This document shows, piece by piece, positions 1 through 64,000 of a stretch of 64,000 bases of DNA (position 1 is the stretch's first letter; each line of letters starts with the position of its first letter). The translations under genes were made by a program, and so were the position numbers. The DNA lies in contig CALVWI010000004.1 in assembly GCA_944367045.1 (NCBI GenBank), positions 50,015 to 114,014 on the forward strand. The letters run 5' to 3'. Below the pieces are notes generated by a model. The model was not told where the DNA came from, did no database searches, and saw only the letters and a list, made by a program, of their open reading frames with translations. This DNA is from an uncultured Clostridia bacterium (GTDB lineage Bacteria; Bacillota; Clostridia; Christensenellales; Borkfalkiaceae).

Positions 1-195
1 GCGGAGTATAACTTGGGCTTTTGTTACTACAACGGGACGGGCGTGGAGCGCGACCCCAAGCGCGCCCTGTATTGGTGGAACGTCGCCCTCTCGCACGGGT
101 TCAAGAAGGCGGGAGAGGCCATCGGAAAATTTGCGGCGCGCCTCATGCAGGCGGAAGAGGACCGCGAGAAAGAGAAAAAGGAGCAAAATTCATGA
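1..195 (+). CDS. Sel1-repeat protein, C-terminal end (partial)
   Basis: Only the last 64 codons are in the window; the reading frame is open to the left edge. The visible part reads as one Sel1-like (TPR-related) repeat: AEYNLGFCYYNGTGVERD, then PKRALYWWNVALSHGFKKA, with the usual A-x-x-N-L-G, Y-x-x-G-x-G-V and A-x-x-W-x-x-A-A/S spacing. A basic/acidic tail rich in Lys and Glu follows. Sel1 repeats are protein-interaction solenoids. The specific partner cannot be inferred. The stop codon overlaps the hisS start (ATGA), so the two are probably translationally coupled. Confidence 0.8.
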   Translation, partial: AEYNLGFCYYNGTGVERDPKRALYWWNVALSHGFKKAGEAIGKFAARLMQAEEDREKEKKEQNS

Positions 196-1454
196 TCCAG
201 GCACCCAAGGGGACAAAGGATATCCTCCCCAAGGACGTATATCTTTGGCACCACATCGAGGACGCGGCAAGAAAGACTGCCGAGGCATATGCCTTCAAGG
301 AGATCCGCACGCCCGTCTTTGAGCACACCGAACTCTTCGTGCGCGGCGTCGGCGACACGACGGACATCGTCAACAAGGAGATGTACACCTTCCTCGACAA
401 GGGCGGGCGCAGCATCACCTTGCGTCCCGAGGGCACGGCGGGCGTCGCGCGCGCGTTCATCGAGAACGGCCTCGTGAGCGAGGCGCTTCCCGCGAAGATG
501 TACTACTTCATCTCGGCGTTCCGCTATGAGCGTCCGCAGGCGGGGAGACTGCGCGAGTTCCACCAGTTCGGCTGCGAGCTCTACGGCGCGGCGTCGCCCG
601 CGGCGGATGCGGAGGTCATCTCCCTCGCCGATACCTTCCTGCGCTCGCTGGGGCTCAAGGAGGTCAGCCTGCGCCTCAATTCCATCGGCTGCAAGCACTG
701 CCGTGCCGCCTACCACGCGGCATTGAAAGAATACTTCCGCCCCCACCTTTCCGAGATGTGCGCGGACTGCAATGCCCGCTTCGAGAAGAACCCCATGCGC
801 ATGCTCGACTGCAAGGAGGAGAAGTGCCGTATGGTGACGGCGGGTGCGCCCAAAATCTTGGACTTCCTCTGTGACGACTGCAAGCAGCACTTCGAGGAGG
901 TCAAGCGCCTTCTCGACGAGACGGGCATCGAATATACCGTCGACCCCGGCATCGTGCGCGGGCTCGACTACTACAGCCGCACGGTGTTCGAGTTCGTCAC
1001 CAAGGCGGCGGGCGCGCAGGGCACGGTGCTCGGCGGCGGGCGGTACGATACCCTCCTCGAGCAGATGGGCACCAAGCCGCTGCCCGCAGTCGGGTTTGCC
1101 GTCGGCATGGAGCGGCTTTTGATGGTCATCGCGGCGGAGAACGCTCCCGTGCCGCAGGAGAAGGGCGTCACCTGCTATTTGGCGGGCATGGACGGCGAGA
1201 CGCGCAAGAAGGCGTTCACCCTCGCGACCGAGCTGCGCCGCGCGGGCATCTCGGCGGAGACCGACCTCATGGACCGCTCTTTGAAGGCGCAGTTCAAGTA
1301 TGCCGACAAGAAGGGCGCGCGGTTCGTCGCCGTCATCGGTGAAGAGGAGCTTGCGGCGGGCGAAGCGCAGGTCAAGGACCTTACGGCTTCTACGTCCGAG
1401 CGCGTGAAGTTCGAGGAACTTTGCACATACTTAAAGAAAAAAACGGAGGAATAA
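192..1454 (+). CDS. hisS: Histidyl-tRNA synthetase
   Basis: Charges tRNA-His with histidine using ATP; cytoplasmic class II synthetase. 420 residues, the normal bacterial length. Seen: N-terminal QAPKGTKDILP, the LRPEGTAG block at about 77-84, motif 2 around FRYERPQAGRLREFHQ (110-125), the histidine-binding RGLDYYSRTVFEF (256-268), and motif 3 GFAVGMERLL (301-310), followed by a C-terminal anticodon-binding domain. The mid-protein Cys pairs (about 167-233) are usual in clostridial HisRS. The ATG at 192 overlaps the upstream stop and begins exactly at the conserved N-terminus. An in-frame upstream extension merely reads the Sel1 gene out of frame and was rejected. Confidence 0.97.
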   Translation: MIQAPKGTKDILPKDVYLWHHIEDAARKTAEAYAFKEIRTPVFEHTELFVRGVGDTTDIVNKEMYTFLDKGGRSITLRPEGTAGVARAFIENGLVSEALPAKMYYFISAFRYERPQAGRLREFHQFGCELYGAASPAADAEVISLADTFLRSLGLKEVSLRLNSIGCKHCRAAYHAALKEYFRPHLSEMCADCNARFEKNPMRMLDCKEEKCRMVTAGAPKILDFLCDDCKQHFEEVKRLLDETGIEYTVDPGIVRGLDYYSRTVFEFVTKAAGAQGTVLGGGRYDTLLEQMGTKPLPAVGFAVGMERLLMVIAAENAPVPQEKGVTCYLAGMDGETRKKAFTLATELRRAGISAETDLMDRSLKAQFKYADKKGARFVAVIGEEELAAGEAQVKDLTASTSERVKFEELCTYLKKKTEE

Positions 1455-1458
1455 CATT

Positions 1459-1785
1459 ATGTCGAAAAACGTCAGAGAGATCAAGGGCGAGGAGCTCATT
1501 TCGCTCGTAAAAGAGGGCAAGACGGTCGTGTGCGACTTCTGGGCGACCCGGTGCGGTCCCTGCCGCATGCTCGGGCCCGTGCTCGACAAGCTCGCGCCCG
1601 AATTTGAGGGCAAGGCCGAGTTCGTCAAGGTGGACGTCGACGAGAGCGGCGACGTCGCGCAGAAGCTGGGTATCATGTCCATCCCCGATGTCTACATCTT
1701 CGAGGGCGGCAAGGTCAAGACGCACCAGCTCGGGTACGTTCCCGAAAGTGCGATGCGCGTCTTCCTTTCGGACAATCTCAAGTAA
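1459..1785 (+). CDS. trxA: Thioredoxin with R-C-G-P-C active site
   Basis: Small cytosolic dithiol reductant, 108 residues, a full single thioredoxin fold. The redox centre is FWATRCGPC (residues 27-35) with Cys32 and Cys35. Canonical thioredoxins have Trp where this protein has Arg31, a substitution expected to alter active-site electrostatics. The cis-proline loop is MSIPDVYIF. It starts 4 bases after hisS stops, behind AAACGGAGG, so it is co-transcribed with hisS; an intrinsic terminator follows directly. Confidence 0.93.
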   Translation: MSKNVREIKGEELISLVKEGKTVVCDFWATRCGPCRMLGPVLDKLAPEFEGKAEFVKVDVDESGDVAQKLGIMSIPDVYIFEGGKVKTHQLGYVPESAMRVFLSDNLK

Positions 1786-1790
1786 ATAAC

Positions 1791-1822
1791 TCTCCCCGCA
1801 GTCAAAGCGGGGAGATTTTTTA
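1791..1822 (+). terminator. Intrinsic terminator after trxA
   Basis: Stem CTCCCCGC / GCGGGGAG with loop AGTCAAA, followed by a run of six T. Confidence 0.9.
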
Positions 1823-1865
1823 CGGAAGGGGAGGGGAGCGGGCGATGGGCGGCGGCCCCAAACAC

Positions 1866-1894
1866 TTGCGTTTTTGGGGGAAGTGTGATACAAT
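1866..1894 (+). promoter_or_regulatory. Promoter for glyA
   Basis: TTGCGT at 1866-1871, 17-bp spacer, TACAAT at 1889-1894. About 30 bases lie between this and the glyA start, with an AAGGAG site. No riboswitch-like structure fits in that leader. Confidence 0.7.
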
Positions 1895-1924
1895 GAAAGA
1901 AATTTTCACGCCAAGGAGAAGTCT

Positions 1925-3175
1925 ATGATCGATCTGAGCTGTATCCGCAGAGCCGACCCCGAGCTCTGCGCCGCCATGGAGCAGGAACTTGCCCGCCAGC
2001 GGGGCAACATCGAACTCATCGCCAGCGAGAACATCGTCTCGCCCGCCGTCATGGCCGCGATGGGGAGCCACCTCACCAACAAGTACGCGGAGGGCTATCC
2101 CGGCAAGCGCTACTACGGCGGCTGCCAGTACGTCGACATCGCCGAGGACCTCGCCCGCGACCGCTTGAAGCAGATCTTCGGGTGCGACCACTGCAACGTC
2201 CAGCCCCACAGCGGCGCGCAGGCCAACTTCGCCGTCTACTTTGCGATGCTCAAGCCCGGCGATACCATCATGGGCATGAACCTCTCCCACGGCGGCCACC
2301 TCACGCACGGCTCGCCCGCCAACATCTCGGGCACCTACTTCCACATCGTCCCTTACGGCGTCTCCGCCGAGACCGAGACCATCGACTACGACGAGATGGA
2401 GAAGATCGCCCTCGAGTGCAAGCCGAAGATGATCGTCTCGGGCGCGAGCGCGTACCCCCGCATCATCGACTTTGCCCGCATCAGGGAAATTTGCGATAAA
2501 GTCGGGGCGCTTATGATGGTGGACATCGCCCACATCGCGGGGCTCGTTGCGGCGGGCCTTCACCCCAACCCCGTGCCCTATGCCGACTTCGTGACGACGA
2601 CCACCCACAAGACGCTGCGCGGACCGCGCGGGGGCGTCATCATGTGCAAGGAGCAGTACGCGAAGGCCATCGACAAGGCGGTGTTCCCCGGCACGCAGGG
2701 CGGGCCACTCATGCACGTCATCGCGGCGAAGGCCGTCGCCTTCAAGGAGGCGCTCTCCCCCGAGTTCAAGGAATACCAGACGCAGATCGTCAAGAACGCC
2801 GCGGCGATGGCAAAGCGTTTCACTGAGAACGGCGTCAGGCTCGTCTCGGGCGGCACGGACAACCACCTCATGCTCGTCGACCTCAGGAAAGAGAACATGA
2901 CGGGCAAGGAGCTTGAAAAGCTGCTCGACGAAGCGCACATCACGGCGAACAAGAACACCATTCCCTTCGAGACGACGTCGCCCTTCATCACGAGCGGCGT
3001 GCGCATCGGGACGCCCGCCATCACCTCGCGCGGCATGAAGGAGGCGGAGGCCGTCGAGATCGCCGACCTCGTCACCGAAGTCATTCGCCATCGCGAGGAG
3101 GCCATCGCGCCCGTTTCCGAGAAGGTCGCCGCCCTCTGCGCCAAGTTCCCCATCTACGAGAACGACATTCTGTAA
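1925..3175 (+). CDS. glyA: Serine hydroxymethyltransferase
   Basis: PLP enzyme interconverting serine plus tetrahydrofolate with glycine plus methylene-tetrahydrofolate, the main one-carbon source. 416 residues, normal for bacterial SHMT. Seen: [11 protein letters not shown] near residue 31, [15 protein letters not shown] (53-67), SHGGHLTHG (121-129), and the PLP-lysine motif [14 protein letters not shown] with Lys229 as the Schiff-base lysine. It has its own promoter and terminator, so it appears monocistronic. ATG is preceded by CCAAGGAGAAGTCT. Confidence 0.98.
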
Positions 3176-3187
3176 GAATAATATAAC

Positions 3188-3220
3188 GCCGCCCCGCGCC
3201 ATTCGGCGCGGGGCGGCTTC
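3188..3220 (+). terminator. Terminator after glyA
   Basis: 13-bp GC-rich stem (3188-3200 with 3205-3217) closed by loop ATTC. It is followed by only a weak TTCTCAATTT tract, so rightward termination is likely but less certain than at trxA. Confidence 0.7.
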
Positions 3221-3236
3221 TCAATTTCAAAATTCC

Positions 3237-4196
3237 TTATTGATTTTTCAGAACGCGCTTTCTCTCATAGCGCACGAAGTAATTGGCGGCGATGATGCCG
3301 AGGGCAAACAGCGCCATGCCGATGCCGAGCTCCCGCCACATCGCACCGTCCAAAGTCCAGCTCGTGTAGACCTCCATGATCTCGGGGTTGAAGAACATCG
3401 TCAGAATGGAGCCGAGCGACAGCCCCGCAATGGTGTAGAAGGAGGGGGCGCGCTTTCTCTCGAGCAGGCGCGAGAGGCCGTTGGAGACGGTGAGAAGCCC
3501 CAAGATGAACCCGACCGCAAGGCACCCATAGACGAGGAGCACCATCGGATTTTGCTGCCAATAGGTGAAACTCACCGAGTTGATGAGGGGCGTGAAGCAC
3601 CCGAAGGTCATGAGAAGGGCGGTCGCGCTCAGCCCGGGCACGAGCTGCGTCACGGCGATCGCAAACCCCACGACGACGAAGAGCAGGTAGTGGTACCACG
3701 CAAGGTTCTCGAGCGACAGCGCGTCGGGCGCGCCGAAGATGGAGAACGCCGAGAGCCCGACGGGGAACAACAGGCCGATCAAAAACAAAATGATGCGCCA
3801 CGGGGTGGGCTTTTCGCCTCGTATTTCGTCGGTGACGGCGGGAAAGGCGCCCAGCATCAACCCCGCGAACAGCGCCACGATGGCGAAGGGGAGCAAGTTC
3901 AAAAGCGCCCTCACGCCGAAGAAGCCCAAAACGAGCCCCACGATGCCGCCGAGGACGATGGGCAGGAGAAAGCGCGCGCTCTCCTTGAAGCGGCGGAAGA
4001 TGCCGCCGAGGGCGTAGAGGAGTTTCTCGTACAGGCGGAAGATGATGGCGACGGCCGAACCGCTCACCCCGGGCACAATGACGGCAAGCCCGATGAATGC
4101 GCCCAAAATGCCGCCCTTGAAAACTTCTTTTTTATCCTTATAGCGAAGGTCCATTCCGCTCTCATTCGTATGGCGCTCGCGCTTTTTCTCTTTCAT
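3237..4196 (-). CDS. DUF368-family polytopic membrane protein
   Basis: 319 residues with a short charged N-terminus, then roughly eight hydrophobic segments. The family signature is visible as FKGGILGAFIGLAVIVPGVSGS near residues 25-46, with a second glycine/proline-rich copy, ITQLVPGLSATALLMTFG, in the second half. This is the inverted internal repeat typical of DUF368. DUF368/PopT-type proteins are proposed undecaprenyl-phosphate flippases, a family-level idea and not something this sequence proves. It stands alone, transcribed leftward from its own promoter. The ATG at 4196 is the first in frame after the -10 box. Confidence 0.85.
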   Translation of the reverse strand: MKEKKRERHTNESGMDLRYKDKKEVFKGGILGAFIGLAVIVPGVSGSAVAIIFRLYEKLLYALGGIFRRFKESARFLLPIVLGGIVGLVLGFFGVRALLNLLPFAIVALFAGLMLGAFPAVTDEIRGEKPTPWRIILFLIGLLFPVGLSAFSIFGAPDALSLENLAWYHYLLFVVVGFAIAVTQLVPGLSATALLMTFGCFTPLINSVSFTYWQQNPMVLLVYGCLAVGFILGLLTVSNGLSRLLERKRAPSFYTIAGLSLGSILTMFFNPEIMEVYTSWTLDGAMWRELGIGMALFALGIIAANYFVRYERKRVLKNQ

Positions 4197-4230
4197 GCCG
4201 CTCCCGTTCCCTTAAAGGGCGTTTTCGGCT

Positions 4231-4259
4231 ATTATACGATAGCTGTCTTATAAAGTCAA
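4231..4259 (-). promoter_or_regulatory. Promoter for the DUF368 gene
   Basis: On the minus strand: TTGACT (4254-4259), 17-bp spacer, TATAAT (4231-4236). Confidence 0.85.
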
Positions 4260-4317
4260 CCGTTTGACATAGGCGGGCGGTGAAAGGGGCGTGAAATCGG
4301 AAGTTCTCCGCAGACGG

Positions 4318-4347
4318 CGAAAAAAAAGACCCCGCAAAGGGGCCTTT
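4318..4347 (-). terminator. Terminator of the zinc-ribbon gene
   Basis: Minus-strand hairpin AAAGGCCCC / GGGGTCTTT with loop TTTGC, followed by seven or more T. It lies just downstream of the stop at 4357. Confidence 0.85.
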
Positions 4348-4356
4348 TGAGCTTTC

Positions 4357-4839
4357 TCAGTAGTAGTTGGGGCCGTACTGCGGGCCGTTGGTGATGGCGT
4401 CGAAGACGCCCGTGATGATGCCCGCGGCGATGAGGGCGACGAGGATGAGCCAAAAGACGAGCGTGACGATGCTGATGACGAGGCCCGCCGTCGCGAAGCC
4501 GTTTGCCGAGTACTTCTTGCGCTGTGCAACGCCGATGGCGCTCAGGATGAGCCCGACGAGGGGCACGATGAACACCGAGCCGCCCCACACCGAGATGATG
4601 GAGAGCACAAACCCCGCAATGCCGATGCCGTTGACGGGCTTTTTCTCCGCGGGGTCCAATTTCGCCCCGCAGTTGGGGCAGACGACCGCCTTGGGGTCGA
4701 CTTCTCTTCCGCAATTCTTACAGTAGGTGCGCTTTTCCGAGGGGGTGGGGCCGACGGGCTGCTCGCCCGTTGCCTTGCCGCACTCGGAGCAGACGGCCGC
4801 ATCGTCGGGGATCTGCTTTCCGCAATGTTTGCAATACAT
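4357..4839 (-). CDS. Double zinc-ribbon membrane protein
   Basis: 160 residues. Two zinc ribbons open the protein: MYCKHCGKQIPDDAAVCSEC (Cys 3, 6, 17, 20) and TYCKNCGREVDPKAVVCPNC about 40 residues later. Two to three hydrophobic segments follow (FVLSIISVWGGSVFIVPLVG, then LVISIVTLVFWLILVALIAA). The layout matches DUF4190-like zinc-ribbon/TM proteins of Firmicutes, whose function is not established. I chose the ATG at 4839 because an AAAGGAGG site lies 6-7 bases upstream and the zinc ribbon begins at once; a longer in-frame start at 4902 lies inside the promoter. Confidence 0.85.
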   Translation of the reverse strand: MYCKHCGKQIPDDAAVCSECGKATGEQPVGPTPSEKRTYCKNCGREVDPKAVVCPNCGAKLDPAEKKPVNGIGIAGFVLSIISVWGGSVFIVPLVGLILSAIGVAQRKKYSANGFATAGLVISIVTLVFWLILVALIAAGIITGVFDAITNGPQYGPNYY

Positions 4840-4873
4840 AGTGTTGCCTCCTTTTTTTCTTCTCTCGCCTATA

Positions 4874-4902
4874 TTTATACCACAAACCGAAGGAAATGTC
4901 AA
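4874..4902 (-). promoter_or_regulatory. Promoter of the zinc-ribbon gene
   Basis: Minus strand TTGACA (4897-4902), 17-bp spacer ending in TGTGG (extended -10), TATAAA (4874-4879). Confidence 0.85.
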
Positions 4903-4911
4903 TGCCCTGCG

Positions 4912-5115
4912 CTATTCGAGAAGGTCGTCGAGGGAGACGTCGTAGAGCCGCGCGAGCTTGATAAAGTTCTGGAGCGTCGGTACCGTGATGCCCGCCTCGT
5001 AGGCGTGGTAGGACTGCGGCGTGATGTTCAGCTGCTTCGCGACATACAGCTGCGTATAGCCGTACTGCTGCCGAAGTGCCTTTAAATTCTTGGGTAAATT
5101 GTAAAGTTCCTGCAA
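4912..5115 (-). CDS. XRE-type helix-turn-helix regulator
   Basis: About 67 residues forming essentially one Cro/C1 HTH domain: LKALRQQYGYTQLYVAKQLN, then ITPQSYHAYEAGITVPTLQN, ending VSLDDLLE. Such minimal XRE proteins are DNA-binding repressors. I place the start at the TTG codon at 5115 because TTGGAGGC sits 7 bases upstream. A GTG at 5133 would put that ribosome binding site inside the gene. The gene faces a small divergent gene across a perfect palindrome (5142-5160), which is the obvious candidate operator for autoregulation and control of the neighbour. Confidence 0.85.
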   Translation of the reverse strand: MQELYNLPKNLKALRQQYGYTQLYVAKQLNITPQSYHAYEAGITVPTLQNFIKLARLYDVSLDDLLE

Positions 5116-5133
5116 GTGAGTGCCTCCAATCAC

Positions 5134-5163
5134 TTGACATAATACAGTTTCAAACTGTATGAT
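5134..5163 (+). promoter_or_regulatory. Divergent promoter with palindromic operator
   Basis: TTGACA (5134-5139), 18-bp spacer, TATGAT (5158-5163) reading rightward. The spacer is almost filled by a perfect 19-bp palindrome, ATACAGTTT-C-AAACTGTAT (5142-5160), so a bound dimer would block RNA polymerase. A TATTAT on the other strand (around 5140-5145) could serve the XRE gene. Confidence 0.8.
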
Positions 5164-5201
5164 ATGAGAAAATAAGTTTATAACTTATTTCGGAGGTAAT
5201 C

Positions 5202-5393
5202 ATGCAAGAGGAATTTCGGGCGGAAGAACTTTTAGAAATCGTGCGGGTGGTTTTGAAAGATGAACTGACGGCGGTCATACGAAGGAGGGGAGACGAACTC
5301 ACAATTACCTTTCCGGGAGGGGAGCGGTACGTTCTTACGGTATGGAGGGAAAGTTTTGGGCGAAAAGTTGTTGACAAGGGGAAGGAGGCGTGA
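5202..5393 (+). CDS. Small protein under XRE operator control
   Basis: 63 residues, acidic N-terminal half (MQEEFRAEELLEIVRVVL), then a short beta-rich stretch (ELTITFPGGERYVLTVWRES). No family recognised. ATG lies behind a good CGGAGG site. Its promoter contains the 19-bp palindrome shared with the XRE regulator. The next promoter overlaps its last codons, so it forms its own unit. The pairing resembles small regulator/effector modules, but no toxin or antitoxin family is recognisable. Confidence 0.7.
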   Translation: MQEEFRAEELLEIVRVVLKDELTAVIRRRGDELTITFPGGERYVLTVWRESFGRKVVDKGKEA

Positions 5394-5399
5394 TATAAT
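5371..5399 (+). promoter_or_regulatory. Promoter for FMN riboswitch-ribU
   Basis: TTGACA (5371-5376), 17 bp, TATAAT (5394-5399). It overlaps the 3' end of the preceding small gene. The transcript would begin a few bases before the FMN aptamer. Confidence 0.92.
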
Positions 5400-5415
5400 A
5401 CGCTCAATCGAATAT

Positions 5416-5527
5416 TCTTTGGGGCGGAGTGAAAGTCTCCACCGGCAGTAAAGTCTGCGAAGGGCCGCAAGGCCCCCGAACGGGTGCGATTCCCGTACCG
5501 ACGGTATAGTCCGGATGAGAAAAGAAC
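5416..5527 (+). ncRNA. FMN riboswitch (RFN element)
   Basis: All conserved RFN blocks are present in order: GGGGCGGAGTGAAAGTCTCC, ACCGGCAGTAAAGTCTGCG, the variable GGGCCGC-AAGGCCC arm, CGAACGGGTGCGATTCCCGT, ACCGACGGTATAGTCCGGAT and GAGAAAAGAA. The aptamer binds FMN. It is followed at once by a hairpin with a T-rich tail and then a riboflavin transporter gene, so control is probably by transcription attenuation: flavin-replete cells stop ribU expression. Confidence 0.96.
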
Positions 5528-5541
5528 AATAGGCTTTTTTC

Positions 5542-5577
5542 GCGCCCCGCTTGTTTTTCAGGCAGGGCGCTCTTTTA
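5542..5577 (+). terminator. Riboswitch-controlled terminator
   Basis: Hairpin GCGCCC (5542-5547) with GGGCGC (5565-5570), partly extended in the loop, followed by TCTTTTAT. It sits between the FMN aptamer and ribU. Confidence 0.75.
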
Positions 5578-5618
5578 TATCAAAGGATATCCGAAATACA
5601 TTTTCAGAGGTCCTTTTT

Positions 5619-6374
5619 ATGGCTGCAAAGAGTTACTTTTCGGCGACGCGCATCGCCATGATCGCGCTGTTCTCGGCACTCGCGGGGGTATTGTATATCC
5701 TAAACTTCTCCATCCCGTTTGCCTTCCCCGGGTTCCTGGAGTTCCGCTTCTCGGACGTCCCCGTCCTCATCGGTACGTTCGCTCTCGGCCCCGTCGCGGG
5801 GTGCATCATCGTCCTCTTCATGGTGCTCATCAAGCTCGTCATCGTCTCGACGAGCACCTACTTCGTGGGCGATCTCGCAGATATCCTCGTAGGGTTCGCG
5901 CTCGTCATTCCCGCGGGGCTCATCTACAATAAGAACCGCACCTTCAAGGGCGCGCTTTTAGGCATGGGGGTGGGAACGCTCGTTTCGACGGCGCTCGCGG
6001 TGCTCTTGAACCGCATTTTGCTCGTGCCCGCCTATGTGGAGCTGATGTTCGGCGGCAGCTGGGATCCCATCATCGGCATGATGACGCCGCTCTTCCCCAA
6101 CTGCACCGTGGAGAACTTCTACACGCTCTATCTTTGGGTGTCCGTGCTGCCCTTCAACCTCTTGAGATGCCTCGTCGCGTCGCTCATCACGCTCCTTGTA
6201 TATAAGCACATCTCGCGCGCCATCAACCGCCTCAACGAGCGGCTCGTGCCCAAGAAAGAGCTTTCGGATGCCGACGTCAAGAAGAGGAAGATTTGGGCGT
6301 GGGTGGGGTTTGCCGTCGTCGCGCTCCTGCTCATCGGGGCGGCGCTCCTGCATTACTTTTTGACCCAATCATAA
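5619..6374 (+). CDS. ribU: Riboflavin ECF transporter substrate-binding subunit
   Basis: 251 residues with about six membrane segments. It is an ECF S component, which binds the vitamin in the membrane and hands it to the shared EcfA/A'/T module encoded elsewhere. Seen: an N-terminal RIAMIALFSALAGVLYILNF segment with the small-residue face used to dock EcfT, and FRFSDVPVLIGTFALGPVAG, typical of RibU-like S components. The FMN riboswitch directly upstream makes riboflavin/FMN precursor uptake the best call. ATG at 5619 follows CAGAGG; in-frame codons further upstream lie inside the riboswitch. Confidence 0.93.
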   Translation: MAAKSYFSATRIAMIALFSALAGVLYILNFSIPFAFPGFLEFRFSDVPVLIGTFALGPVAGCIIVLFMVLIKLVIVSTSTYFVGDLADILVGFALVIPAGLIYNKNRTFKGALLGMGVGTLVSTALAVLLNRILLVPAYVELMFGGSWDPIIGMMTPLFPNCTVENFYTLYLWVSVLPFNLLRCLVASLITLLVYKHISRAINRLNERLVPKKELSDADVKKRKIWAWVGFAVVALLLIGAALLHYFLTQS

Positions 6375-6380
6375 AAATGT

Positions 6381-6409
6381 TTGCAAAAAACTGCCGTATG
6401 CGCTATAAT
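6381..6409 (+). promoter_or_regulatory. Promoter giving a leaderless tsaE mRNA
   Basis: TTGCAA (6381-6386), 17 bp, TATAAT (6404-6409). Only six bases separate the -10 box from the tsaE ATG at 6416, so transcription should start at or next to the A of the start codon. Confidence 0.8.
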
Positions 6410-6415
6410 GAGCGT

Positions 6416-6817
6416 ATGGCAGTTTTTTCTTCCTCCTCGGAAGGGGAGACCTTCCGCTGGGCGGAAGAGTATGCAAAGACGCTGCGCCCCGGGGATACCG
6501 TCCTTCTGGACGGCGAGATGGGCGCGGGCAAGACTGTGATCGCCAAGGGCATCGCAAAGGGCCTCGGCATCACGGAAGAGGTTTTAAGCCCCACCTATGC
6601 CTACATCAACAGCTACGAAGGGAGGCTCTTTCACTTCGACTGCTACCGCATCGAGAGCGAGCGGCAGGCGGAGGAGCTGGGCTTTGCCGATTACTTTGAC
6701 TTAGGCGGCATCTGCCTTGTCGAATGGAGCGAAAACATCGCGGGGCTGCTGCCCGAAGAAGTCAAGCGCGTCACCGTCAGAAAGAGCGGGGAGACGCAGC
6801 GGGAGATAGAATATTGA
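6416..6817 (+). CDS. tsaE: tRNA t6A biosynthesis ATPase TsaE
   Basis: 133 residues. P-loop ATPase that works with TsaB and TsaD to make N6-threonylcarbamoyladenosine at tRNA position 37. Walker A is GEMGAGKT (33-40). The conserved LSPTYAYINSYEG and LFHFDCYRIES follow, then the Trp-containing LVEWSEN motif, all typical of TsaE. An upstream in-frame start at 6398 would lie inside the -10 box, so ATG 6416 is preferred even though no ribosome binding site precedes it. The TGA stop overlaps the TTG start of tsaB. Confidence 0.94.
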   Translation: MAVFSSSSEGETFRWAEEYAKTLRPGDTVLLDGEMGAGKTVIAKGIAKGLGITEEVLSPTYAYINSYEGRLFHFDCYRIESERQAEELGFADYFDLGGICLVEWSENIAGLLPEEVKRVTVRKSGETQREIEY

Positions 6818-7431
6818 ACTACCTTGCCATCGATACGAGCGGCGAATACCTCACCGTCATTGCCAAGAAGGGGGAGAGGGCGGAGCGCGTGTTCCTTCCC
6901 GATTGCCTTGCGAAGCACTCCGTCGTGCTCATGGACGAGATCGACGGGGCGCTCACCCGTGCCGGGATGACGGTGAACGACTGCGACTTTCTCGTGGTCG
7001 TCGTGGGGCCGGGCTCCTTTACGGGCATCCGCATCGGCATTGCGACCGTCAAGGGTCTCTGCTTTGCGGCGGGGAAGAAGGCGCTGCCCGTCACCTCGCT
7101 CGACGCCATCGCATATAGTGTAGAAGATGCGCCCGTTTTGGCGCTCGTCGACGCGGGCCACGGCGCGGTGTACGCCTGCGCTTACGAAAAGGATAAGACC
7201 CCCGTCGCTCCGCCCGCCTATTATAAAGCAGAGGACGCGGCGAAGGCATTCGAAGGCTTTATGCCCCTCTCGGAAAAGCCGCTTTTATTCTGCGGAGAGG
7301 AGGCGGGGCATGCGGACGTCCTCTTGGGGCTCGAGTGCGCCGTCGAAAAAAAGGCGGGCGGGCTCGTCGAGCCGCATGAGTTGCAGGCATTGTATCTGAG
7401 AAAGTCGTCGGCGGAGGAGATGCGGAAATGA
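6814..7431 (+). CDS. tsaB: t6A biosynthesis protein TsaB
   Basis: 205 residues, ASKHA-fold inactive paralogue of TsaD that scaffolds the TsaBDE complex. Seen: NYLAIDTSGEYLTV at the N-terminus and VVVGPGSFTGIRIGIATVKG near residue 65, both standard in TsaB. It starts at TTG 6814, which overlaps the tsaE stop (TTGA), with GGGAGATAG upstream. It ends overlapping rimI (ATGA). This tsaE-tsaB-rimI order is common in Firmicutes. Confidence 0.94.
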   Translation: MNYLAIDTSGEYLTVIAKKGERAERVFLPDCLAKHSVVLMDEIDGALTRAGMTVNDCDFLVVVVGPGSFTGIRIGIATVKGLCFAAGKKALPVTSLDAIAYSVEDAPVLALVDAGHGAVYACAYEKDKTPVAPPAYYKAEDAAKAFEGFMPLSEKPLLFCGEEAGHADVLLGLECAVEKKAGGLVEPHELQALYLRKSSAEEMRK

Positions 7432-7865
7432 ATATCCGGCTTTGGCGGTACGAGGACCTCAACGGCATCGCCGTTTTGGAGAGCGAGTGCTTCTCGCAGG
7501 ACCCTTGGAATATGCAGATGCTGGCGGAGTCCTTTCTCTCGCCGCACTTTGTGGGCGTGCTCATGGAGGAGGACGGCGCGGTGACGGCGTACGGCGGCAT
7601 CGGCGTCGTCGAGGACGAGGCGGAGCTGCAGCTCATCGCAACTTCGGAGATGTACCGCCGCTGCGGGAGGGGAAAGCTCATCCTCGCCCGTCTCGAGGAG
7701 GAGGCCAAGTCGCGCGGCGCCAAGACGATGTTCCTCGAAGTGCGCGTCAGCAATTCCTCGGCACTCATGATGTACTTGAAAGACGGCTTTCAGGGCATCT
7801 ACACGCGCCCGCGGTACTATCGGGACGGCGAGGACGCCGTCGTGATGAAGAAGGAGCTCGTCTGA
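7428..7865 (+). CDS. rimI: Ribosomal protein alanine N-acetyltransferase
   Basis: 145 residues, a single GNAT domain. RimI acetylates the N-terminal Ala of ribosomal protein S18 using acetyl-CoA. Seen: acidic strand ECFSQDPWNMQMLAESF, the acetyl-CoA pyrophosphate loop YRRCGRGKLILARL (motif A, R/Q-x-x-G-x-G), and EVRVSNSSALMMYLKDGF, the RimI signature. It sits in the t6A cluster, as is usual. ATGA overlap with tsaB. Confidence 0.93.
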   Translation: MNIRLWRYEDLNGIAVLESECFSQDPWNMQMLAESFLSPHFVGVLMEEDGAVTAYGGIGVVEDEAELQLIATSEMYRRCGRGKLILARLEEEAKSRGAKTMFLEVRVSNSSALMMYLKDGFQGIYTRPRYYRDGEDAVVMKKELV

Positions 7866-8563
7866 ACATCTCCTTCCTGCAGCAGGGTGAGGGAAAAGAC
7901 CTCGTGTTTCTGCACGGGTATCTGAGCTGTAAAGAGAGTTTCTACCCCGAGATAGAGTACTTTTCGCGGCACTTCCGCGTGACCGCTTTGGACTTCCCGG
8001 GGTTCGGGAAGAGCGATATGCTCCCCGCCGCGTGGTCGGTGGGGGACTATGCCGACTTTCTCTTGGCCTTTCTGAAGGAAAAGGGCATTATATTCCCGCA
8101 TGTCGTCGCCCATTCCTTCGGCGGGAGAGTGGCCATCAAGTGCCTTGCAAGGGGAGAAATTGACCGCGCCGTGCTCACGGGCTGCGCGGGCATCGTCAAA
8201 GAGCGGACGCTTCTCTACCGCATGAAGGTAGGAGGTTACCGCATTGTGAGGAAACTTTCCCCCGCGTTTGCGGAGAAGCACTTCGGGAGCAGGGAATTCC
8301 GTTCGCTTCCGCCCCTCATGCGGGAGAGCTATAAGAAGATCGTCAACGAGGACCTCAGAGAGGAGGCGAGGCGCATAACGCGGCCCGTGCTCTACATCGT
8401 GGGGAGCCTTGACAAGGAGACGCCGCTCTCTTCGGTGCGGCTCTTGCACGAGAATACCGCGGGGAGCAGATTTTCCGTGATGGAGGGGTGCGGGCACTTC
8501 GCCCACCTCGAGAGGCCGCTCGACTTCTGTCTGGCGGCGGAGGAGTTTTTACATGACGCTTGA
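7862..8563 (+). CDS. Alpha/beta hydrolase with apparent CTG start
   Basis: 233 residues, a complete alpha/beta-hydrolase fold. Seen: oxyanion loop FLHGYLSC, DFPGFGKSD, the nucleophile elbow VVAHSFGGRV with Ser85, the acid in VGSLDKETPL (Asp184), and the base in MEGCGHFAHLERP (His212). The substrate is unknown. The first strand (NISFLQQG) begins right after a CTG codon that overlaps the rimI stop (CTGA), with AAGGAG 5 bases upstream. No ATG, GTG or TTG exists before it in frame. The first alternative, a GTG at 7903, would delete strand 1. I therefore call CTG 7862. Confidence 0.88.
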   Translation: MNISFLQQGEGKDLVFLHGYLSCKESFYPEIEYFSRHFRVTALDFPGFGKSDMLPAAWSVGDYADFLLAFLKEKGIIFPHVVAHSFGGRVAIKCLARGEIDRAVLTGCAGIVKERTLLYRMKVGGYRIVRKLSPAFAEKHFGSREFRSLPPLMRESYKKIVNEDLREEARRITRPVLYIVGSLDKETPLSSVRLLHENTAGSRFSVMEGCGHFAHLERPLDFCLAAEEFLHDA

Positions 8564-10127
8564 AGTGATCTTGAGCATTCTCGGAGGTTCCGCCGCGGCG
8601 GGGCTTCTGTACAGCTTTTGCCTGACGCCCGTTCTCGGCGTGCTGCAGCAGTGCGGGTACGGCGAGCGGGAGCTTATGCGCTGGTACTACCGCAAGGGCA
8701 ATATGCTGCGCCGCCGCCATGCGCTCCTCGCCCTCTGCGACGTGCTGCTCGTCGCGCTCGTTTCGCTCTGCTTCTCCTTCTTGGGGAGCGACCTTGCGGG
8801 GCTCGTCTCGGCGGTGCCCTTCGTAGGGCTGGGGGTATTATATATGGTAGCCTCCCGCCATGCGCTCAAGGTGCCGCTGCGCCGTTCCGCCCGCATGATG
8901 CGCCTCGGCGGATGCTGCTTTATCTTGCTTTGGGCGATCGTGTTCGGCGTGAGCGTCGGCATGTGGTTCGCTGCGGAGGCTTCGGGGAGCGAACTCTTCC
9001 GCATCTTCCGCTTCCTGCCCGTCACGCTCCTGCCGCTTCTCTTTCCCTTCATCGTGTCGCTCGCGAGCGTCCTCATGAAGGTCTACGAACTTCCCCACAA
9101 TTCCCGCTTTATCAAAAAGGCCGCGAAGAAGCTCGCCGAAAACCCCTGCATCAAGGTGGGTATCACGGGGAGCTTCGGCAAGACGAGCGTCAAGCACTAT
9201 TGCCAAGAGATGCTCTCCTTAAAATTCCGCACGATCGCGACGCCCGCCTCCTACAACACCCCGATGGGCATCGCCCGCACGGTGAAGGAGGGGCTCGACT
9301 GCGACGTGTTCCTCGCCGAGATGGGCGCGCGCCGCGAGGGGGACATCAAAGAGCTGTGCGAGCTCGTCCGCCCCGAGTACGGCATCGTCACGGGCGTGGG
9401 AGACCAGCACCTCGAGACGTTCGGCTCCCTCGACGCCATCGCCGCGGAGAAGAAGGTGCTTGCCGAGTACGCAAAACGCGTCGTGTTGGGCGCGAGCGTC
9501 CGCTTCGACAAGCCGGGCGCACTCAAGGAGGGGCGCGACTTCGCGGCGGAGGACATCGTCTGCACCGAGAACGGCACGTCCTTCACCCTGCGTCTGGGGA
9601 AGGAGACCGCGCGCATGGAGACCAAGCTCCTCGGCCGTCACAGCGCGGAGGACGTCGCCTTTGCCGCGGCGCTCTGCTCGCTCCTCGGCATGAGTATCCA
9701 GGAGATCGCCTCGGCGGCCCCGCTCTTAACGCCCGTGCCGCACCGTCTTGAAAAGCGCGTTTCGGGCGGCGTGAATATCCTCGACGACTCCTACAACGCC
9801 AACACGGCGGGAGCCATTTCCGCGGTGGAGACATTGAAGCTCTTTTCGGGGCGCAAGTTCGTGGTGACGCCCGGGCTCGTGGAGCTCGGCGAACTCGAGG
9901 AACAGCGCAACCACGCGCTCGGGGAAGCGCTCGTGGGGCTGGACGGCGTCATCCTCGTGGGCGAGACGCGCGTTTCGGCCGTGAGTGCGGGGTATCTCTC
10001 GGGCGGCGGCGACGGCGGAAAGCTCCGCACCCTGCCCAACCTGCAGGAGGCGCAGCTCGTTCTCAAGAATGAGCTCAAACCGGGTGACACCGTCCTCTTT
10101 TTGAACGACTTGCCCGACAACTATTAA
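8553..10127 (+). CDS. murF: Membrane-anchored MurF-like Mur ligase
   Basis: 524 residues. The first 170 or so carry four hydrophobic segments (about 3-30, 56-100, 117-140, 147-177) instead of the usual soluble UDP-binding domain. The Mur-ligase ATPase core follows: GITGSFGKTSVK (203-214), YNTPMGIARTV, GVGDQHLETFGSLDAIAAEK, then the C-terminal domain with ILDDSYNANTAGAISAVETL and VELGELEEQRNHALG. The core motifs are those of MurF, which adds D-Ala-D-Ala to the UDP-MurNAc tripeptide. The ddl gene that follows makes that dipeptide, which supports the call. A related ligase acting on membrane-linked precursors is possible. Starts 11 bases inside the hydrolase gene. Confidence 0.8.
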   Translation: MTLEVILSILGGSAAAGLLYSFCLTPVLGVLQQCGYGERELMRWYYRKGNMLRRRHALLALCDVLLVALVSLCFSFLGSDLAGLVSAVPFVGLGVLYMVASRHALKVPLRRSARMMRLGGCCFILLWAIVFGVSVGMWFAAEASGSELFRIFRFLPVTLLPLLFPFIVSLASVLMKVYELPHNSRFIKKAAKKLAENPCIKVGITGSFGKTSVKHYCQEMLSLKFRTIATPASYNTPMGIARTVKEGLDCDVFLAEMGARREGDIKELCELVRPEYGIVTGVGDQHLETFGSLDAIAAEKKVLAEYAKRVVLGASVRFDKPGALKEGRDFAAEDIVCTENGTSFTLRLGKETARMETKLLGRHSAEDVAFAAALCSLLGMSIQEIASAAPLLTPVPHRLEKRVSGGVNILDDSYNANTAGAISAVETLKLFSGRKFVVTPGLVELGELEEQRNHALGEALVGLDGVILVGETRVSAVSAGYLSGGGDGGKLRTLPNLQEAQLVLKNELKPGDTVLFLNDLPDNY

Positions 10128-10143
10128 ATTCGGCTGTATTTGG

Positions 10144-10180
10144 CCCGTACCGAAGAGACAGGTGCGGGTCTTATTTTATT
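10144..10180 (+). terminator. Terminator or attenuator between murF and ddl
   Basis: Stem CCCGTACC / GGTGCGGG (one G-T pair) with a 9-base loop, followed by TCTTATTTTATTTT. It would separate murF from ddl or reduce read-through, as no separate ddl promoter is evident. Confidence 0.75.
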
Positions 10181-10193
10181 TTCGGGAGGGAAT

Positions 10194-11279
10194 ATGAAGC
10201 GTGTTGCAGTCTTTTTCGGAGGAATTTCCAACGAGCACGAGATCTCCGTGCTCACGGGCATGATGGCGGCGGGCCTCCTCAGGGGCGCGGGGTACGAGGT
10301 GCTGCCCGTCTTTCTGCCCCTCGAAGGGGGCATGACGCTCGCGGCAGGGGCGGAGCGGCCCGAGGATGTGACGGGCGGCCGCTATCCCGCCGTCACGTTG
10401 AGCGGAAGTTCGCTTGTCCGTGTCAAAGGATTCAAGAGACGGAAGAAGTTCGACGTCGCCCTCAACTGCTGCCACGGCGGCATGGGGGAGGACGGCACGC
10501 TTGCGGCGCTCCTTGCGTGGAACGGCGTGCCCTCGGCGTCGCCCTCGATGGAGCTTGCGGCGGCGTTCATGGATAAGTCGCTCGCGAAGATCGCCGCCAA
10601 GGGGCTGGGGCTGCCCGTGCTCCCTTCCGTGCGCGTGAGGGAGGGAGAGGACGGCGTTGAAAAGGCCCGAGAGGTGGGGTATCCGCTCGTCGTCAAGCCC
10701 TGCCGCCTCGGCTCGAGCATCGGCATCACCCTCTGCAAAGATGTCCGCGAGCTCAAAGTCGCCCTCGCCCTTGCCTTCCGCCTCGACGATGCGGCGCTCT
10801 TAGAGCCCTGCCTCGAGGGGCGGCGCGATCTCAACTGCGCGGCGTACAGAAGGGGAGGGGAGATCGTCCTTTCGCCCGTCGAGGAGGTGCTGTCCTCCTC
10901 CGACATCCTCACCTTCGGCGAAAAGTACGAGAGCACCGAGCGCCGCAGCATCATTCCCGCCGACATTCCCGAGGACGCCGCCCGTGACATTCGGGAATAC
11001 CTCACGAAGATCTGCGAGGCGTTCGATCTCAAAGGCGTCGTGCGCGCCGACTTCTTCTATGCGGACGGGAAGGTTTACTTCAACGAGCTCAACACCGTGC
11101 CCGGCTCGCTCGCCTTCTACCTCTTCGGCGATACGCTGACAGACGCGCGAGAGCTTCTCGTCTCGCTCGTCGAGAACGCCGCGCTCCCGCCCCGGAAGCC
11201 GCCTTTGACGACGGGACTTCTCGCCCGTGGCCGATTTGCGGGCGCAAAAGGTTGCAAAAACCCGCCTCCCGTGGTATAA
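10194..11279 (+). CDS. ddl: D-alanine--D-alanine ligase
   Basis: 361 residues; ATP-grasp enzyme that makes the D-Ala-D-Ala dipeptide of peptidoglycan. Seen: VFFGGISNEHEISVLTG at the N-terminus, HGGMGEDGTLAALL, VKPCRLGSSIGITLCK in the ATP-grasp domain, and the metal-binding FNELNTVPGSLAFY near the C-terminus (canonical N-E-x-N-T-x-P-G). ATG 10194 follows CGGGAGGG. The last 25 or so codons are poorly conserved, and the stop codon lies within the -10 box of the icd promoter. Confidence 0.95.
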   Translation: MKRVAVFFGGISNEHEISVLTGMMAAGLLRGAGYEVLPVFLPLEGGMTLAAGAERPEDVTGGRYPAVTLSGSSLVRVKGFKRRKKFDVALNCCHGGMGEDGTLAALLAWNGVPSASPSMELAAAFMDKSLAKIAAKGLGLPVLPSVRVREGEDGVEKAREVGYPLVVKPCRLGSSIGITLCKDVRELKVALALAFRLDDAALLEPCLEGRRDLNCAAYRRGGEIVLSPVEEVLSSSDILTFGEKYESTERRSIIPADIPEDAARDIREYLTKICEAFDLKGVVRADFFYADGKVYFNELNTVPGSLAFYLFGDTLTDARELLVSLVENAALPPRKPPLTTGLLARGRFAGAKGCKNPPPVV

Positions 11280-11280
11280 T
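11252..11280 (+). promoter_or_regulatory. Promoter for icd
   Basis: TTGCAA (11252-11257), 17 bp, TATAAT (11275-11280), overlapping the ddl stop. This TTGCAA hexamer also serves tsaE. Confidence 0.88.
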
Positions 11281-11312
11281 ACCAAGGAAAAACACCGAAA
11301 AGGGAGCAAGTT

Positions 11313-12512
11313 ATGGCAAAGATCCAAATGAAGACGCCGCTCGTCGAGATGGACGGCGACGAGATGACGCGCATCCTTTGGCAGGACATCAAGGACATCC
11401 TGCTCACCCCCTATATCGATCTCAAGACGGAGTACTACGATCTCGGCCTTGTCCACCGCGACGAGACGGACGATCAGGTCACCATCGACAGCGCCGAGGC
11501 GACCAAGCGGCTGGGCGTTGCCGTCAAGTGCGCGACCATCACCCCCAACGTGCAGCGCATGAGCGAGTACCACCTCAAGAAGATGTGGAAGAGCCCCAAC
11601 GGCACCATCCGCCGCATTCTGGACGGCACCGTGTTCCGCGCGCCCATCCTCTGCGACGGCATCGTGCCCTATATCCCCGGCTGGAAGCAGCCCATCGTCC
11701 TCGCCCGTCACGCCTACGGCGACGTGTATTCCGCGGTCGACGAGGAGCTCGAAGCGGGCGAAAAGGCGTATCTCGTCATCGAGAACGACAAGGGCGAAGT
11801 GCGCAGAAAGCTCATCCACGACTTCGACGGCGCGGGCGTCGTGCAGGGCATGCACAACACGGACGCCTCCATCCGCTCCTTCGCACACAGCTGCTTCCGC
11901 TATGCGGTCGAGAACAGCATCCCCATGATCTTCTCGACGAAGGACACCATCTCCAAGCAGTACGACGGCAGATTCAAGAAAATTTTCGAGGAAGTCTACG
12001 AGGAATACCGCGCACAGTTCGAAGAAAAGGGCATCTGGTACCTCTACACGCTCATCGATGACGCCGTGGCGCGCGTCGTCCGCAGCGAGGGCGGCCTCCT
12101 TTGGGCGTGCAAGAACTACGACGGCGACGTCATGAGCGACATGGTGGCGACGGCGTACGGCTCCCTCGGCATGATGAGCTCCGTCCTCGTCTCGCCCGAC
12201 GGCAAGTATGAGTACGAGGCGGCGCACGGCACCGTCACCCGCCACTACTACAAGCATCTCAAGGGGGAGGAGACCTCGACGAACTCCGTCGCGACCATCT
12301 TTGCATGGACGGGCGCGCTCAAAAAGAGAGGGGAGCTGGACGGCACCCCCGACCTCGTCGCCTTTGCCGAAAAGCTGGAAAACGCCACCAAGGCGACCAT
12401 CGAGGCGGGCGAAATGACGGGCGACCTCATCCCGCTCTTCAAGAAGGAGGGCGTGACCCCGAAGAAGCTCAATTCTGTCGAGTTCCTTCGCGCCATCGCC
12501 TCCCGCCTTTGA
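11313..12512 (+). CDS. icd: NADP-dependent isocitrate dehydrogenase (eukaryotic-type)
   Basis: 399 residues. Oxidatively decarboxylates isocitrate to 2-oxoglutarate with NADP. The sequence is of the homodimeric type shared with eukaryotes: [20 protein letters not shown] at the start, [54 protein letters not shown], and the NADP-side [27 protein letters not shown] precedes ATG. It has its own promoter and terminator. With the HMGL-like gene at 63756 it suggests an oxidative glutamate-forming branch, if that gene is a Re-citrate synthase. Confidence 0.96.
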
Positions 12513-12532
12513 GAAAAATTTGCTTTTAAGGC

Positions 12533-12570
12533 GCGGCGCGCGGCTCTTTGGGCCGCGCGCCGCTTTTCTT
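12533..12570 (+). terminator. Terminator after icd
   Basis: 12-bp stem GCGGCGCGCGGC / GCCGCGCGCCGC with loop TCTTTGG, then TTTTCTTT. Confidence 0.9.
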
Positions 12571-12571
12571 T

Positions 12572-12607
12572 GCGCGCGTCCCGCTTCCGAAGAAGCGGGA
12601 CGCGCGC
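12572..12607. repeat. Perfect 16-bp GC-rich hairpin
   Basis: GCGCGCGTCCCGCTTC (12572-12587), loop CGAA, and its exact complement (12592-12607). It directly follows the icd terminator and has no T-run, so it is not a second ordinary terminator. Comparable long perfect hairpins occur at 23604-23638 and 25417-25455. Confidence 0.75.
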
Positions 12608-12761
12608 ATACTATCCGAACTGTATCCAAAACGGGAAAAGTTGTCAACAGAAAGGGGAGAAGTTATCCACAATTCAACGGCAAAATCAGGCAAAAAAGGC
12701 AAAATATACCGTTCTATGCAGGATATTCCTCCCCCCTCGCCAAGAAAATTTTAGAAAAGGC

Positions 12762-12790
12762 TTGACAACCAAACGGAAGTCTGTTAAAAT
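12762..12790 (+). promoter_or_regulatory. Strong promoter upstream of the surface-protein locus
   Basis: TTGACA (12762-12767), 17 bp, TAAAAT (12785-12790). No convincing coding sequence follows before the next promoter at 13138. Confidence 0.85.
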
Positions 12791-12796
12791 ACAAAT

Positions 12797-13137
12797 AGAT
12801 CATATCCTGACGATATGGCACATAAGAATAATTCTATCTGCGGGTGCAGGGCTTGTCGCAGCGCAACGGGGCGCTGCCGAGGCGTTCTTCCGCGCGGCAT
12901 TCCGGCCGCGAAGGGGAGGATGCGGGGCTTTGAGCGCCGCGGTTTTGTTCCCTTTTCGGGCGGAGCAGAAGGGGTTTTGCTCCGGCCGTACATAAAAAGG
13001 GGAGAGGGCTGCGGGCCGTGCGCGGGAGATAGCGGGAAGCAAGGGCGTCCGAAGAGGACCTCGGCAGGAAAGCCGGGGTCGTTTGGGGACTGTTTTGCGT
13101 ATTTCGCGAAATCTCGCCACAATTTACAGCGAAACGC
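12797..13137 (+). other. Non-coding, structured transcript candidate
   Basis: About 340 bases between two strong promoters without a convincing gene. Several GC-rich hairpins are visible: GCAGCGC/GCGCTGC near 12861-12880, CGCGGC/GCCGCG near 12894-12911, GGAGCA/TGCTCC near 12961-12982 and GTCC/GGAC near 13048-13060. The one open frame (12815-13141) is Arg/Gly/Cys-rich with no domain pattern. I do not see tmRNA, SRP or 6S consensus blocks. It could be a small RNA or a long leader; its end is not defined by a clear terminator. Confidence 0.35.
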
Positions 13138-13166
13138 TTGACAACCCGAAACTACAATGATAGAAT
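13138..13166 (+). promoter_or_regulatory. Promoter of surface lipoprotein A
   Basis: TTGACA (13138-13143), 17 bp, TAGAAT (13161-13166). A GTCATAT-N7-ATATGAC dyad (13179-13199) lies just after the expected start site, immediately before the 398-bp repeat begins at 13200. No equivalent promoter or dyad exists in front of lipoprotein B. Confidence 0.88.
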
Positions 13167-13199
13167 ATGCTCCGAAGTGTCATATGGGAAAGATATGAC

Positions 13200-13597
13200 C
13201 TCAGTCTCGAAAAATATTTAAAGGAGAATCATTATGGAAAAACAATCAACCAGAAAGTTCCTTAAGCTGATCGTTGCTCTGGTCGTCTTGTTCCTCCTCG
13301 GTTCCTCCGCCCTCTTGCTCGCTTCCTGTAAAGAGGAAGAACATGAGCATGCTTGGGACGAAGGTACCGTCACAACTTCGGCGACCTGTACAACCCCCGG
13401 CGTAATGACTTTCCACTGCACCGTTGATGGGTGTACCGAAACCAAGACCGAAGAGATCAAAGCACTCGGCCACGACTATCAGCTCAATGCCGATCAGTCT
13501 AAAGATGCTACTTGTACCTCTAACGGCTCTTCCGTTTACGTCTGCTCCCGCTGCGGCGATTCCTATGCCGTTACTTCCCCCGCTACCGGCCATAAGT
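13200..13597 (+). repeat. Outer inverted repeat, left copy (398 bp, perfect)
   Basis: Base-for-base identical to the reverse complement of 23100-23497. It covers 34 bp of leader, the AAAGGAG site, and the first 121 codons of lipoprotein A. Identity stops abruptly after CCATAAGT, where the two paralogues diverge. Confidence 0.97.
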
Positions 13598-16500
13598 GGG
13601 ACGAAGGGAAAGTGACTACCGAGCCCACCTGTCAGCCCGGCGTCAAGACCTACACGTGCCAGAATTGCGGTGAGACGAAGACCGAATCGATCGCTGCTAC
13701 CACCGGTCACGAATGGGTGCTCAACGAAGAGCTCACCGTTGCGCCTACCTGCGCCAAGGACGGTGTGAAGTTCTACGAGTGCGCAAACTGCGGCACTACG
13801 CAGGAGATCGTCGATCCCGCTACCGGCAACCACGAGTACAACTACGAGTACATCGATGCATCCTGCGAGGAGTGGGGTATCGTCATCATCACCTGCAAGA
13901 ACTGCACCTACTACAAGCAGGAGACCGATAGCTCCAAGCCTCCGCTTGAGCACAACTACATCGTCAATACCGATGATCCCAACTACGTTGCTCCCACCTG
14001 CGTTTCTCAGGGTTATGGTACCTTCGAGTGCACCCGCTGCAACGATACGTACGCAGGTCCCATCGCGGCTCTGACCACCAACGGCCAGCACCAGTGGATC
14101 GTCAATACCGATACCGATGATACCCTTCCTGGTTTCGTACTTGGTGTTGGTAATAATTACGCGACTGTCGATGAAGCAAAGGCTGATGGCTGGACCACCG
14201 TCACTGCTTACAACTGCACCACGGCAGGCCTCATCCAGCGCGTCTGCGACCGCTGCGGCTATATTGAGTCCAAGCCCGTCGCCGCTACGGGTCACAGCCC
14301 CGTCGGCATGACCGAATGGCTCAAGGGCGCAGGCTCCAGCTATAATAACGACAATTACTCCAACACCGAGAAGATCAACGCTTATCTGCGCGCTACGTCT
14401 AAGGACAACATCGGCGGCGTCTGCCACATCAACAAGGATCTCAAGGACGCCGAGGGCAATCAGATCTACGCATTCGAGTGCGAGAACGCTAACTGCCCTT
14501 GCGAAGTTGTCTACAACGCTTACGGCCAGACGAAGAACCTCGTTCCCGCTGTTTCGGAGCACACCTATGTCAACGCCAACGGCACCGAAGTTGCTTGGGT
14601 TGCTGTTCCCGGCAAGGTTGCAGATTGCGATACCGCAGGTAAGGAACATCGTTACTGCGTCTACTGCGGCGAGGAAGTCCAGCGCGATGTCGCTGCTCTT
14701 GGCCACACCTGGAACACCCTTCAGCTTGACGGCAGAACGGAAACGCTCAAGTGCGATCCCGATGAACTGCTCGTCAACACCACGGCAGGCCTTACGGCCC
14801 TTCGTAAGGCGCTTGAAAGCTACTACGATGACCTCTACACGGCTGATGAGATCTATAATGAAGTCGTGAAGAACTTCAAGTCGGGCGAGCAGTATGCTTA
14901 CTTCTGCTACACCTGCGGCGCGCTTGAGAAGGCGACCGATCACGAGTATGTCATCGGTACCCTTCAGGATGGCAAGTATGACATGAACGACTTTGTTGTC
15001 GATGAAGATGGCAACGTCGTCGTCGCGGAAGGTGTCACGGTCGATACCATGACCTGCCGCAACGTCTATGTCTGCAAGAACTGCCTCACGCCCGAGTACA
15101 TCGGCGAGCACGGCACGTTCACGACGGCTACCTGCCGCGAAGGCTCCGAGTGCCCGATCTGCGGCAAGCCCGGCGCAGGCCAGCTCCAGCACCAGTATGT
15201 CAACATGAGCGACGTCCTGAATGAGTACAACGCTCTGACGAACACCGGCAACGCTGATTCCAAGCAGGTTGGTGACTACACCTACAACGGCAAGCCTCTT
15301 ACCTACGGCCAGCTCCGTGCCGCTTACGAGAAGGTCGTTGCAAACGAAGCATGGATCACCCCTGTTGCAGCTACCTGCTCGTCTGCCGGTACCGATGTCT
15401 ATGTCTGCTTCACCTGCCTGCTCGATGCAGCAAACGGTGTTGAGTTCGACTGGACGAAGGGCACCCTTGCAGAGACCGATCTTAAAGAAGGTGAAGTCCC
15501 TGCTCCCGCTTACGAGTACTCCGCTTACACGGTTGCTACTTCCGACGGCCACGATTGGGTCGCTGTCTACTACAAGACCGGCGCGACCGATCCTATGGTC
15601 GACAATTCCATCGACTTCGCGATTACCAGCTGCGAGAGCGGTTACAAGGTCGCATACTTCTGCGAGAACTGCAAGACGCTCTACAAGAACGTCCCCGTTC
15701 TTGATAATGAGGATACCGAAGCTGATGAGCGCGAAAAGAACATCGCCGGCACCGAAGGCTTCACGAACGAGGCAGGTTTCGTCCTTAACCGCGATGCTTA
15801 CGAAGGTGATGGCGAAGGCGTGATCGACGTTAAGAAGCTCGACGAAGCTCAGCTCAAGACCCTCCTTACGAAGGTCGACGACCACCGCGGCCAGCACGTT
15901 GTGTACATCCCTATGAACTACAACAAGCTTGCCGGCCAGTATGCGGCTCCTACCTGTATCGAAGAAGCTACGCTTCCCGTCGTCTGCGTCAACTGCGGCG
16001 CTTCGCTCCAGTACACCTACGACGAGATCGCAGCTCAGATCACGAACATCAATGGCAATAACACTACCGAGATCGTTAAGCACAAGTTCGTGTTTGCGAC
16101 CGCTGACGAAGTGAAGGCAGCCCTTGGCGTGACCTCCTTCACGGATGGGAAGGATGCTTACCTCATCACGGAGGATGTGTTCGAGCAGAACGCTACTCCT
16201 GCAGATGCTGGCGCACTTGCTGCTGAAGCAAGAGTCAACCCTGACAACCACGCTAACCAGCCCTTCGCTTGCGGCGACCACTGCAACGCAGTCCTCAAGG
16301 ATGCGACGACCGGTGCGATCATCGGTTACTGCTCCGGCTTCGACACCGATAAGGACGAAGACGGCAACTACAGTGTCGTTACCGATAAGCCCGCGAACTT
16401 CGACGCTGACGACCACACCACGGTCACTGTTGAGTTCAAGCTCAGCGCTCGTCTCAACGGCAGCTACCTCGGCAGCTACACCCTCAAGATCGCCGTCGTC

Positions 16501-18102
16501 GATTCGAATGACCTCACGAAGGATTCCGGCGGCACCGTCAACGGTGTTGACTGGACGAAGGCAGAACTTCTGACCATCGACACCATCGCTAAGTGCTCTG
16601 GCGAAGGCACGACCTACACGCTTCCTGTGAAGTACGAACTTTCCGAGGTTTCCAGCCTTACGGCAGGCACCGAAGTCAAGTTCTTCGTGCTCCAGAACGC
16701 AGAAGGGAAGATCTACCCGATCACGATCGATATGAACTTCTACAGCGAAGATGCTGCTACGTTCGCATTGATCAATAATAACACCAAGGTTTCCGGTACG
16801 ACAGTTCAGGTCCCTCAGGGCGATGTGTTCTTCATCGACTTCGGTGGCAATGATGCTAACGTGACCCGTCCTGCAGTTCCCGTCGAGGTCTCCGATGCTA
16901 CGTCGTTTGCTCTTGCGATCACGAACGCAGACTACGACACCACGCAGAAGGCTTACGTCGTGAAGTTCCAGGAAGGCGCTGATATCTCCGTCGCTTACGC
17001 AGATGGTGATTCTCAGTCCGCTGCTTCCAAGGCTCTGGAAGATGCTGTCGAGGCTCTTGCAGCCAAGTTTGAAAGCGACGGTGACAACGCAAGTGCAGTC
17101 GTCGTCGACCTCAACGGCGGTTCCATCGACTACACGATCGCTTACAGATTCGCTGACACCCACTTCGACGGTTTCGATGCAGTCACGTTCAAGAACGGTA
17201 CGATCGAGATCATCGGCACGCAGGATGCAGATAAGGTCGTTGACAAGTTCGCGATCGCTATGACGACGTCCGATCTTGACCTCACGCTCGACAACGTCGA
17301 CCTCATCACGAACAAGAGCGCGATCTACATCGGCACGACCTACACGGGCACCGTGACCATCGTCGACTCCAACATCACCACCTACGGTACCTATGGTATC
17401 TATGTCGGCGACGATACTGAGACGCATCAGTGGAACGGCACCGAGACCGCAGCATACGTGCTCGATATCGACGACTCCACCATCACCTGCACGAGAGACT
17501 TCGCAACCGATCCCGATGCTGAGCAGCTCCTTTCGACCGCTCTCTTCGTCGCATCCAAGGCAGAAGTCACCGTCGATGGTTCCACCCTCTCCGCAGCCGG
17601 CCAGGCTATGGTCGTCCGTGGCGGTACCGTCCTTGCAGCAGACACGAGCTTCGTCCTCATCGCAGGTTACGAAGATGTCGCAGCAAACGATGCGACCTAC
17701 GGCGTCGAAGAAGGTGACCTTGGTATCACCAGCGTCGGTTACGGCGGCAAGACCCTCAGCCTTGCTCCCGGCCGTGCCCTTCAGGTCTATCGTCAGCACG
17801 GTGTTTGGGATAAGACCAACCACGTTGTCCGTGCAGCGATCGTCATCGGTAACTCCAGCGAGACTGCTTACTACAAGCTCGCTACCGATGTTACCCTCAA
17901 CGATGTCCGCATCGACGCTTCGGCTGTCGAGGATGCGGAAGAGATCGAGATCGCAGCTCGTTACGACGTCGATGGCAAGGATGCTGTCAACGGCTCCGTC
18001 TCCGTCGAGTACGAGGGCTACGGCGATTACCTCGAGGCAGCTATCTCCGACAACTCCATCCGTTCGCTCATCACGATCAACGGTACGGCGCTTACGGACT
18101 AA
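13234..18102 (+). CDS. Giant Cys-rich surface lipoprotein A
   Basis: 1,622 residues. Basic N-terminus, hydrophobic segment and lipobox LASC with Cys32 predict a lipid-anchored exported protein. Residues 33-340 hold tandem modules of about 40 residues with the pattern TC-x(3-5)-G-x(4-6)-C-x2-CG-x(9)-ATGH (for example ATCTSNGSSVYVCSRCG); more CxxC pairs recur to about residue 930. Spacing suggests metal-bound or zinc-ribbon-like folds. The last 300-odd residues (from about 1290) have short beta rungs with DNVDLITNKSAIYIG-type repeats, like a right-handed beta-helix. Function unknown; adhesin or surface antigen is inference. Codon use is less GC-rich than in neighbours. Paralogue of lipoprotein B, facing it tail to tail. 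Confidence 0.88.
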   Translation: MEKQSTRKFLKLIVALVVLFLLGSSALLLASCKEEEHEHAWDEGTVTTSATCTTPGVMTFHCTVDGCTETKTEEIKALGHDYQLNADQSKDATCTSNGSSVYVCSRCGDSYAVTSPATGHKWDEGKVTTEPTCQPGVKTYTCQNCGETKTESIAATTGHEWVLNEELTVAPTCAKDGVKFYECANCGTTQEIVDPATGNHEYNYEYIDASCEEWGIVIITCKNCTYYKQETDSSKPPLEHNYIVNTDDPNYVAPTCVSQGYGTFECTRCNDTYAGPIAALTTNGQHQWIVNTDTDDTLPGFVLGVGNNYATVDEAKADGWTTVTAYNCTTAGLIQRVCDRCGYIESKPVAATGHSPVGMTEWLKGAGSSYNNDNYSNTEKINAYLRATSKDNIGGVCHINKDLKDAEGNQIYAFECENANCPCEVVYNAYGQTKNLVPAVSEHTYVNANGTEVAWVAVPGKVADCDTAGKEHRYCVYCGEEVQRDVAALGHTWNTLQLDGRTETLKCDPDELLVNTTAGLTALRKALESYYDDLYTADEIYNEVVKNFKSGEQYAYFCYTCGALEKATDHEYVIGTLQDGKYDMNDFVVDEDGNVVVAEGVTVDTMTCRNVYVCKNCLTPEYIGEHGTFTTATCREGSECPICGKPGAGQLQHQYVNMSDVLNEYNALTNTGNADSKQVGDYTYNGKPLTYGQLRAAYEKVVANEAWITPVAATCSSAGTDVYVCFTCLLDAANGVEFDWTKGTLAETDLKEGEVPAPAYEYSAYTVATSDGHDWVAVYYKTGATDPMVDNSIDFAITSCESGYKVAYFCENCKTLYKNVPVLDNEDTEADEREKNIAGTEGFTNEAGFVLNRDAYEGDGEGVIDVKKLDEAQLKTLLTKVDDHRGQHVVYIPMNYNKLAGQYAAPTCIEEATLPVVCVNCGASLQYTYDEIAAQITNINGNNTTEIVKHKFVFATADEVKAALGVTSFTDGKDAYLITEDVFEQNATPADAGALAAEARVNPDNHANQPFACGDHCNAVLKDATTGAIIGYCSGFDTDKDEDGNYSVVTDKPANFDADDHTTVTVEFKLSARLNGSYLGSYTLKIAVVDSNDLTKDSGGTVNGVDWTKAELLTIDTIAKCSGEGTTYTLPVKYELSEVSSLTAGTEVKFFVLQNAEGKIYPITIDMNFYSEDAATFALINNNTKVSGTTVQVPQGDVFFIDFGGNDANVTRPAVPVEVSDATSFALAITNADYDTTQKAYVVKFQEGADISVAYADGDSQSAASKALEDAVEALAAKFESDGDNASAVVVDLNGGSIDYTIAYRFADTHFDGFDAVTFKNGTIEIIGTQDADKVVDKFAIAMTTSDLDLTLDNVDLITNKSAIYIGTTYTGTVTIVDSNITTYGTYGIYVGDDTETHQWNGTETAAYVLDIDDSTITCTRDFATDPDAEQLLSTALFVASKAEVTVDGSTLSAAGQAMVVRGGTVLAADTSFVLIAGYEDVAANDATYGVEEGDLGITSVGYGGKTLSLAPGRALQVYRQHGVWDKTNHVVRAAIVIGNSSETAYYKLATDVTLNDVRIDASAVEDAEEIEIAARYDVDGKDAVNGSVSVEYEGYGDYLEAAISDNSIRSLITINGTALTD

Positions 18103-18133
18103 CTGCTTGGGCGAAAGCCCCGAACAAATGCTT

Positions 18134-18235
18134 ACTACCATCAATGAGAGTAGATAACTTGATTAACTACAGTCTGGTTGATTGATAGTCCAATAGCAAG
18201 GAATGTCCCCGAAGGGTAACCTTCGGGGATATTCC
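18134..18235 (+). repeat. Inner inverted repeat, left arm (102 bp, perfect)
   Basis: Identical to the reverse complement of 18498-18599; near-identity continues about 12 bp further toward the stop codon. It contains the hairpin GGAATGTCCCCGAAGG (18200-18215), loop GTAA, with its near-complement (18220-18235). This is the probable terminator of lipoprotein A, although only TATGTTTATTT follows it here. Confidence 0.95.
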
Positions 18236-18497
18236 TATGTTTATTTCACGCGAATCTTTTTGCAAAGGCAAAAATCTTCGCCGTGAGATTCAGGAAAACA
18301 CCGCCGCGGCAAGACTGCGGCTCGTTTGATCTCAAACGGCGTAAGGGAAACGCCGTTTTCGGTCACCGCTCGCGCGGGAGAATGCGCTCGCTCGTCTCGC
18401 AAGGGGAAAACAGCACACCGTGCTGTTTTAAGAACGCCCTTGCTCATCCCTCACGGAATTTGTTTTGCGGAGCAAAAGAAATTCGTGAACGAAAAAA
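18236..18497. other. Structured spacer between the convergent lipoprotein genes
   Basis: 262 bases, no gene. It holds two hairpins of an intergenic family seen elsewhere in the window: 18246-18287 (CACG.GAATCTTTTTGC / GCAAAAATCTTCGCCGTG) and 18451-18488 (TCACGGAATTT.TTTTGC / GCAAAA.AAATTCGTGA). It also has smaller hairpins such as AACAGCAC/GTGCTGTT near 18409-18428. Confidence 0.6.
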
Positions 18498-18599
18498 GGA
18501 ATATCCCCGAAGGTTACCCTTCGGGGACATTCCTTGCTATTGGACTATCAATCAACCAGACTGTAGTTAATCAAGTTATCTACTCTCATTGATGGTAGT
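18498..18599 (-). repeat. Inner inverted repeat, right arm with terminator of B
   Basis: Exact inverted copy of 18134-18235. On the minus strand its hairpin (18498-18533) is followed by six T (18492-18497), so it is a classic intrinsic terminator for lipoprotein B. Confidence 0.95.
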
Positions 18600-18633
18600 G
18601 AGCATTGTTCAGGAGTCTAAGACTCTTTTGCGA

Positions 18634-21600
18634 TCACGCACCAAGGTTGTCATCGTTGATCGTGATGAGCGATGCAATGGCGTTGGGCATAACGGAGTTC
18701 TTGAGGAGCTGCGTGTTGCCGGTCCACTTAACGGTGACCATCGTGGTCTCAGCGGCCTCAGGCTCATCAACGTGGTAACGAGCAGCGATCGCGATGTTCT
18801 GAGCATCCTCGACGGAGTTGTCGAACGTGATGTTGTTGAGCGTGACATAGACAGGAAGATCGTAGTAATCCTTCGTCGTGTCGGAATCGCTCTGATCGCA
18901 GTTGTAAGAGTTACCGATGACAAGGGCTGCACGGACAACGTTGTTGAGCTTACCCCAGACACCGTACTGACGGTACATCTGAAGAGGACGGCTTGCAACG
19001 TAGCCAAGCGTGGAACCATCGTAACCTGCGCTCGTGATGCCGAGGTCGGTATCAGCGGTGATGCCTGCGGTAGCAAGATCATCATCCTCATAACCTTCGA
19101 CAAGCACGAGTCTGGTGTTCGCCATGCTGAGGGTACCCATACGGACGACAACAGCCTGACCTGCTGCGGAGAACACACCACCCTTGACTTCGACTGCGAC
19201 AGGTGCGCCGACGAAGAGTGCGGTGCTAAGAGCCCACTCGGCATTCGCATCAGCAGTGACTGCCACAGGATTTCTCGTCATCGTGATGTTGGTGTTCTCA
19301 AGAGTGACGACCGTCTCACGCGTGGTCTTATCGATCTGATCGGAAGCCTCATTGCTGTCACCGACAAAGATACCATAGTTACCATAAGAGGTAATGGAGG
19401 AATCTTTGAGGGTCACGCTGCCGGTGGTGGTAGGAGCAACGTAGATACCGCCCTTCTCGGAAACGATGTCGACATTGTCGAAGATGACATCGGAAGCCGT
19501 TTCGGGGATCGTGATCGCAAACTTCGTTTCGGGAGCAGTTGCGCCGCCCTTATAGTAGTTGATCTTACCGTTGGTAACGGTGATCGTCTCGAAGTTGCGA
19601 AGGGCCGTAAGAGAATCTTCAGTCATCTGATCTTCGGTGAAGTGAGCCTTCGCGGAAGTGATGCTGAGCGTACCGCCGTTGAGGTCGAAGATGATCGCAT
19701 CGGAGGTGCCGTTCTTGTCGGTTGCAAGCTCAACGAATGCATCAAGGACATCATCGAAGGTCTTGCCGTACGTGTCGGAGTTGTAGCTTGCGACGATGTT
19801 CGCGCCTGCTGCAAATTCGACGACATACGCCTTCTTATCCTTGTCGTACTCGGCGTTCTCGATCGCAAGTGCAAGCGAGGTTGCGTCGGTAGCCTCGACA
19901 GGAACTGCAGGGCGGTTTGCTTTCGAACCATCATAATCGTAACCGAAGTCGATGAAGAACTGGTCGTCGGAACCGACATCGATCGAAGCGCCATTTGCCA
20001 TGAGGTTGCCCTCATTGCCATCAGGCCAAGCCTGCGAGTCATCTGCGAAGACGCGGAGACCGTAAGCGCTTGGAGTAGAGCTATCCTGGGTAGGATAGAC
20101 GTTGCCTTCTGCATCGACGAGGACGAAGTAGTTCGAACCTGCCGAAATGTTGCTGCCGTTCCAAGCGGTAGGAAGCTTGTAGTTGGTCGTGCCAGCGCAA
20201 GCGGAAGCGCTGTCGGTGGTCTTAAACGTGACCTTGCTCCAATCAACCTCGCCGTCCGTGAAGCTGTTTGCCGTGACAACAGCGATCTTAAGGGTGTAGC
20301 CGTTGAGATAGCTGGTGCTGAGTCTGTTACTGAGATAGAAGCTGAGGGTAACGGTCGCGTGTGCCGTATCCTGAGCGCACTTGTCGGTCAGAGGCACAGA
20401 GGGAGGATTCGATACGCTCGTGTTCTGCTCGTCGTAGTACTTAAGAAGTGCGCCGCAGATGTAAGCGGTACCCTGAGCGTTCGTGACCTTGCAGTGCGTG
20501 CCGCAAGCGAACGTCTGACCTGCGTGGTTGGTAAGATCGACAGAAGCAGCCTTCGTAAGAACGGTGTTCTTGCTGCTGAAGGTGTTGGTATCGATGAGAT
20601 AGCCGTTCGTGCCATCCTTCCAGCCTGCAGGCATTTCGTTCTGAGTAGCAGCCTTGAATGCAGGGGTATTCGTATCCTCGAAGTTAGGAATGGTACCACC
20701 TTCCTTAAGAGCTTCGTAGCTGTACTCAAGGGTTGCGCCGCAGTTGATGCAGACCACAGGAATGGTAGCAGTCGAAATGCAGTTGGAAGCCACATAGTTG
20801 TTGAGGCTTGCGAAGTTCATCGGGATGTAGATGACGTGCGAGCCCTTATGGTCGTCGACCTTCGTAAGGAGGGTCTTGAGATCGGAAGCCGTGAAGGTAG
20901 TCTGAGCGATGTCAGTAACCTTTGCGACCTCTTCCTTGTCGAGCATGAAGCCAGCCTCGTTGGTGAAGCCCATGCCTTCCTTGTTGTTCTTTGCTTCGTT
21001 CTTGTCGTCCTCTTCCGTAGCCTGAGAGTCGTTGGTCGTGTCGTTAGCGACAGGAACATTGGTGTAGAGCTTACCGCAGTCAGCGCAGAAGTAAGCGACC
21101 TTGAAGCCGTACTCGCAGCTCGTGAGAGCGACGTCCTTGCTGCCTTCGACGGTAGCAACGGTATCAGTAAGGTTGAAGTAGTAAGGAGCCCAATCGTGTG
21201 CGCCCTCTACAGCAATGACGTATGCGCTGTACTCATAGCCGTTTGCGGGAACCGTCGCACCTGCTGCAATGGTAACTTCGTCGCCCGTCTTCCACTCGAA
21301 CTCGATGTCTGCAGCTGCGTCAAGAAGGCACTTGTAGCAGACATAAACTTCGGTACCGGCGGTCGTGCAGGTAGCAGTGACGGGCTTGAGCCAAGCCTCA
21401 TCAGCGAGGACCTTTTCATAAGCTTCGCGGAGCTGGCCGTAGGTGACAGCCTTGTTGTTGTACGTAATGCCGTCAACCTCATCCTTGTCAGCGTGGCCGG
21501 GGTTGGAAACGGAGCTAACATTTTCGTTCAGCACGTCTGCCATGTCGAGGTACTGGTGCTGAAGCTGAGCCTTGAGCTGCTCGCCGCAGAGTTCGCAGTA

Positions 21601-23463
21601 GGAACCTGCACGGCAGGACTGAGGGGTGATGGAAGCCGTAGGGTGATCGCCCTTGTGGTCAGGGGTACCGCAGTTCTTGCAGACAAGGACGTTGCGGCAG
21701 GTCATCGTAGCTTCGGTGACGCCTTCTGCAACGACGACATTGCCATCCTCGTCGACGACATAGTCGCTGAGGTTGTACTTGCCATCCTGAAGGGTACCGA
21801 CGACCCATTCGTGATCCTTAGCAACTTCAACTTCGCCGCAGCGGAAGCAGAAGCGAGCATAGGAGTTGCCGGAAGTCATATTGCTAAGGACTTCCTGATA
21901 GATTGCGTCAGCCTTGTAGGGATCGTTGTCGTAGTACTCGCTGATCGCCTCATAGAGGGCTTCAAGACCATCCTCGTTGCTAATATCGAGGTAAGGGTCA
22001 TCATCGCAGACGAGAGCAGTGGTTCTGCCGTCGAGCTGCATGGTGTTCCAAGCGTGCTCGAGAGCCTCTGCATCCTTCGTCTCGGTCTGGCCGCAGACAG
22101 GGCAGGTACGGGTGACCTTGCCGGCGGTGGTGCAGGTAGGAGCATGTGCGCCGGTCGCATCACCGGGCTTCCACTCAACAGCGGAACCGTCAGCGTTCGT
22201 CCAGGTGTGGTCAACAGCGGGAACGAGGTTCTCGGTATTGCCGTATGCGTCGATCACGGTCTCGCAAGGGCAGCCTTCGCGGTCGCAGACGAACGTATAG
22301 ATCTTCTGGCCCTGTGCATCGACGAGGTCGGGATCAACATAGCAGAGGCCATTGATACCCTGTGCCTTAAGAGCCTCAGCAAGAGTAAGATCGTCTTCGG
22401 TTCCTGCCTTCTTATCATCGCCATCCATAGCCGCGATGTGGTGGCCGAGAGCCGCAATGGTGCCCTTGTCAACGTAACCGCAGACGGTGCAAACGCGCTC
22501 CATCGTGCCGGCGGTGGTGCAGTTCGCAGCCGTAACGGTCGTCCAGCCTTCAGCCTTCAGAGCAGCGCTGAGGGTATCCTCGGTATCCGTGTTGGGCGCA
22601 AAGGTATGCGAACCGGTTTCGGAGAGAGCGGGGATAGGATCCTGGTAACGGACCTTGCAGCGGATGCACTCATAGATATTGTAGCCGGCGGTGACGCAGG
22701 TAGGATCGAGGTGATCGACGACGTTCATGGAACCGTCGGGATTGACGTAGGAGTGGTCAAGCTTGGGGAGGACGGTAGAGGACTTAACGTAGCCGCAGAC
22801 CTCGCAGACTTCCTGACGAAGGCCATCGACCTCGCAGGAGGCAGCCTGTTCTTTAGTGGTGAAGGAATGCTCACCGGTAGCGGGGATGGCTTCGGTCTTG
22901 GTCTCGCTGCAGTTTACGCAGTGGTAAGTACGGAGGCCGGTCGTGCCGCAAGTAGCCGCGATAGTGACTTCACCCTCGTCCCAGGTATGAACGCCGGTAG
23001 CGGGGATGACCTGGACTTCCTGATAGCCGCAGACGGAGCACGTACGGGTAACGGAGCCTGCCTTGACGCAGGTAGCGTCGACGGTAACGGGGTCACCCAA
23101 CTTATGGCCGGTAGCGGGGGAAGTAACGGCATAGGAATCGCCGCAGCGGGAGCAGACGTAAACGGAAGAGCCGTTAGAGGTACAAGTAGCATCTTTAGAC
23201 TGATCGGCATTGAGCTGATAGTCGTGGCCGAGTGCTTTGATCTCTTCGGTCTTGGTTTCGGTACACCCATCAACGGTGCAGTGGAAAGTCATTACGCCGG
23301 GGGTTGTACAGGTCGCCGAAGTTGTGACGGTACCTTCGTCCCAAGCATGCTCATGTTCTTCCTCTTTACAGGAAGCGAGCAAGAGGGCGGAGGAACCGAG
23401 GAGGAACAAGACGACCAGAGCAACGATCAGCTTAAGGAACTTTCTGGTTGATTGTTTTTCCAT
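18634..23463 (-). CDS. Giant Cys-rich surface lipoprotein B
   Basis: 1,609 residues, paralogue of lipoprotein A in opposite orientation. The first 121 residues, including lipobox LASC (Cys32), are identical to A because the DNA is an exact inverted repeat. Beyond GHK the two differ, though they keep the same order of Cys modules (TCVKAGSVTRTCSVCG, TCGTTGLRTYHCVNC and so on), the shared block GTLQDGKYNLSDYVVDEDG, a central domain, and a C-terminal beta-helix-like region. The ATG at 23463 has the same AAAGGAG leader as A. I find no -35/-10 pair in the roughly 200 bp upstream, so this may be a silent copy in the present orientation. Function unknown. Confidence 0.87.
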   Translation of the reverse strand: MEKQSTRKFLKLIVALVVLFLLGSSALLLASCKEEEHEHAWDEGTVTTSATCTTPGVMTFHCTVDGCTETKTEEIKALGHDYQLNADQSKDATCTSNGSSVYVCSRCGDSYAVTSPATGHKLGDPVTVDATCVKAGSVTRTCSVCGYQEVQVIPATGVHTWDEGEVTIAATCGTTGLRTYHCVNCSETKTEAIPATGEHSFTTKEQAASCEVDGLRQEVCEVCGYVKSSTVLPKLDHSYVNPDGSMNVVDHLDPTCVTAGYNIYECIRCKVRYQDPIPALSETGSHTFAPNTDTEDTLSAALKAEGWTTVTAANCTTAGTMERVCTVCGYVDKGTIAALGHHIAAMDGDDKKAGTEDDLTLAEALKAQGINGLCYVDPDLVDAQGQKIYTFVCDREGCPCETVIDAYGNTENLVPAVDHTWTNADGSAVEWKPGDATGAHAPTCTTAGKVTRTCPVCGQTETKDAEALEHAWNTMQLDGRTTALVCDDDPYLDISNEDGLEALYEAISEYYDNDPYKADAIYQEVLSNMTSGNSYARFCFRCGEVEVAKDHEWVVGTLQDGKYNLSDYVVDEDGNVVVAEGVTEATMTCRNVLVCKNCGTPDHKGDHPTASITPQSCRAGSYCELCGEQLKAQLQHQYLDMADVLNENVSSVSNPGHADKDEVDGITYNNKAVTYGQLREAYEKVLADEAWLKPVTATCTTAGTEVYVCYKCLLDAAADIEFEWKTGDEVTIAAGATVPANGYEYSAYVIAVEGAHDWAPYYFNLTDTVATVEGSKDVALTSCEYGFKVAYFCADCGKLYTNVPVANDTTNDSQATEEDDKNEAKNNKEGMGFTNEAGFMLDKEEVAKVTDIAQTTFTASDLKTLLTKVDDHKGSHVIYIPMNFASLNNYVASNCISTATIPVVCINCGATLEYSYEALKEGGTIPNFEDTNTPAFKAATQNEMPAGWKDGTNGYLIDTNTFSSKNTVLTKAASVDLTNHAGQTFACGTHCKVTNAQGTAYICGALLKYYDEQNTSVSNPPSVPLTDKCAQDTAHATVTLSFYLSNRLSTSYLNGYTLKIAVVTANSFTDGEVDWSKVTFKTTDSASACAGTTNYKLPTAWNGSNISAGSNYFVLVDAEGNVYPTQDSSTPSAYGLRVFADDSQAWPDGNEGNLMANGASIDVGSDDQFFIDFGYDYDGSKANRPAVPVEATDATSLALAIENAEYDKDKKAYVVEFAAGANIVASYNSDTYGKTFDDVLDAFVELATDKNGTSDAIIFDLNGGTLSITSAKAHFTEDQMTEDSLTALRNFETITVTNGKINYYKGGATAPETKFAITIPETASDVIFDNVDIVSEKGGIYVAPTTTGSVTLKDSSITSYGNYGIFVGDSNEASDQIDKTTRETVVTLENTNITMTRNPVAVTADANAEWALSTALFVGAPVAVEVKGGVFSAAGQAVVVRMGTLSMANTRLVLVEGYEDDDLATAGITADTDLGITSAGYDGSTLGYVASRPLQMYRQYGVWGKLNNVVRAALVIGNSYNCDQSDSDTTKDYYDLPVYVTLNNITFDNSVEDAQNIAIAARYHVDEPEAAETTMVTVKWTGNTQLLKNSVMPNAIASLITINDDNLGA

Positions 23464-23497
23464 AATGATTCTCCTTTAAATATTTTTCGAGACTGAG
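23100..23497 (-). repeat. Outer inverted repeat, right copy (398 bp, perfect)
   Basis: Exact inverted copy of 13200-13597; I compared all of it line by line and found no mismatch. It covers the leader, ribosome binding site and first 121 codons of lipoprotein B. Confidence 0.97.
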
Positions 23498-23535
23498 TGA
23501 GCAGAGGAATAGCAGAAATACCCTTTATCCAGCCT

Positions 23536-23640
23536 TCCCGTCGCGAGGGTCTCGGGGCGAATTCATTTTAATGAATTCGCAACGACGGGAGCTGACGCTC
23601 CCGAGCCCGACGCCCGTCCACAGGACGGGCGTCGGGCTGT
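23536..23640. repeat. Cluster of nested palindromes upstream of lipoprotein B
   Basis: Four dyads in about 100 bp: outer TCCCGTCG/CGACGGGA (23536-23543 with 23583-23590), inside it GCGAATTCATT-TT-AATGAATTCGC (23557-23580), then GGGAGC-TGAC-GCTCCC (23587-23602), then a perfect 16-bp stem with a 3-base loop (23604-23638). None has a T-run. They occupy the place where a promoter for lipoprotein B would be expected. Confidence 0.75.
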
Positions 23641-23666
23641 TCCCTCGGGAGGGCGGCCGTATTCGC

Positions 23667-23695
23667 TTGATTTTCGCAGAAAAGTTTGATATACT
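23667..23695 (+). promoter_or_regulatory. Promoter giving a leaderless obgE mRNA
   Basis: TTGATT (23667-23672), 17 bp, TATACT (23690-23695). The obgE ATG follows after six bases, as at tsaE. Confidence 0.75.
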
Positions 23696-23701
23696 GTCCG
23701 C

Positions 23702-24979
23702 ATGGACAACAAACCTTTTACCGACAGAGTAAAAATCACCGTCAAAGCCGGCAACGGCGGCGACGGCATGAACAGCTTTCAGGCATACAAGGGCAAGCCC
23801 GCCTGCGGGCCGGACGGCGGCGACGGCGGCAACGGCGGAAGCGTCTACTTCCTCGGCGACCGCAACATGCACGATCTTCTCTCCTTCCGCTATACCTCCA
23901 AGTACTTCGCAGGCAACGGCGCGCGCGGCGGCACCAACCGCTGTACGGGCAAGCAGGGGGAGGACGTCGTCATCAAGGTGCCTCTCGGGACGCTCGTCCG
24001 CGACGCAGAGTCCGGCAAGGTCATCATGGACGTCTATGAGGACGGTGAAAAGCTCCTTCTTCTCGAGGGCGGAAGGGGAGGCAAGGGCAACGTGCGCTTC
24101 ACGACGGCGCGCCGCCACGCCCCCGACTTCGCGCAGAAGGGCGTCCTCACCAAGCCGCACGAGCTCATCCTTGAGATGAAGGTCATCGCGGACGTCGGCC
24201 TCGTCGGCTTCCCCAACGTGGGCAAGAGCACGCTGCTCTCCAAGATCTCGGCCGCCCGCCCCAAGATCGCCGACTACCACTTCACGACGCTCTCGCCCAA
24301 CCTCGGCGTGGTGCGCGTGTTTGACGAGAGCTTTATCTGCGCCGATATCCCCGGGCTCATCGAGGGCGCGGCACAGGGCGCGGGCCTCGGGCATGCCTTC
24401 CTGCGCCACATCGAGCGCACCCGCATGATCGTGCACGTCGTCGACATCTCGGGCATGGAGGGGCGGGACCCCGTCGCCGATTTCAAAGCCATCAACGAGG
24501 AACTCGCGGCCTATTCCGAGAAGCTCGCCGCCCTCCCGCAGGTCGTCGCCTGCAACAAGTGCGACTGCGCGGGCGCGGAGGAGAACCTCGTGCGCTTCCG
24601 GGAGGCATACGGCGGCAAGTACCGCATCTTCCCCATCACGGCGGTGAAGAGCGAGGGGCTGGAGGCGCTTCTAAAGGAAGTCGTCGAGATGCTCAAAGAG
24701 CTGCCGCCTGCCGAGCGCATCCCCGCCGAGGAGTTCGAGTTCGACGAGGGCGACAACGCACAGTTTGAGATCTTCCGCGACGAGACGGGTGCGTACGTCG
24801 TCGTGGGAGGTCTTGCCGACATGCTCTGCCGCAACGTGGTGATGAGCAACCCCGAGTCGATGGCGTACTTCCAGCGCGTTTTAAAGCTGCGCGGCGTCAT
24901 CAAGGCGCTGCAGGCCGCGGGCTGCAAGGAGGGCGACACCGTGATGGTGGGGGACACCGAATTCGACTTCGTGCCGTGA
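23702..24979 (+). CDS. obgE: GTPase Obg (CgtA)
   Basis: 425 residues. Essential ribosome-associated GTPase of 50S assembly and stress control. Three domains are visible: a Gly-rich Obg fold (1-160, GGNGGDGMNSF, GPDGGDGGNGGSVYF, GGRGGKGNVRF), the G domain with GFPNVGKST (169-177), DIPGLIEGAAQGAGLGHAFL and NKCD, and a C-terminal OCT domain (from about 340, FRDETGAYVVVGG) found in Firmicutes Obg. The ATG at 23702 starts at the conserved N-terminus. No ribosome binding site precedes it; the -10 box is six bases away. Confidence 0.96.
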   Translation: MDNKPFTDRVKITVKAGNGGDGMNSFQAYKGKPACGPDGGDGGNGGSVYFLGDRNMHDLLSFRYTSKYFAGNGARGGTNRCTGKQGEDVVIKVPLGTLVRDAESGKVIMDVYEDGEKLLLLEGGRGGKGNVRFTTARRHAPDFAQKGVLTKPHELILEMKVIADVGLVGFPNVGKSTLLSKISAARPKIADYHFTTLSPNLGVVRVFDESFICADIPGLIEGAAQGAGLGHAFLRHIERTRMIVHVVDISGMEGRDPVADFKAINEELAAYSEKLAALPQVVACNKCDCAGAEENLVRFREAYGGKYRIFPITAVKSEGLEALLKEVVEMLKELPPAERIPAEEFEFDEGDNAQFEIFRDETGAYVVVGGLADMLCRNVVMSNPESMAYFQRVLKLRGVIKALQAAGCKEGDTVMVGDTEFDFVP

Positions 24980-24984
24980 TGCGG

Positions 24985-25055
24985 CCGACGAATTTTCAAC
25001 AAACGAGCCGCAATACGGCCGACGAGCCGTAAAATAGCCAACGAGCCGCATCGCG
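24985..25055. repeat. Short degenerate tandem repeat
   Basis: Three to four imperfect copies of a 17-21-bp unit built on ACGAGCCG (for example GGCCGACGAGCCGTAAAATA and AGCCAACGAGCCGCATCG) fill the gap between obgE and yhbY. No structure or reading frame explains them. Confidence 0.55.
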
Positions 25056-25075
25056 GACATTCAGGAGAAATACTT

Positions 25076-25366
25076 ATGACCAGCAAACAGAGAAGCAACT
25101 TAAAAGCGCTCGCCGCCAATCTGAAGCCCATCGCGCAGGTGGGCAAGGAGGGCATCTCCGAGAACCTTATAAAGGGCCTTTCGGACGCCCTCGAGGCGCA
25201 CGAGCTCATCAAGCTCAACCTCCTTCCCGCATCGGGAGAGAACGAGGACGCCCTCGCCGCCGAGATCGCATCGGCACTCAATGCCGAGGTCGTCATCGTC
25301 ATCGGGCGGCGCGCCGTCTTATACCGCCGTTCCTCGCGCGAGGGATTCGACCACATCAAGTTTTAA
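25076..25366 (+). CDS. yhbY: YhbY-family RNA-binding protein (CRM domain)
   Basis: 96 residues, one CRM domain covering the whole protein: LTSKQR-type start (TSKQRSNLKALAANLKPIAQ), the GxxG-like VGKEGISENLIKGL loop, LIKLNLLP and VIVIGRRAVLYR. YhbY-type proteins bind pre-50S particles. Its location directly after obgE, also a 50S assembly factor, fits. TCAGGAGAAATACTT precedes ATG. Confidence 0.92.
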   Translation: MTSKQRSNLKALAANLKPIAQVGKEGISENLIKGLSDALEAHELIKLNLLPASGENEDALAAEIASALNAEVVIVIGRRAVLYRRSSREGFDHIKF

Positions 25367-25416
25367 GCGCGCTCTCCCCATAAAGAGGGGGAGGGCACTT
25401 TGACGAGAAGCAATGA

Positions 25417-25455
25417 GGGGCGCCCGCCGCGGCTAAAAGCCGCGGCGGGCGCCCC
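25417..25455. repeat. Perfect 18-bp GC-rich hairpin
   Basis: GGGGCGCCCGCCGCGGCT (25417-25434), loop AAA, exact complement (25438-25455). No T-run follows (GTTCTATATT), so it is only a weak terminator candidate for yhbY. Confidence 0.75.
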
Positions 25456-25529
25456 GTTCTATATTCCCTTCCTTATCTTGCCCGCTCACAGAAGGAAAGA
25501 TTTCCCTTTGGAAAGCTGCGCATATTCCC

Positions 25530-25558
25530 TTGACAAACGCGCCAAACTGTCCTATAAT
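25530..25558 (+). promoter_or_regulatory. Promoter for the Y-family polymerase operon
   Basis: TTGACA (25530-25535), 17 bp, TATAAT (25553-25558). A CAAACGTTTG palindrome (25570-25579) sits just after the expected start site and could be a damage-regulator operator; it is not a textbook LexA box. Confidence 0.9.
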
Positions 25559-25599
25559 AGAGATACAAACAAACGTTTGCAATCTGAAAGGAGGACGGC

Positions 25600-26865
25600 A
25601 TGGAACAGGAACGAATTTACGCGTGCATCGACATGAAGTCCTTCTTCGCGTCGGTGGAGTGCGCCGAGCGCGGGCTCAACCCGATGGAAGCGCAGCTCAT
25701 CGTCGCCGACGAGTCGAGAGGAGACGGCACCATCTGCCTCGCCGTCTCGCCCAAATTAAAGGCGCTGGGCGTGAGAAACCGCTGCCGTATGTTCGAAGTG
25801 CCCAAGAACCTCGAATACATCGTCGCCAAGCCGCGCATGCAGAAGTACATCGACTACGCCGCCGAGATCTACGGCATCTACCTCGACTTCATGCACAAGA
25901 ACGACATCTACGTCTATTCCATCGACGAGAGCTTTCTCGATATCACCGACTATCTCTCTGTCTACAAAAAGACGCCCAAGGAGTTCGTGCGCTTTCTCAT
26001 CGAGGAGATCGCGCGGCGCACGCACATCCCCGCGACGGCGGGCGTGGGCACCAACCTCTATCTCGCCAAGATCGCGCTCGACATCACCGCCAAGCGCTCG
26101 CCCGACCGCATCGGGTATCTCGACGAGGAGCTCTTCAAAGAGACGCTGTGGGACCACCGTCCGCTCACCGACTTTTGGGGCATCGCGCGGGGCATCGCGG
26201 CGCGGCTGGATAAGAAGGGCGTCTATACGATGCGCGGTATCGCCCATCTGCCCGAGGAGACGCTCTACAAGGAGTTCGGCGTCAACGCGGAGCTGCTCAT
26301 CGACCACGCGTGGGGGCGGGAGAGCTGCACGATGGCGGATATCAAGAACTACAAGGCAAAGTCGCATTCCGTCTCGCACTCGCAGGTGCTCTTCTCCGAT
26401 TATCCCTTCGGCAAGGCGCGCATCGTCTTCGAGGAGATGGCGCGGACGGGGTGTTTGGAGCTCATGCGGCGCAAGGTCATCGCGGGGCGTATCTCGCTGT
26501 ATGTGGGCTATTCCAAGGACGCGCACGCCACGACGGGCGGCTCGCGCAAGCTGACCTTTTCGAGCAACCTTCCCAAGAAGCTGGTGCCCGCGCTCATGGC
26601 GCTCTTCGACGAGACGACGGCAAAGAACGTGCCCATCCGCCGCCTCGGGGTCGGGTTCGAAGCTTTGAGCGACGAGAGCTGCGAGGGGTACGACCTCTTT
26701 ACCAACTGGGAGGAGGTGGAGAAGGAGAAGCGCGTCAACCGTGCCGCCCTCGAAATTCAGAAGAAGTTCGGCAAGAACGCGCTCATCACGGCGGCAGACT
26801 TGCAGGAAGGGGCGACGCTTTTAGAGCGCAACAAACTCATCGGAGGTCACAACGCAGATGGATAG
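25600..26865 (+). CDS. Y-family (UmuC/UvrX-type) translesion DNA polymerase
   Basis: 421 residues. Low-fidelity polymerase that copies past damaged bases. Seen: IDMKSFFASVECAERG (9-24) with the catalytic Asp, VYSIDESFLDITDY near 106-119 with the metal-binding D-E, VGTNLYLAKIALDITAK, the DFWGI thumb region, and a little-finger domain. It lacks the long C-terminus of DinB Pol IV. The next gene is a YolD-like protein, the usual partner of UvrX/UmuC-type polymerases in Firmicutes and their phages. AAAGGAGG lies 7 bases before ATG. Confidence 0.92.
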   Translation: MEQERIYACIDMKSFFASVECAERGLNPMEAQLIVADESRGDGTICLAVSPKLKALGVRNRCRMFEVPKNLEYIVAKPRMQKYIDYAAEIYGIYLDFMHKNDIYVYSIDESFLDITDYLSVYKKTPKEFVRFLIEEIARRTHIPATAGVGTNLYLAKIALDITAKRSPDRIGYLDEELFKETLWDHRPLTDFWGIARGIAARLDKKGVYTMRGIAHLPEETLYKEFGVNAELLIDHAWGRESCTMADIKNYKAKSHSVSHSQVLFSDYPFGKARIVFEEMARTGCLELMRRKVIAGRISLYVGYSKDAHATTGGSRKLTFSSNLPKKLVPALMALFDETTAKNVPIRRLGVGFEALSDESCEGYDLFTNWEEVEKEKRVNRAALEIQKKFGKNALITAADLQEGATLLERNKLIGGHNADG

Positions 26866-27187
26866 AGCGGAACGGGCAAAGCAGTTCGCACCCTTCGACG
26901 CCCTTCGGGGGCTGAGGGAGGCGCTCGAGAGAAAGGAGCTCGAACATGAGCGGCAGGAGAAGCGGGCGCGCACGGACGAGGAGACGGAGGCGCTCGAGCG
27001 CGTGCTGCCCCTCCTTGTGCGCGGGAAAAGGGCGCGGGCGCTCTTTTTTGAGGGCGGGTTCTACTTGGAGGCGCGGGGCGTCATCGAGGACGTCGACCTC
27101 GTTCATCGCACCCTCCGCATCGGCGACGGCGTGCTCTCCTTCGACGATCTCTACTGCGTCCGCCTGCTCGGGGAAGGGGAGGCGTAA
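26858..27187 (+). CDS. YolD-like protein, partner of the Y-family polymerase
   Basis: 109 residues. Starts MDRAERAKQFAPFDALRGLR, the RAKIFAPFDAL-type signature of YolD-like proteins, followed by a charged helix and a small beta domain (RGVIEDVDLVHRTLRI, FDDLYCVRLL). YolD-like proteins are thought to act as UmuD-like accessories of UvrX polymerases. The start overlaps the polymerase gene by 8 bases, behind ATCGGAGG. Confidence 0.85.
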   Translation: MDRAERAKQFAPFDALRGLREALERKELEHERQEKRARTDEETEALERVLPLLVRGKRARALFFEGGFYLEARGVIEDVDLVHRTLRIGDGVLSFDDLYCVRLLGEGEA

Positions 27188-27230
27188 AGAGGGGCGGCAG
27201 CATAAGCCCCTCCAAAAAGAGCGAAAAAAA

Positions 27231-27264
27231 ACGGCTTCGGTGAAAACCGAAACCGCTTTTGTTT
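27231..27264. terminator. Bidirectional terminator
   Basis: Stem CGGCTTCGGT / ACCGAAACCG with loop GAAA, A-run on the left and CTTTTGTTT on the right. It serves the YolD gene and the convergent GGGtGRT gene. Confidence 0.88.
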
Positions 27265-27271
27265 CAGAGAG

Positions 27272-28273
27272 TTACTTCGTCATGCCTTCCTGCACGGCGA
27301 CCGCGACGGCGACCGTAGCGCCGACCATCGGGTTGTTGCCCATGCCGATGAGGCCCATCATCTCGACGTGCGCGGGGACGGAGGAGGAACCAGCGAACTG
27401 CGCATCCGAGTGCATTCTGCCCATCGTATCCGTCATACCGTAGGAGGAAGGGCCGGCTGCCATGTTGTCGGGGTGCAGCGTTCTGCCCGTGCCGCCGCCC
27501 GATGCAACGGAGAAGTACTTCACGCCGTTCTCAACGCACCACTTCTTGTAGGTGCCTGCAACGGGGTGCTGGAAGCGGGTGGGGTTGGTGGAGTTGCCCG
27601 TGATGGACACGCCGACCTTCTCGAGCTTCATGACCGCAACGCCCTCGGGGACGTTGTCGACGCCGTAGCACTTGACCTTGGCGCGGGGGCCGTCCGAATA
27701 GGGGACTTCTTTGACGACCTTGACCGTCTCGGTGTGGTTGTCGAACTCGGTCTCGACATAGGTGAAGCCGTTGATACGCGAGATGATGAACGCCGCGTCC
27801 TTGCCGAGGCCGTTCAGGATGACGCGGAGGGGCTTCTGACGCACCTTGTTCGCGTTCATGGCGATGGAGATGGCGCCCTCTGCCGCCGCGAAGGACTCGT
27901 GGCCCGCGAGGAAGCAGAAGCAGTCGGTCTCCTCCGAAAGGAGCATTTTACCCAGGTTGCCGTGGCCGAGGCCGACCTTACGGTTTTCGGCGACGGAGCC
28001 GGGGATGCAGAACGCCTGGAGTCCCACGCCAATGGCGGCTGCCGCGTCCGCTGCCTTGGTGCAGCCCGACTTGATGGCGATCGCCGCGCCGACGGTGTAT
28101 GCCCAGACGGCGTTCTCGAAGCAGATGGGCTGGGTGCCGCGGACGAGCTTGTCGCAGTCTACGCCCTTGGAAAGGCAGATGTCTTTGCATTCTTCGACAG
28201 AATTGATCCCGTACTCCTTGAGTACGCCCATGATCTTGTCGATCCTTCTTTCATAACCTTCAAACAGAGCCAT
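27272..28273 (-). CDS. GGGtGRT protein
   Basis: 333 residues. The name-giving motif ASGGGTGRTLHPDNMA lies near residue 267. Other features are SGCTKAADAAAAIGVGLQAF, GHGNLGKMLLSEETDCFCFLAGHESFAAAEGA and a C-terminal GLIGMGNNPMVGATVAVAVA. The family is known from anaerobes, typically beside an Fe-S scaffold-like protein as here, but its biochemical role has not been established as far as I know. Conserved Cys residues (for example in KDICLSKGVDCD, SGCTKAAD, TDCFCF) make metal or Fe-S handling plausible. It is 11 bases downstream of its partner, behind AGGAGG. Confidence 0.88.
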   Translation of the reverse strand: MALFEGYERRIDKIMGVLKEYGINSVEECKDICLSKGVDCDKLVRGTQPICFENAVWAYTVGAAIAIKSGCTKAADAAAAIGVGLQAFCIPGSVAENRKVGLGHGNLGKMLLSEETDCFCFLAGHESFAAAEGAISIAMNANKVRQKPLRVILNGLGKDAAFIISRINGFTYVETEFDNHTETVKVVKEVPYSDGPRAKVKCYGVDNVPEGVAVMKLEKVGVSITGNSTNPTRFQHPVAGTYKKWCVENGVKYFSVASGGGTGRTLHPDNMAAGPSSYGMTDTMGRMHSDAQFAGSSSVPAHVEMMGLIGMGNNPMVGATVAVAVAVQEGMTK

Positions 28274-28284
28274 CTTTCTCCTCC

Positions 28285-28986
28285 TTATTCCTTACGAGGG
28301 TCGATGTACTTCACCGCGCCCTGCTCTTCGGCGAATCTGCCGTAGTGGCCCATGGACTTCTTCCAAGCCTCGTTGGGCTCCAACCCCTTCTTGATGAAGT
28401 CGGTCATCTTGCCGAGGGAGACGAACTCATAGCCGATCACCTGATCGTCCTTATCGAGAGCGAGGCGGGTGATATAGCCCTCTGCCATCTCGAGGTATCT
28501 CACGCCCTTGAGCGCCGTACCGTACATGGTGCCGACCTGCGAACGGAGGCCCTTGCCGAGGTCTTCGAGCGCCGCGCCGACGACGAGGCCGCCTTCCGAG
28601 AAGGCCGACTGCGTACGGCCGTAGACGATCTGCAGGAACAGCTCGCGCATTGCGGTGTTGATCGCGTCGCAGACAAGGTCGGTGTTGAGCGCTTCGAGGA
28701 TGGTCTTGTGGGGCAGAATTTCCGCCGCCATTGCCGCCGAGTGCGTCATACCCGAGCAGCCGATCGTCTCAACGAGGGCCTCCTGAATGACGCCCTCCTT
28801 GACGTTGAGCGTCAGTTTGCAGGCGCCCTGCTGCGGTGCGCACCAACCCACGCCGTGCGTAAACCCGCTGATGTCCGTGATCTGCTTTGCGCATACCCAT
28901 TTGCCCTCTTCCGGAATGGGGGCGGGATCGTGCTTGGGTCCCTTGGCAACGCACATCATCTGTTCCACTTCAAGTGAATACTGCAT
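28285..28986 (-). CDS. Fe-S cluster scaffold-like protein (NifU/IscU N-terminal family)
   Basis: 233 residues. Related to the IscU/NifU N-terminal scaffold fold: LTLNVKEGVIQEALVETIGCSGMTHSAAMAAEI carries one conserved Cys, with others at WCAPQQGACK and DLVCDAIN. Longer than IscU, with a C-terminal extension. The pairing with GGGtGRT is a recurrent anaerobe operon. Start at 28986 because GGAGGACATCAC gives a 7-base spacing; an in-frame codon 27 bases upstream has no such site. Confidence 0.87.
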   Translation of the reverse strand: MQYSLEVEQMMCVAKGPKHDPAPIPEEGKWVCAKQITDISGFTHGVGWCAPQQGACKLTLNVKEGVIQEALVETIGCSGMTHSAAMAAEILPHKTILEALNTDLVCDAINTAMRELFLQIVYGRTQSAFSEGGLVVGAALEDLGKGLRSQVGTMYGTALKGVRYLEMAEGYITRLALDKDDQVIGYEFVSLGKMTDFIKKGLEPNEAWKKSMGHYGRFAEEQGAVKYIDPRKE

Positions 28987-29036
28987 GTGATGTCCTCCAT
29001 TATGATCTTTCATCCCTATTGGGAGCTTTCCCCGTC

Positions 29037-29065
29037 ATTTTACCACATTTTTCCGTAAAAAACAA
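29037..29065 (-). promoter_or_regulatory. Promoter for the Fe-S scaffold/GGGtGRT operon
   Basis: Minus strand TTGTTT (29060-29065), 17 bp, TAAAAT (29037-29042). Confidence 0.75.
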
Positions 29066-29229
29066 GGGATACAGTGTAATTTGCGGCAAAAATTTGCGCT
29101 TTTCGGGCATGCGGGCCTCCTGCCGCGGGCGCGGCGCGGGGGAGAGGGGGAAAACGGGGCGAAAATCGGCTATTTTGGGGTGGGCGCGGAAGAAAAAACA
29201 AAATGTGTAAAATTTTCCGCCCGATATTG

Positions 29230-29258
29230 TTGAAATGTTCGTTCAAAAATGATATAAT
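29230..29258 (+). promoter_or_regulatory. Promoter of the ftsK-nadE operon
   Basis: TTGAAA (29230-29235), 17 bp, TATAAT (29253-29258), about 80 bases before ftsK. Confidence 0.88.
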
Positions 29259-29337
29259 GTAGCATGAGAAAATGGCGATACCATAGGGCGGTGTGCGCGG
29301 GAAAAGCGCGGCCTCCCTTCGGAGAAAGGAGATACAT

Positions 29338-32300
29338 TTGAACGGCTACGGGCGCGGAGCAGACAACAAGGAGCGCGGTAAGGGCGTGGTGACGAGAGAG
29401 ACGTTGGGAATGACGCTTCTCATTTTCAGCGTGATCTTATTCGTCATCGCGACGGTCGGGCGCTTTATTTTCGGCGAGATCGGCGTGAGCATCACGGCGT
29501 TCCTTCAGGGGACGCTGGGATTTTTTGTGTATCCGCTGCTCGTGCTCATCTTCTACGGTTCGGTGTGCCTCGTTGCGGGCAAGAACCTCATCTCCGCCAA
29601 GTTCATGCTGAAATTGACGGCCGTCCTCGCCGCGGCCTTCCTCATCGCGCACCTTGCGACAAGCACCCGCTTTACGGGCGAGGGGTACGGCGCGTACCTT
29701 TCGGGCTGCTATACGGCGCCGTTCGAATCCTCCGCAACGGCAGGCGGGGCGGTGTTCGGCCTCGTCGTCTATCCCGTGCAGGCGCTTCTCTCCCCCGTGG
29801 GGGCGTACGTGCTGTTCGGGCTTTTAGCGGCGCTCGCGCTCTTTGTCTTTTTGTGGGCGACGCCCTTAAAGGCCGCCGTCGTCGGGACGGAGAGCGGCCG
29901 TGCTGCCCGCGCTCCCAAGCCGCCCAAGGAGAAGAAGCGCAGGGAAAAGAGCGCGCCCGCGCCTCAGCCGCAGAAGACTCAGCAAAAGCCCGTGAAGATG
30001 CCCGACCCCGAACCGATGACGGGGTATTCGGACTACGGCTATGACGAGCCCTACGAGGACGCCGCCTACTCCGATCCCTACGCGCAGCAGTACGCGCCCG
30101 GCTATTACTATCCGCAGGATGCGCAGAACAACTACGCGCCTCAGGATAACTATGCGCAGCAGAGCGGATATGCACCGCAGAATAACTACGCACCGCAGAG
30201 CGCGCAGACGCCGCAATACCGGCAGTATCAGCAGCCGCAACAGCCGCAGTACGGAAATCAATATGACCCGTACGCGCAGAACCAATACGGACAAAATCAA
30301 TACGGGCAGAATCAATACAGCCAGCCGCAGTATCCGCAGTATCCGAACAGCCGTCCGGGCATCTACGGCTACTACGGGCAGTCGCAGCCGCAGCGTCCCG
30401 TGCAGGGGTACTATGCGCCGCAGGACCGCGAGCCGCAGGGGTACGGCAGGAACGGGCACGTGGGCTATTACGGCACCGAGCGCTCCTCCGCGCCCGAGAC
30501 GCCGCGCTCCTATTCGGGGAGGGACATCCTCTTTTCCAACACGCCCGCGCAGGACTACACCAAGAACCTCATCTACAATCAGGACTCCTACTTCAATTCG
30601 CGCGTGAGACGCAGCAGCGTCGAGCCCGACGATTCCCCCGCGCGCAAGCCCGACTACACCATTCCCAAGACCTACGAACGGCCCGTGGACAGGGGAGAGC
30701 GCCTTTCCGACCGCCGCACGCTGGGCGGCAGCCGCGAGGTGCCGAGGTACACCGACCACACCGACATTCCCCGCTCCGACCGCCGCGACGAGACGAGCCG
30801 CAGTGCAGATCGCACGGCGGAGAAGCGCGACGATTTCCTGCGCCCCGACTTCGGAAGGAACGCTTCGGGCGCTCAGAGCACCGCGAACGATACGCCTTCG
30901 AACATTGCGAACACGGCGGGAACGGCGCCCGCTCCCTCGAGCTACCGCAGCACCTATTCGGAACAGACGGAGAACACCCCCCGCACGCAGATGCCGCGCA
31001 AGATCGTTCACGACCGCCCCGAGCAGCCGCGCAGCGAACAGCCTTACACCTTCCGTGCGGAGGACCTCAACTATCCGCGCGTGCCCGCCTATAAGGCCCC
31101 CGAGACGCCGCCCGAGCAAGTTGCGCGCGACGCCTACGCCAACGACGTGGACGATACGGAGTTCTCCTCCGCACCGAGCATCGACGATATCCCCGCCGAG
31201 GAGCCGCCCGCACCCGCTCGGAGCGAATTGCACCGCGCCCGCCGCGACCCCGCGCCCGAGCCCGTCAAGTCGGAATACGGCGACGATCCCTTCGACACCC
31301 CGCAGGCGGACGACGCCCTCGACCGCTCCCGCACCTTCGACACGCGCGACACGACGCGTGGCGACCGTTCCCGCGATTTCGAATCGGATGATAGTACGCG
31401 CGGCGACCGCACCCGCGGATCGGATGACACGAGCCGTTCTCGCGGGTTGGACGATACGAGCCGTTCCCGCAATTTGGATGCGGACGATGCCCGCGGGACG
31501 GGGCGCACGTTCGGGTGCAGCGAGCCCGATCCCGCTCCCAAGCAGCCTCAGGCAGAGGATGACTACGATCCCCGTGCGAGCGAGCGCGGCTTCCGCAGCT
31601 TGTTCTCCTCGTCGAGAGGCCCCGACCGCGTGCAGCTCAAGAACGACGGCACCGACTATGTGGGCAACACTCGCGGTTTGAACGATGCTTCGCGCGACTT
31701 CGACGATACCTCCCGCCGCTTTGACGACGGCACGAACAGCCGCGGTCGCTTTGCGGACAGCTCTGCAAGCGACACCAGCGGTGACACTTCCCGCCGATTC
31801 GGCGAACCGCAGAGCACCTTCGATGCGCCCTCCGAAGAACCGAGAAGAGCAGGCTTCGGCGACCCCGAGCCGCCCGCAGAGACAAGGCGCGCAGGGTTCG
31901 GCGATCCCGAGCCGCCCGCAGAGACGAGAAGGGCGGGCTTTGTGCCCGAGCCGCCCGCAGAGAGCAGCACCTTTTCGGAGGACAGCCGCGCGGTGCGGGG
32001 CCTTCGAAATGAGCGCACTTCGGCCGCCGACCTCTTCGACAGCGACGATGTGCCCGAAGTGCCCGATGTGCCCGAATTGCCCGCTCCCGCTCCTGTAAGG
32101 AGCAGAACGGAGCGCGGTGGGGGAGGGGAGAGCAGCGCACCTGCGGAGCCCATTCCCGATATCCCCGCACCCAAACCCAAGAAACATACCTACAAGCGCT
32201 ACCGCCGCCCGTCGCTCGACCTCTTCCAGACGTACGACGACGCCGTCACCGTCCCGCCCGAGGAGATCGCCTACAACTCCTCCGTCATCGTGGAGACGCT

Positions 32301-33669
32301 GGCGGGCTTCCGCGTGGACGCCGAAGTCGTCAAGGTGACCTCGGGCCCCGCCGTCACGCGGTACGACATCGATATCCCCCGCAACATCTCGGTGCGCTCG
32401 GTCATCCGCCACGATGAGGAGATCGCCATGCGCCTGCATGCGCGCGACGGCGTGAATATGTACTCCAACTCGGAGGTGGGCGCCATCTCCATCGAGGTGC
32501 CCAACGCACACCGCGCGATGGTGGGTATCCGCTCCATCATGACCTCACCCGACTACCGCAACGACGACCCCTCCAAGCTGATGTTCGTCATCGGCAAGGA
32601 CGTCGAGGGCCGTGCCGTCTGCGGAGACGTCGTCAAGATGACGCACATCCTCGTCGCGGGCGCCACCAACTCCGGTAAGAGCGTCTGCCTCAACGCGATG
32701 CTCGTCAGCCTCATCTGCAAGTATTCGCCCGAGGACCTCCGCATCATCCTCATCGACCCCAAGAAGATCGAGTTCACCCCCTACGACGGCCTGCCGCACC
32801 TCATGATCAACGAGATCATCACGGATACACAGAAGGCCATCATGTCCCTCAACTGGGCCATCAAGGAGATGGAGCGCCGTTACGGCCTCTTCGAGCAGAA
32901 GACGCGCTCGGGCACGGCGGTGAGGAACATCAACGAATACAACGCCAACCTCACGCCCGACGAGGAGAAGCTCCCCAAGATCGTCATCGTCGTCGATGAG
33001 CTCGCCGACCTCATGTCTGTCGCCAAGAAGGACATCGAGGAACGCATCCAGCGGCTCACGCAGAAGGCGCGCGCGGCGGGCATCCACCTCGTCATTGCGA
33101 CGCAGCGTCCCTCCGTCGACGTCATCACGGGCGTCATCAAGGGCAATCTTCCCACGCGTATGGCGTTCCGCGTCATTCAGGAAGTCGACTCGCGCACCAT
33201 TCTCGACGAATCGGGCGCGGAGAAGCTGCTTGGCAACGGCGATATGCTCTACAAGACGGGCGGCATGTTCAACTGCCTGCGCGTCCAGGGCGCGTTCTTG
33301 AGCTCCGCGGAAGTTGCTGCGGTCGTTCAGAACATCAAGGAGAACAACGAGGCCTACTTCGATCCCGAAGTTTCCGACTACATCAACCGCTCCTCGCCCG
33401 ATGAGGGCGGCGACGATGACGATGAGGGCGGCGACGGCGGTTCGGTGGGGCCCGAGTACATCAAGGCGCTCGCCATCGTCGTGAAGCTGGGCTCGGCGTC
33501 CATCTCGCTCATCCAGCGCAAGTGTGCCGTGGGCTACAACCACGCGGGCAAGATCATCGAATGGATGGAGCTCATGGGCTACATCTCTCCCTTCGACGGC
33601 AAGGCGAAGGCCCGTACCGTGCTGCTCACCAAGGAAGAATTCGAGAGCAAGTACGGCAACCTCGACTAA
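29338..33669 (+). CDS. ftsK: FtsK/SpoIIIE DNA translocase with very long disordered linker
   Basis: 1,443 residues, well above the usual 750-900 for Firmicutes. N-terminal membrane domain of about four helices (about 20-180), then some 760 residues of low complexity: a Tyr/Gln/Pro/Asn zone with YGQN/YAPQN repeats (about 225-390), then an Arg/Asp/Ser/Thr zone with DDTSRSR and DPEPPAETRRAGF repeats. The motor starts near 945: Walker A GATNSGKSV (about 1107), Walker B VVDELADL (about 1217), and a C-terminal winged-helix gamma domain (GSASISLIQRKCAVGYNHAG) that reads KOPS-like sites. It pumps chromosomal DNA at division or sporulation. TTG 29338 is chosen for AAAGGAGATACAT; an ATG 15 codons upstream has no site. 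Confidence 0.94.
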   Translation: MNGYGRGADNKERGKGVVTRETLGMTLLIFSVILFVIATVGRFIFGEIGVSITAFLQGTLGFFVYPLLVLIFYGSVCLVAGKNLISAKFMLKLTAVLAAAFLIAHLATSTRFTGEGYGAYLSGCYTAPFESSATAGGAVFGLVVYPVQALLSPVGAYVLFGLLAALALFVFLWATPLKAAVVGTESGRAARAPKPPKEKKRREKSAPAPQPQKTQQKPVKMPDPEPMTGYSDYGYDEPYEDAAYSDPYAQQYAPGYYYPQDAQNNYAPQDNYAQQSGYAPQNNYAPQSAQTPQYRQYQQPQQPQYGNQYDPYAQNQYGQNQYGQNQYSQPQYPQYPNSRPGIYGYYGQSQPQRPVQGYYAPQDREPQGYGRNGHVGYYGTERSSAPETPRSYSGRDILFSNTPAQDYTKNLIYNQDSYFNSRVRRSSVEPDDSPARKPDYTIPKTYERPVDRGERLSDRRTLGGSREVPRYTDHTDIPRSDRRDETSRSADRTAEKRDDFLRPDFGRNASGAQSTANDTPSNIANTAGTAPAPSSYRSTYSEQTENTPRTQMPRKIVHDRPEQPRSEQPYTFRAEDLNYPRVPAYKAPETPPEQVARDAYANDVDDTEFSSAPSIDDIPAEEPPAPARSELHRARRDPAPEPVKSEYGDDPFDTPQADDALDRSRTFDTRDTTRGDRSRDFESDDSTRGDRTRGSDDTSRSRGLDDTSRSRNLDADDARGTGRTFGCSEPDPAPKQPQAEDDYDPRASERGFRSLFSSSRGPDRVQLKNDGTDYVGNTRGLNDASRDFDDTSRRFDDGTNSRGRFADSSASDTSGDTSRRFGEPQSTFDAPSEEPRRAGFGDPEPPAETRRAGFGDPEPPAETRRAGFVPEPPAESSTFSEDSRAVRGLRNERTSAADLFDSDDVPEVPDVPELPAPAPVRSRTERGGGGESSAPAEPIPDIPAPKPKKHTYKRYRRPSLDLFQTYDDAVTVPPEEIAYNSSVIVETLAGFRVDAEVVKVTSGPAVTRYDIDIPRNISVRSVIRHDEEIAMRLHARDGVNMYSNSEVGAISIEVPNAHRAMVGIRSIMTSPDYRNDDPSKLMFVIGKDVEGRAVCGDVVKMTHILVAGATNSGKSVCLNAMLVSLICKYSPEDLRIILIDPKKIEFTPYDGLPHLMINEIITDTQKAIMSLNWAIKEMERRYGLFEQKTRSGTAVRNINEYNANLTPDEEKLPKIVIVVDELADLMSVAKKDIEERIQRLTQKARAAGIHLVIATQRPSVDVITGVIKGNLPTRMAFRVIQEVDSRTILDESGAEKLLGNGDMLYKTGGMFNCLRVQGAFLSSAEVAAVVQNIKENNEAYFDPEVSDYINRSSPDEGGDDDDEGGDGGSVGPEYIKALAIVVKLGSASISLIQRKCAVGYNHAGKIIEWMELMGYISPFDGKAKARTVLLTKEEFESKYGNLD

Positions 33670-33684
33670 ATTTTCAAGGAATCT

Positions 33685-35037
33685 ATGCTGCAAAAGACAT
33701 TTGCCCTCATCTCGTTGGGGTGCGACAAGAACCGCGTGGACGGAGAGCGTCTGCTCGGGGAGATCGAAAAGAACGGCTGCACGGTGACGACCGACCTCTA
33801 CAAGGCACAGGTCGTCATCGTCAACACCTGCGCCTTTTTGACGGCGGCGCGCGAGGAGGCCATCATGAGCGTCCTCGAGGTCAGCCGCCTGAGACAGGAG
33901 GGGAAACTTGAAAAGCTCGTCGTCACGGGGTGCCTGCCGCAGGGGTACGAGGAGGAACTCTATCCCGCACTCACCGAGGCGGACGTGTTCTTAGGCACCA
34001 CCGACTGCAAGCAGCTCTTCCCCGCGCTCGAGAAGGCGTATCAGGGTGAGCGCGTCAACGCCGTGGGGGAGGGGAATTTGTGCCCCTCCGAAAATGGCAA
34101 GCTCTTGCCGCGCGTCCTCTCGACGCCCGACCACTATAAGTACCTGAAAATTTCCGAGGGCTGCTCCAACCACTGCACCTACTGCCTCATCCCGTCCATC
34201 CGCGGGCGGTATCTCTCCTATCCCATGGAGGAGCTCGTCGAGGAGGCGAGGGGGTTGGGCGAGACACAGGAGCTCATCGTCGTCGCGCAGGACATCACCC
34301 GCTACGGCGAGGACACGGGCGAAAACAAGCTCATCCCGCTTCTCAAGGCGCTTGCGGCGCTCGACAATATCCGCCACATCCGCCTTCTCTATTGCTATCC
34401 CGAGAAGATCACCGAGGAGCTCATCGCCTTCATCCGCGATGAAAAGAAAATTCTGAAGTATCTCGATATTCCCCTCCAGCACTCCGAGGACCGCGTCTTA
34501 AAGCTCATGGGGAGAAGGGGCACGCGCGCGGAATACCTCGCTCTCTTTGAACGGCTCAGGGAGGAAATTCCCGGGATCGCCCTCCGCACGACCTTCATCG
34601 CGGCCTTTCCCACCGAGACGGAGGAGGAGCACAGGGGGCTCATCGAATTTATCAGGCAGGCGAAGTTCATGAATTTGGGCTGCTTCGCCTACTCGCGCGA
34701 GCCCAACACGCCCGCCTATAAGCTCAAGGGGCAGGTGCATCACAGTACCAAGGAACGCAGGGTGCGCGAACTCTACGCCGCCCAGCAGCCCATCGCAAGG
34801 GCGAACATGGAAGCCTTTGTCGGGAAGAGGCTCAATGTCCTCTGCGACGGCATCGACATGGAGCGCTCCTGTTTCGTGGGAAGAGCCTACTTTCAGGCGC
34901 CCGACATCGACGGCGTCGTCTACTTCAACGCTCCCGAGGCGAAGGAGGGGGAAATTTACTCCGTCCTTGTAGAGCGCGCGGAGAACTACGACCTCTTCGG
35001 CCGCGTCGAAACGTCTGCCGACACTGCCAATGAATAA
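33685..35037 (+). CDS. rimO: Ribosomal protein S12 methylthiotransferase
   Basis: 450 residues. Radical-SAM enzyme that methylthiolates an Asp of ribosomal protein S12. N-terminal UPF0004 domain with the first Fe-S cluster Cys (SLGCDKNRVDGE, NTCAFLTAAREEAI, TGCLPQGY), the radical-SAM CSNHCTYC (Cys160/164/167), and a C-terminal TRAM domain. The D-K-N-x-V-D after SLGC separates RimO from MiaB. It starts 15 bases after ftsK in the same operon. Confidence 0.95.
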   Translation: MLQKTFALISLGCDKNRVDGERLLGEIEKNGCTVTTDLYKAQVVIVNTCAFLTAAREEAIMSVLEVSRLRQEGKLEKLVVTGCLPQGYEEELYPALTEADVFLGTTDCKQLFPALEKAYQGERVNAVGEGNLCPSENGKLLPRVLSTPDHYKYLKISEGCSNHCTYCLIPSIRGRYLSYPMEELVEEARGLGETQELIVVAQDITRYGEDTGENKLIPLLKALAALDNIRHIRLLYCYPEKITEELIAFIRDEKKILKYLDIPLQHSEDRVLKLMGRRGTRAEYLALFERLREEIPGIALRTTFIAAFPTETEEEHRGLIEFIRQAKFMNLGCFAYSREPNTPAYKLKGQVHHSTKERRVRELYAAQQPIARANMEAFVGKRLNVLCDGIDMERSCFVGRAYFQAPDIDGVVYFNAPEAKEGEIYSVLVERAENYDLFGRVETSADTANE

Positions 35038-35082
35038 CAACGCCAAGTTCGGCGAAAAATTTCCTCAAGAAGGAAGAGACCA

Positions 35083-35715
35083 ATGAATTTACCCAATAAG
35101 ATCACGCTTGCACGCATCTGCATGATCCCGCTGTTTGTCGTCGTGTTCTACCTCGGCGTCATCCCCGGCAACTATCTCATCTCCGCCGTCATCTTCGTGC
35201 TGGCGGCCCTCACCGACGCCCTCGACGGCCACATCGCCCGCTCGAGAAACCTTGTCACCAACCTCGGCAAGTTCCTCGACCCCATTGCGGACAAGGTGCT
35301 CGTCTCGACGGCGTTCATCCTGCTCTTGACGTATCCCGCCGTCTTTTCCGCACCCTTTATGCTCTTCGACAGCTCGCCGATGGCCGTGCTCGATGCGGAA
35401 AAGGCCATGCGCATCACCTCGGGCGTGTGCGTCGCAGTGATTTTGGCGCGCGAGCTCATCGTCAGCGGCTTCCGCATGGTGGCGGCAGAACGTCAGATCG
35501 TCATCGCGGCGGATAAGCTCGGCAAGATCAAGACGACCTGTCAGGACATTGCCATCGCCGTGCTGCTTGCGAGCGCGAGCTTCATGGACACGACCGCAGG
35601 GCAGATCGTCGGCCTCGTCGGCCTTATCTTCTTCTTCCTCTGCACCTTCTTTACGGTGCTTTCGGGCATCAATTACATCGTCAAAAACAAGCAAGTGCTC
35701 AAAGAGAGCGACTAA
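35083..35715 (+). CDS. pgsA: CDP-diacylglycerol--glycerol-3-phosphate 3-phosphatidyltransferase
   Basis: 210 residues, polytopic. Makes phosphatidylglycerol phosphate, the first committed step to PG and cardiolipin. The CDP-alcohol phosphotransferase signature is complete: D-A-L-D-G-H-I-A-R, eight residues, G-K-F-L-D-P-I-A-D. Hydrophobic helices before and after complete the fold. An ITLARI motif near the N-terminus is typical of PgsA. AAGAAGGAAGAG precedes ATG. The rimO-pgsA-cinA-recA order is widespread in Firmicutes. Confidence 0.95.
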   Translation: MNLPNKITLARICMIPLFVVVFYLGVIPGNYLISAVIFVLAALTDALDGHIARSRNLVTNLGKFLDPIADKVLVSTAFILLLTYPAVFSAPFMLFDSSPMAVLDAEKAMRITSGVCVAVILARELIVSGFRMVAAERQIVIAADKLGKIKTTCQDIAIAVLLASASFMDTTAGQIVGLVGLIFFFLCTFFTVLSGINYIVKNKQVLKESD

Positions 35716-35729
35716 CGAAGGCTTTTTAC

Positions 35730-36812
35730 ATGAAATACGCGGCGATCGTACTCAGGAATACGGCGAATCCCATCTCCCAAGTGCAGTTCGGGGAGGTCGT
35801 GGACGAGTTTTTGTCGGGCGGAGTTCCGCTCGACGAAGTCGCCGTGCTCTCGTATGCCGACCGCAACCTCGTCACCGTGACGCTCGACCGCCTCGCCTCC
35901 GAGTGCGACGGCGTGTTCTTCATCTGCGACCGCGTTTTGATGCCCTTCGCGAAGGACGCCGTCTCGGGCCTTGCGGGCAAAAACTTCTCGGGCGAGTGCC
36001 TGCTCGAGACGGAAAAGACGCTCTTCGGCGTGTTTCCCGCCTCCAAGGAGGGGAGAACGCTCGTAAAAGACGAGGCCGTGCCCGCCGTCGATAAGCGCAG
36101 GGGAAAGACGTACTATCGCGCCGTCCTCTGCACGGTGGCGGCGCCTGCGGAGCGCGTGTTTACCGCCATTGCCTCGGCGCGGGAGGTCAGCCGCGACCGC
36201 GTCATCATCCACACGTCGGAGGAGTTCGGCGCGGGACGCATCGAGATCATCTACGACCAGGACACCCCCAAGCGCTCGGTGGACGAGGCCGTGCGCGTGC
36301 TCTCGACGGAACTCAACGACTACGTCTACTCCCACGAGGACGAGAGCATCGCAGAGCGGCTCTTCACTGTCCTCAAGCTCCACCGCATGAAGTTTTCGAC
36401 GGCGGAGTCCTTCACGGGCGGCGGCGTGGGGCATGCCATCGTCGAGATCCCGGGCGCGAGCAAGGTCTTCTTCGAGGGCATCAACGCCTACAGCAATGAG
36501 GCCAAGATGGCGCGCTTGGGCGTCACCGACTATACGCTGAAGAAGTTCGGCGCCGTCTCCAACGAGACCGCCTACGAGATGGCGGCGGGGCTTTTAAAAG
36601 AGGGGAAGTGCGATCTTGCCGTCGCGACGACGGGCATCGCAGGCCCCGATGCGGACGGCACGGATAAACCCGTGGGCCTGTGCTACATTGCCGTCGGAAC
36701 GATGGACAGGGTGCGCGTCTTTCGGTTTTTGCTCGACGGAGATAGAGAGGCCGTCACCAAGCGCGCGACCAATCTGGCGCTCTTCCTCGCCTATAAGGAA
36801 GTCAACGGTTAA
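35730..36812 (+). CDS. cinA: CinA family protein with degenerate N-terminal domain
   Basis: 360 residues against about 410 for standard CinA. The C-terminal 160 residues are a good nicotinamide-nucleotide amidase (PncC) domain: KFSTAESFTGGGVGHAIVEI, GASKVFFEGINAYSNEAK, GAVSNETAYEMAAG, VATTGIAGPDADGTDKPVGL. The N-terminal half keeps only faint similarity to the MoCF/ADP-ribose-pyrophosphatase domain and lacks its GDE(L/I)L and SGG(L/I)GPT motifs. It may be a deamidase with a non-catalytic front. It recycles NMN, which fits nadE two genes on. Starts 14 bases after pgsA. Confidence 0.87.
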   Translation: MKYAAIVLRNTANPISQVQFGEVVDEFLSGGVPLDEVAVLSYADRNLVTVTLDRLASECDGVFFICDRVLMPFAKDAVSGLAGKNFSGECLLETEKTLFGVFPASKEGRTLVKDEAVPAVDKRRGKTYYRAVLCTVAAPAERVFTAIASAREVSRDRVIIHTSEEFGAGRIEIIYDQDTPKRSVDEAVRVLSTELNDYVYSHEDESIAERLFTVLKLHRMKFSTAESFTGGGVGHAIVEIPGASKVFFEGINAYSNEAKMARLGVTDYTLKKFGAVSNETAYEMAAGLLKEGKCDLAVATTGIAGPDADGTDKPVGLCYIAVGTMDRVRVFRFLLDGDREAVTKRATNLALFLAYKEVNG

Positions 36813-36841
36813 GGAAATATCCTATATAGAAGGAGAAACAT

Positions 36842-37870
36842 ATGAACGAAGAAAAACGCAAGGCGCTGGACGCCGTCCTCACCCAGATCGAGAAGGCATA
36901 CGGCAAGGGCGCCATCATGAAGCTCGGCGACGAGGCGGGCAATACCGACATCGAGGTCATTCCGACGGGGTGCCTCTCCCTCGATTTGGCCCTCGGCATC
37001 GGCGGCCTTCCCCGCGGCAGAATGATCGAGATCTACGGCCCCGAGTCCTCGGGTAAGACGACGGTCGCCCTGCACGCCGTTGCGGAGGCGCAGAAACTCG
37101 GCGGCATCGCGGCCTTCATCGACGCGGAGCACGCGCTCGACCCTGTCTATGCAAAGGCGCTGGGCGTCAATTTGGACGAGCTCTACGTCTCCCAGCCCGA
37201 CACGGGCGAGCAGGCGCTCGACATCGTCGATCACCTCGTGCGCTCGTCCGCCGTCGACATCATCGTCGTCGACTCGGTCGCGGCGCTCACCCCGAAGGCG
37301 GAGATCGAAGGCGACATGGGCGACTCTCACGTCGGCCTTCAGGCGCGCCTCATGTCGCAGGCTTTGAGAAAACTCACCGCCATCGTCAACAAGAGCAAGA
37401 CGTGCGTCGTCTTCATCAACCAGCTTCGTGAGAAGGTGGGCGTCATGTTCGGCAACCCCGAAGTCACCCCGGGCGGCAAGGCCTTAAAGTTCTATGCCTC
37501 CATCCGCATCGACGTCAGAAAGACGGACATTCTCAAGGATACCGAGGGCGCGGCGGGCAACCGCACGCGCGCCAAAGTCGTCAAGAATAAGCTCGCGCCT
37601 CCCTTCCGTCAGGCGGAGTTCGACATCATGTACGGCGAGGGCATCTCGCAGGAGGGCTGCCTCATCGACCTCGGCGTGCAGTACGACATCATCGGCAAGA
37701 GCGGCGCATGGTATAGCTACAACGGCAACAAGATCGCCAACGGCAAGGAGAAGATGCGCCAGTTCTTAAAGGACAACCAAGAGCTTGCAAAGGAGATCGA
37801 AATGAAGATCCGCGCGGCCGCCAAGGGCAGCCCTGTTGAGACTGTCTCGGGCGAGGAGACCGCCGTATGA
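36842..37870 (+). CDS. recA: Recombinase RecA
   Basis: 342 residues. ATP-dependent strand exchange and SOS coprotease. Seen: [19 protein letters not shown] (Walker A 66-73), [26 protein letters not shown] (Walker B and L1), [15 protein letters not shown] and [17 protein letters not shown] (L2). AGAAGGAGAAACAT precedes ATG. The 29-base cinA-recA gap holds no LexA box, so SOS control, if any, must act at the distant operon promoter. Ends with ATGA overlap onto nadE. Confidence 0.98.
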
Positions 37871-39771
37871 AGTACGGTTTCGTGCGGGTGCGCGCCCTCT
37901 CCCCCAAGTTGAAGCCCGCCGACCCCGATTACAACGTTCAGCGCATGAAGGAGGGCATGGAGGAGGCGCAAAGCGAGGGCGTCGAACTTCTCGTCTTCCC
38001 CGAACTCTCCGTCACAGGCTACACCTGTGGCGATCTCTTCGGGCAGAAGATGCTGCTCTCCGCCGCGGAAAAGGCCTTGAAGTCCCTCGTCAAAGCCTCC
38101 GAGGGCAAGCACATGCTCGTCTTTGCGGGCGTGCCCGTCGCGGTGGGAGCCAACCTCTACAACTGCGCCGCCGCCTTTGCGGAAGGAAAGCTCCTCGCGC
38201 TCATTCCGAAAACGAATATCCCGACTTACCGCGAGTTCTATGAACTGAGGAACTTCACCCCTGCCGAGGCGGGCGTCCGCACCATCACTTTTGCGGGCGA
38301 GAGCGTTCCCTTCGGGCGGGAGATCTTGCTCTATCACGAGGAGATGCCCGCCTTCTCCGTCGCGGCGGAGATCTGCGAGGACCTCTGGGCGGCCCATTCT
38401 CCCTCGGAGGGCCACGCCGCCGCGGGTGCGAACATCATCGTCAACCTGTCTGCAAGCAACGAGGCCATCGGCAAGCTCGAGTACCGCCGCCTTCTCATCA
38501 AGGCGCAGTCGGGCAAGCTCATTTGCGCCTACGTCTATGCCGACGCGGGGGAGGGGGAGTCCGTCTCCGACCTCATCTTCGCGGGGCACGACATGATCGC
38601 CGAAAACGGCAGTATCCTCTCCGAGTGCGCGCCCTTCATGGGCGGCTGCACGACGTGCGAGGTGGACGTCGAACTTTTGGAGCACGAGCGGCGCTCCATG
38701 AACACCTTTGCGGGCAATGACGCGGGCTATACGAAGATCCCGTTCTCCTTCCCGCTTGCGGAGGGGAAGCTGCTCAGAAAAGTCGACCCCATGCCCTTCG
38801 TGCCCGAGGGGAGGGAGCTCGACAGACGGTGCGGGCTCATCCTCTCCATGCAGAGCAGCGCGCTGGCACGCCGCCTCGAACACACGCACAGCAAGACGGC
38901 CGTCATCGGCATCTCGGGCGGGCTGGATTCCGCGCTCGCGCTCCTTGTCACCGTGCGCGCCTTCGACCTTCTCAACAAGCCGCACGAGGACATCATCGCC
39001 GTCACTATGCCCGGTTTCGGCACGACGAACAGGACGCGGCAGAGCGGGCTCTCGCTCATGCAGGCGACGGGCGTCACCATCCGCACCATCCACATCGGGC
39101 CCTCCGTCAACCGTCACTTCAAGGACATCGAGCACGACCCCGAGGACCGCAACGTCACCTACGAGAACGCGCAGGCCCGCATGCGCACGCTCATTCTCAT
39201 GGACCTCGCCAACGAGACGGGCGGCATCGTCGTGGGCACGGGGGACCTTTCCGAGCTCGCCCTCGGCTGGTGCACCTACAACGGCGACCACATGAGCATG
39301 TACGCCGTCAACTGCTCCGTTCCCAAGACGCTCGTGAAGTCGCTCGTCGACTACGAGGGCAGGCGCGCGGGCGGAAGATTAGAGGCGGTGCTCCGCGGCA
39401 TTTTGAATACCGACATCTCGCCCGAACTGCTTCCCCCCGACGAGGAGGGCGACATCGCGCAGAAGACGGAGGACATCGTCGGCCCCTACGAGCTGCACGA
39501 CTTCTACCTCTATTCCTTCGTGCGCCGCGGCTTCTCGCCCGCAAAGACGCTCTATCTCGCCGAACAGGCCTTTTCGGAGAAGTACGACCGCGAGACTTTG
39601 AAGAAGTGGCTCATAAACTTCTACCGCCGCTTCTTCGCGCAGCAGTTCAAGCGCAACTGCGTGCCCGACGGCGTCAAGGTGGGTTCGGTCTCGCTCTCGC
39701 CCCGCGGCGACTGGCGCATGCCCTCGGATGCTTCGGCTGCGCTTTGGCTCAAGGAGGCCGAGGAGCTGTAA
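37867..39771 (+). CDS. nadE: Glutamine-dependent NAD+ synthetase
   Basis: 634 residues, two domains. The N-terminal glutaminase of the nitrilase fold has the triad Glu46 (FPELSVTG), Lys115 ([13 protein letters not shown]) and Cys170 ([10 protein letters not shown]). It feeds ammonia to the C-terminal synthetase with the PP-loop [12 protein letters not shown] (about 348-359), GFGTTNRT and [20 protein letters not shown]. It amidates deamido-NAD. It overlaps the recA stop by 4 bases, and its pairing with the PncC domain of cinA gives the operon an NAD-recycling theme. No clear terminator follows. Confidence 0.96.
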
Positions 39772-39868
39772 ATTCGATAAAATCTGACAGTTTTCGCCAA
39801 AACGCGGGAAAATTCGCGCTGTTTTCTGTGGTATGATGGTGTCGAAATCACACGAATGAGAGAAAACG

Positions 39869-40117
39869 ATGGCGAAAAACGGGGAAAGAGAGGGGCGCAT
39901 AAAGCGCAAACTGACGGCCGAGGAGACGCTCTCGGAACTCATCCGGCTGCTTCTGCTGTATTTGGAGGAGCTGGAGGGCGCCCGCGCTGCGGGCGAGGAC
40001 AGTTTTGTCTACGGCGAGCTCACGGCCTACACCGAGTGCTTGGAGCTTGTTCAGCTTTGGGAGCGTGCCGAGAAGTTCGGCCTCGACTTCGACATCGAAG
40101 AGCGCTATCCCCTGTAA
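39869..40117 (+). CDS. Conserved-type small acidic protein
   Basis: 82 residues, predicted almost wholly alpha-helical: basic N-terminus (MAKNGEREGRIKRKLTAEET), then two amphipathic helices with a Leu/Glu-rich face (LIRLLLLYLEELEGARAAGE, LTAYTECLELVQLWERAEKF) and a closing FDIEERYPL. No known domain recognised. A TGTGGTATGAT extended -10 lies about 35 bases upstream, and a terminator follows, so it is a separate unit. The ribosome binding site is poor (GAGAGAAAACG). Confidence 0.75.
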   Translation: MAKNGEREGRIKRKLTAEETLSELIRLLLLYLEELEGARAAGEDSFVYGELTAYTECLELVQLWERAEKFGLDFDIEERYPL

Positions 40118-40130
40118 TTTAAAAGGTGTG

Positions 40131-40161
40131 AAAAAGAGCCGATTTCCGTCGGCTCTTTTTT
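40131..40161. terminator. Bidirectional terminator
   Basis: Stem AAAAAGAGCCGA / TCGGCTCTTTTT with loop TTTCCG and T-run. Confidence 0.92.
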
Positions 40162-40163
40162 GC

Positions 40164-40392
40164 TATGGTGGGCATTTTCGGGCATCTTGCTCCCGAACGG
40201 GTCGGAGCAGGCTCTGCTCGTCGAACGGTCGCTGAAAGCCAACGGGATTTGCGCCTTTGGCGGCGCGCCCCGGTAAACAGCCCACCGGGCTGTTTAGTTT
40301 GCGCCGAACCAATTTGTTATCATGCAATTCGCGCGCAAACCGGTTGCTCACCGCAACCGCCTCCACCCTCAAATCCCGTCGATGTTCGGTAA
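40164..40392. other. Intergenic region with hairpins and a tRNA-end-like fragment
   Basis: No gene seen. Contains hairpin AAACAGCCC-ACC-GGGCTGTTT (about 40275-40295), GAGCA/TGCTC near 40205, and a TCAAATCCCGTCG stretch (40373-40385). The latter matches the 3' T-arm of the adjacent tRNA-Pro in inverted orientation, and may be a remnant of an old integration event. Confidence 0.45.
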
Positions 40393-40430
40393 CGCAAAAG
40401 GGAGCTGACATAAGTCAACTCCCTTTTGCA
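40393..40430 (-). terminator. Terminator of tRNA-Pro
   Basis: Minus-strand stem GCAAAAGGGAGTTGAC / GTCAGCTCCCTTTTGC with a 4-base loop, immediately 3' of the tRNA CCA end. The T-rich 3' arm provides the U-tract. Confidence 0.75.
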
Positions 40431-40507
40431 TGGTCGAGGCGACGGGATTTGAACCCACGACCTCTTGGTCCCGAACCAAGCGCGCTACCAAACTGCGCTA
40501 CGCCTCG
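40431..40507 (-). tRNA. tRNA-Pro (anticodon CGG)
   Basis: 77 bases including an encoded CCA. Acceptor CGAGGCG/CGCCTCG, D-stem GCGC/GCGC, anticodon arm CTTGG-TTCGGGA-CCAAG with anticodon CGG, T-arm GTGGG-TTCAAAT-CCCGT. All stems pair fully. Confidence 0.97.
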
Positions 40508-40580
40508 AACAGCGTTTATTATACCAAACAGAGCGCCGTTTTGCAAGCAATTTCATGTGCCTTCCGCATTTCAAGGCAAA

Positions 40581-40608
40581 AATAAAACCCCGCTGAAGAT
40601 AGCGGGGG
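40581..40608 (-). terminator. Terminator of rnpB
   Basis: Minus-strand hairpin CCCCGCT / AGCGGGG with loop ATCTTC, then TTTTATTTTT. Confidence 0.9.
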
Positions 40609-40616
40609 AAAAAGCA

Positions 40617-40978
40617 GGGGTGATCCGAGACGGGCCTATAAGCCGGGTTCTGTCGAGCGCGGTCATTTATCTACACCCGCCGTCACCGACGGGCTCAAGC
40701 GTTATTCACGGCTCTGCTCGGACGGGCAGCCCATATGAACAGAGCCCAAACTTGCATCGGACGGGGTTTACATGGCACGGGGCGTTACCGTCCCGTCGGT
40801 GAGCTCTTACCTCGCCTTTCCATCCTTACAGCGAAAACTCGCTGCGGTCTATTTCTGTTGCACTTTCCTTGAAGTCGCCTTCACCTGACGTTATCAGGCG
40901 TCCTGCCCTGTGATGCCCGGACTTTCCTCATCGCGTGAAATCACGCGCCGCGGCCGCGCAGCCCGCTCGGATCGGGGT
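40617..40978 (-). ncRNA. rnpB: RNase P RNA (bacterial type A)
   Basis: Catalytic RNA of RNase P, which trims tRNA 5' leaders. The universal blocks are present on the minus strand: GATGAGGAAAGTCCGGGC near the 5' end, CACAGGGCAGGACGCC, the ACAGAAATAGACCGC core, GGTAAGAGCTCACCG and the closing ACAGAACCCGGCTTATAGGC. End positions are approximate to a few bases. A TGTGGTATAAT extended -10 (40981-40986) lies right upstream, so the RNA starts near 40975. Confidence 0.96.
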
Positions 40979-41073
40979 CTATTATACCACAACGCGCAAA
41001 AAAAGACGCTGAATTTTGCCCGCCTTCCCAAAAATATTTTGCAAGCGCGGGAGGGGAATTTATTATAAAAGGC

Positions 41074-41102
41074 TTGACAAGCCCCCCATTCTGTGTTAGA
41101 AT
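41074..41102 (+). promoter_or_regulatory. Promoter of the small lipoprotein gene
   Basis: TTGACA (41074-41079), 17 bp, TAGAAT (41097-41102). Confidence 0.88.
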
Positions 41103-41146
41103 AAGATACACATAATACAAATATCTCACATCGACGGGAGGGAAAT

Positions 41147-41608
41147 ATGAGAAAGGTTCTTCAAACGCTGTGTCTTCTGTTGGTATCGTGTACACTGCTG
41201 CTTACGGGCTGTGAGTTTGGCAGGTATGAACTCTATGCGGGCACCTGGGAAGCGGAGGATATTTCGCTCGGCGAGCTTGAGATCGACTCTTTCACCATGA
41301 CATTGACGCCCTGCGAAGAAGAGCCTGCATGGAATGAATACGATAATCTGCCTGCAGACGGCATCTGGTATCTCGTCAGATTTACCGTCAACGGCGAGGA
41401 ATGTGAGACGGTCACGGTGACCTATTACGGCAAGGAGATGAAGTGCTCCCTGTTTACATGGCGCGGAAATTCCCTCGATCTTTGCGGGGAGCTGCACCGC
41501 GTCAGAAAAGAGTATGTCTTTGAAGGGCGCCTCCGCCTTCATGATGATGACTCCGAATATTTGCACTTTCTTGCATCTTCTGATGTGCAGCTTTTCCCGC
41601 AGGGATAA
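41147..41608 (+). CDS. Small lipoprotein, unknown function
   Basis: 153 residues. Signal peptide with lipobox LLTGC (Cys at about 25), mature part beginning EFGRYELYAGTWEAEDI. Predicted beta-rich fold with two internal Cys pairs. No family recognised. GGGAGGGAAAT precedes ATG, with its own promoter and terminator. Its mature domain (GTWEAEDISL..., LVRFTVNGEECETVTVTYYG) resembles small lipocalin-like secreted domains in outline only. Confidence 0.82.
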   Translation: MRKVLQTLCLLLVSCTLLLTGCEFGRYELYAGTWEAEDISLGELEIDSFTMTLTPCEEEPAWNEYDNLPADGIWYLVRFTVNGEECETVTVTYYGKEMKCSLFTWRGNSLDLCGELHRVRKEYVFEGRLRLHDDDSEYLHFLASSDVQLFPQG

Positions 41609-41648
41609 AACAGCACGCTTTTGATGCGCTTTAATCGTTTTTCGGGAA

Positions 41649-41676
41649 AGCCCGCCTGAACAGGCGGGTTTTTTTC
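41649..41676 (+). terminator. Terminator after the lipoprotein gene
   Basis: Stem AGCCCGCCT / AGGCGGGTT with loop GAAC, then TTTTTTT. Confidence 0.9.
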
Positions 41677-41770
41677 TTTGTATTTTCCACTACATTTTTT
41701 GAAAAGGGGGTTGTATTTTGCGGAAAATATGATAAAATAGAAGCAACAAATCGATAAGAGGAGAGTTTCG

Positions 41771-43183
41771 ATGAAAAAGACCAAGATCGTTTGTACTTTG
41801 GGTCCCGCGTCCGAGACGGAGGAAGTCATCTCCGCGATGGCCGATGCGGGCATGAATGTTGTCCGCCTCAACTTCTCGCACGGAACGCATGAGGACCACG
41901 CCAAGAAGATCGAGATCATCAAGCGCGTGCGCAAGGAGAAGAACATCCCCCTGCCCATTTTGCTCGACACGAAGGGCCCCGAGTTCCGCATCCGCACCTT
42001 CAAGAACGGAAAGGTCACCCTGAATGAGGGCGATACCTTCACCTTCACGACGGAGGAGATCGAGGGCGACGAGACGCGCGTTGCCGTCTCCTACAAGGGC
42101 ATCTGCGAGGACCTTCTCCCCGGCGACAAGATCTTACTCAACAACGGCCTCATGGTCTTTGAAGTGACTGAGATCAAGGCGCCCGACGTCATCACGAAGG
42201 TCGTCATCGGCGGCGAGCTCTCCTCGCGCAAGAGCATGTTCTTCCCCGAGAAGGAGCTGCACCTCACCTACCTTTCCGAACAGGACAAGAGTGATCTCCT
42301 CTTCGGCATTCAGCATCAGGTCGACTTCATCGCCTGCTCCTTCGTCTCCCGCGCGCAGGACATCCTCGACGTAAGAAACTTCCTGCACGAGAACGGCTCG
42401 GACGACATCGACCTCATCGCCAAGATCGAGAACCGTGCGGGCGTCAATAACCTCAAGGAAATTTTGGAAGTTTCCGACGGCATCATGATCGGCCGCGGCG
42501 ACATGGGCGTGGAGATCCCCTACGAGGAACTGCCCGACATTCAAAAGACCATCATCCGCGCCTGCCGCCTTGCGGGCAAGCGCTGCATCACGGCGACGGA
42601 GATGCTCGAGTCCATGATCAGTAAGCCGCGCCCCACGCGTGCGGAGATCTCCGACGTCGCGAACGCCGTGTACGACGGTTCGAGCGCGGTCATGCTCTCG
42701 GGCGAGACGGCCGCGGGCGAGTACCCCGTCGAGGCGGTCAAGGCGATGGCGCGCATCTGCGTGCAGGCGGAGTCCCGTCCCAAGTTCATTCAGAAACTGG
42801 ACGACGCCGACTTCAACATCACGAGCCTCTCGGACGCGCTCTCGCATTCGGCGTGCCTTCTCGCGCGCGACGTTCACGCGAAGGCCATCGTCGTCTGCAC
42901 GAGGACGGGCGTGACGGCCAAGATGGTCTCCCGTTTCCGCCCCATGATCGACATCATCGGCATGACGACGGACGAGAGGAGCTATCGGAAACTCGCGCTG
43001 AGCTGGGGCGTCCTGCCCGCGCTCAGTGAGGAATACCACTCCGTCGACGTCCTGTTCCACTTCGCGAAGCAGGCGGCGAAGGATTCGGGGCTGGTCAAGC
43101 CGGGCGACGTCATCGTCATCACGGGCGGCACCCCCAACGGCAAGAGCGGAAATTCCAACCTCGTCAACATCGAAACTATCTGA
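41771..43183 (+). CDS. pyk: Pyruvate kinase
   Basis: 470 residues; phosphoenolpyruvate plus ADP to pyruvate plus ATP, last step of glycolysis. Seen: KTKIVCTLGPASETEEVI, VRLNFSHGTHEDH, LLDTKGPEFRIRTF, the active-site IMIGRGDMGVEIPYEELPDI, and CITATEMLESMISKPRPTRA. The C-terminal regulatory domain is present (ICVQAESRPKF, ARTGVTAKMVSRFRP-like). It lacks the extra C-terminal phosphohistidine domain found in Bacillus pyruvate kinase. AGAGGAGAGTTTCG precedes ATG. A promoter-like TTGTAT/TAAAAT pair lies near 41709-41739. Confidence 0.97.
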   Translation: MKKTKIVCTLGPASETEEVISAMADAGMNVVRLNFSHGTHEDHAKKIEIIKRVRKEKNIPLPILLDTKGPEFRIRTFKNGKVTLNEGDTFTFTTEEIEGDETRVAVSYKGICEDLLPGDKILLNNGLMVFEVTEIKAPDVITKVVIGGELSSRKSMFFPEKELHLTYLSEQDKSDLLFGIQHQVDFIACSFVSRAQDILDVRNFLHENGSDDIDLIAKIENRAGVNNLKEILEVSDGIMIGRGDMGVEIPYEELPDIQKTIIRACRLAGKRCITATEMLESMISKPRPTRAEISDVANAVYDGSSAVMLSGETAAGEYPVEAVKAMARICVQAESRPKFIQKLDDADFNITSLSDALSHSACLLARDVHAKAIVVCTRTGVTAKMVSRFRPMIDIIGMTTDERSYRKLALSWGVLPALSEEYHSVDVLFHFAKQAAKDSGLVKPGDVIVITGGTPNGKSGNSNLVNIETI

Positions 43184-43187
43184 AAAA

Positions 43188-43220
43188 AGGCGGCGCGCCC
43201 CGAGCCGGGGCGCGCCGCAG
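43188..43220. terminator. Bidirectional terminator between pyk and the flavoprotein gene
   Basis: 12-bp stem GCGGCGCGCCCC / GGGGCGCGCCGC with loop GAGCC. The plus strand continues AGATGTTTTA; the minus strand continues CTTTTTTC. Confidence 0.88.
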
Positions 43221-43237
43221 ATGTTTTATAAGGGAAA

Positions 43238-43798
43238 TTATTTGAGCTGCAGTCCGTCGCGGAAGGCGTTGCCGACCTTCCCGCCCAATTCGAGATAGGC
43301 ATTTGCGACGGGATCGAAGGTGATGGGGGAGAGCTTTGCGGCGTCCACCTTGCCCTTCTCATTGAGAATGCGCTCGTCCGCCGAGACGTTCTTCACCTTG
43401 CCGATGAGCATGCAGGTATCCTCGTCGTAGCTTTCAAGCTCGCACTCGAAGGTGAGGGGGAGCTCCTCGATGACGGGCGCGTCGACAAACTCGCTCTTTT
43501 GGGTATGCCAGCCCGTCTTTTGGAACTTGTCGGGCGTGTCGTTCGCAGAGACGACGCCCACATAGTCGCACGCGACGAGCTCGTCTTTGGTGCCCATGCT
43601 CACGGTGAATGCCTTGCGCTTCAAGATGTTCTTAGTCGTCTTATGCCCTGCGCTCAGGCAAAGGAAGAGTTTGTCCTCCTCCGCGGTGCCGCCCCAAGCG
43701 GCATTCATGGCGTCGGGCGTGCCGTTCTCATCGTAAGTTGCAATGATGAGCACGGGCTGGGGATACAAAATGGGCTTTGCGCCGAAGTTCTTTCTCAT
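43238..43798 (-). CDS. Flavin reductase-like / flavoredoxin family protein
   Basis: 186 residues, one FMN-binding split-barrel domain of the flavin-reductase-like family: PQPVLIIATYDENGTPDAMNAAWGG at the start (FMN contact region), LSAGHKTTKNILKRKAFTVSM, a conserved DYVGVVSANDTPDKFQKTGW, and a closing DPVANAYLELG. Such proteins bind FMN and act in electron transfer or as NAD(P)H:flavin oxidoreductases; the partner is unknown. AAAAGGAGAACGT precedes ATG. Confidence 0.9.
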   Translation of the reverse strand: MRKNFGAKPILYPQPVLIIATYDENGTPDAMNAAWGGTAEEDKLFLCLSAGHKTTKNILKRKAFTVSMGTKDELVACDYVGVVSANDTPDKFQKTGWHTQKSEFVDAPVIEELPLTFECELESYDEDTCMLIGKVKNVSADERILNEKGKVDAAKLSPITFDPVANAYLELGGKVGNAFRDGLQLK

Positions 43799-43866
43799 AC
43801 GTTCTCCTTTTCGGGCCTCCCGGCCTTACTTTACTTATACCGCGAACGACCGCCCTTCAAACAAGG

Positions 43867-44517
43867 TCATCGCTTGCGCCTTGCGAGCACTTCGCCCGTC
43901 TCGGCGTCGAGCAGCAGCGCGGCGTTCTCCTTCTCGCCGACGATGCCCACATAGTAGTATGTCCGCCCGCGGCGGAGAAGGCGCACCTGAAATTCGCCGC
44001 GGAAGGTCTTGCCTGCCGTCATGCGGGAGATGAGCTCGCTCTCCGCTTGAACGGCAAAGTTCACCGCCTCCTCGGGCGTGAGGGTGTTCTCCGTTTTGAC
44101 GGAGGAGGCGGTGAGTTCGGTCGCCTCGCCGTCCTTTGAAAGGCGCAGGGAGACGCTGCCCTCGGGGAAAGATGTGACGCTCTGGGAGAGGAAAAAGTCA
44201 CCCTTCACGGAGCGGTAGGAGAGCTCCCCCGAGAGGGAGGGCGTGCCTTCGAGGACGACGGAATAGTTCTCCGTGCCGTCCGTCTCCGCGGGCTTTAACT
44301 CGATCTCAATGAGCTGCTGCCCTGCGCAGGCGACGCCGTCCGAGGCATAGGGCACCTCGCGCGTGATGCAGGAGAGCGTGAGGGAGAAGTCCTCCGTCTC
44401 GGCGACAAAGACGTCGCTTTTGACGAAGGAAAGATACTTTGTGTAATCCTCGCCCTTGCAGCCCGCAAGCGAAGGGAGCGCTAAGAGGGGGATGAGAAGA
44501 AGGAACAGCTTTTTCAT
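43867..44517 (-). CDS. Lipoprotein with PepSY-like C-terminus
   Basis: 216 residues. Signal peptide with lipobox SLAGC (Cys at about 20). The mature part is beta-rich with no clear family, followed by a C-terminal segment (EEAVNFAVQAESELISRM ... YYYVGIVGEKENAALLLDAE) with the helix-plus-beta pattern and closing D-A-x-T-G-E-V-L of PepSY-type domains. The PepSY assignment is tentative. The start lies 120 bases from the divergent gene at 44640. Confidence 0.78.
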   Translation of the reverse strand: MKKLFLLLIPLLALPSLAGCKGEDYTKYLSFVKSDVFVAETEDFSLTLSCITREVPYASDGVACAGQQLIEIELKPAETDGTENYSVVLEGTPSLSGELSYRSVKGDFFLSQSVTSFPEGSVSLRLSKDGEATELTASSVKTENTLTPEEAVNFAVQAESELISRMTAGKTFRGEFQVRLLRRGRTYYYVGIVGEKENAALLLDAETGEVLARRKR

Positions 44518-44569
44518 GCTCTAACTTATGAAAACGGGGGCCCGCACATGACTTTTTTTGCTTTTTCGG

Positions 44570-44598
44570 TTGATTTTTTCGGGGGGATATGGTAAAAT
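44570..44598 (+). promoter_or_regulatory. Promoter for the 44640 gene and guaB
   Basis: TTGATT (44570-44575), 17 bp, TAAAAT (44593-44598). Confidence 0.82.
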
Positions 44599-44639
44599 AG
44601 CCTAAATTATCCCCATCGAAGATATACAGGACTTACCAT

Positions 44640-46752
<2,113 letters not shown>

Positions 46753-46756
46753 TACG

Positions 46757-46783
46757 AAAACGCCCGGCCCTCGGGCGTTTTTC
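46757..46783 (+). terminator. Terminator after guaB
   Basis: Stem AAAACGCCCG / CGGGCGTTTT with loop GCCCT and T-run. Confidence 0.9.
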
Positions 46784-46830
46784 AAGGTATATCGGCGGCA
46801 AAGACCGCACAACGAATTTCAGGAGAGCAT

Positions 46831-48366
46831 ATGCAACACGAAAGAGTTTTGGTCCTCGACTTCGGCGGCCAGTACAACCAGCTCATCGCCCGCCGCGTGA
46901 GAGACTTGGGCGTCTACTGCGATCTCAAGTCCTGCTCCATGAGCATGGACGAGATCAAGGCATACGCGCCCATCGGCATCATCTTCACGGGCGGCCCCAA
47001 CAGCGTCTACGACGAGAAGTCGCCCCACATCGATCCCGCCATCTTCGAGCTCGGCATTCCCGTCCTCGGCATCTGCTACGGCTGCCAGCTCATCGCCTAT
47101 ACCCTCGGCGGCAAGGTGGAGCACGCGCCCCAGAGCGAGTACGGCAAGCGCCACGTCGAATTCGTCAAAGAGAGCCCGCTCTCGGAGAATATCCCCGCAA
47201 AGAGCGTCTGCTGGATGAGCCATACCGACTACGTCGCCGAGGCACCCGCGGGGTTCGACATCCTCGCCGTCACCGAGAGCTGCCCCGTCGCCGTCTACGG
47301 GAACGAAAATAGGCGCATCTACGGCGTGCAGTATCACCCCGAGGTCGTTCACTCCGAGTACGGCAATCAGCTCCTCAAAAACTTCCTCTACAACGTCTGC
47401 AGGGCGAAGGGGGACTGGACGATGGGCGGCTTCGTCGAAGAGCAGGTCAAGGCTTTGAAAGAAAAGCTCGCCGGCAAGAAGGTGCTGTGCGCGATGTCAG
47501 GCGGCGTCGATTCCGCCGTCGCAGCGACCCTCGTCCACCGCGCGGTGGGGGACAACCTCATCTGCGTCTTTGTCGACCACGGTCTCTTGCGCCTGCATGA
47601 AGCCGAGGAAGTCATGTCCGTGTTCCGCGATAAGCTGGGAATGAACCTCGTCAAGGCGGATGCGGGTGAGCTCTTCCTTGAAAAGCTGGCGGGCGTCTCC
47701 GACCCCGAACAAAAGCGCAAGATCATCGGCGAGGAGTTCATCCGCGTCTTTGAGAAGGAGGCGAAAAAGATCGGCGCCGTCGACTTCCTCGTGCAGGGGA
47801 CCATCTACCCCGACGTCATCGAGAGCGGCAAGGACAAGAGCGCCGTCATCAAGTCGCACCACAACGTGGGCGGGCTCCCTTCCGTCGTCGATTTCAAGGA
47901 GATCGTCGAGCCCCTCCGTGACCTCTTCAAGGACGAAGTGCGCCGCGTGGGCACCGAGCTGGGCCTCCCCGATTCAGTCGTGCAGCGTCAGCCCTTCCCG
48001 GGGCCCGGCCTCGCCATCCGCATCATGGGCGAGGTGACGCGCGAGAAGCTCGAGACCTTGCGCCTTGCCGACTTCATCTTCCGCGACGAGATCGCAAAGG
48101 CGGGCCTCCAGCGCGAGATCTGGCAGTACTTCGCCGTCATCACCAACAGCAAGACGGTGGGTGTGCAGGGGGACTTCAGGACGTATGAGAACGTCATCGC
48201 CCTCCGCGCCGTCACGAGCGTGGACGCCATGACCGCCGACTGGGCGCACATTCCCTTCGACGTTTTGGAGAAGGTATCCCTCCGCATCACGGGCGAGGTG
48301 CCGCACGCCAGCCGTGTCGTGTATGACATCACGAGCAAACCGCCGGCTACGATTGAATGGGAGTGA
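46831..48366 (+). CDS. guaA: GMP synthase (glutamine-hydrolysing), full length
   Basis: 511 residues; XMP to GMP. An N-terminal class I glutaminase has the triad Cys82 (GICYGCQL), His169 and Glu171 (VQYHPEV). The ATP-pyrophosphatase domain has [12 protein letters not shown]. The C-terminal dimerisation domain ends [21 protein letters not shown] precedes ATG. The 3' end GAATGGGAGTGA is the same type of sequence used as attachment site in the second copy (guaA2, 48778-49755), but here it is uninterrupted. Confidence 0.97.
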
Positions 48367-48370
48367 TGGT

Positions 48371-48580
48371 TTTCGCGAAAATCTTTTTGCTTTGCAAAAA
48401 TCTTTCCGCGAGGGGTCAAGATTGTTGATTTTAACGGGCGGCTTCGGCCGCCCACTTTTTTGTCATTCTAAGAACACTAAGCACAGGTATGTGCAAATTG
48501 GGGGCGCGGGCGAAGGCATAGCCTTCTTGCGCAGTTCATTTTAAGGAAAAAACGCCTGTCGGGTTGACGGGCGTTTTACT
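48371..48580. repeat. Structured intergenic repeat module R1
   Basis: In order: long A/T-rich hairpin (48371-48415), the guaA terminator (48435-48462), hairpin GCACA-GGTA-TGTGC followed by AAATTG (48481-48500), hairpin GAAGGC-ATA-GCCTTC (48512-48526), GCGCAGTTCATTTTAA, and hairpin AACGCCTGTC/GACGGGCGTT (48551-48575). The same order with compensating base changes recurs at 57225-57461. No gene in this gap. Confidence 0.7.
48435..48462 (+). terminator. Terminator after guaA
   Basis: GGGCGGC-TTCG-GCCGCCC stem-loop followed by ACTTTTTT. Confidence 0.92.
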
Positions 48581-48691
48581 TTTTTCGGGCTTTAAGAGGG
48601 GGATATTTCGAGGAAAATCGAAATGGAAGGGGTTTCGTATTTCGAATTGCATCGAAATGGCCGCCTTCTGCCAGTCATTTAAAATCAGGTC

Positions 48692-48720
48692 TTGACAATG
48701 CGGGAAAGCTCCCTTATAAT
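48692..48720 (+). promoter_or_regulatory. Promoter of guaA2
   Basis: TTGACA (48692-48697), 17 bp, TATAAT (48715-48720). The leader of about 50 bases contains CCCGC/GCGGG (48734-48750) and no purine riboswitch. Confidence 0.92.
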
Positions 48721-48777
48721 AAATTTGGATCATGCCCGCGGAAGTGCGGGGAAATGTTATGTGATAAGGAGAAACTT

Positions 48778-49755
48778 ATGAGCAATGTAAGACCGGAAAG
48801 CATGGAGCGCATCACGACCGAGGCGCTCGCCCAAGCGTTCATCGCCGAACAGGTGGCCGCTCTCAAAGCGCAGGTGGGGGACAAGAAGGTGCTCCTTGCC
48901 CTCTCGGGCGGGGTAGATTCCTCCGTCGTCGCCGCCCTTCTCATCAAGGCCATCGGCAAGCAGCTCGTGTGCGTGCACGTCAACCACGGCCTTCTCCGCA
49001 AGGGGGAACCCGAGCAGGTCGTCGAAGAATTCCGCCATCAGATGGACGCCAACCTCGTCTATGTGGACGCCGTCGACCGCTTCCTCGACAAGCTCGCGGG
49101 CGTCGCGGAGCCCGAGAAGAAGCGCAAGATCATCGGTGCGGAGTTCATCCGCGTCTTTGAAGAGGAGGCGAGAAAGCTGGACGGCATCGAGTTCCTCGCG
49201 CAGGGCACCATCTATCCCGACATTCTCGAGAGCGGGCCCGTCAAGGCGCACCACAACGTGGGCGGCCTTCCCGACGACCTCAAGTTCGAGCTCGTCGAGC
49301 CCCTCAAGTTCCTCTTCAAGGACGAGGTGCGCGTCGTCGGCAAGGCGCTGGGCCTTCCCGACAGCATGGTCTACCGTCAGCCCTTCCCCGGTCCCGGCCT
49401 CGGCGTTCGGTGTCTCGGCGCCATCACCCGCGACCGCCTCGAAGCCGTGCGCGAGTCGGACGCCATCCTCCGCGAGGAGTTCGCAAAGAACGGCCTCGAG
49501 GGCAAGGTTTGGCAGTACTTCACGATCGTGCCCGATTTCAAGTCGGTGGGCGTCAAGGACGGCAAGCGCTCCTTCGAGTGGCCCGTCATCATTCGCGCCG
49601 TCAACACCAAGGACGCCATGACCGCGACGGTCGAGGACGTGCCCTTCGCGCTTCTGCAGCACATCACCGCGCGCATCACGGCCGAGGTGAAGGGCGTCAA
49701 CCGCGTGTGCTACGACCTCACCCCCAAGCCCACGGGGACGATTGAATGGGAATAA
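48778..49755 (+). CDS. guaA2: GMP synthetase ATP-pyrophosphatase subunit, no glutaminase domain
   Basis: 325 residues. Corresponds to the synthetase and dimerisation domains of GuaA only: LALSGGVDSSVVAALL PP-loop, [61 protein letters not shown], ending KPTGTIEWE. The glutaminase domain present in the upstream guaA is absent and no separate glutaminase subunit is adjacent. It would be ammonia-dependent or borrow a glutaminase. It is clearly a paralogue of the neighbouring guaA, with its own strong promoter and an AAGGAGAAACTT site before ATG 48778. The 3' end is the left junction of the mobile island. Confidence 0.92.
   Translation: MSNVRPESMERITTEALAQAFIAEQVAALKAQVGDKKVLLALSGGVDSSVVAALLIKAIGKQLVCVHVNHGLLRKGEPEQVVEEFRHQMDANLVYVDAVDRFLDKLAGVAEPEKKRKIIGAEFIRVFEEEARKLDGIEFLAQGTIYPDILESGPVKAHHNVGGLPDDLKFELVEPLKFLFKDEVRVVGKALGLPDSMVYRQPFPGPGLGVRCLGAITRDRLEAVRESDAILREEFAKNGLEGKVWQYFTIVPDFKSVGVKDGKRSFEWPVIIRAVNTKDAMTATVEDVPFALLQHITARITAEVKGVNRVCYDLTPKPTGTIEWE
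49744..49753 (+). repeat. attL core at the 3' end of guaA2
   Basis: GAATGGGAAT, the last full codons of guaA2, repeated directly at 57044-57053. The 3' end of guaA is a known integration target of tyrosine-recombinase elements. The gene is restored without loss. Confidence 0.7.
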
Positions 49756-49813
49756 TTTCAGAAGCCAGAAAAAGCCCGTAATTACTGGGTTTTTGATGGG
49801 TTAAGCCCCTCCG

Positions 49814-49831
49814 TGGCAACGATTTGGCAAC
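49814..49831 (+). promoter_or_regulatory. Putative integrase arm-type site, left
   Basis: TGGCAAC-GATT-TGGCAAC: two 7-bp direct repeats with an 11-bp period. The same motif and spacing occur near the right end, about 60 and 110 bp inside the respective att cores. Confidence 0.6.
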
Positions 49832-49852
49832 ATTTTTCATTATTCCAAAGAT

Positions 49853-49892
49853 AAAAAGCTACCTGATTTGCAAAAGTCAGGTAGCTCTTTTT
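49853..49892. terminator. Bidirectional terminator at the XRE gene end
   Basis: Stem AAAAAGCTACCTGA / TCAGGTAGCTCTTTTT with T-runs on both strands. Confidence 0.88.
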
Positions 49893-49895
49893 GTT

Positions 49896-50417
49896 TTACT
49901 TCTTTTTGATTTCTTCCACCAGCAGATCACTCAGACCTTGAGATGGGACAACCTTGTGCCAGTGGCCGGTGGTATCAAACTCCGGGTAGCGGTAACGCCA
50001 GCGGTCGTAGTCCTCTTGGCTGATTTCCCCTGACTTCAGCTTGGCTGCCTGCTCTCCCCAGGCGTAGAGCATTTCATGGAGCCTTGCTGCGTCCTTGCCC
50101 TGGAACACATCTACCCGGAGATGTATTTCTCCATCACACTCGCAGATTTTCAGGCCGTAGCGGTCCTCCAGGGTAAAGAGTGTGTGCATAAGGCCCACAT
50201 AGGAGTCGATGTCCGGTACAGCCAGAGCATGGGGAGAGACCTCCAATAGCTGCGCCAGCGCGGCAGTTAGGTCAGCCTTGGGCGTTCTTGATCCATTCTC
50301 ATATTGGGCGAGGCGGACATCCGCGGACTTCTCTGGGAAGCCCAGCGCCATACCGAGATATTTCTGCGTCATACCCCGCAATATGCGGAAAAAGTGAATG
50401 CGTTCTCCAATCGCCAT
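49896..50417 (-). CDS. XRE-family regulator of the mobile element
   Basis: 173 residues. N-terminal HTH: ERIHFFRILRGMTQKYLGMA, RLAQYENGSRTPKADL. A C-terminal region of about 100 residues follows (YVGLMHTLFTLEDRYGLKIC, HEMLYAWGEQAAKLKSGEIS) that is common in regulators of Clostridia integrative elements. It probably controls excision or transfer genes. I use ATG 50417 because AGGAG is 9 bases upstream; a TTG at 50426 would be too close to that site. Confidence 0.87.
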   Translation of the reverse strand: MAIGERIHFFRILRGMTQKYLGMALGFPEKSADVRLAQYENGSRTPKADLTAALAQLLEVSPHALAVPDIDSYVGLMHTLFTLEDRYGLKICECDGEIHLRVDVFQGKDAARLHEMLYAWGEQAAKLKSGEISQEDYDRWRYRYPEFDTTGHWHKVVPSQGLSDLLVEEIKKK

Positions 50418-50840
50418 ATCGGCCAACTCCTATCTGGATTCTTGATAAATTCAGCATAGCAGAAATGCTTAGGATAGTCAAGATAAATCTAAACAAATTT
50501 ATTTAATATTTTTCCGCAAACCGCTTGACTTTAACTATTATGCTTAGTATAATGAAAACGAAATAAGCAAATTAGTTTAAGCCGTGGAAATTTTACAAAT
50601 TGAGTACCCCCCAAACGGCGAAAAAATGTCCGTTGTAAGGTGAAGGGGGGAATTTCAGACAAAGCAAAAAACTGAATGACCGACCGACAGATACTTTCTC
50701 TGGGGAAGCAGGCGGCGATATGAGCGTGCCAAGGAGAAAAGCAAACGGCACAGCGCCGGGAAGGGTTGCCTGCCAGAGTCTGAAGGGTGAAACGGCAAAT
50801 AAGAAACAATTACGGCAAGGAAAGGAAGGTATTTTTGTGT
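50418..50840. other. Island intergenic region with divergent promoters
   Basis: No gene. Leftward promoter TTGACT (50476-50481)/17 bp/TATGCT (50453-50458) for the XRE gene; rightward TTGACT (50525-50530)/17 bp/TATAAT (50548-50553) toward the excisionase remnant. The remaining roughly 280 bases up to 50840 resemble a coding-poor leader and show no frame I can support; conjugation genes usually found here are absent. Confidence 0.7.
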
Positions 50841-50940
50841 ATGGCAGAAAAGCAGTCATTTATGCGAATCGATGAAGTGGCGCAGGAATTGGGCGTTTCT
50901 AAGACCTACGCCTACAAAATCGTACAGAAACTCAATTCGT
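50841..50940 (+). pseudogene. Excisionase/HTH DNA-binding protein, 3' part lost
   Basis: MAEKQSFMRIDEVAQELGVS then KTYAYKIVQKLNS is the winged-helix/MerR-like start of excisionases that accompany this integrase type (about 60-65 residues). Homology ends at the junction with the IS110 remnant near 50935, so only about 32 codons survive. The missing 3' half is not found on the other side of the IS, indicating deletion rather than simple insertion. Confidence 0.78.
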
Positions 50941-51841
50941 TGTTTCCCGGGGTAAGACCGGCCCAACAGCACAGGCGTTTTGAGGAACCGAATTGTGTCA
51001 TATCAACACCAACCTCAGATAGGATGGTGATTGCGCTGCTGCGGTCAACGCCTGGTATCGTACGGAGAAGTACGATGTAACCTTCGTATTTGTCAACCAT
51101 GGTATTGATACAGATATCTATCCGCTCAATCAAGGCGTCAATGTAGTGCAGATGGTCCCGGACGATTCCAATGCGAGTTTTCTGTTCGGCTGTGATTTCA
51201 TATCCCTCAATCGATTGGAGCACGTCATCTGCTTTTTTCTTGAGAGAACGCTGTAACAGGGAAACACAATGCTGGGCGTCAAAATCCTCGTCGGATGTGA
51301 GGTAATCCGTAATAGCGGTTGCGGACTTACCAAACATATCGGACACGACGAAATCCAGCGCCACATTGCAGACGGTAAAGGCATTCTGAAAGCGGTTTTT
51401 CTCGCTGCTTCTCATAGATGTGAGCTTATAGCGGTAACGAGTCAATTCGCGGAGGATGCGGATATCCTTGTCCGGGATAAAACTGCTTTTCACCAGGCCA
51501 ATGCGAAACAAATCTCCAATCCATTTGGAGTCCTTGGTATCATCCTTGTTACCCTTTACAGCTTTGACCCATTTGGGGTTTGCGATGACAACACGAATGC
51601 CCCGCTTTTCCAGGATATTGAACACAGGCACCCAATACTTTCCGGTGGACTCCATACAGACATCCAAACAGTCATTCTCATGGAGCCAGTCGGCAAAGCG
51701 GTTCAGGTCAGAGTTAAATGTCGAAAAGCGTTTCTTCTGATAACTGGGCTGCAAACTATCCTGTTGAGTTTTGATGATGGTTGCCACCAGAAACGATTTG
51801 TGAACGTCAACCCCACAGCAGGTTGGAAATACGACTTTCAA
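50912..51841 (-). pseudogene. IS110-family transposase (DEDD recombinase), 3'-truncated
   Basis: 309 codons remain of about 400. The N-terminal RuvC-like domain has GVDVHKSFLVATI (Asp11), CMESTGKYWVPV (Glu) and KDDTKDSKWIGDL (Asp); the Tnp20-like part contains LLRTIPGVDRSSAITILSEV and CCWAGLTPGNNE. Immediately after PGNNE, where a Ser-rich catalytic region (AGKKK...) should follow, the frame runs into antisense excisionase DNA and stops. The catalytic serine region is therefore lost and the protein is probably inactive. TTG start at 51841 behind GAGGAGGGTATAAT. Confidence 0.87.
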
Positions 51842-52030
51842 ATTATACCCTCCTCATCACAAAATTGTGAGGAGAAAGCAGTGACTGAACCACCAGGCAA
51901 TTAACAGGTTGTTAATACAATCCTTAGTGTACGGGCTCGCGGCGCCACTTATTTGTGCTTGAACAGGTGGTTCCAACACTGATTCTGATACTGTTTTAAG
52001 CTCTGGAAGCAGTCTACGACTCACCTCCCC
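51842..52030 (-). ncRNA. IS110 non-coding left end, candidate bridge RNA
   Basis: About 190 bases without a gene directly upstream of the transposase start. This is the position where IS110 elements encode the bridge RNA that pairs with donor and target DNA. Dyads seen on this strand: TTAACA-ACC-TGTTAA, CCTGGTGGTTCAG, and GGTTGG/CCACC-type pairings near GTTGGAACCACCTG. Assignment rests on position and family knowledge. The outer boundary is approximate, and whether it is still transcribed is unknown. Confidence 0.45.
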
Positions 52031-52145
52031 GTGCGTTGTAGTATGCTTCCTCCTCAAATCTAATTTTACAAGAAAGGCGACCGTTTGTCTGCTCTCTTTC
52101 ATCTCTATTTGTGCCGAGAGCAACGCGGTCGGCATGGTGATTCTG

Positions 52146-53257
52146 ATGGCGGTCTATAAGGAAGAAAAAACCAACACCTGGAGGGCAGTCTACCGCTACA
52201 CCGACTGGAACGGCGAGCGCAAGCAGACCCAGAAACGGGGCTTCAAGACCAAGCGGGAGGCGCAGGCTTGGGAGCGGGAACAGCTCAATAAGACCAGCGC
52301 CGACCTGGATATGACCTTTAAGAGCTTCGTGGACCTCTACACGGCGGATATGAAGACCCGGCTCAAGGAAAACACCTGGGCCACCAAGGACCACATCATC
52401 CGTACCAAGCTGCTGCCCTACTTCGGCAAGCTGAAAATGTGCAACATTACCGCCCAGCAAATTATCACTTGGCAGAACGAGATGATGAACCACAAGGACG
52501 AGAACGGTAAGCCCTACTCGCCGGTGTACTTGAAAACGGTCCATAACCAGCTCAGTTCCATTTTCAACCATGCGGTGCGGTACTACAACCTCCGGGAAAA
52601 TCCCTGCAAGAAGGCGGGCAGCATGGGCAAAAAGAAAAACCGGGAGATGCTGTTATGGACTAAGGAAGAGTAACTGAAATTTGCTGAGGTGATGATGGAC
52701 AAGCCGCTGTCCTTCTACGCCTTTGAAATGCTCTACTGGTGCGGTATCCGAGAAGGGGAACTGCTTGCTCTTACGCCCGCTGATTTCGATTTCGAGAAAG
52801 GCACCGTGTCCATCAATAATCCTATCAACGGCTGAACGGTCAGGACCTGATTACCACGCCAAAGACAGAGAAAAGCAACCGCGTCATCACCATGCCTCAG
52901 TTTCTGACGGATGAAATTCAGGACTATCTCAAAATGCTCTACGGAATCGGGCCGGATGACCGGATGTTCACTGTCACCAAGAGCTATCTCCACCGGGAGA
53001 TGGACCGGGGAGCCAAAGAAGCGGGGGTGCCGCGCATCAGAATCCACGATATTCGTCATAGCGCGGTTTCACTTCTCATCGACATGGGGTTCTCCGCCAC
53101 GGCCATCGCGGACCGGGTAGGCCACGAGAGTATCGACATTACTTACAACTACGCGCACCTGTTTCCGTCCAAGCAGGCGGAAATATTTATGAAAATACGG
53201 AGGTTATATGAGAACAGGTCTTTCCAAGAAGCAAAAGACAACCAGCGTCTTTTTTGA
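52146..53257 (+). pseudogene. int: Tyrosine integrase, nonsense plus frameshift
   Basis: Would be about 370 residues, Tn916-Int-like: MAVYKEEKTNTWRAVYRYTD AP2-like arm-binding start, SAM-like core-binding domain, then catalytic residues in CGIREGELL (Arg), HDIRHSAVSLL (His-x-x-Arg) and GHESIDITYNYAHL (Tyr). Two lesions: an in-frame TAA at 52671-52673 where ...WTKEE(Y)LKFAEV would read on, and a one-base loss near 52818-52822 (SINN-PING instead of SIN-KSYQRLNGQ). The catalytic domain is thus cut from the arm-binding domain and itself broken. GGTGATTCTG precedes ATG 52146. Confidence 0.9.
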
Positions 53258-53507
53258 CGAGGCAAGCCCAATCATTGAGGTGTGTACTTACAACTCTTCC
53301 CTCAAAAAGAGGTTGAGTGAATATTCGGGAAAATACCCAGCCGAGTGCCGGTTGGTGGATGACGATGAAAATGGATGCCTTACATTTGAGATCAGAAAGG
53401 GGCGGTTCAGTTTCAAGCTGAACGCCCCATACAGCGCGGAGCGCCGGAAATCGGCCAGCGAGCTGGCGAAAAAGAATATCCAAAATTTGCAGCAGAGTAA
53501 GAAGTGA
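53208..53507 (+). CDS. Integrase-linked small protein
   Basis: 99 residues, overlapping the integrase 3' end by 50 bases. MRTGLSKKQKTTSVFFDEAS, then a compact alpha/beta domain (ECRLVDDDENGCLTFEIRKG) and a basic tail. Proteins like this commonly sit next to tyrosine integrases of clostridial elements; the function is unknown. The overlap and poor upstream site suggest translational coupling to integrase, which is now disrupted. Confidence 0.72.
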   Translation: MRTGLSKKQKTTSVFFDEASPIIEVCTYNSSLKKRLSEYSGKYPAECRLVDDDENGCLTFEIRKGRFSFKLNAPYSAERRKSASELAKKNIQNLQQSKK

Positions 53508-53680
53508 TACGCGCCGCCTGTGGGGAGAGCTGCTCTCTGCGGGCGGCTTTTATCATAATTCATAAAATATCTTCACTCTGCTTGCGATCATCGCCGAAAT
53601 ATGCTATACTGAATTTGAATTCAGCGAACGCTGATCTTAGTTCTTTGTTTTCTGATCTAATTCGTTGTGGAGTGAATTGT

Positions 53681-54199
53681 ATGGCCGTAAGTTATAAAAA
53701 GCTATGGAAGATCATAAAAGGTGGCGGTAAGCTTGTCTATGATGAGGACAATGCGATCGAAGTGCCCAAAGACGAAATGCCTGCCTATTTGGAGTGGATT
53801 CTTTGGCGCGCCGCGTTAGCAATTGATCACATGGTCAACGAGCCGTATGAAGTTCGCGGATTCAAATTGGATTCTGACTTTTTGCCTGTTTCGGCTGCTG
53901 GCGGCGGCAAGGGTGATCTATATTGTGAATTTGAAGACTTTACCATTTTGACTGAAGTCACAATGTCTACATCTTCTCGGCAGGAAGCAATGGAAGGTGA
54001 GCCGGTAAGGCGTCATGTTTCCGATGCCGTTTTGAAGTATGATAAGCCTGTGTATGGTATGTTTATTGCTGTCCGCATTGACACGAATCCAGCTGCATTC
54101 AAAGACAAATGTTTTATAATTGAATGAGAGAAACGATCCCTGTTTGTACCATACAAGAAAACATATCTTGATATGTTTATTGAGGTGGTGATTGAATGA
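53681..54199 (+). pseudogene. AlwI-family restriction nuclease remnant
   Basis: The first ten codons (MAVSYKKLWK) match small XRE regulators of mobile elements and are fused in frame to the middle of an AlwI-like type II nuclease: EYLEWILWRAALAIDHMVN-like, PYEVRGFKLDSDFLPV, GKGDLYCEFEDFTILTEVTM (nuclease core), SSRQEAMEGEPVRRHVSDAV and YGMFIAVRIDTNPAAF. The usual long N-terminal part is missing. A TGA at 54125-54127 interrupts the frame, after which EKRSLFVPYKKTYLDMFIEV continues to a stop that overlaps the next ATG (ATGA at 54196-54199). It was once translationally coupled to the OLD-family gene. Confidence 0.72.
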
Positions 54200-55776
54200 A
54201 CTATATTAAATCTCTACACATTGAGGGCTTTAAGAAATTTCAAACTTTAGATGTGCAATTTAATGAACATATGAACATTCTTGTTGGTGAAAATGAGGCT
54301 GGGAAAAGCACAATTTTGGATGCGCTCAGGACTGTTATGAATCAGCAATACCGAAACGCCGACAAATCTGTATTGAAAGACTTGTTTAATACGGAGATGG
54401 TTGATGCATTCAAAGCTGCCCCGAGTGTCAAAACCTTGCCCAGAATTTATATTGAGGTTGAGTTGGTACTAGACCCCATTCAGAGAAACGCTACATATTT
54501 CTATGGCGAAGTGTATGGGGAGCGAAAACAGCAGGATCTGAAATTCGGTATTCGCTTTGAGTGCAAGTACGATGAAGAACTTGGAACCGGTATGGAACAG
54601 TCCATTTTAGATGGAAAAATCCCTTATGAATACTATGCGCTGAATTGGGCAACCTTCGCTAATCGTCCATACCAAATGATTAAACGGCCATTGAACTTTT
54701 TGTCCATTGATACAACCAATAGTGCAGCTGCTCTTTCGTTCAATTACTATAACCGTACTCTGTTTACAAGTAGATATGATGAAGCAACTAGAGCAAGGGC
54801 AAAAAATGAGTTTCGTTCTAAGCTGGAGGATGCACTTGAAGCAGCTGAATTACCACCTATCAGTGACGGCAGAAAATTTGGCGTTGATAGCAAGAAGGTC
54901 GTTCTGGAGACTATTCTTTCCGTATATGAGAACTCTGTTGCGCTTGAAAATCGTGGCAGCGGCATGGAAAGTCTGATTAAAACGCAGATTGCGTTGGATA
55001 GAGTAAATGGATTGGATGTTATCTTGATGGAAGAGCCAGAGAATCATCTTAGCTTTTCGACACTAAACAAAATGCTCTATGAAATTTCCAGCCAGCAAGA
55101 AAACTCTCAAATTATTGTGGCCACTCACAGTAATATGATTGCCAGCCGCTTGAATCTAAAGAATGTTTTGTGGATTACAGAGGATGGTATTATGAGTCTA
55201 TCAAATGTGAAATCAGATGTTGCAGAGTTTTTTGTTCGAGCTGATGACAACGCCTTTTTACAGTTACTTCTTTCTAAGAAGGTGTTCCTGGTTGAAGGTG
55301 CAACAGAATTCCTACTATTACCTATGTTCTACAAGCAGATTGCTGGACGCACAATCGAAGAAGATGGAGTTTCTGTAATTTCGTGCAATGGCATTTCTTA
55401 TAAGCGATATCTTGAAATAGCGGAAGCTACCGGCAAGAAGATTGCTGTCGTCACAGATAATGATGAGAAAGTAGATCGAATAGCAGAGGCATCAGATTTT
55501 AACAAAACCCATAATATGCAACACATCTTCATGGGTGCAACAGTAGATGAATGGACATGGGAGGCTTGCGTTTACAAAGATAATCAGGAAGTTCTCGATA
55601 GGATGATTACTGTCCAGGCAGGAGCAGAATATAAATTCCATGGCAGGGATTATGGCGCCGTTTTAGGTAAAATGTTAAATAATAAGGTGGATGTTGCCTA
55701 TCAGATGCTGATGTCAGGAACCACCTTTGCGGTACCGCAATACATAAAGGATGCGATAGCATGGCTAAGAGAGTAA
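54196..55776 (+). CDS. OLD-family ATPase/TOPRIM nuclease, GajA-like defence protein
   Basis: 526 residues. ABC-type ATPase domain: Walker A VGENEAGKSTIL (about 31-42), signature-like GSGMES, Walker B VILMEEPENHLS, H-loop IIVATHSNMIAS. Then a TOPRIM nuclease domain: KVFLVEGATEFLLLPMFY with the catalytic Glu, and VVTDNDEK with the metal-binding D-N-D. This is the architecture of GajA of Gabija, whose nuclease is unleashed when nucleotides fall during phage attack. It overlaps the next helicase gene by 16 bases. GajA is usually about 580 residues, so this is a compact member. Base composition is clearly A/T-rich. Confidence 0.85.
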   Translation: MNYIKSLHIEGFKKFQTLDVQFNEHMNILVGENEAGKSTILDALRTVMNQQYRNADKSVLKDLFNTEMVDAFKAAPSVKTLPRIYIEVELVLDPIQRNATYFYGEVYGERKQQDLKFGIRFECKYDEELGTGMEQSILDGKIPYEYYALNWATFANRPYQMIKRPLNFLSIDTTNSAAALSFNYYNRTLFTSRYDEATRARAKNEFRSKLEDALEAAELPPISDGRKFGVDSKKVVLETILSVYENSVALENRGSGMESLIKTQIALDRVNGLDVILMEEPENHLSFSTLNKMLYEISSQQENSQIIVATHSNMIASRLNLKNVLWITEDGIMSLSNVKSDVAEFFVRADDNAFLQLLLSKKVFLVEGATEFLLLPMFYKQIAGRTIEEDGVSVISCNGISYKRYLEIAEATGKKIAVVTDNDEKVDRIAEASDFNKTHNMQHIFMGATVDEWTWEACVYKDNQEVLDRMITVQAGAEYKFHGRDYGAVLGKMLNNKVDVAYQMLMSGTTFAVPQYIKDAIAWLRE

Positions 55777-56885
55777 TCTTGGCGGTAGCGGGTGCTGGGA
55801 AGACCTATCATATCTGCCATACGATAGACCCGAACAAACGAAACTTAATATTAGCCTTTACGCATGAGAATATCTACAACATTCAGAAGGAACTATGCGA
55901 TGCGCATGGTCATATACCGGAGCAAACAACAGTATCAACTTTTGACTCATTTGTGTATCATCAGATGGTGTTGCCATATGAACCTAGCATAGCAGAACAT
56001 TTTGATCGTCCTGAATTTGTTAGTCGTGGAATCTGCACGATAGATCCTCCGCCTAAAACAATCAGAAATTCCGAAGGAAGGACCTTCTCTAATCCCAAAT
56101 ATAAGACGAAAGATAATCTTGCGCACTATGTCACAACGAAAGGGCAATACTACTGTGCAACTATTTCTGAGTTGGTATTGCAGGTGGGAAAAAATCGTGA
56201 AAGCCTTGTAAAAAGGGTAGCCGAACGATTGAATTTGTTTTATGACTGTGTGCTAATTGATGAATTCCAAGATTTTCGAGAATATGATTATGAATTAATT
56301 ATGGCTCTTTCGAAACATCTCAATGATGTTGTTCTTGTTGGTGACTATTATCAGCATTCTGTTTCAGCAACAAACAACTCAGGAAAACCTTTTAAGAATA
56401 GGTCCAACGATGTGAGTTATGATTCATTTGTTGCTGAATTAGAAAATGCAGGTTTTGAAGTGGATTTGACTGCCTTGGATAAATCTAGGCGTTGCTCCGC
56501 AGAGATATGTCAATATGTAAGTGAAAAACTCGGCATTAACATTTCTTCTCATGGAAACAACATAGGGTCTGTTATCTGGGTAGACGAAAATGCTACAGCA
56601 ATTCTTGAAGATCAACAAATTATAAAATTGCTCTATAAAGATGCTGCAAGATATTCATTTCATGCAATAAACTGGTCATATTCTAAAGGAGATACCATGG
56701 ATGCAGCTTGTGTAATTTTGACGGATAACTTTGAAAAACTCGCTGATGACAAGTTTTCCACAAGAGGAATTTCCCAAACTACCATAAACAAGTTGTATGT
56801 AGCCATGACACGAAGCAGTGGGAACTTATATTTAATGCGGTCTTCAACATTCAAAGAGATACGAAATTCATATATTAAGAAATAG
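55761..56885 (+). CDS. UvrD-like SF1 helicase, GajB-like partner
   Basis: 374 residues. SF1 motifs: Walker A VAGAGKTYH (9-17), Ia LAFTHENIYNIQ, Walker B CVLIDEFQDFREYD, III VVLVGDYYQHS, and a C-terminal TINKLYVAMTRSSGNLYLM (motifs V/VI). GajB of Gabija is about 490 residues; here domains 1B/2B are reduced. Its overlap with the OLD nuclease gene shows a two-gene unit. Because the helicase is short, assignment to canonical Gabija rather than a related OLD-helicase pair is uncertain. Confidence 0.82.
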   Translation: MAKRVILAVAGAGKTYHICHTIDPNKRNLILAFTHENIYNIQKELCDAHGHIPEQTTVSTFDSFVYHQMVLPYEPSIAEHFDRPEFVSRGICTIDPPPKTIRNSEGRTFSNPKYKTKDNLAHYVTTKGQYYCATISELVLQVGKNRESLVKRVAERLNLFYDCVLIDEFQDFREYDYELIMALSKHLNDVVLVGDYYQHSVSATNNSGKPFKNRSNDVSYDSFVAELENAGFEVDLTALDKSRRCSAEICQYVSEKLGINISSHGNNIGSVIWVDENATAILEDQQIIKLLYKDAARYSFHAINWSYSKGDTMDAACVILTDNFEKLADDKFSTRGISQTTINKLYVAMTRSSGNLYLMRSSTFKEIRNSYIKK

Positions 56886-56924
56886 GCACTTATGATATAG
56901 TAAATATGACCCTTGCATTTTTCG

Positions 56925-56942
56925 TGGCAACACCATGGCAAC
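56925..56942 (+). promoter_or_regulatory. Putative integrase arm-type site, right
   Basis: TGGCAAC-ACCA-TGGCAAC, same 7-bp units, 4-bp gap and orientation as 49814-49831. Confidence 0.6.
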
Positions 56943-57043
56943 AAAAAATCAGATAGCCTAAACTATCTGGATAATGAAAACAATATAGATACTCTGAGCT
57001 ACATCCCATAAGCAAATCCGTTTAGAATATAGCTGACGGGAGC

Positions 57044-57053
57044 GAATGGGAAT
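57044..57053 (+). repeat. attR core
   Basis: GAATGGGAAT followed by GAG, a direct copy of the guaA2 3' end. The DNA after it (hairpin of the CACR...CGTGAGGGG family) resembles what follows the intact guaA gene, consistent with the pre-insertion flank. Confidence 0.68.
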
Positions 57054-57057
57054 GAGT

Positions 57058-57180
57058 TCACACTTTTTTGCGTGCCGCAAAAAAGTCGTGAGGGGTGGAG
57101 TATCAACATCTCCCCGCGTTATCGCCCGCGCACATGCCTGTTCTCAAAGACAATAAGCCCTAAGCATAGGGCAAATTGAG
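57058..57180. repeat. Structured intergenic repeat module R3
   Basis: Hairpin CACACTTTTTTGCG / CGCAAAAAAGTCGTG (57059-57090) followed by AGGGG, then hairpin CCCTA-AGCA-TAGGG-CAAATTG (57158-57177). Shorter relative of R1/R2. A 10-base G run follows at 57190-57199. Confidence 0.6.
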
Positions 57181-57224
57181 TCCTTCAGCGGGGGGGGGGA
57201 CCCTCCTCGAAGCGTGGATTTTAG

Positions 57225-57461
57225 TTCACGCATTTTTCTGCGAACTGACGCAGAAAAATGCCGTGAGGGGAGGACAACCCGATTTCCGCTTCTCTCTCAT
57301 CGGGTTTTCCTCGATGGCGCGCAGATGGCAACAGTCAGAATGCGCGCCATCTCACCTTTCCCCGAAAGCGCAGGTATGCGCAAATTGGGGTGCGCAGCGG
57401 AAGGAAACCTTCCTTGCGCAGTTCATTTTAATATAAAACGCTCGTTGGTGGACGGGCGTTA
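57225..57461. repeat. Structured intergenic repeat module R2
   Basis: Hairpin CACGCATTTTTCTGCG / CGCAGAAAAATGCCGTG (57227-57265) then AGGGG; ATGGCGCGCA/TGCGCGCCAT (57314-57351); GCGCA-GGTA-TGCGC-AAATTG (57368-57387); GGAAGG-AAA-CCTTCC (57399-57413); GCGCAGTTCATTTTAA; and AACGCTCGT/ACGGGCGTT (57438-57461). Same order as R1 with paired substitutions. No gene in 57054-57738. Confidence 0.7.
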
Positions 57462-57659
57462 TTCTTATATTGTATTATTGCCGTATATTTCCGTGCGTTT
57501 CTGCTCGCGGGTGTGAAAATGAACGAAATTTTCATGGGGGTGGGCGGAAGATGGGGCAAAACGGCGGGGTGCGGCGGAAGGGGGCGGGCGATTTTGCGCG
57601 AAATGCGGGACGTCTGCGGGAAAAATCGTAAATTTGTGCGGCATTTTTTCAAGGGACTA

Positions 57660-57688
57660 TTGACATTCGCCTCAACTTCGTATATAAT
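57660..57688 (+). promoter_or_regulatory. Promoter of xfp
   Basis: TTGACA (57660-57665), 17 bp, TATAAT (57683-57688). Confidence 0.92.
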
Positions 57689-57738
57689 ACCTCTTGAATA
57701 GGGTAAGATCCCATATGCAATATCAGGAGGAGTTTTTC

Positions 57739-60159
57739 ATGAGCAACAACGATTGTCCCGAAAAGAAGCCCCTGACGGAAGAGTACCTTAAGAAGATGGA
57801 CGCTTACTGGCGCGCGGCCAACTACCTCGCGGCGGCACAGCTCTACATGCTTAAGAACCCCCTCCTCAGGGAACCCTTGACGCGCGATCAGGTGAAGAAG
57901 AAGATCGTCGGCCACTGGGGTACCGTCCCCGGGCAGAACTTCATCTATGTCCACCTCAACCGCGTCATCAAGAAGTTTGACCTCGACCTCATCCTTCTCT
58001 CCGGCCCCGGCCACGGCGGTAACTTCTTCGTCGCCAATTCCTATCTCGAAGGAACGTACAGCGAAGTTTACCCCAACGTCTCCGAGGATAAGGAAGGCAT
58101 GACGAGGCTGTGCAAACAGTTCTCCTTCCCGGGCGGCATTTCGTCCCACGTCGCGCCCGAGACCCCCGGTTCCATCAACGAGGGCGGCGAGCTCGGCTAT
58201 TCGCTTGCGCACGCATTCGGCGCCGTGTTCGATAACCCCGGCCTCATCGCTGCGACCATCGTCGGCGACGGCGAGGCGGAGACCGGCCCTCTCGCGACGG
58301 CTTGGCACTCCAACAAATTCCTCAACCCCGTCACGGACGGCGCGGTGCTTCCCATCCTGCACCTCAACGGCTTCAAGATCAACAACCCCACCGTGTTCGC
58401 GCGTATCTCCAAGGATGAAGTGCGCTCGTTCTTCCACGGCTGCGGTTGGAAGCCCTACTTCGTCGAGGGCGACGAGCCCATGGCCATGCACAGAAAGATG
58501 GCCGAGACGCTCGACAAGTGCATCAAGGAGATCAAGGAGATCCAGCGCAAGGCACGCGAAGAGGGCGACACCGAGCGCCCGTTCTGGCCGATGATCGTGC
58601 TCCGCACCCCCAAGGGCTGGACCGGTCCCAAGGTCGTCGACGGCAAGCACATCGAAGGCAGCTACCGCGCACACCAGGTGCCCATCACGATGGAGAAGCC
58701 CGAGCACCTCGAGCTCCTCAAGGAATGGCTGCTCTCCTACAAGCCCGATGAACTCTTCACCGAGGACTACAAGCTCAAGCCCGAACTCAGAGCGCTCGCT
58801 CCCACGGGCGACCACCGCATCAGCGCCAACCCTCATACCAACGGCGGCAAGCTTCTGAAGGACCTTCGTCTCCCCGACTTCACCAAGTACGGCGTGGAGA
58901 TGTCGGCTCCCGGCACCGTCAAGGCACAGGATATGCTCGTTCTGGGCAACTACATCCGCGACGTCCTCAAGCTGAATGCAGACAGCCGCAACTTCCGTAT
59001 GTTCGGCCCCGATGAGACGATGTCCAACCGTATGTATGCGGCGTTCGAGGCATCGTCCCGTCCCTTCGAGGCGAAGATCTACGATGAACCCTGCCGCGAG
59101 GACTGCGTCTATGTCGAGGACGACAACATCGCACGCGAGGGCCGCATCATGGATGCTTACCTCTCCGAGCATATGTGCGAGGGTTGGCTCGAGGGTTATA
59201 TCCTCACCGGCCGCCACGGCTTCTTCGCTTCCTACGAGTCCTTCATCCGTATCGTCGACTCGATGGTCTCTCAGCACGCAAAGTGGCTCAAGGTCACCAA
59301 CGAGCTGCCTTGGAGACAGGACATCTCGTCTTTGAACCTCATCTTGACGTCCAACGTCTGGCAGCAGGACCACAACGGCTTCACGCACCAGGATCCCGGC
59401 TTCCTCGACCACGTCACCTGCAAGAAGGCAGACGTCATCCGCTGCTACCTGCCGCCGGATACCAACTGCCTGCTCTCCTGCTTCGACCACTGCGTCAAGA
59501 GCAAGGGCTATATCAACGTCATCGTGGCGTCCAAGCACCCCACCTATCAGTGGCTGACGATGGACCAGGCAGTCAAGCACTGCACGCAGGGCATCGGCGT
59601 ATGGCCTTGGGCAAGTAACGACGCGGGCGAAGAGCCCGACCTCGTCATGGCTTGCTGCGGCGACACGCCCACCGTCGAGGCACTCGCTGCAACGACCATC
59701 CTGCGCGACTACATGCCTGACCTCAAGATCCGTTTCGTCAATGTCGTCGACCTGATGAAGCTCGATTCTCACGAGAATCACCCTCACGGCCTCCGCGACA
59801 GCGCGTTCGACGCCATCTTCACCAAGGATAAGCCCGTCATCTTCGTGTATCACGGCTATCCTAAGCTCATCCACGAGCTCACCTACACCCGCCACAACCG
59901 CAACATCAAGGTGTTCGGTTACATGGAGGAGGGCACCATCACCACGGGCTTCGATATGCGCGTTCAGAACCATATCGACCGCTTCCACCTCGTCCGCGAG
60001 GCCATGATGTGCCTGCCTCAGCTGGGGAACAGGGGCTCCTTCCTCGTTCAGATGATGAACGACAAGCTGGTCGAGCACAGGAACTACATCGCCGAGTACG
60101 GCGAAGACCTGCCCGAGATCCAGAATTGGAAGTGGCATACGCCCGAGGACAACAAGTAA
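57739..60159 (+). CDS. xfp: Phosphoketolase (xylulose-5-P / fructose-6-P)
   Basis: 806 residues, full length. Thiamine-diphosphate enzyme that cleaves Xu5P (and often F6P) with phosphate to acetyl-phosphate and an aldose phosphate. Seen: [60 protein letters not shown], the TPP/Mg motif [31 protein letters not shown] and the C-terminal [14 protein letters not shown]. Whether it uses F6P cannot be read from sequence. CAGGAGGAGTTTTTC precedes ATG 57739; in-frame codons upstream lie in the leader. Two terminator-like hairpins follow. Confidence 0.97.
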
Positions 60160-60214
60160 GGCAAAATCGGCCGCGGTTTTCTACACGCCGCACGTCCGAC
60201 AAAAGTTCTATGGA

Positions 60215-60250
60215 ACGGGATCCGCTCGCGGGTCCCGTTTTCTTTTATTT
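60215..60250 (+). terminator. Terminator after xfp
   Basis: Stem ACGGGATCC / GGGTCCCGT with loop GCTCGC, followed by TTTTCTTTTATTTT. Confidence 0.88.
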
Positions 60251-60317
60251 TGAAGGGAGCCACGGGCCGATGAGGGAGCGGACGGCGGCTGCGCGTGAAA
60301 AAAGTGTTCGTTCGGTA

Positions 60318-60347
60318 AAAAATAGTTCGCAAATGCGAACTATTTTT
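60318..60347. terminator. A/T-flanked dyad, terminator-like, containing the feo motif
   Basis: 13-bp stem AAAAATAGTTCGC / GCGAACTATTTTT with loop AAAT. It can act as a second terminator for xfp, yet its centre (60325-60340) is a perfect GTTCGC-N4-GCGAAC dyad of the type repeated downstream. Confidence 0.65.
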
Positions 60348-60368
60348 GTCACAAAGGCCTTCAAACGT

Positions 60369-60397
60369 TTGACAAGGGGAGAGGGGAGTGCTATAAT
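60369..60397 (+). promoter_or_regulatory. Promoter of the feo operon
   Basis: TTGACA (60369-60374), 17 bp, TATAAT (60392-60397). The -35 box lies in a TCAAACGTTTGA palindrome (60361-60372). Confidence 0.92.
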
Positions 60398-60399
60398 AA

Positions 60400-60531
60400 G
60401 TTCGCAAAACCGAACGGGGAGCATTTTTTAAAGCCAGCAGGTTAGCAATTGCGAACCGTTCGGCTCTATTTCGGAGCATGAGTTAGCTTATGCGAACCAT
60501 CTTTTTTGAAAGCAGGTTAGTATTTGCGAAC
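60400..60531 (+). promoter_or_regulatory. Array of four GTTnGC-N4-GCGAAC dyads before feoA
   Basis: Copies: GTTCGCAAAACCGAAC (60400-60415, directly after the -10), GTTAGCAATTGCGAAC (60441-60456), GTTAGCTTATGCGAAC (60482-60497), GTTAGTATTTGCGAAC (60516-60531). A fifth, perfect copy lies upstream at 60325-60340. Copies two and four share the preceding AGCAG. The position over the transcription start and the target operon suggest an iron-responsive repressor (Fur- or DtxR-type), but the motif is not a textbook box of either. Confidence 0.7.
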
Positions 60532-60563
60532 TGCGTGCCTCATACGATAGAAGAGGAGCAACT

Positions 60564-60776
60564 ATGCCTTTGATGCTAGCCCCGCTGGGGCAGGAAATGA
60601 GGATCGTCAAAATTTTGGGCGATGAAAAGACCAAAAAGCACCTTGCAAATCTCGGGGTGATGGTGGACGCCAAGATCACGGTGTTCTCCTCCAATGGGGG
60701 GAGCCTCGTGTGCATCGTCAAGGACGGCAGGCTCGCCATTGACCGCGACGTCGCGTCGCACATCTTTGTGGCGTGA
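60564..60776 (+). CDS. feoA: FeoA-type SH3-like protein (first copy)
   Basis: 70 residues. MPLMLAPLGQEMRIVKILGD then a beta-rich body (MVDAKITVFSSNGGSLVCIV, DGRLAIDRDVASHIFV), the SH3-like FeoA fold with the L-x-x-L-G-V turn (HLANLGVMVDAKI). FeoA proteins bind FeoB and tune ferrous iron uptake. AGAGGAGCAACT precedes ATG. First gene of feoA-feoA-feoB. Confidence 0.9.
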   Translation: MPLMLAPLGQEMRIVKILGDEKTKKHLANLGVMVDAKITVFSSNGGSLVCIVKDGRLAIDRDVASHIFVA

Positions 60777-60821
60777 GGAAATGAGAGAAGTGAACGTATT
60801 ACGGAGGTATAAAATCATACG

Positions 60822-61055
60822 ATGAACAAGTTACTCAGTGATTTTTCCGTCTCGGAGAAGGGAGTCGTCAAGGCCGTCTCCGGCGAGGGAAAGATACGCA
60901 GGCGGCTCTTCGACATGGGCGTGACGCCCGGGGCGGAGATCCTGCTGCGCAAGAAGGCGCCGCTGGGGGATCCCCTCGAGGTCACCATCCGCGGCTATGA
61001 GCTCACCCTTCGCAAGAACGAAGCGGCCTGCGTGACGATGGAGGTGGTCAAATGA
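60822..61055 (+). CDS. feoA2: FeoA-type SH3-like protein (second copy)
   Basis: 77 residues: VVKAVSGEGKIRRRLFDMGV, TPGAEILLRKKAPLGDPLEV, then TIRGYELTLRKNEAACVTME. This is the canonical FeoA sequence (R-R-L-x-D-M-G-x-x-P-G), closer to consensus than the first copy. Its last 4 bases overlap feoB (ATGA), so its product is probably made with FeoB in fixed ratio. Confidence 0.95.
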   Translation: MNKLLSDFSVSEKGVVKAVSGEGKIRRRLFDMGVTPGAEILLRKKAPLGDPLEVTIRGYELTLRKNEAACVTMEVVK

Positions 61056-63364
61056 AGAAGTTTGCACTCGCCGGCAACCCCAACTGCGGCAAGACGACGC
61101 TCTTCAACCTCCTCACGGGTTCCACGGCGTACGTCGGCAACTGGCCGGGCGTCACGGTGGATAAGCGGGAGGGTACATACAAGCGCGGCTCCGAGCCCGT
61201 CGACATCGTCGACCTGCCCGGTATCTATTCGCTCTCGCCCTACACGCCCGAGGAAGTCATCTCGCGTAACTTCATCTTGGACGAGCGCCCCGACTGCGTC
61301 ATCAACATCGTGGACGCGACCAACCTCGAGCGCAACCTGTACCTCACGACGCAGCTCATGGAGATCGATGTGCCCATGGTCATCGCCCTCAACATGATGG
61401 ACGCCGTCGAGAAGGCGGGCGACAAGATCGACGCCGCCGAGCTCGAACGCAAGATCGGCATCCCCGTCGTCGCCATTTCGGCGCTCCGCGGCACGGGCAT
61501 CAAGGAGCTCATGGACAGGGCCATCAAGGCCTCCAAGCAGCCGAGAAAGGGCGTCACCGTCCTTCACGACAGCCCCGTCGCGCACCTCATCGGCGACGTC
61601 GCCATCGCCCTCGAAGGGCAGAATGTCGAAGCGCCCCTCTTCCATGCGGTCAAGCTCTCCGAGCTCGACGAGCTCGAAGTCAAGGCGCACCCCGAACTCG
61701 TTCCCACGGTGGACGCCTTCAAGGCGACCTTCAAGGACGACGTGTTCGGCGACGACCTCGAGGCCGTCGTGGCGGATGCGCGCTATAAGTACATCTCGGC
61801 GAACTTCTCCTCCGTGCTCACCAAGAAGAACAAGAAGGAAAAGCTCACCCGTTCGGACAGGGCGGACAAGGTGCTCACGCACCGCATCTGGGGTATTCCC
61901 ATCTTCATCGTCATCCTGTTCGCCATCTTCCATCTGACGTTCTCGGAGAACTTCCTCTACCTCAACGGCTTCGGCGACGGCTGGATGCCCTCTTTGGAGG
62001 ACCTCGGGTTCGACCCCGACAACTTCGGCACCAAACTTCTCGCCTGTGTCTATGACGGCACCGTGTTCTCCCCCGGGTGTATTCTGAACAACCTGTGGAA
62101 CGACGTCATCGTCGGCGAACTCTTCGGGCTCATCTCGGGCGCCGTCGAGAACATCCCCGTCGCATGGGTCGCAGGGTTCATCAACAACGGTATCATCGAA
62201 GGTATCGCGGCAGTGCTCTCCTTCCTTCCCTGGATCCTCGTCCTGTTCCTGTTCTTCTCCATTTTGGAGGACTCGGGCTACATGGCGCGCGTCGCGTTCA
62301 TCCTCGACCGTATCTTCCGTAAGTTCGGCCTTTCGGGCAGAGCGTTCATGCCCATGATCATGGGCTTCGGCTGCTCCATTCCCGCGACCATCAACACGAG
62401 AACGCTTGCCGACGACAACGAGAGGACGGCGACCATCCGCGTCATTCCCTTCTTCTCGTGCGGCGCGAAGCTGCCCATCCTGACGGGCGTCGCGGGCGCC
62501 ATCGTCTCGCAGTTCGGCATCGGAAACGCCGACCTCATCACCTACGGCATGTACCTTCTGGGCATCGTCACCGCCATCGTGTGCGTCATCCTCATGCGCT
62601 CCACGACCATGCGCGGCGAAGTCCCTCCCTTCATCATGGAGCTCCCCGCATACCATGCGCCCAGGTTCTCCTCCCTCATGATCCACCTGTGGGATAAGAC
62701 CAAGCACTTCGTGAAGAAGGCATTCACCATCATCCTCGCTTCGACCATCGTCATCTGGGTGGTGTCGCACTTCTCGCCCGACCTCCGCTTCCTTGCGGAC
62801 GAGGAGATCAACGAGAGTATCCTCGCAAGCTTCGGCAGAGTCGTGCAGCCCTTCCTGACCCCCGTCGGCTTCGGCGCACAGCTGGGCGAGTGGGGCTGGG
62901 TGTTCGCCGTCGCGGCCGTCACCGGCCTCATCGCAAAGGAGAACGTCATCTCCACCTTCGCAACGCTGGCAGCCTGCATCGCGGGCGCAGCCCTTGCCGA
63001 GGATGAGTCGGGCGTCACCTATGTGCAGGCCATGATCGACGCAACGGGCATCGGCATCCCCGGGCTCATCGCATTCATCGCCTTCAACATGACCACCATC
63101 CCTTGCTTCGCCGCTACGGCGACCGCGAGAGCAGAACTTCCCAAGGGCAAGTTCGGCGGCACCATCGCCTTCTGGCTGGGTACGTCCTACGTCGTCTCGA
63201 TGGCGGTGTACCTCGTCGGTTCGTGGTGGTGGACGGTGTTCATCTTCGCTGCCATCGCTGCCATCGTCATCCTCTCCATTGTGCTCTACAACAAGAGCCA
63301 CCCCGTGGGGGAGGGAAAGATGCTGAAGAGGCCGAAGGGTAAGTCCCTGAAGGTGAACTCATGA
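61052..63364 (+). CDS. feoB: Ferrous iron transporter FeoB
   Basis: 770 residues. Cytosolic G domain with GNPNCGKTTLFN (8-19), a switch region GNWPGVTVDKREG, DLPGIYSLSPYT, NMMD and a SALRGTG loop, then a helical GDI-like spacer and an NFeoB-linked membrane part of about ten helices (Gate motifs GFGCSIPATINTR and FFSCGAKLPIL, each with a conserved Cys). Imports Fe(II) under anaerobic conditions. The ATG at 61052 overlaps feoA2, and the next gene overlaps its stop. Confidence 0.97.
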   Translation: MKKFALAGNPNCGKTTLFNLLTGSTAYVGNWPGVTVDKREGTYKRGSEPVDIVDLPGIYSLSPYTPEEVISRNFILDERPDCVINIVDATNLERNLYLTTQLMEIDVPMVIALNMMDAVEKAGDKIDAAELERKIGIPVVAISALRGTGIKELMDRAIKASKQPRKGVTVLHDSPVAHLIGDVAIALEGQNVEAPLFHAVKLSELDELEVKAHPELVPTVDAFKATFKDDVFGDDLEAVVADARYKYISANFSSVLTKKNKKEKLTRSDRADKVLTHRIWGIPIFIVILFAIFHLTFSENFLYLNGFGDGWMPSLEDLGFDPDNFGTKLLACVYDGTVFSPGCILNNLWNDVIVGELFGLISGAVENIPVAWVAGFINNGIIEGIAAVLSFLPWILVLFLFFSILEDSGYMARVAFILDRIFRKFGLSGRAFMPMIMGFGCSIPATINTRTLADDNERTATIRVIPFFSCGAKLPILTGVAGAIVSQFGIGNADLITYGMYLLGIVTAIVCVILMRSTTMRGEVPPFIMELPAYHAPRFSSLMIHLWDKTKHFVKKAFTIILASTIVIWVVSHFSPDLRFLADEEINESILASFGRVVQPFLTPVGFGAQLGEWGWVFAVAAVTGLIAKENVISTFATLAACIAGAALAEDESGVTYVQAMIDATGIGIPGLIAFIAFNMTTIPCFAATATARAELPKGKFGGTIAFWLGTSYVVSMAVYLVGSWWWTVFIFAAIAAIVILSIVLYNKSHPVGEGKMLKRPKGKSLKVNS

Positions 63365-63543
63365 CGTGGTATGAGATCCTGATCATCGTGCTTGCGGCCG
63401 CGTTCGTCATCGGCGTTGCGGCGTGGCGGATCGTCAGAAAGAAGCAGGGCAAGGGAGGCTGCGACTGCGGCTGCTCCGACTGCTCCCACTGCGCCGCCTG
63501 CGCCTCGGCAAAACGCAAGCAGACCGATAAGGAGAAAAAATAG
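63361..63543 (+). CDS. FeoB-associated Cys-rich membrane protein
   Basis: 60 residues: one N-terminal transmembrane helix (EILIIVLAAAFVIGVAAWRI), a short basic stretch, then GGCDCGCSDCSHCAACASAK with six Cys, and a Lys-rich tail. This matches the small Cys-rich protein (sometimes FeoC-like in position) that follows feoB in many Firmicutes; it may bind iron or an Fe-S cluster. ATGA overlap with feoB. Confidence 0.9.
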   Translation: MTWYEILIIVLAAAFVIGVAAWRIVRKKQGKGGCDCGCSDCSHCAACASAKRKQTDKEKK

Positions 63544-63573
63544 TTCATCCATCCTGTTATCTTCATAGATCTT

Positions 63574-63607
63574 GGAAAGGGGAGAGGCCTTGCGCCTCTC
63601 TTCTTTC
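63574..63607 (+). terminator. Terminator of the feo operon
   Basis: Stem GAGAGGC / GCCTCTC (loop CTT) extended by flanking GGAAAG/CTTTCC, followed by TTCTTTCC. Confidence 0.75.
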
Positions 63608-63691
63608 CATACAAAAATTATACATTTATTCACTGCAATATGCAAATGAAGGGGAATATCCGTGCAAAATTGCGTAAAAGCCGCGTTTTGC

Positions 63692-63720
63692 TTGACAAAA
63701 GTTGCATTTATTGATAACAT
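63692..63720 (+). promoter_or_regulatory. Promoter of the HMGL-like gene
   Basis: TTGACA (63692-63697), 17 bp, TAACAT (63715-63720). Confidence 0.8.
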
Positions 63721-63755
63721 AAGAAAGAACGAACTTTTCGGGAGGAGAGAAACGT

Positions 63756-64000
63756 ATGATCATCTACAACGAAAAATCCAACCTTTTAGAGGATACCGTC
63801 TATAAGTATCAGCTGCAGGACGTGGAGGAGCCCAACCTCTACCGCGAGCTGTTCGACTACGAGTCCATCCCCAAGATCGCCTTCAACCACCGCCACGTTC
63901 CCATGAACATGCCCGATGAGATATGGATGACGGACACCACCTTCCGCGACGGGCAGCAGTCCACCTCGCCCTTCACGGTCAAGCAGATCGTCGATCTTTA
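63756..64000 (+). CDS. HMGL-family (Re-citrate/homocitrate/isopropylmalate synthase-like) enzyme, 5' part
   Basis: First 81 codons only; runs off the window. MIIYNEKSNLLEDTVYKYQL then an extended N-terminus (DVEEPNLYRELFDYESIPKI) and the start of the TIM barrel, EIWMTDTTFRDGQQSTSPFT, with the D-x-T-x-R-D-G-x-Q metal/substrate motif of the HMG-CoA lyase-like family. This long N-terminus is typical of the clostridial group that includes Re-citrate synthase relatives. Exact substrate cannot be told. GGGAGGAGAGAAACGT precedes ATG. Confidence 0.82.
   Translation, partial: MIIYNEKSNLLEDTVYKYQLQDVEEPNLYRELFDYESIPKIAFNHRHVPMNMPDEIWMTDTTFRDGQQSTSPFTVKQIVDL

Follow-up and report, generated by a model that had tools for sequence, protein, structure and literature searches.

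Convergent giant lipoprotein genes with identical inverted leaders in an uncultured Clostridia bacterium: a candidate expression-site and silent-copy pair switched by homologous inversion

Two giant genes that face each other on one chromosomal segment begin with exactly the same sequence, and a recognizable promoter stands before only one of them, which raises the question of whether the second gene is a stored alternative that can be turned into the place of the first. The locus lies in a stretch of 64,000 nucleotides (the window), part of contig C4 of a MAG from an uncultured Clostridia bacterium (labelled G000; 46 contigs, 1.89 Mb, 93% complete). The left flank is icd, encoding an NADP-dependent isocitrate dehydrogenase (11313-12512, + strand; NCBIfam NF006156), the right flank is obgE (23702-24979, + strand; NCBIfam NF008955), and both are syntenic in the related genome G081. 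Between them are two convergent ORFs, encoding lipoprotein A with 1622 aa (13234-18102, + strand) and lipoprotein B with 1609 aa (18634-23463, − strand). The analysis makes it the most likely reading, strengthened though not proven by the sequence comparisons below, that the locus is probably an expression-site and silent-copy pair switched by homologous inversion.

Base-by-base comparison of 13200-13597 (+ strand) with 23100-23497 (− strand) revealed an inverted repeat in which 398 of 398 bases are identical and neither end can be extended; repeat finding with tolerant extension gives 401 for the same repeat. Each arm starts 34 bp upstream of its ATG and ends one base past codon 121, with the left arm containing the leader, the RBS and codons 1-121 including the lipoprotein signal peptide. 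The bodies past codon 121 share 60% DNA identity over 1423 aligned codons, with a longest exact run of 32 nt, so that an identical run of 398 bases goes far beyond what chance would give. An initial annotation had described convergent paralogues of about 1,600 residues with a diverged remainder, an exact inverted identity of 398 bp and repeat limits at 34 bp before the ATGs and at codon 121, all of which are borne out here. The bodies have a pS of 0.55 and a pN of 0.35, pN being lower than pS as measured over their whole history. The second gene is intact, with B open across all 1609 codons, which would be unexpected for a copy that is never expressed. In the G000 genome the leader was found at these two sites alone, a third match being a 71% piece within B. 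As far as unbroken contigs show, inverted leaders are not usual among these lipoproteins: in a control of 14 further lipoprotein loci from the genus, together about 214 kb, none carried an exact inverted repeat of at least 40 bp; these loci are a selection from the lipoprotein matches, and contigs broken by such repeats escape this control.

The N-termini of A and B both display a hydrophobic stretch followed by a lipobox-like LLLASC, recognized by eye, and the lipobox rule was used to call the lipoprotein signal. The signal peptide is followed by repeats with spaced cysteines and then by a C-terminal part, and searches of Pfam and NCBIfam returned no family for either protein. The C-terminal part, in a two-sequence model with a mean pLDDT of 56, bears a weak resemblance to right-handed beta-helices; its best PDB match was a pectate lyase (E 3e-3), with none at E ≤ 0.001, and the N-terminal repeat fold gave no meaningful structural match. 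A large surface binding protein is the natural guess for the role of A and B.

The 3′ UTRs of A (18127-18241, + strand) and B (18492-18606, − strand) form a second inverted block, which the initial annotation had missed; the arms are 115 nt long and 97% identical, with 103 bp exact, and both hold terminator-like hairpins. Leader and 3′ UTR are homogenised between A and B, and the bodies are not. The 3′ UTR of A is also 80% identical to the 3′ UTR in G081. The spacer separating the two arms (18242-18491, no strand) is a dispersed genomic repeat, as a 529-bp query from this 3′ region yielded 41 genome matches, three of which are the locus itself and the other 38 of which all fall within query positions 134-390, that is, the spacer. 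An origin of the 3′ repeat from a mobile element was rejected, since neither 115-bp arm has a further match in the genome and the spacer alone is dispersed. A script also detected 12 nt in codons 4-7 of A (13243-13254, + strand) complementary to its 3′ UTR (18173-18184), a complementarity also present in B and in G081.

A scan of the window located TTGACA-17-TAGAAT at 13138-13166 (+ strand), matching the consensus at 11 of 12 positions, which confirms the near-consensus promoter that had been proposed just outside the left repeat. A second + strand promoter-like site of equal quality (TTGACA-17-TAAAAT, 12762-12790), missed at first, lies on the icd side about 375 bp farther upstream, with lookalikes seen by eye in G081 and G001. 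No sigma-70-like site toward B was found in 23400-24200, the sole site there pointing away from B, and the earlier statement that the right copy has no promoter stands for sigma-70-like sites in this scanned interval. Two overlapping terminator-like sites toward B inside obgE (23735-23759) were near the shuffle level (2 versus a mean of 0.9) and were not used. In the relatives, which were compared by alignment and eye while the consensus scan was limited to the window, the icd-side promoter TTGACA-17-TA(G/A)AAT is kept in all four genomes showing that side (G000, G027, G062 and G081), and none of the five flanks before the obgE-side leader (G000, G001, G027, G062 and G076) shows it. The predicted promoter, judged by consensus and eye, is thus present on one side only and outside the repeat. 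Immediately outside the left arm, sequence and folding place a 5′ UTR hairpin (13179-13199, + strand), which is the predicted fold in six of the seven copies folded, G001 being the exception; it is absent from the obgE side in the window, and the repeats of G027 and G062 include it on either side.

Between obgE and the leader of B, and overlooked in the initial annotation, is a structured element of 142 bp (23525-23666, − strand), for which folding gave a closing stem and several hairpins in all five genomes. Of the 54 pairs given by RNAalifold, 13 have both partners changed; hairpins two and three align poorly between two subgroups. Where the stems align well, pairing holds in 98% of 150 cells and both partners have changed in 8 of 30 pairs, neither value being reached in any of 500 shuffles; the structure was, however, derived from these very five sequences and is biased in its own favour. 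A covariance model found one strong copy per genome in the five (110-167 bits, the next best at 35.5 bits), whereas G081 gave no more than 25.4 bits; the matches in the five genomes arise by construction, and the informative points are the single copy and the absence from G081. Among 103 genus genomes searched at E ≤ 1e-8 with stricter filters, the sole further match was a weak one of 47.6 bits in G010. Rfam held no family for the element at the gathering score and nothing near below it, and no U-tract was seen in it by eye. The obgE-side flank, including GGCTG(G/A)ATAA, is kept in all five genomes with a leader there and differs in G081. Such a covarying multi-hairpin element beside a promoterless copy is new here, and it may insulate the stored gene, form its 5′ UTR or stimulate recombination. 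A bolder suggestion, which we consider rather doubtful, is that it is a dedicated cis part of the switch that either insulates the stored gene from stray transcription or, by forming a cruciform or stalling forks, provokes breaks that drive RecA inversion between the adjacent leaders; if true, this would be a programmed inversion that dispenses with a recombinase and brings its own structural trigger in the DNA.

Which of the two genes holds the older position can be approached through the relatives. A profile of the bodies, searched in 103 genus genomes at E ≤ 1e-10, matched G000 and G081 only. In G081 the order icd-lipoprotein-obgE is syntenic (icd 94%, obgE 92%), with a single such gene in the orientation of A. 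Its 5′ region aligns with that of A from well upstream, including TTGACA-17-TAGAAT, the 5′ UTR hairpin and the leader, whereas its similarity to the upstream region of B starts only within the leader. Because of this difference in alignment, A would appear to occupy the ancestral expression site, and B would be an inverted copy whose promoter was never acquired or was lost. Around icd or obgE in 15 more distant loci of the genus, no kept ORF of at least 200 aa matched A or B, although two of the 15 contigs end shortly after icd and some real genes were hidden because only the longest among overlapping ORFs was retained. A profile search of a genome contig collection with the bodies gave no relative, and a DNA pattern of the leader matched five contigs in the genome collection and none among viral contigs.

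The leader was searched in six genomes and the contig ends were then read. In G062, the icd-side and obgE-side contigs both end in the same leader and share their last 131 bp exactly, and the two corresponding contigs of G027 do so with exactly 77 bp shared. In G001 and G076 the last 77 bp of the obgE-side contig match the leader, while the icd-side contig of G001 stops before the leader and icd was not found in G076. That two distinct flanks run into a single sequence implies an inverted repeat on both sides of the icd-obgE interval. A comparison of 41 of the roughly 80 contig ends in G027, covering C1-C20 at both ends and C33 at one, found a single converging pair, the two flanks of this locus. 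The 131-bp shared end of G062 differs from the largest k-mer of 127 in PMC8035907, the consulted part of which does not name the sample, and no k-mer claim is made for G062. The bodies of A and B were not found in the bins of G001, G027, G062 and G076 at E ≤ 1e-10, nor at E ≤ 0.01 in a run without a positive control, and the flanks suggest paired genes in these four. The A/B region is a tetranucleotide outlier, with a deviation of 0.38 in 9.5-kb windows centred there (the reference excluding the locus), compared with 0.09-0.20 for most windows elsewhere, though windows starting at 45-54 kb are also high (0.20-0.41). Since a separate body contig of such composition could fail to bin, it is plausible that the body contigs of the relatives were left unbinned. 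The comparison of related assemblies proposed at the outset returned contig ends that point to the same layout and an icd-side promoter in four of four genomes, but not the bodies in four species.

Within each genome that shows both, the leader copies are identical, over 398 bp in G000, 131 bp in G062 and 77 bp in G027, the latter two up to the contig ends; contigs break at identical copies, so the break points favour identity, which is nonetheless real. Between genomes, the obgE-side leaders of G001, G027, G062 and G076 are 84-95% identical to that of G000 (5-16% different), and the changes that G027 has in its own 5′ hairpin are present in both of its copies. Given this identity within and difference between genomes, the simplest account is that the leaders have been homogenised by recombination between inverted copies, which would have gone on within each lineage.

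These features can be combined into one mechanism. The icd side would be the expression site, with the promoter, the 5′ UTR hairpin and the shared leader (RBS, signal peptide and 121 codons), and the obgE side would be the storage site, with the same leader and the multi-hairpin element where a promoter would be. Homologous recombination between the inverted leaders would flip about 9.5 kb and land the other body of about 1,500 residues behind the promoter, and repeated exchange would keep the leaders identical as the bodies diverge. A scripted inversion swapped A and B with both ORFs remaining open and B then behind the promoter, so the proposal that inversion would place the other protein behind the promoter with the same leader holds in the script, with no ORF broken. 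A dedicated recombinase had been described as lacking beside the locus, and searches with PF00589 and PF00239 in six genomes agree, as no recombinase gene lies near the locus in G000; its recombinase matches, four of the tyrosine and three of the serine type, are elsewhere in the genome, the nearest being a broken integrase (52134-53257) 29 kb away. Homologous exchange over 398 bp would be the simplest route, and we infer that the leader exchange is RecA-type, that it includes crossovers and thus inversion, and that B is silent in its present position. The switch as first proposed has gained from the one-sided promoter, the homogenised leaders, the contig-end layout and the intact ORFs, but gene conversion leaves equal marks.

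Gene conversion is the main rival and, though clearly less probable than inversion, deserves weight. Under it, the leaders and 3′ UTRs would be copied without crossover, the genes would stay fixed, and B would be expressed in its own way, for example from an unrecognised promoter (perhaps a non-sigma-70 one in the obgE-side flank), with the 5′ UTR formed by the multi-hairpin element. Homogenisation needs no crossover and the same sequence pattern would be expected; the B ORF is intact, and the obgE-side flank, kept in all five genomes unlike in G081, may be a regulatory leader. However, no sigma-70-like site faces B in the scanned interval and none was seen by eye in the flanks of four relatives. 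When inverted repeats of a single chromosome recombine, crossovers normally occur as well, and inversion here breaks no gene, both of which speak against conversion alone.

A site-specific invertase acting at a short site in or at the edge of the leader, such as the GTCATAT palindrome, with homologous exchange being secondary, appears improbable. A short core site could sit inside the 398-bp block, a palindromic hairpin marks the outer repeat edge in G027 and G062, and recombinases of both types are encoded in the genome, yet none is adjacent, the nearest being the broken integrase 29 kb off. The obgE side of the window is without the hairpin, the single-gene G081 has it too, and such sites are short, yet 398 bp are homogenised here. 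Least probable of all, indeed very hard to credit, is a misjoin in assembly or binning that created the inverted leader. Identical repeats are classic points of misassembly and the genome is a MAG in 46 contigs, but the two 3′ UTRs, the different flanks and the diverged bodies form a coherent locus, and four other genomes also have an assembled leader on the obgE side.

Switching by homologous inversion, as preferred here, has parallels in several known systems. In the sap locus of Campylobacter fetus, S-layer homologues with a conserved 5′ block share one promoter, and inversion of the promoter segment between diverging genes selects the homologue expressed; the present locus resembles it in the conserved 5′ block and the single promoter, whereas the promoter here would stay in place while the genes invert. 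The slpA and slpB genes of Lactobacillus acidophilus have common 5′ ends and are oppositely oriented. According to the consulted parts of three papers, one of these genes lies behind two promoters and the other is without, inversion of a 6-kb segment interchanges them, the silent S-layer gene is retained, and slpA occupies the expression site in 99.7% of cells (PMC6015585, PMC6176008, PMC7858073). As in that pair, so far as these parts describe it, two surface-protein genes lie on one segment with a promoter for one and the other kept intact; unlike the 6-kb S-layer segment, the present one is about 10 kb, encodes 1,600-residue lipoproteins with 121 shared codons, carries a multi-hairpin element and is known from sequence alone. 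For the mba and UU172 elements of Ureaplasma and vsp, vpma and vsa of mycoplasmas, the consulted part of PMC3047005 describes inversion that joins one promoter to alternative surface genes, the promoter bringing an N-terminal part in some of these systems and XerC/D-like recombinases being responsible in several mycoplasmas. The likeness lies in surface (lipo)proteins with one promoter and alternative genes, whereas the short inversion sites described there differ from the 398-bp identical block without an adjacent recombinase (PMC3047005). In the vmp system of relapsing-fever Borrelia, as given in the part of PMC4534519 consulted, 5′ UHS and 3′ DHS homology blocks serve gene conversion from donor alleles; both there and here homology blocks flank a diverged body, with one sigma-70-type promoter and inverted repeats at the 3′ block, but two intact genes in inverted orientation take the place of donor conversion here. 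Titles and abstract openings, mostly non-subscription, in the Gallimonas, Borkfalkiaceae and inversion or phase-variation literature contained no description of this locus, a weak sign that it is unreported.

If the reading is true, switching of surface proteins by segment inversion would extend to uncultured Clostridia and to very large lipoproteins. Such switches can be suspected even from broken MAG contigs, where both flanks end in the same leader. The locus would also offer a natural system in which inversion over long homology may persist with no invertase dedicated to it, and its storage site carries a conserved structured element.

At 46831-49755, guaA is complete (511 aa), and after it comes an additional, shorter protein resembling GMP synthase that has the C-terminal domain (48754-49755); the wider surroundings of the two are a tetranucleotide outlier. 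A tyrosine integrase at 52134-53257 is divided over two separate ORFs, one carrying the N-terminal domains (52134-52673) and the other the catalytic part (52892-53257); it is apparently broken, and perhaps marks the end of an integrated element. A fragment of an AlwI-type restriction endonuclease (53504-54127) adjoins a Gabija-like gene pair (54196-56885), in which GajA matches PDLC00102 (E 7e-91) and GajB matches PDLC00148 (E 2e-42). An FMN riboswitch (5411-5530) and an RNase P class A RNA adjoining tRNA-Pro (40431-40969) were also detected.

A further giant repeat-rich lipoprotein appears to be divided between two contig ends of the same genome, namely the end of C44 (L045, 5029-5370) and the start of C4, the contig of the window (L044, 1-5367), with its repeats (GHTPGEA...) coming together at the break. 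The spacer between the 3′ UTRs of the convergent lipoprotein genes A and B (18242-18491) belongs to a dispersed repeat family with 38 further matches in this genome, which lie on both strands and are in some cases side by side.

In A, B and the single such gene of the syntenic relative G081, the 12 nt of codons 4-7, CAATCAACCAGA, have a perfect complement within the gene's own 3′ UTR, the paired segments being 13243-13254 with 18173-18184 in A and 23443-23454 with 18549-18560 in B. Such complementarity was found in none of 300 shuffles for each gene, the three cases not being independent, and it might represent either pairing of the mRNA ends or a repeat of the cassette ends.
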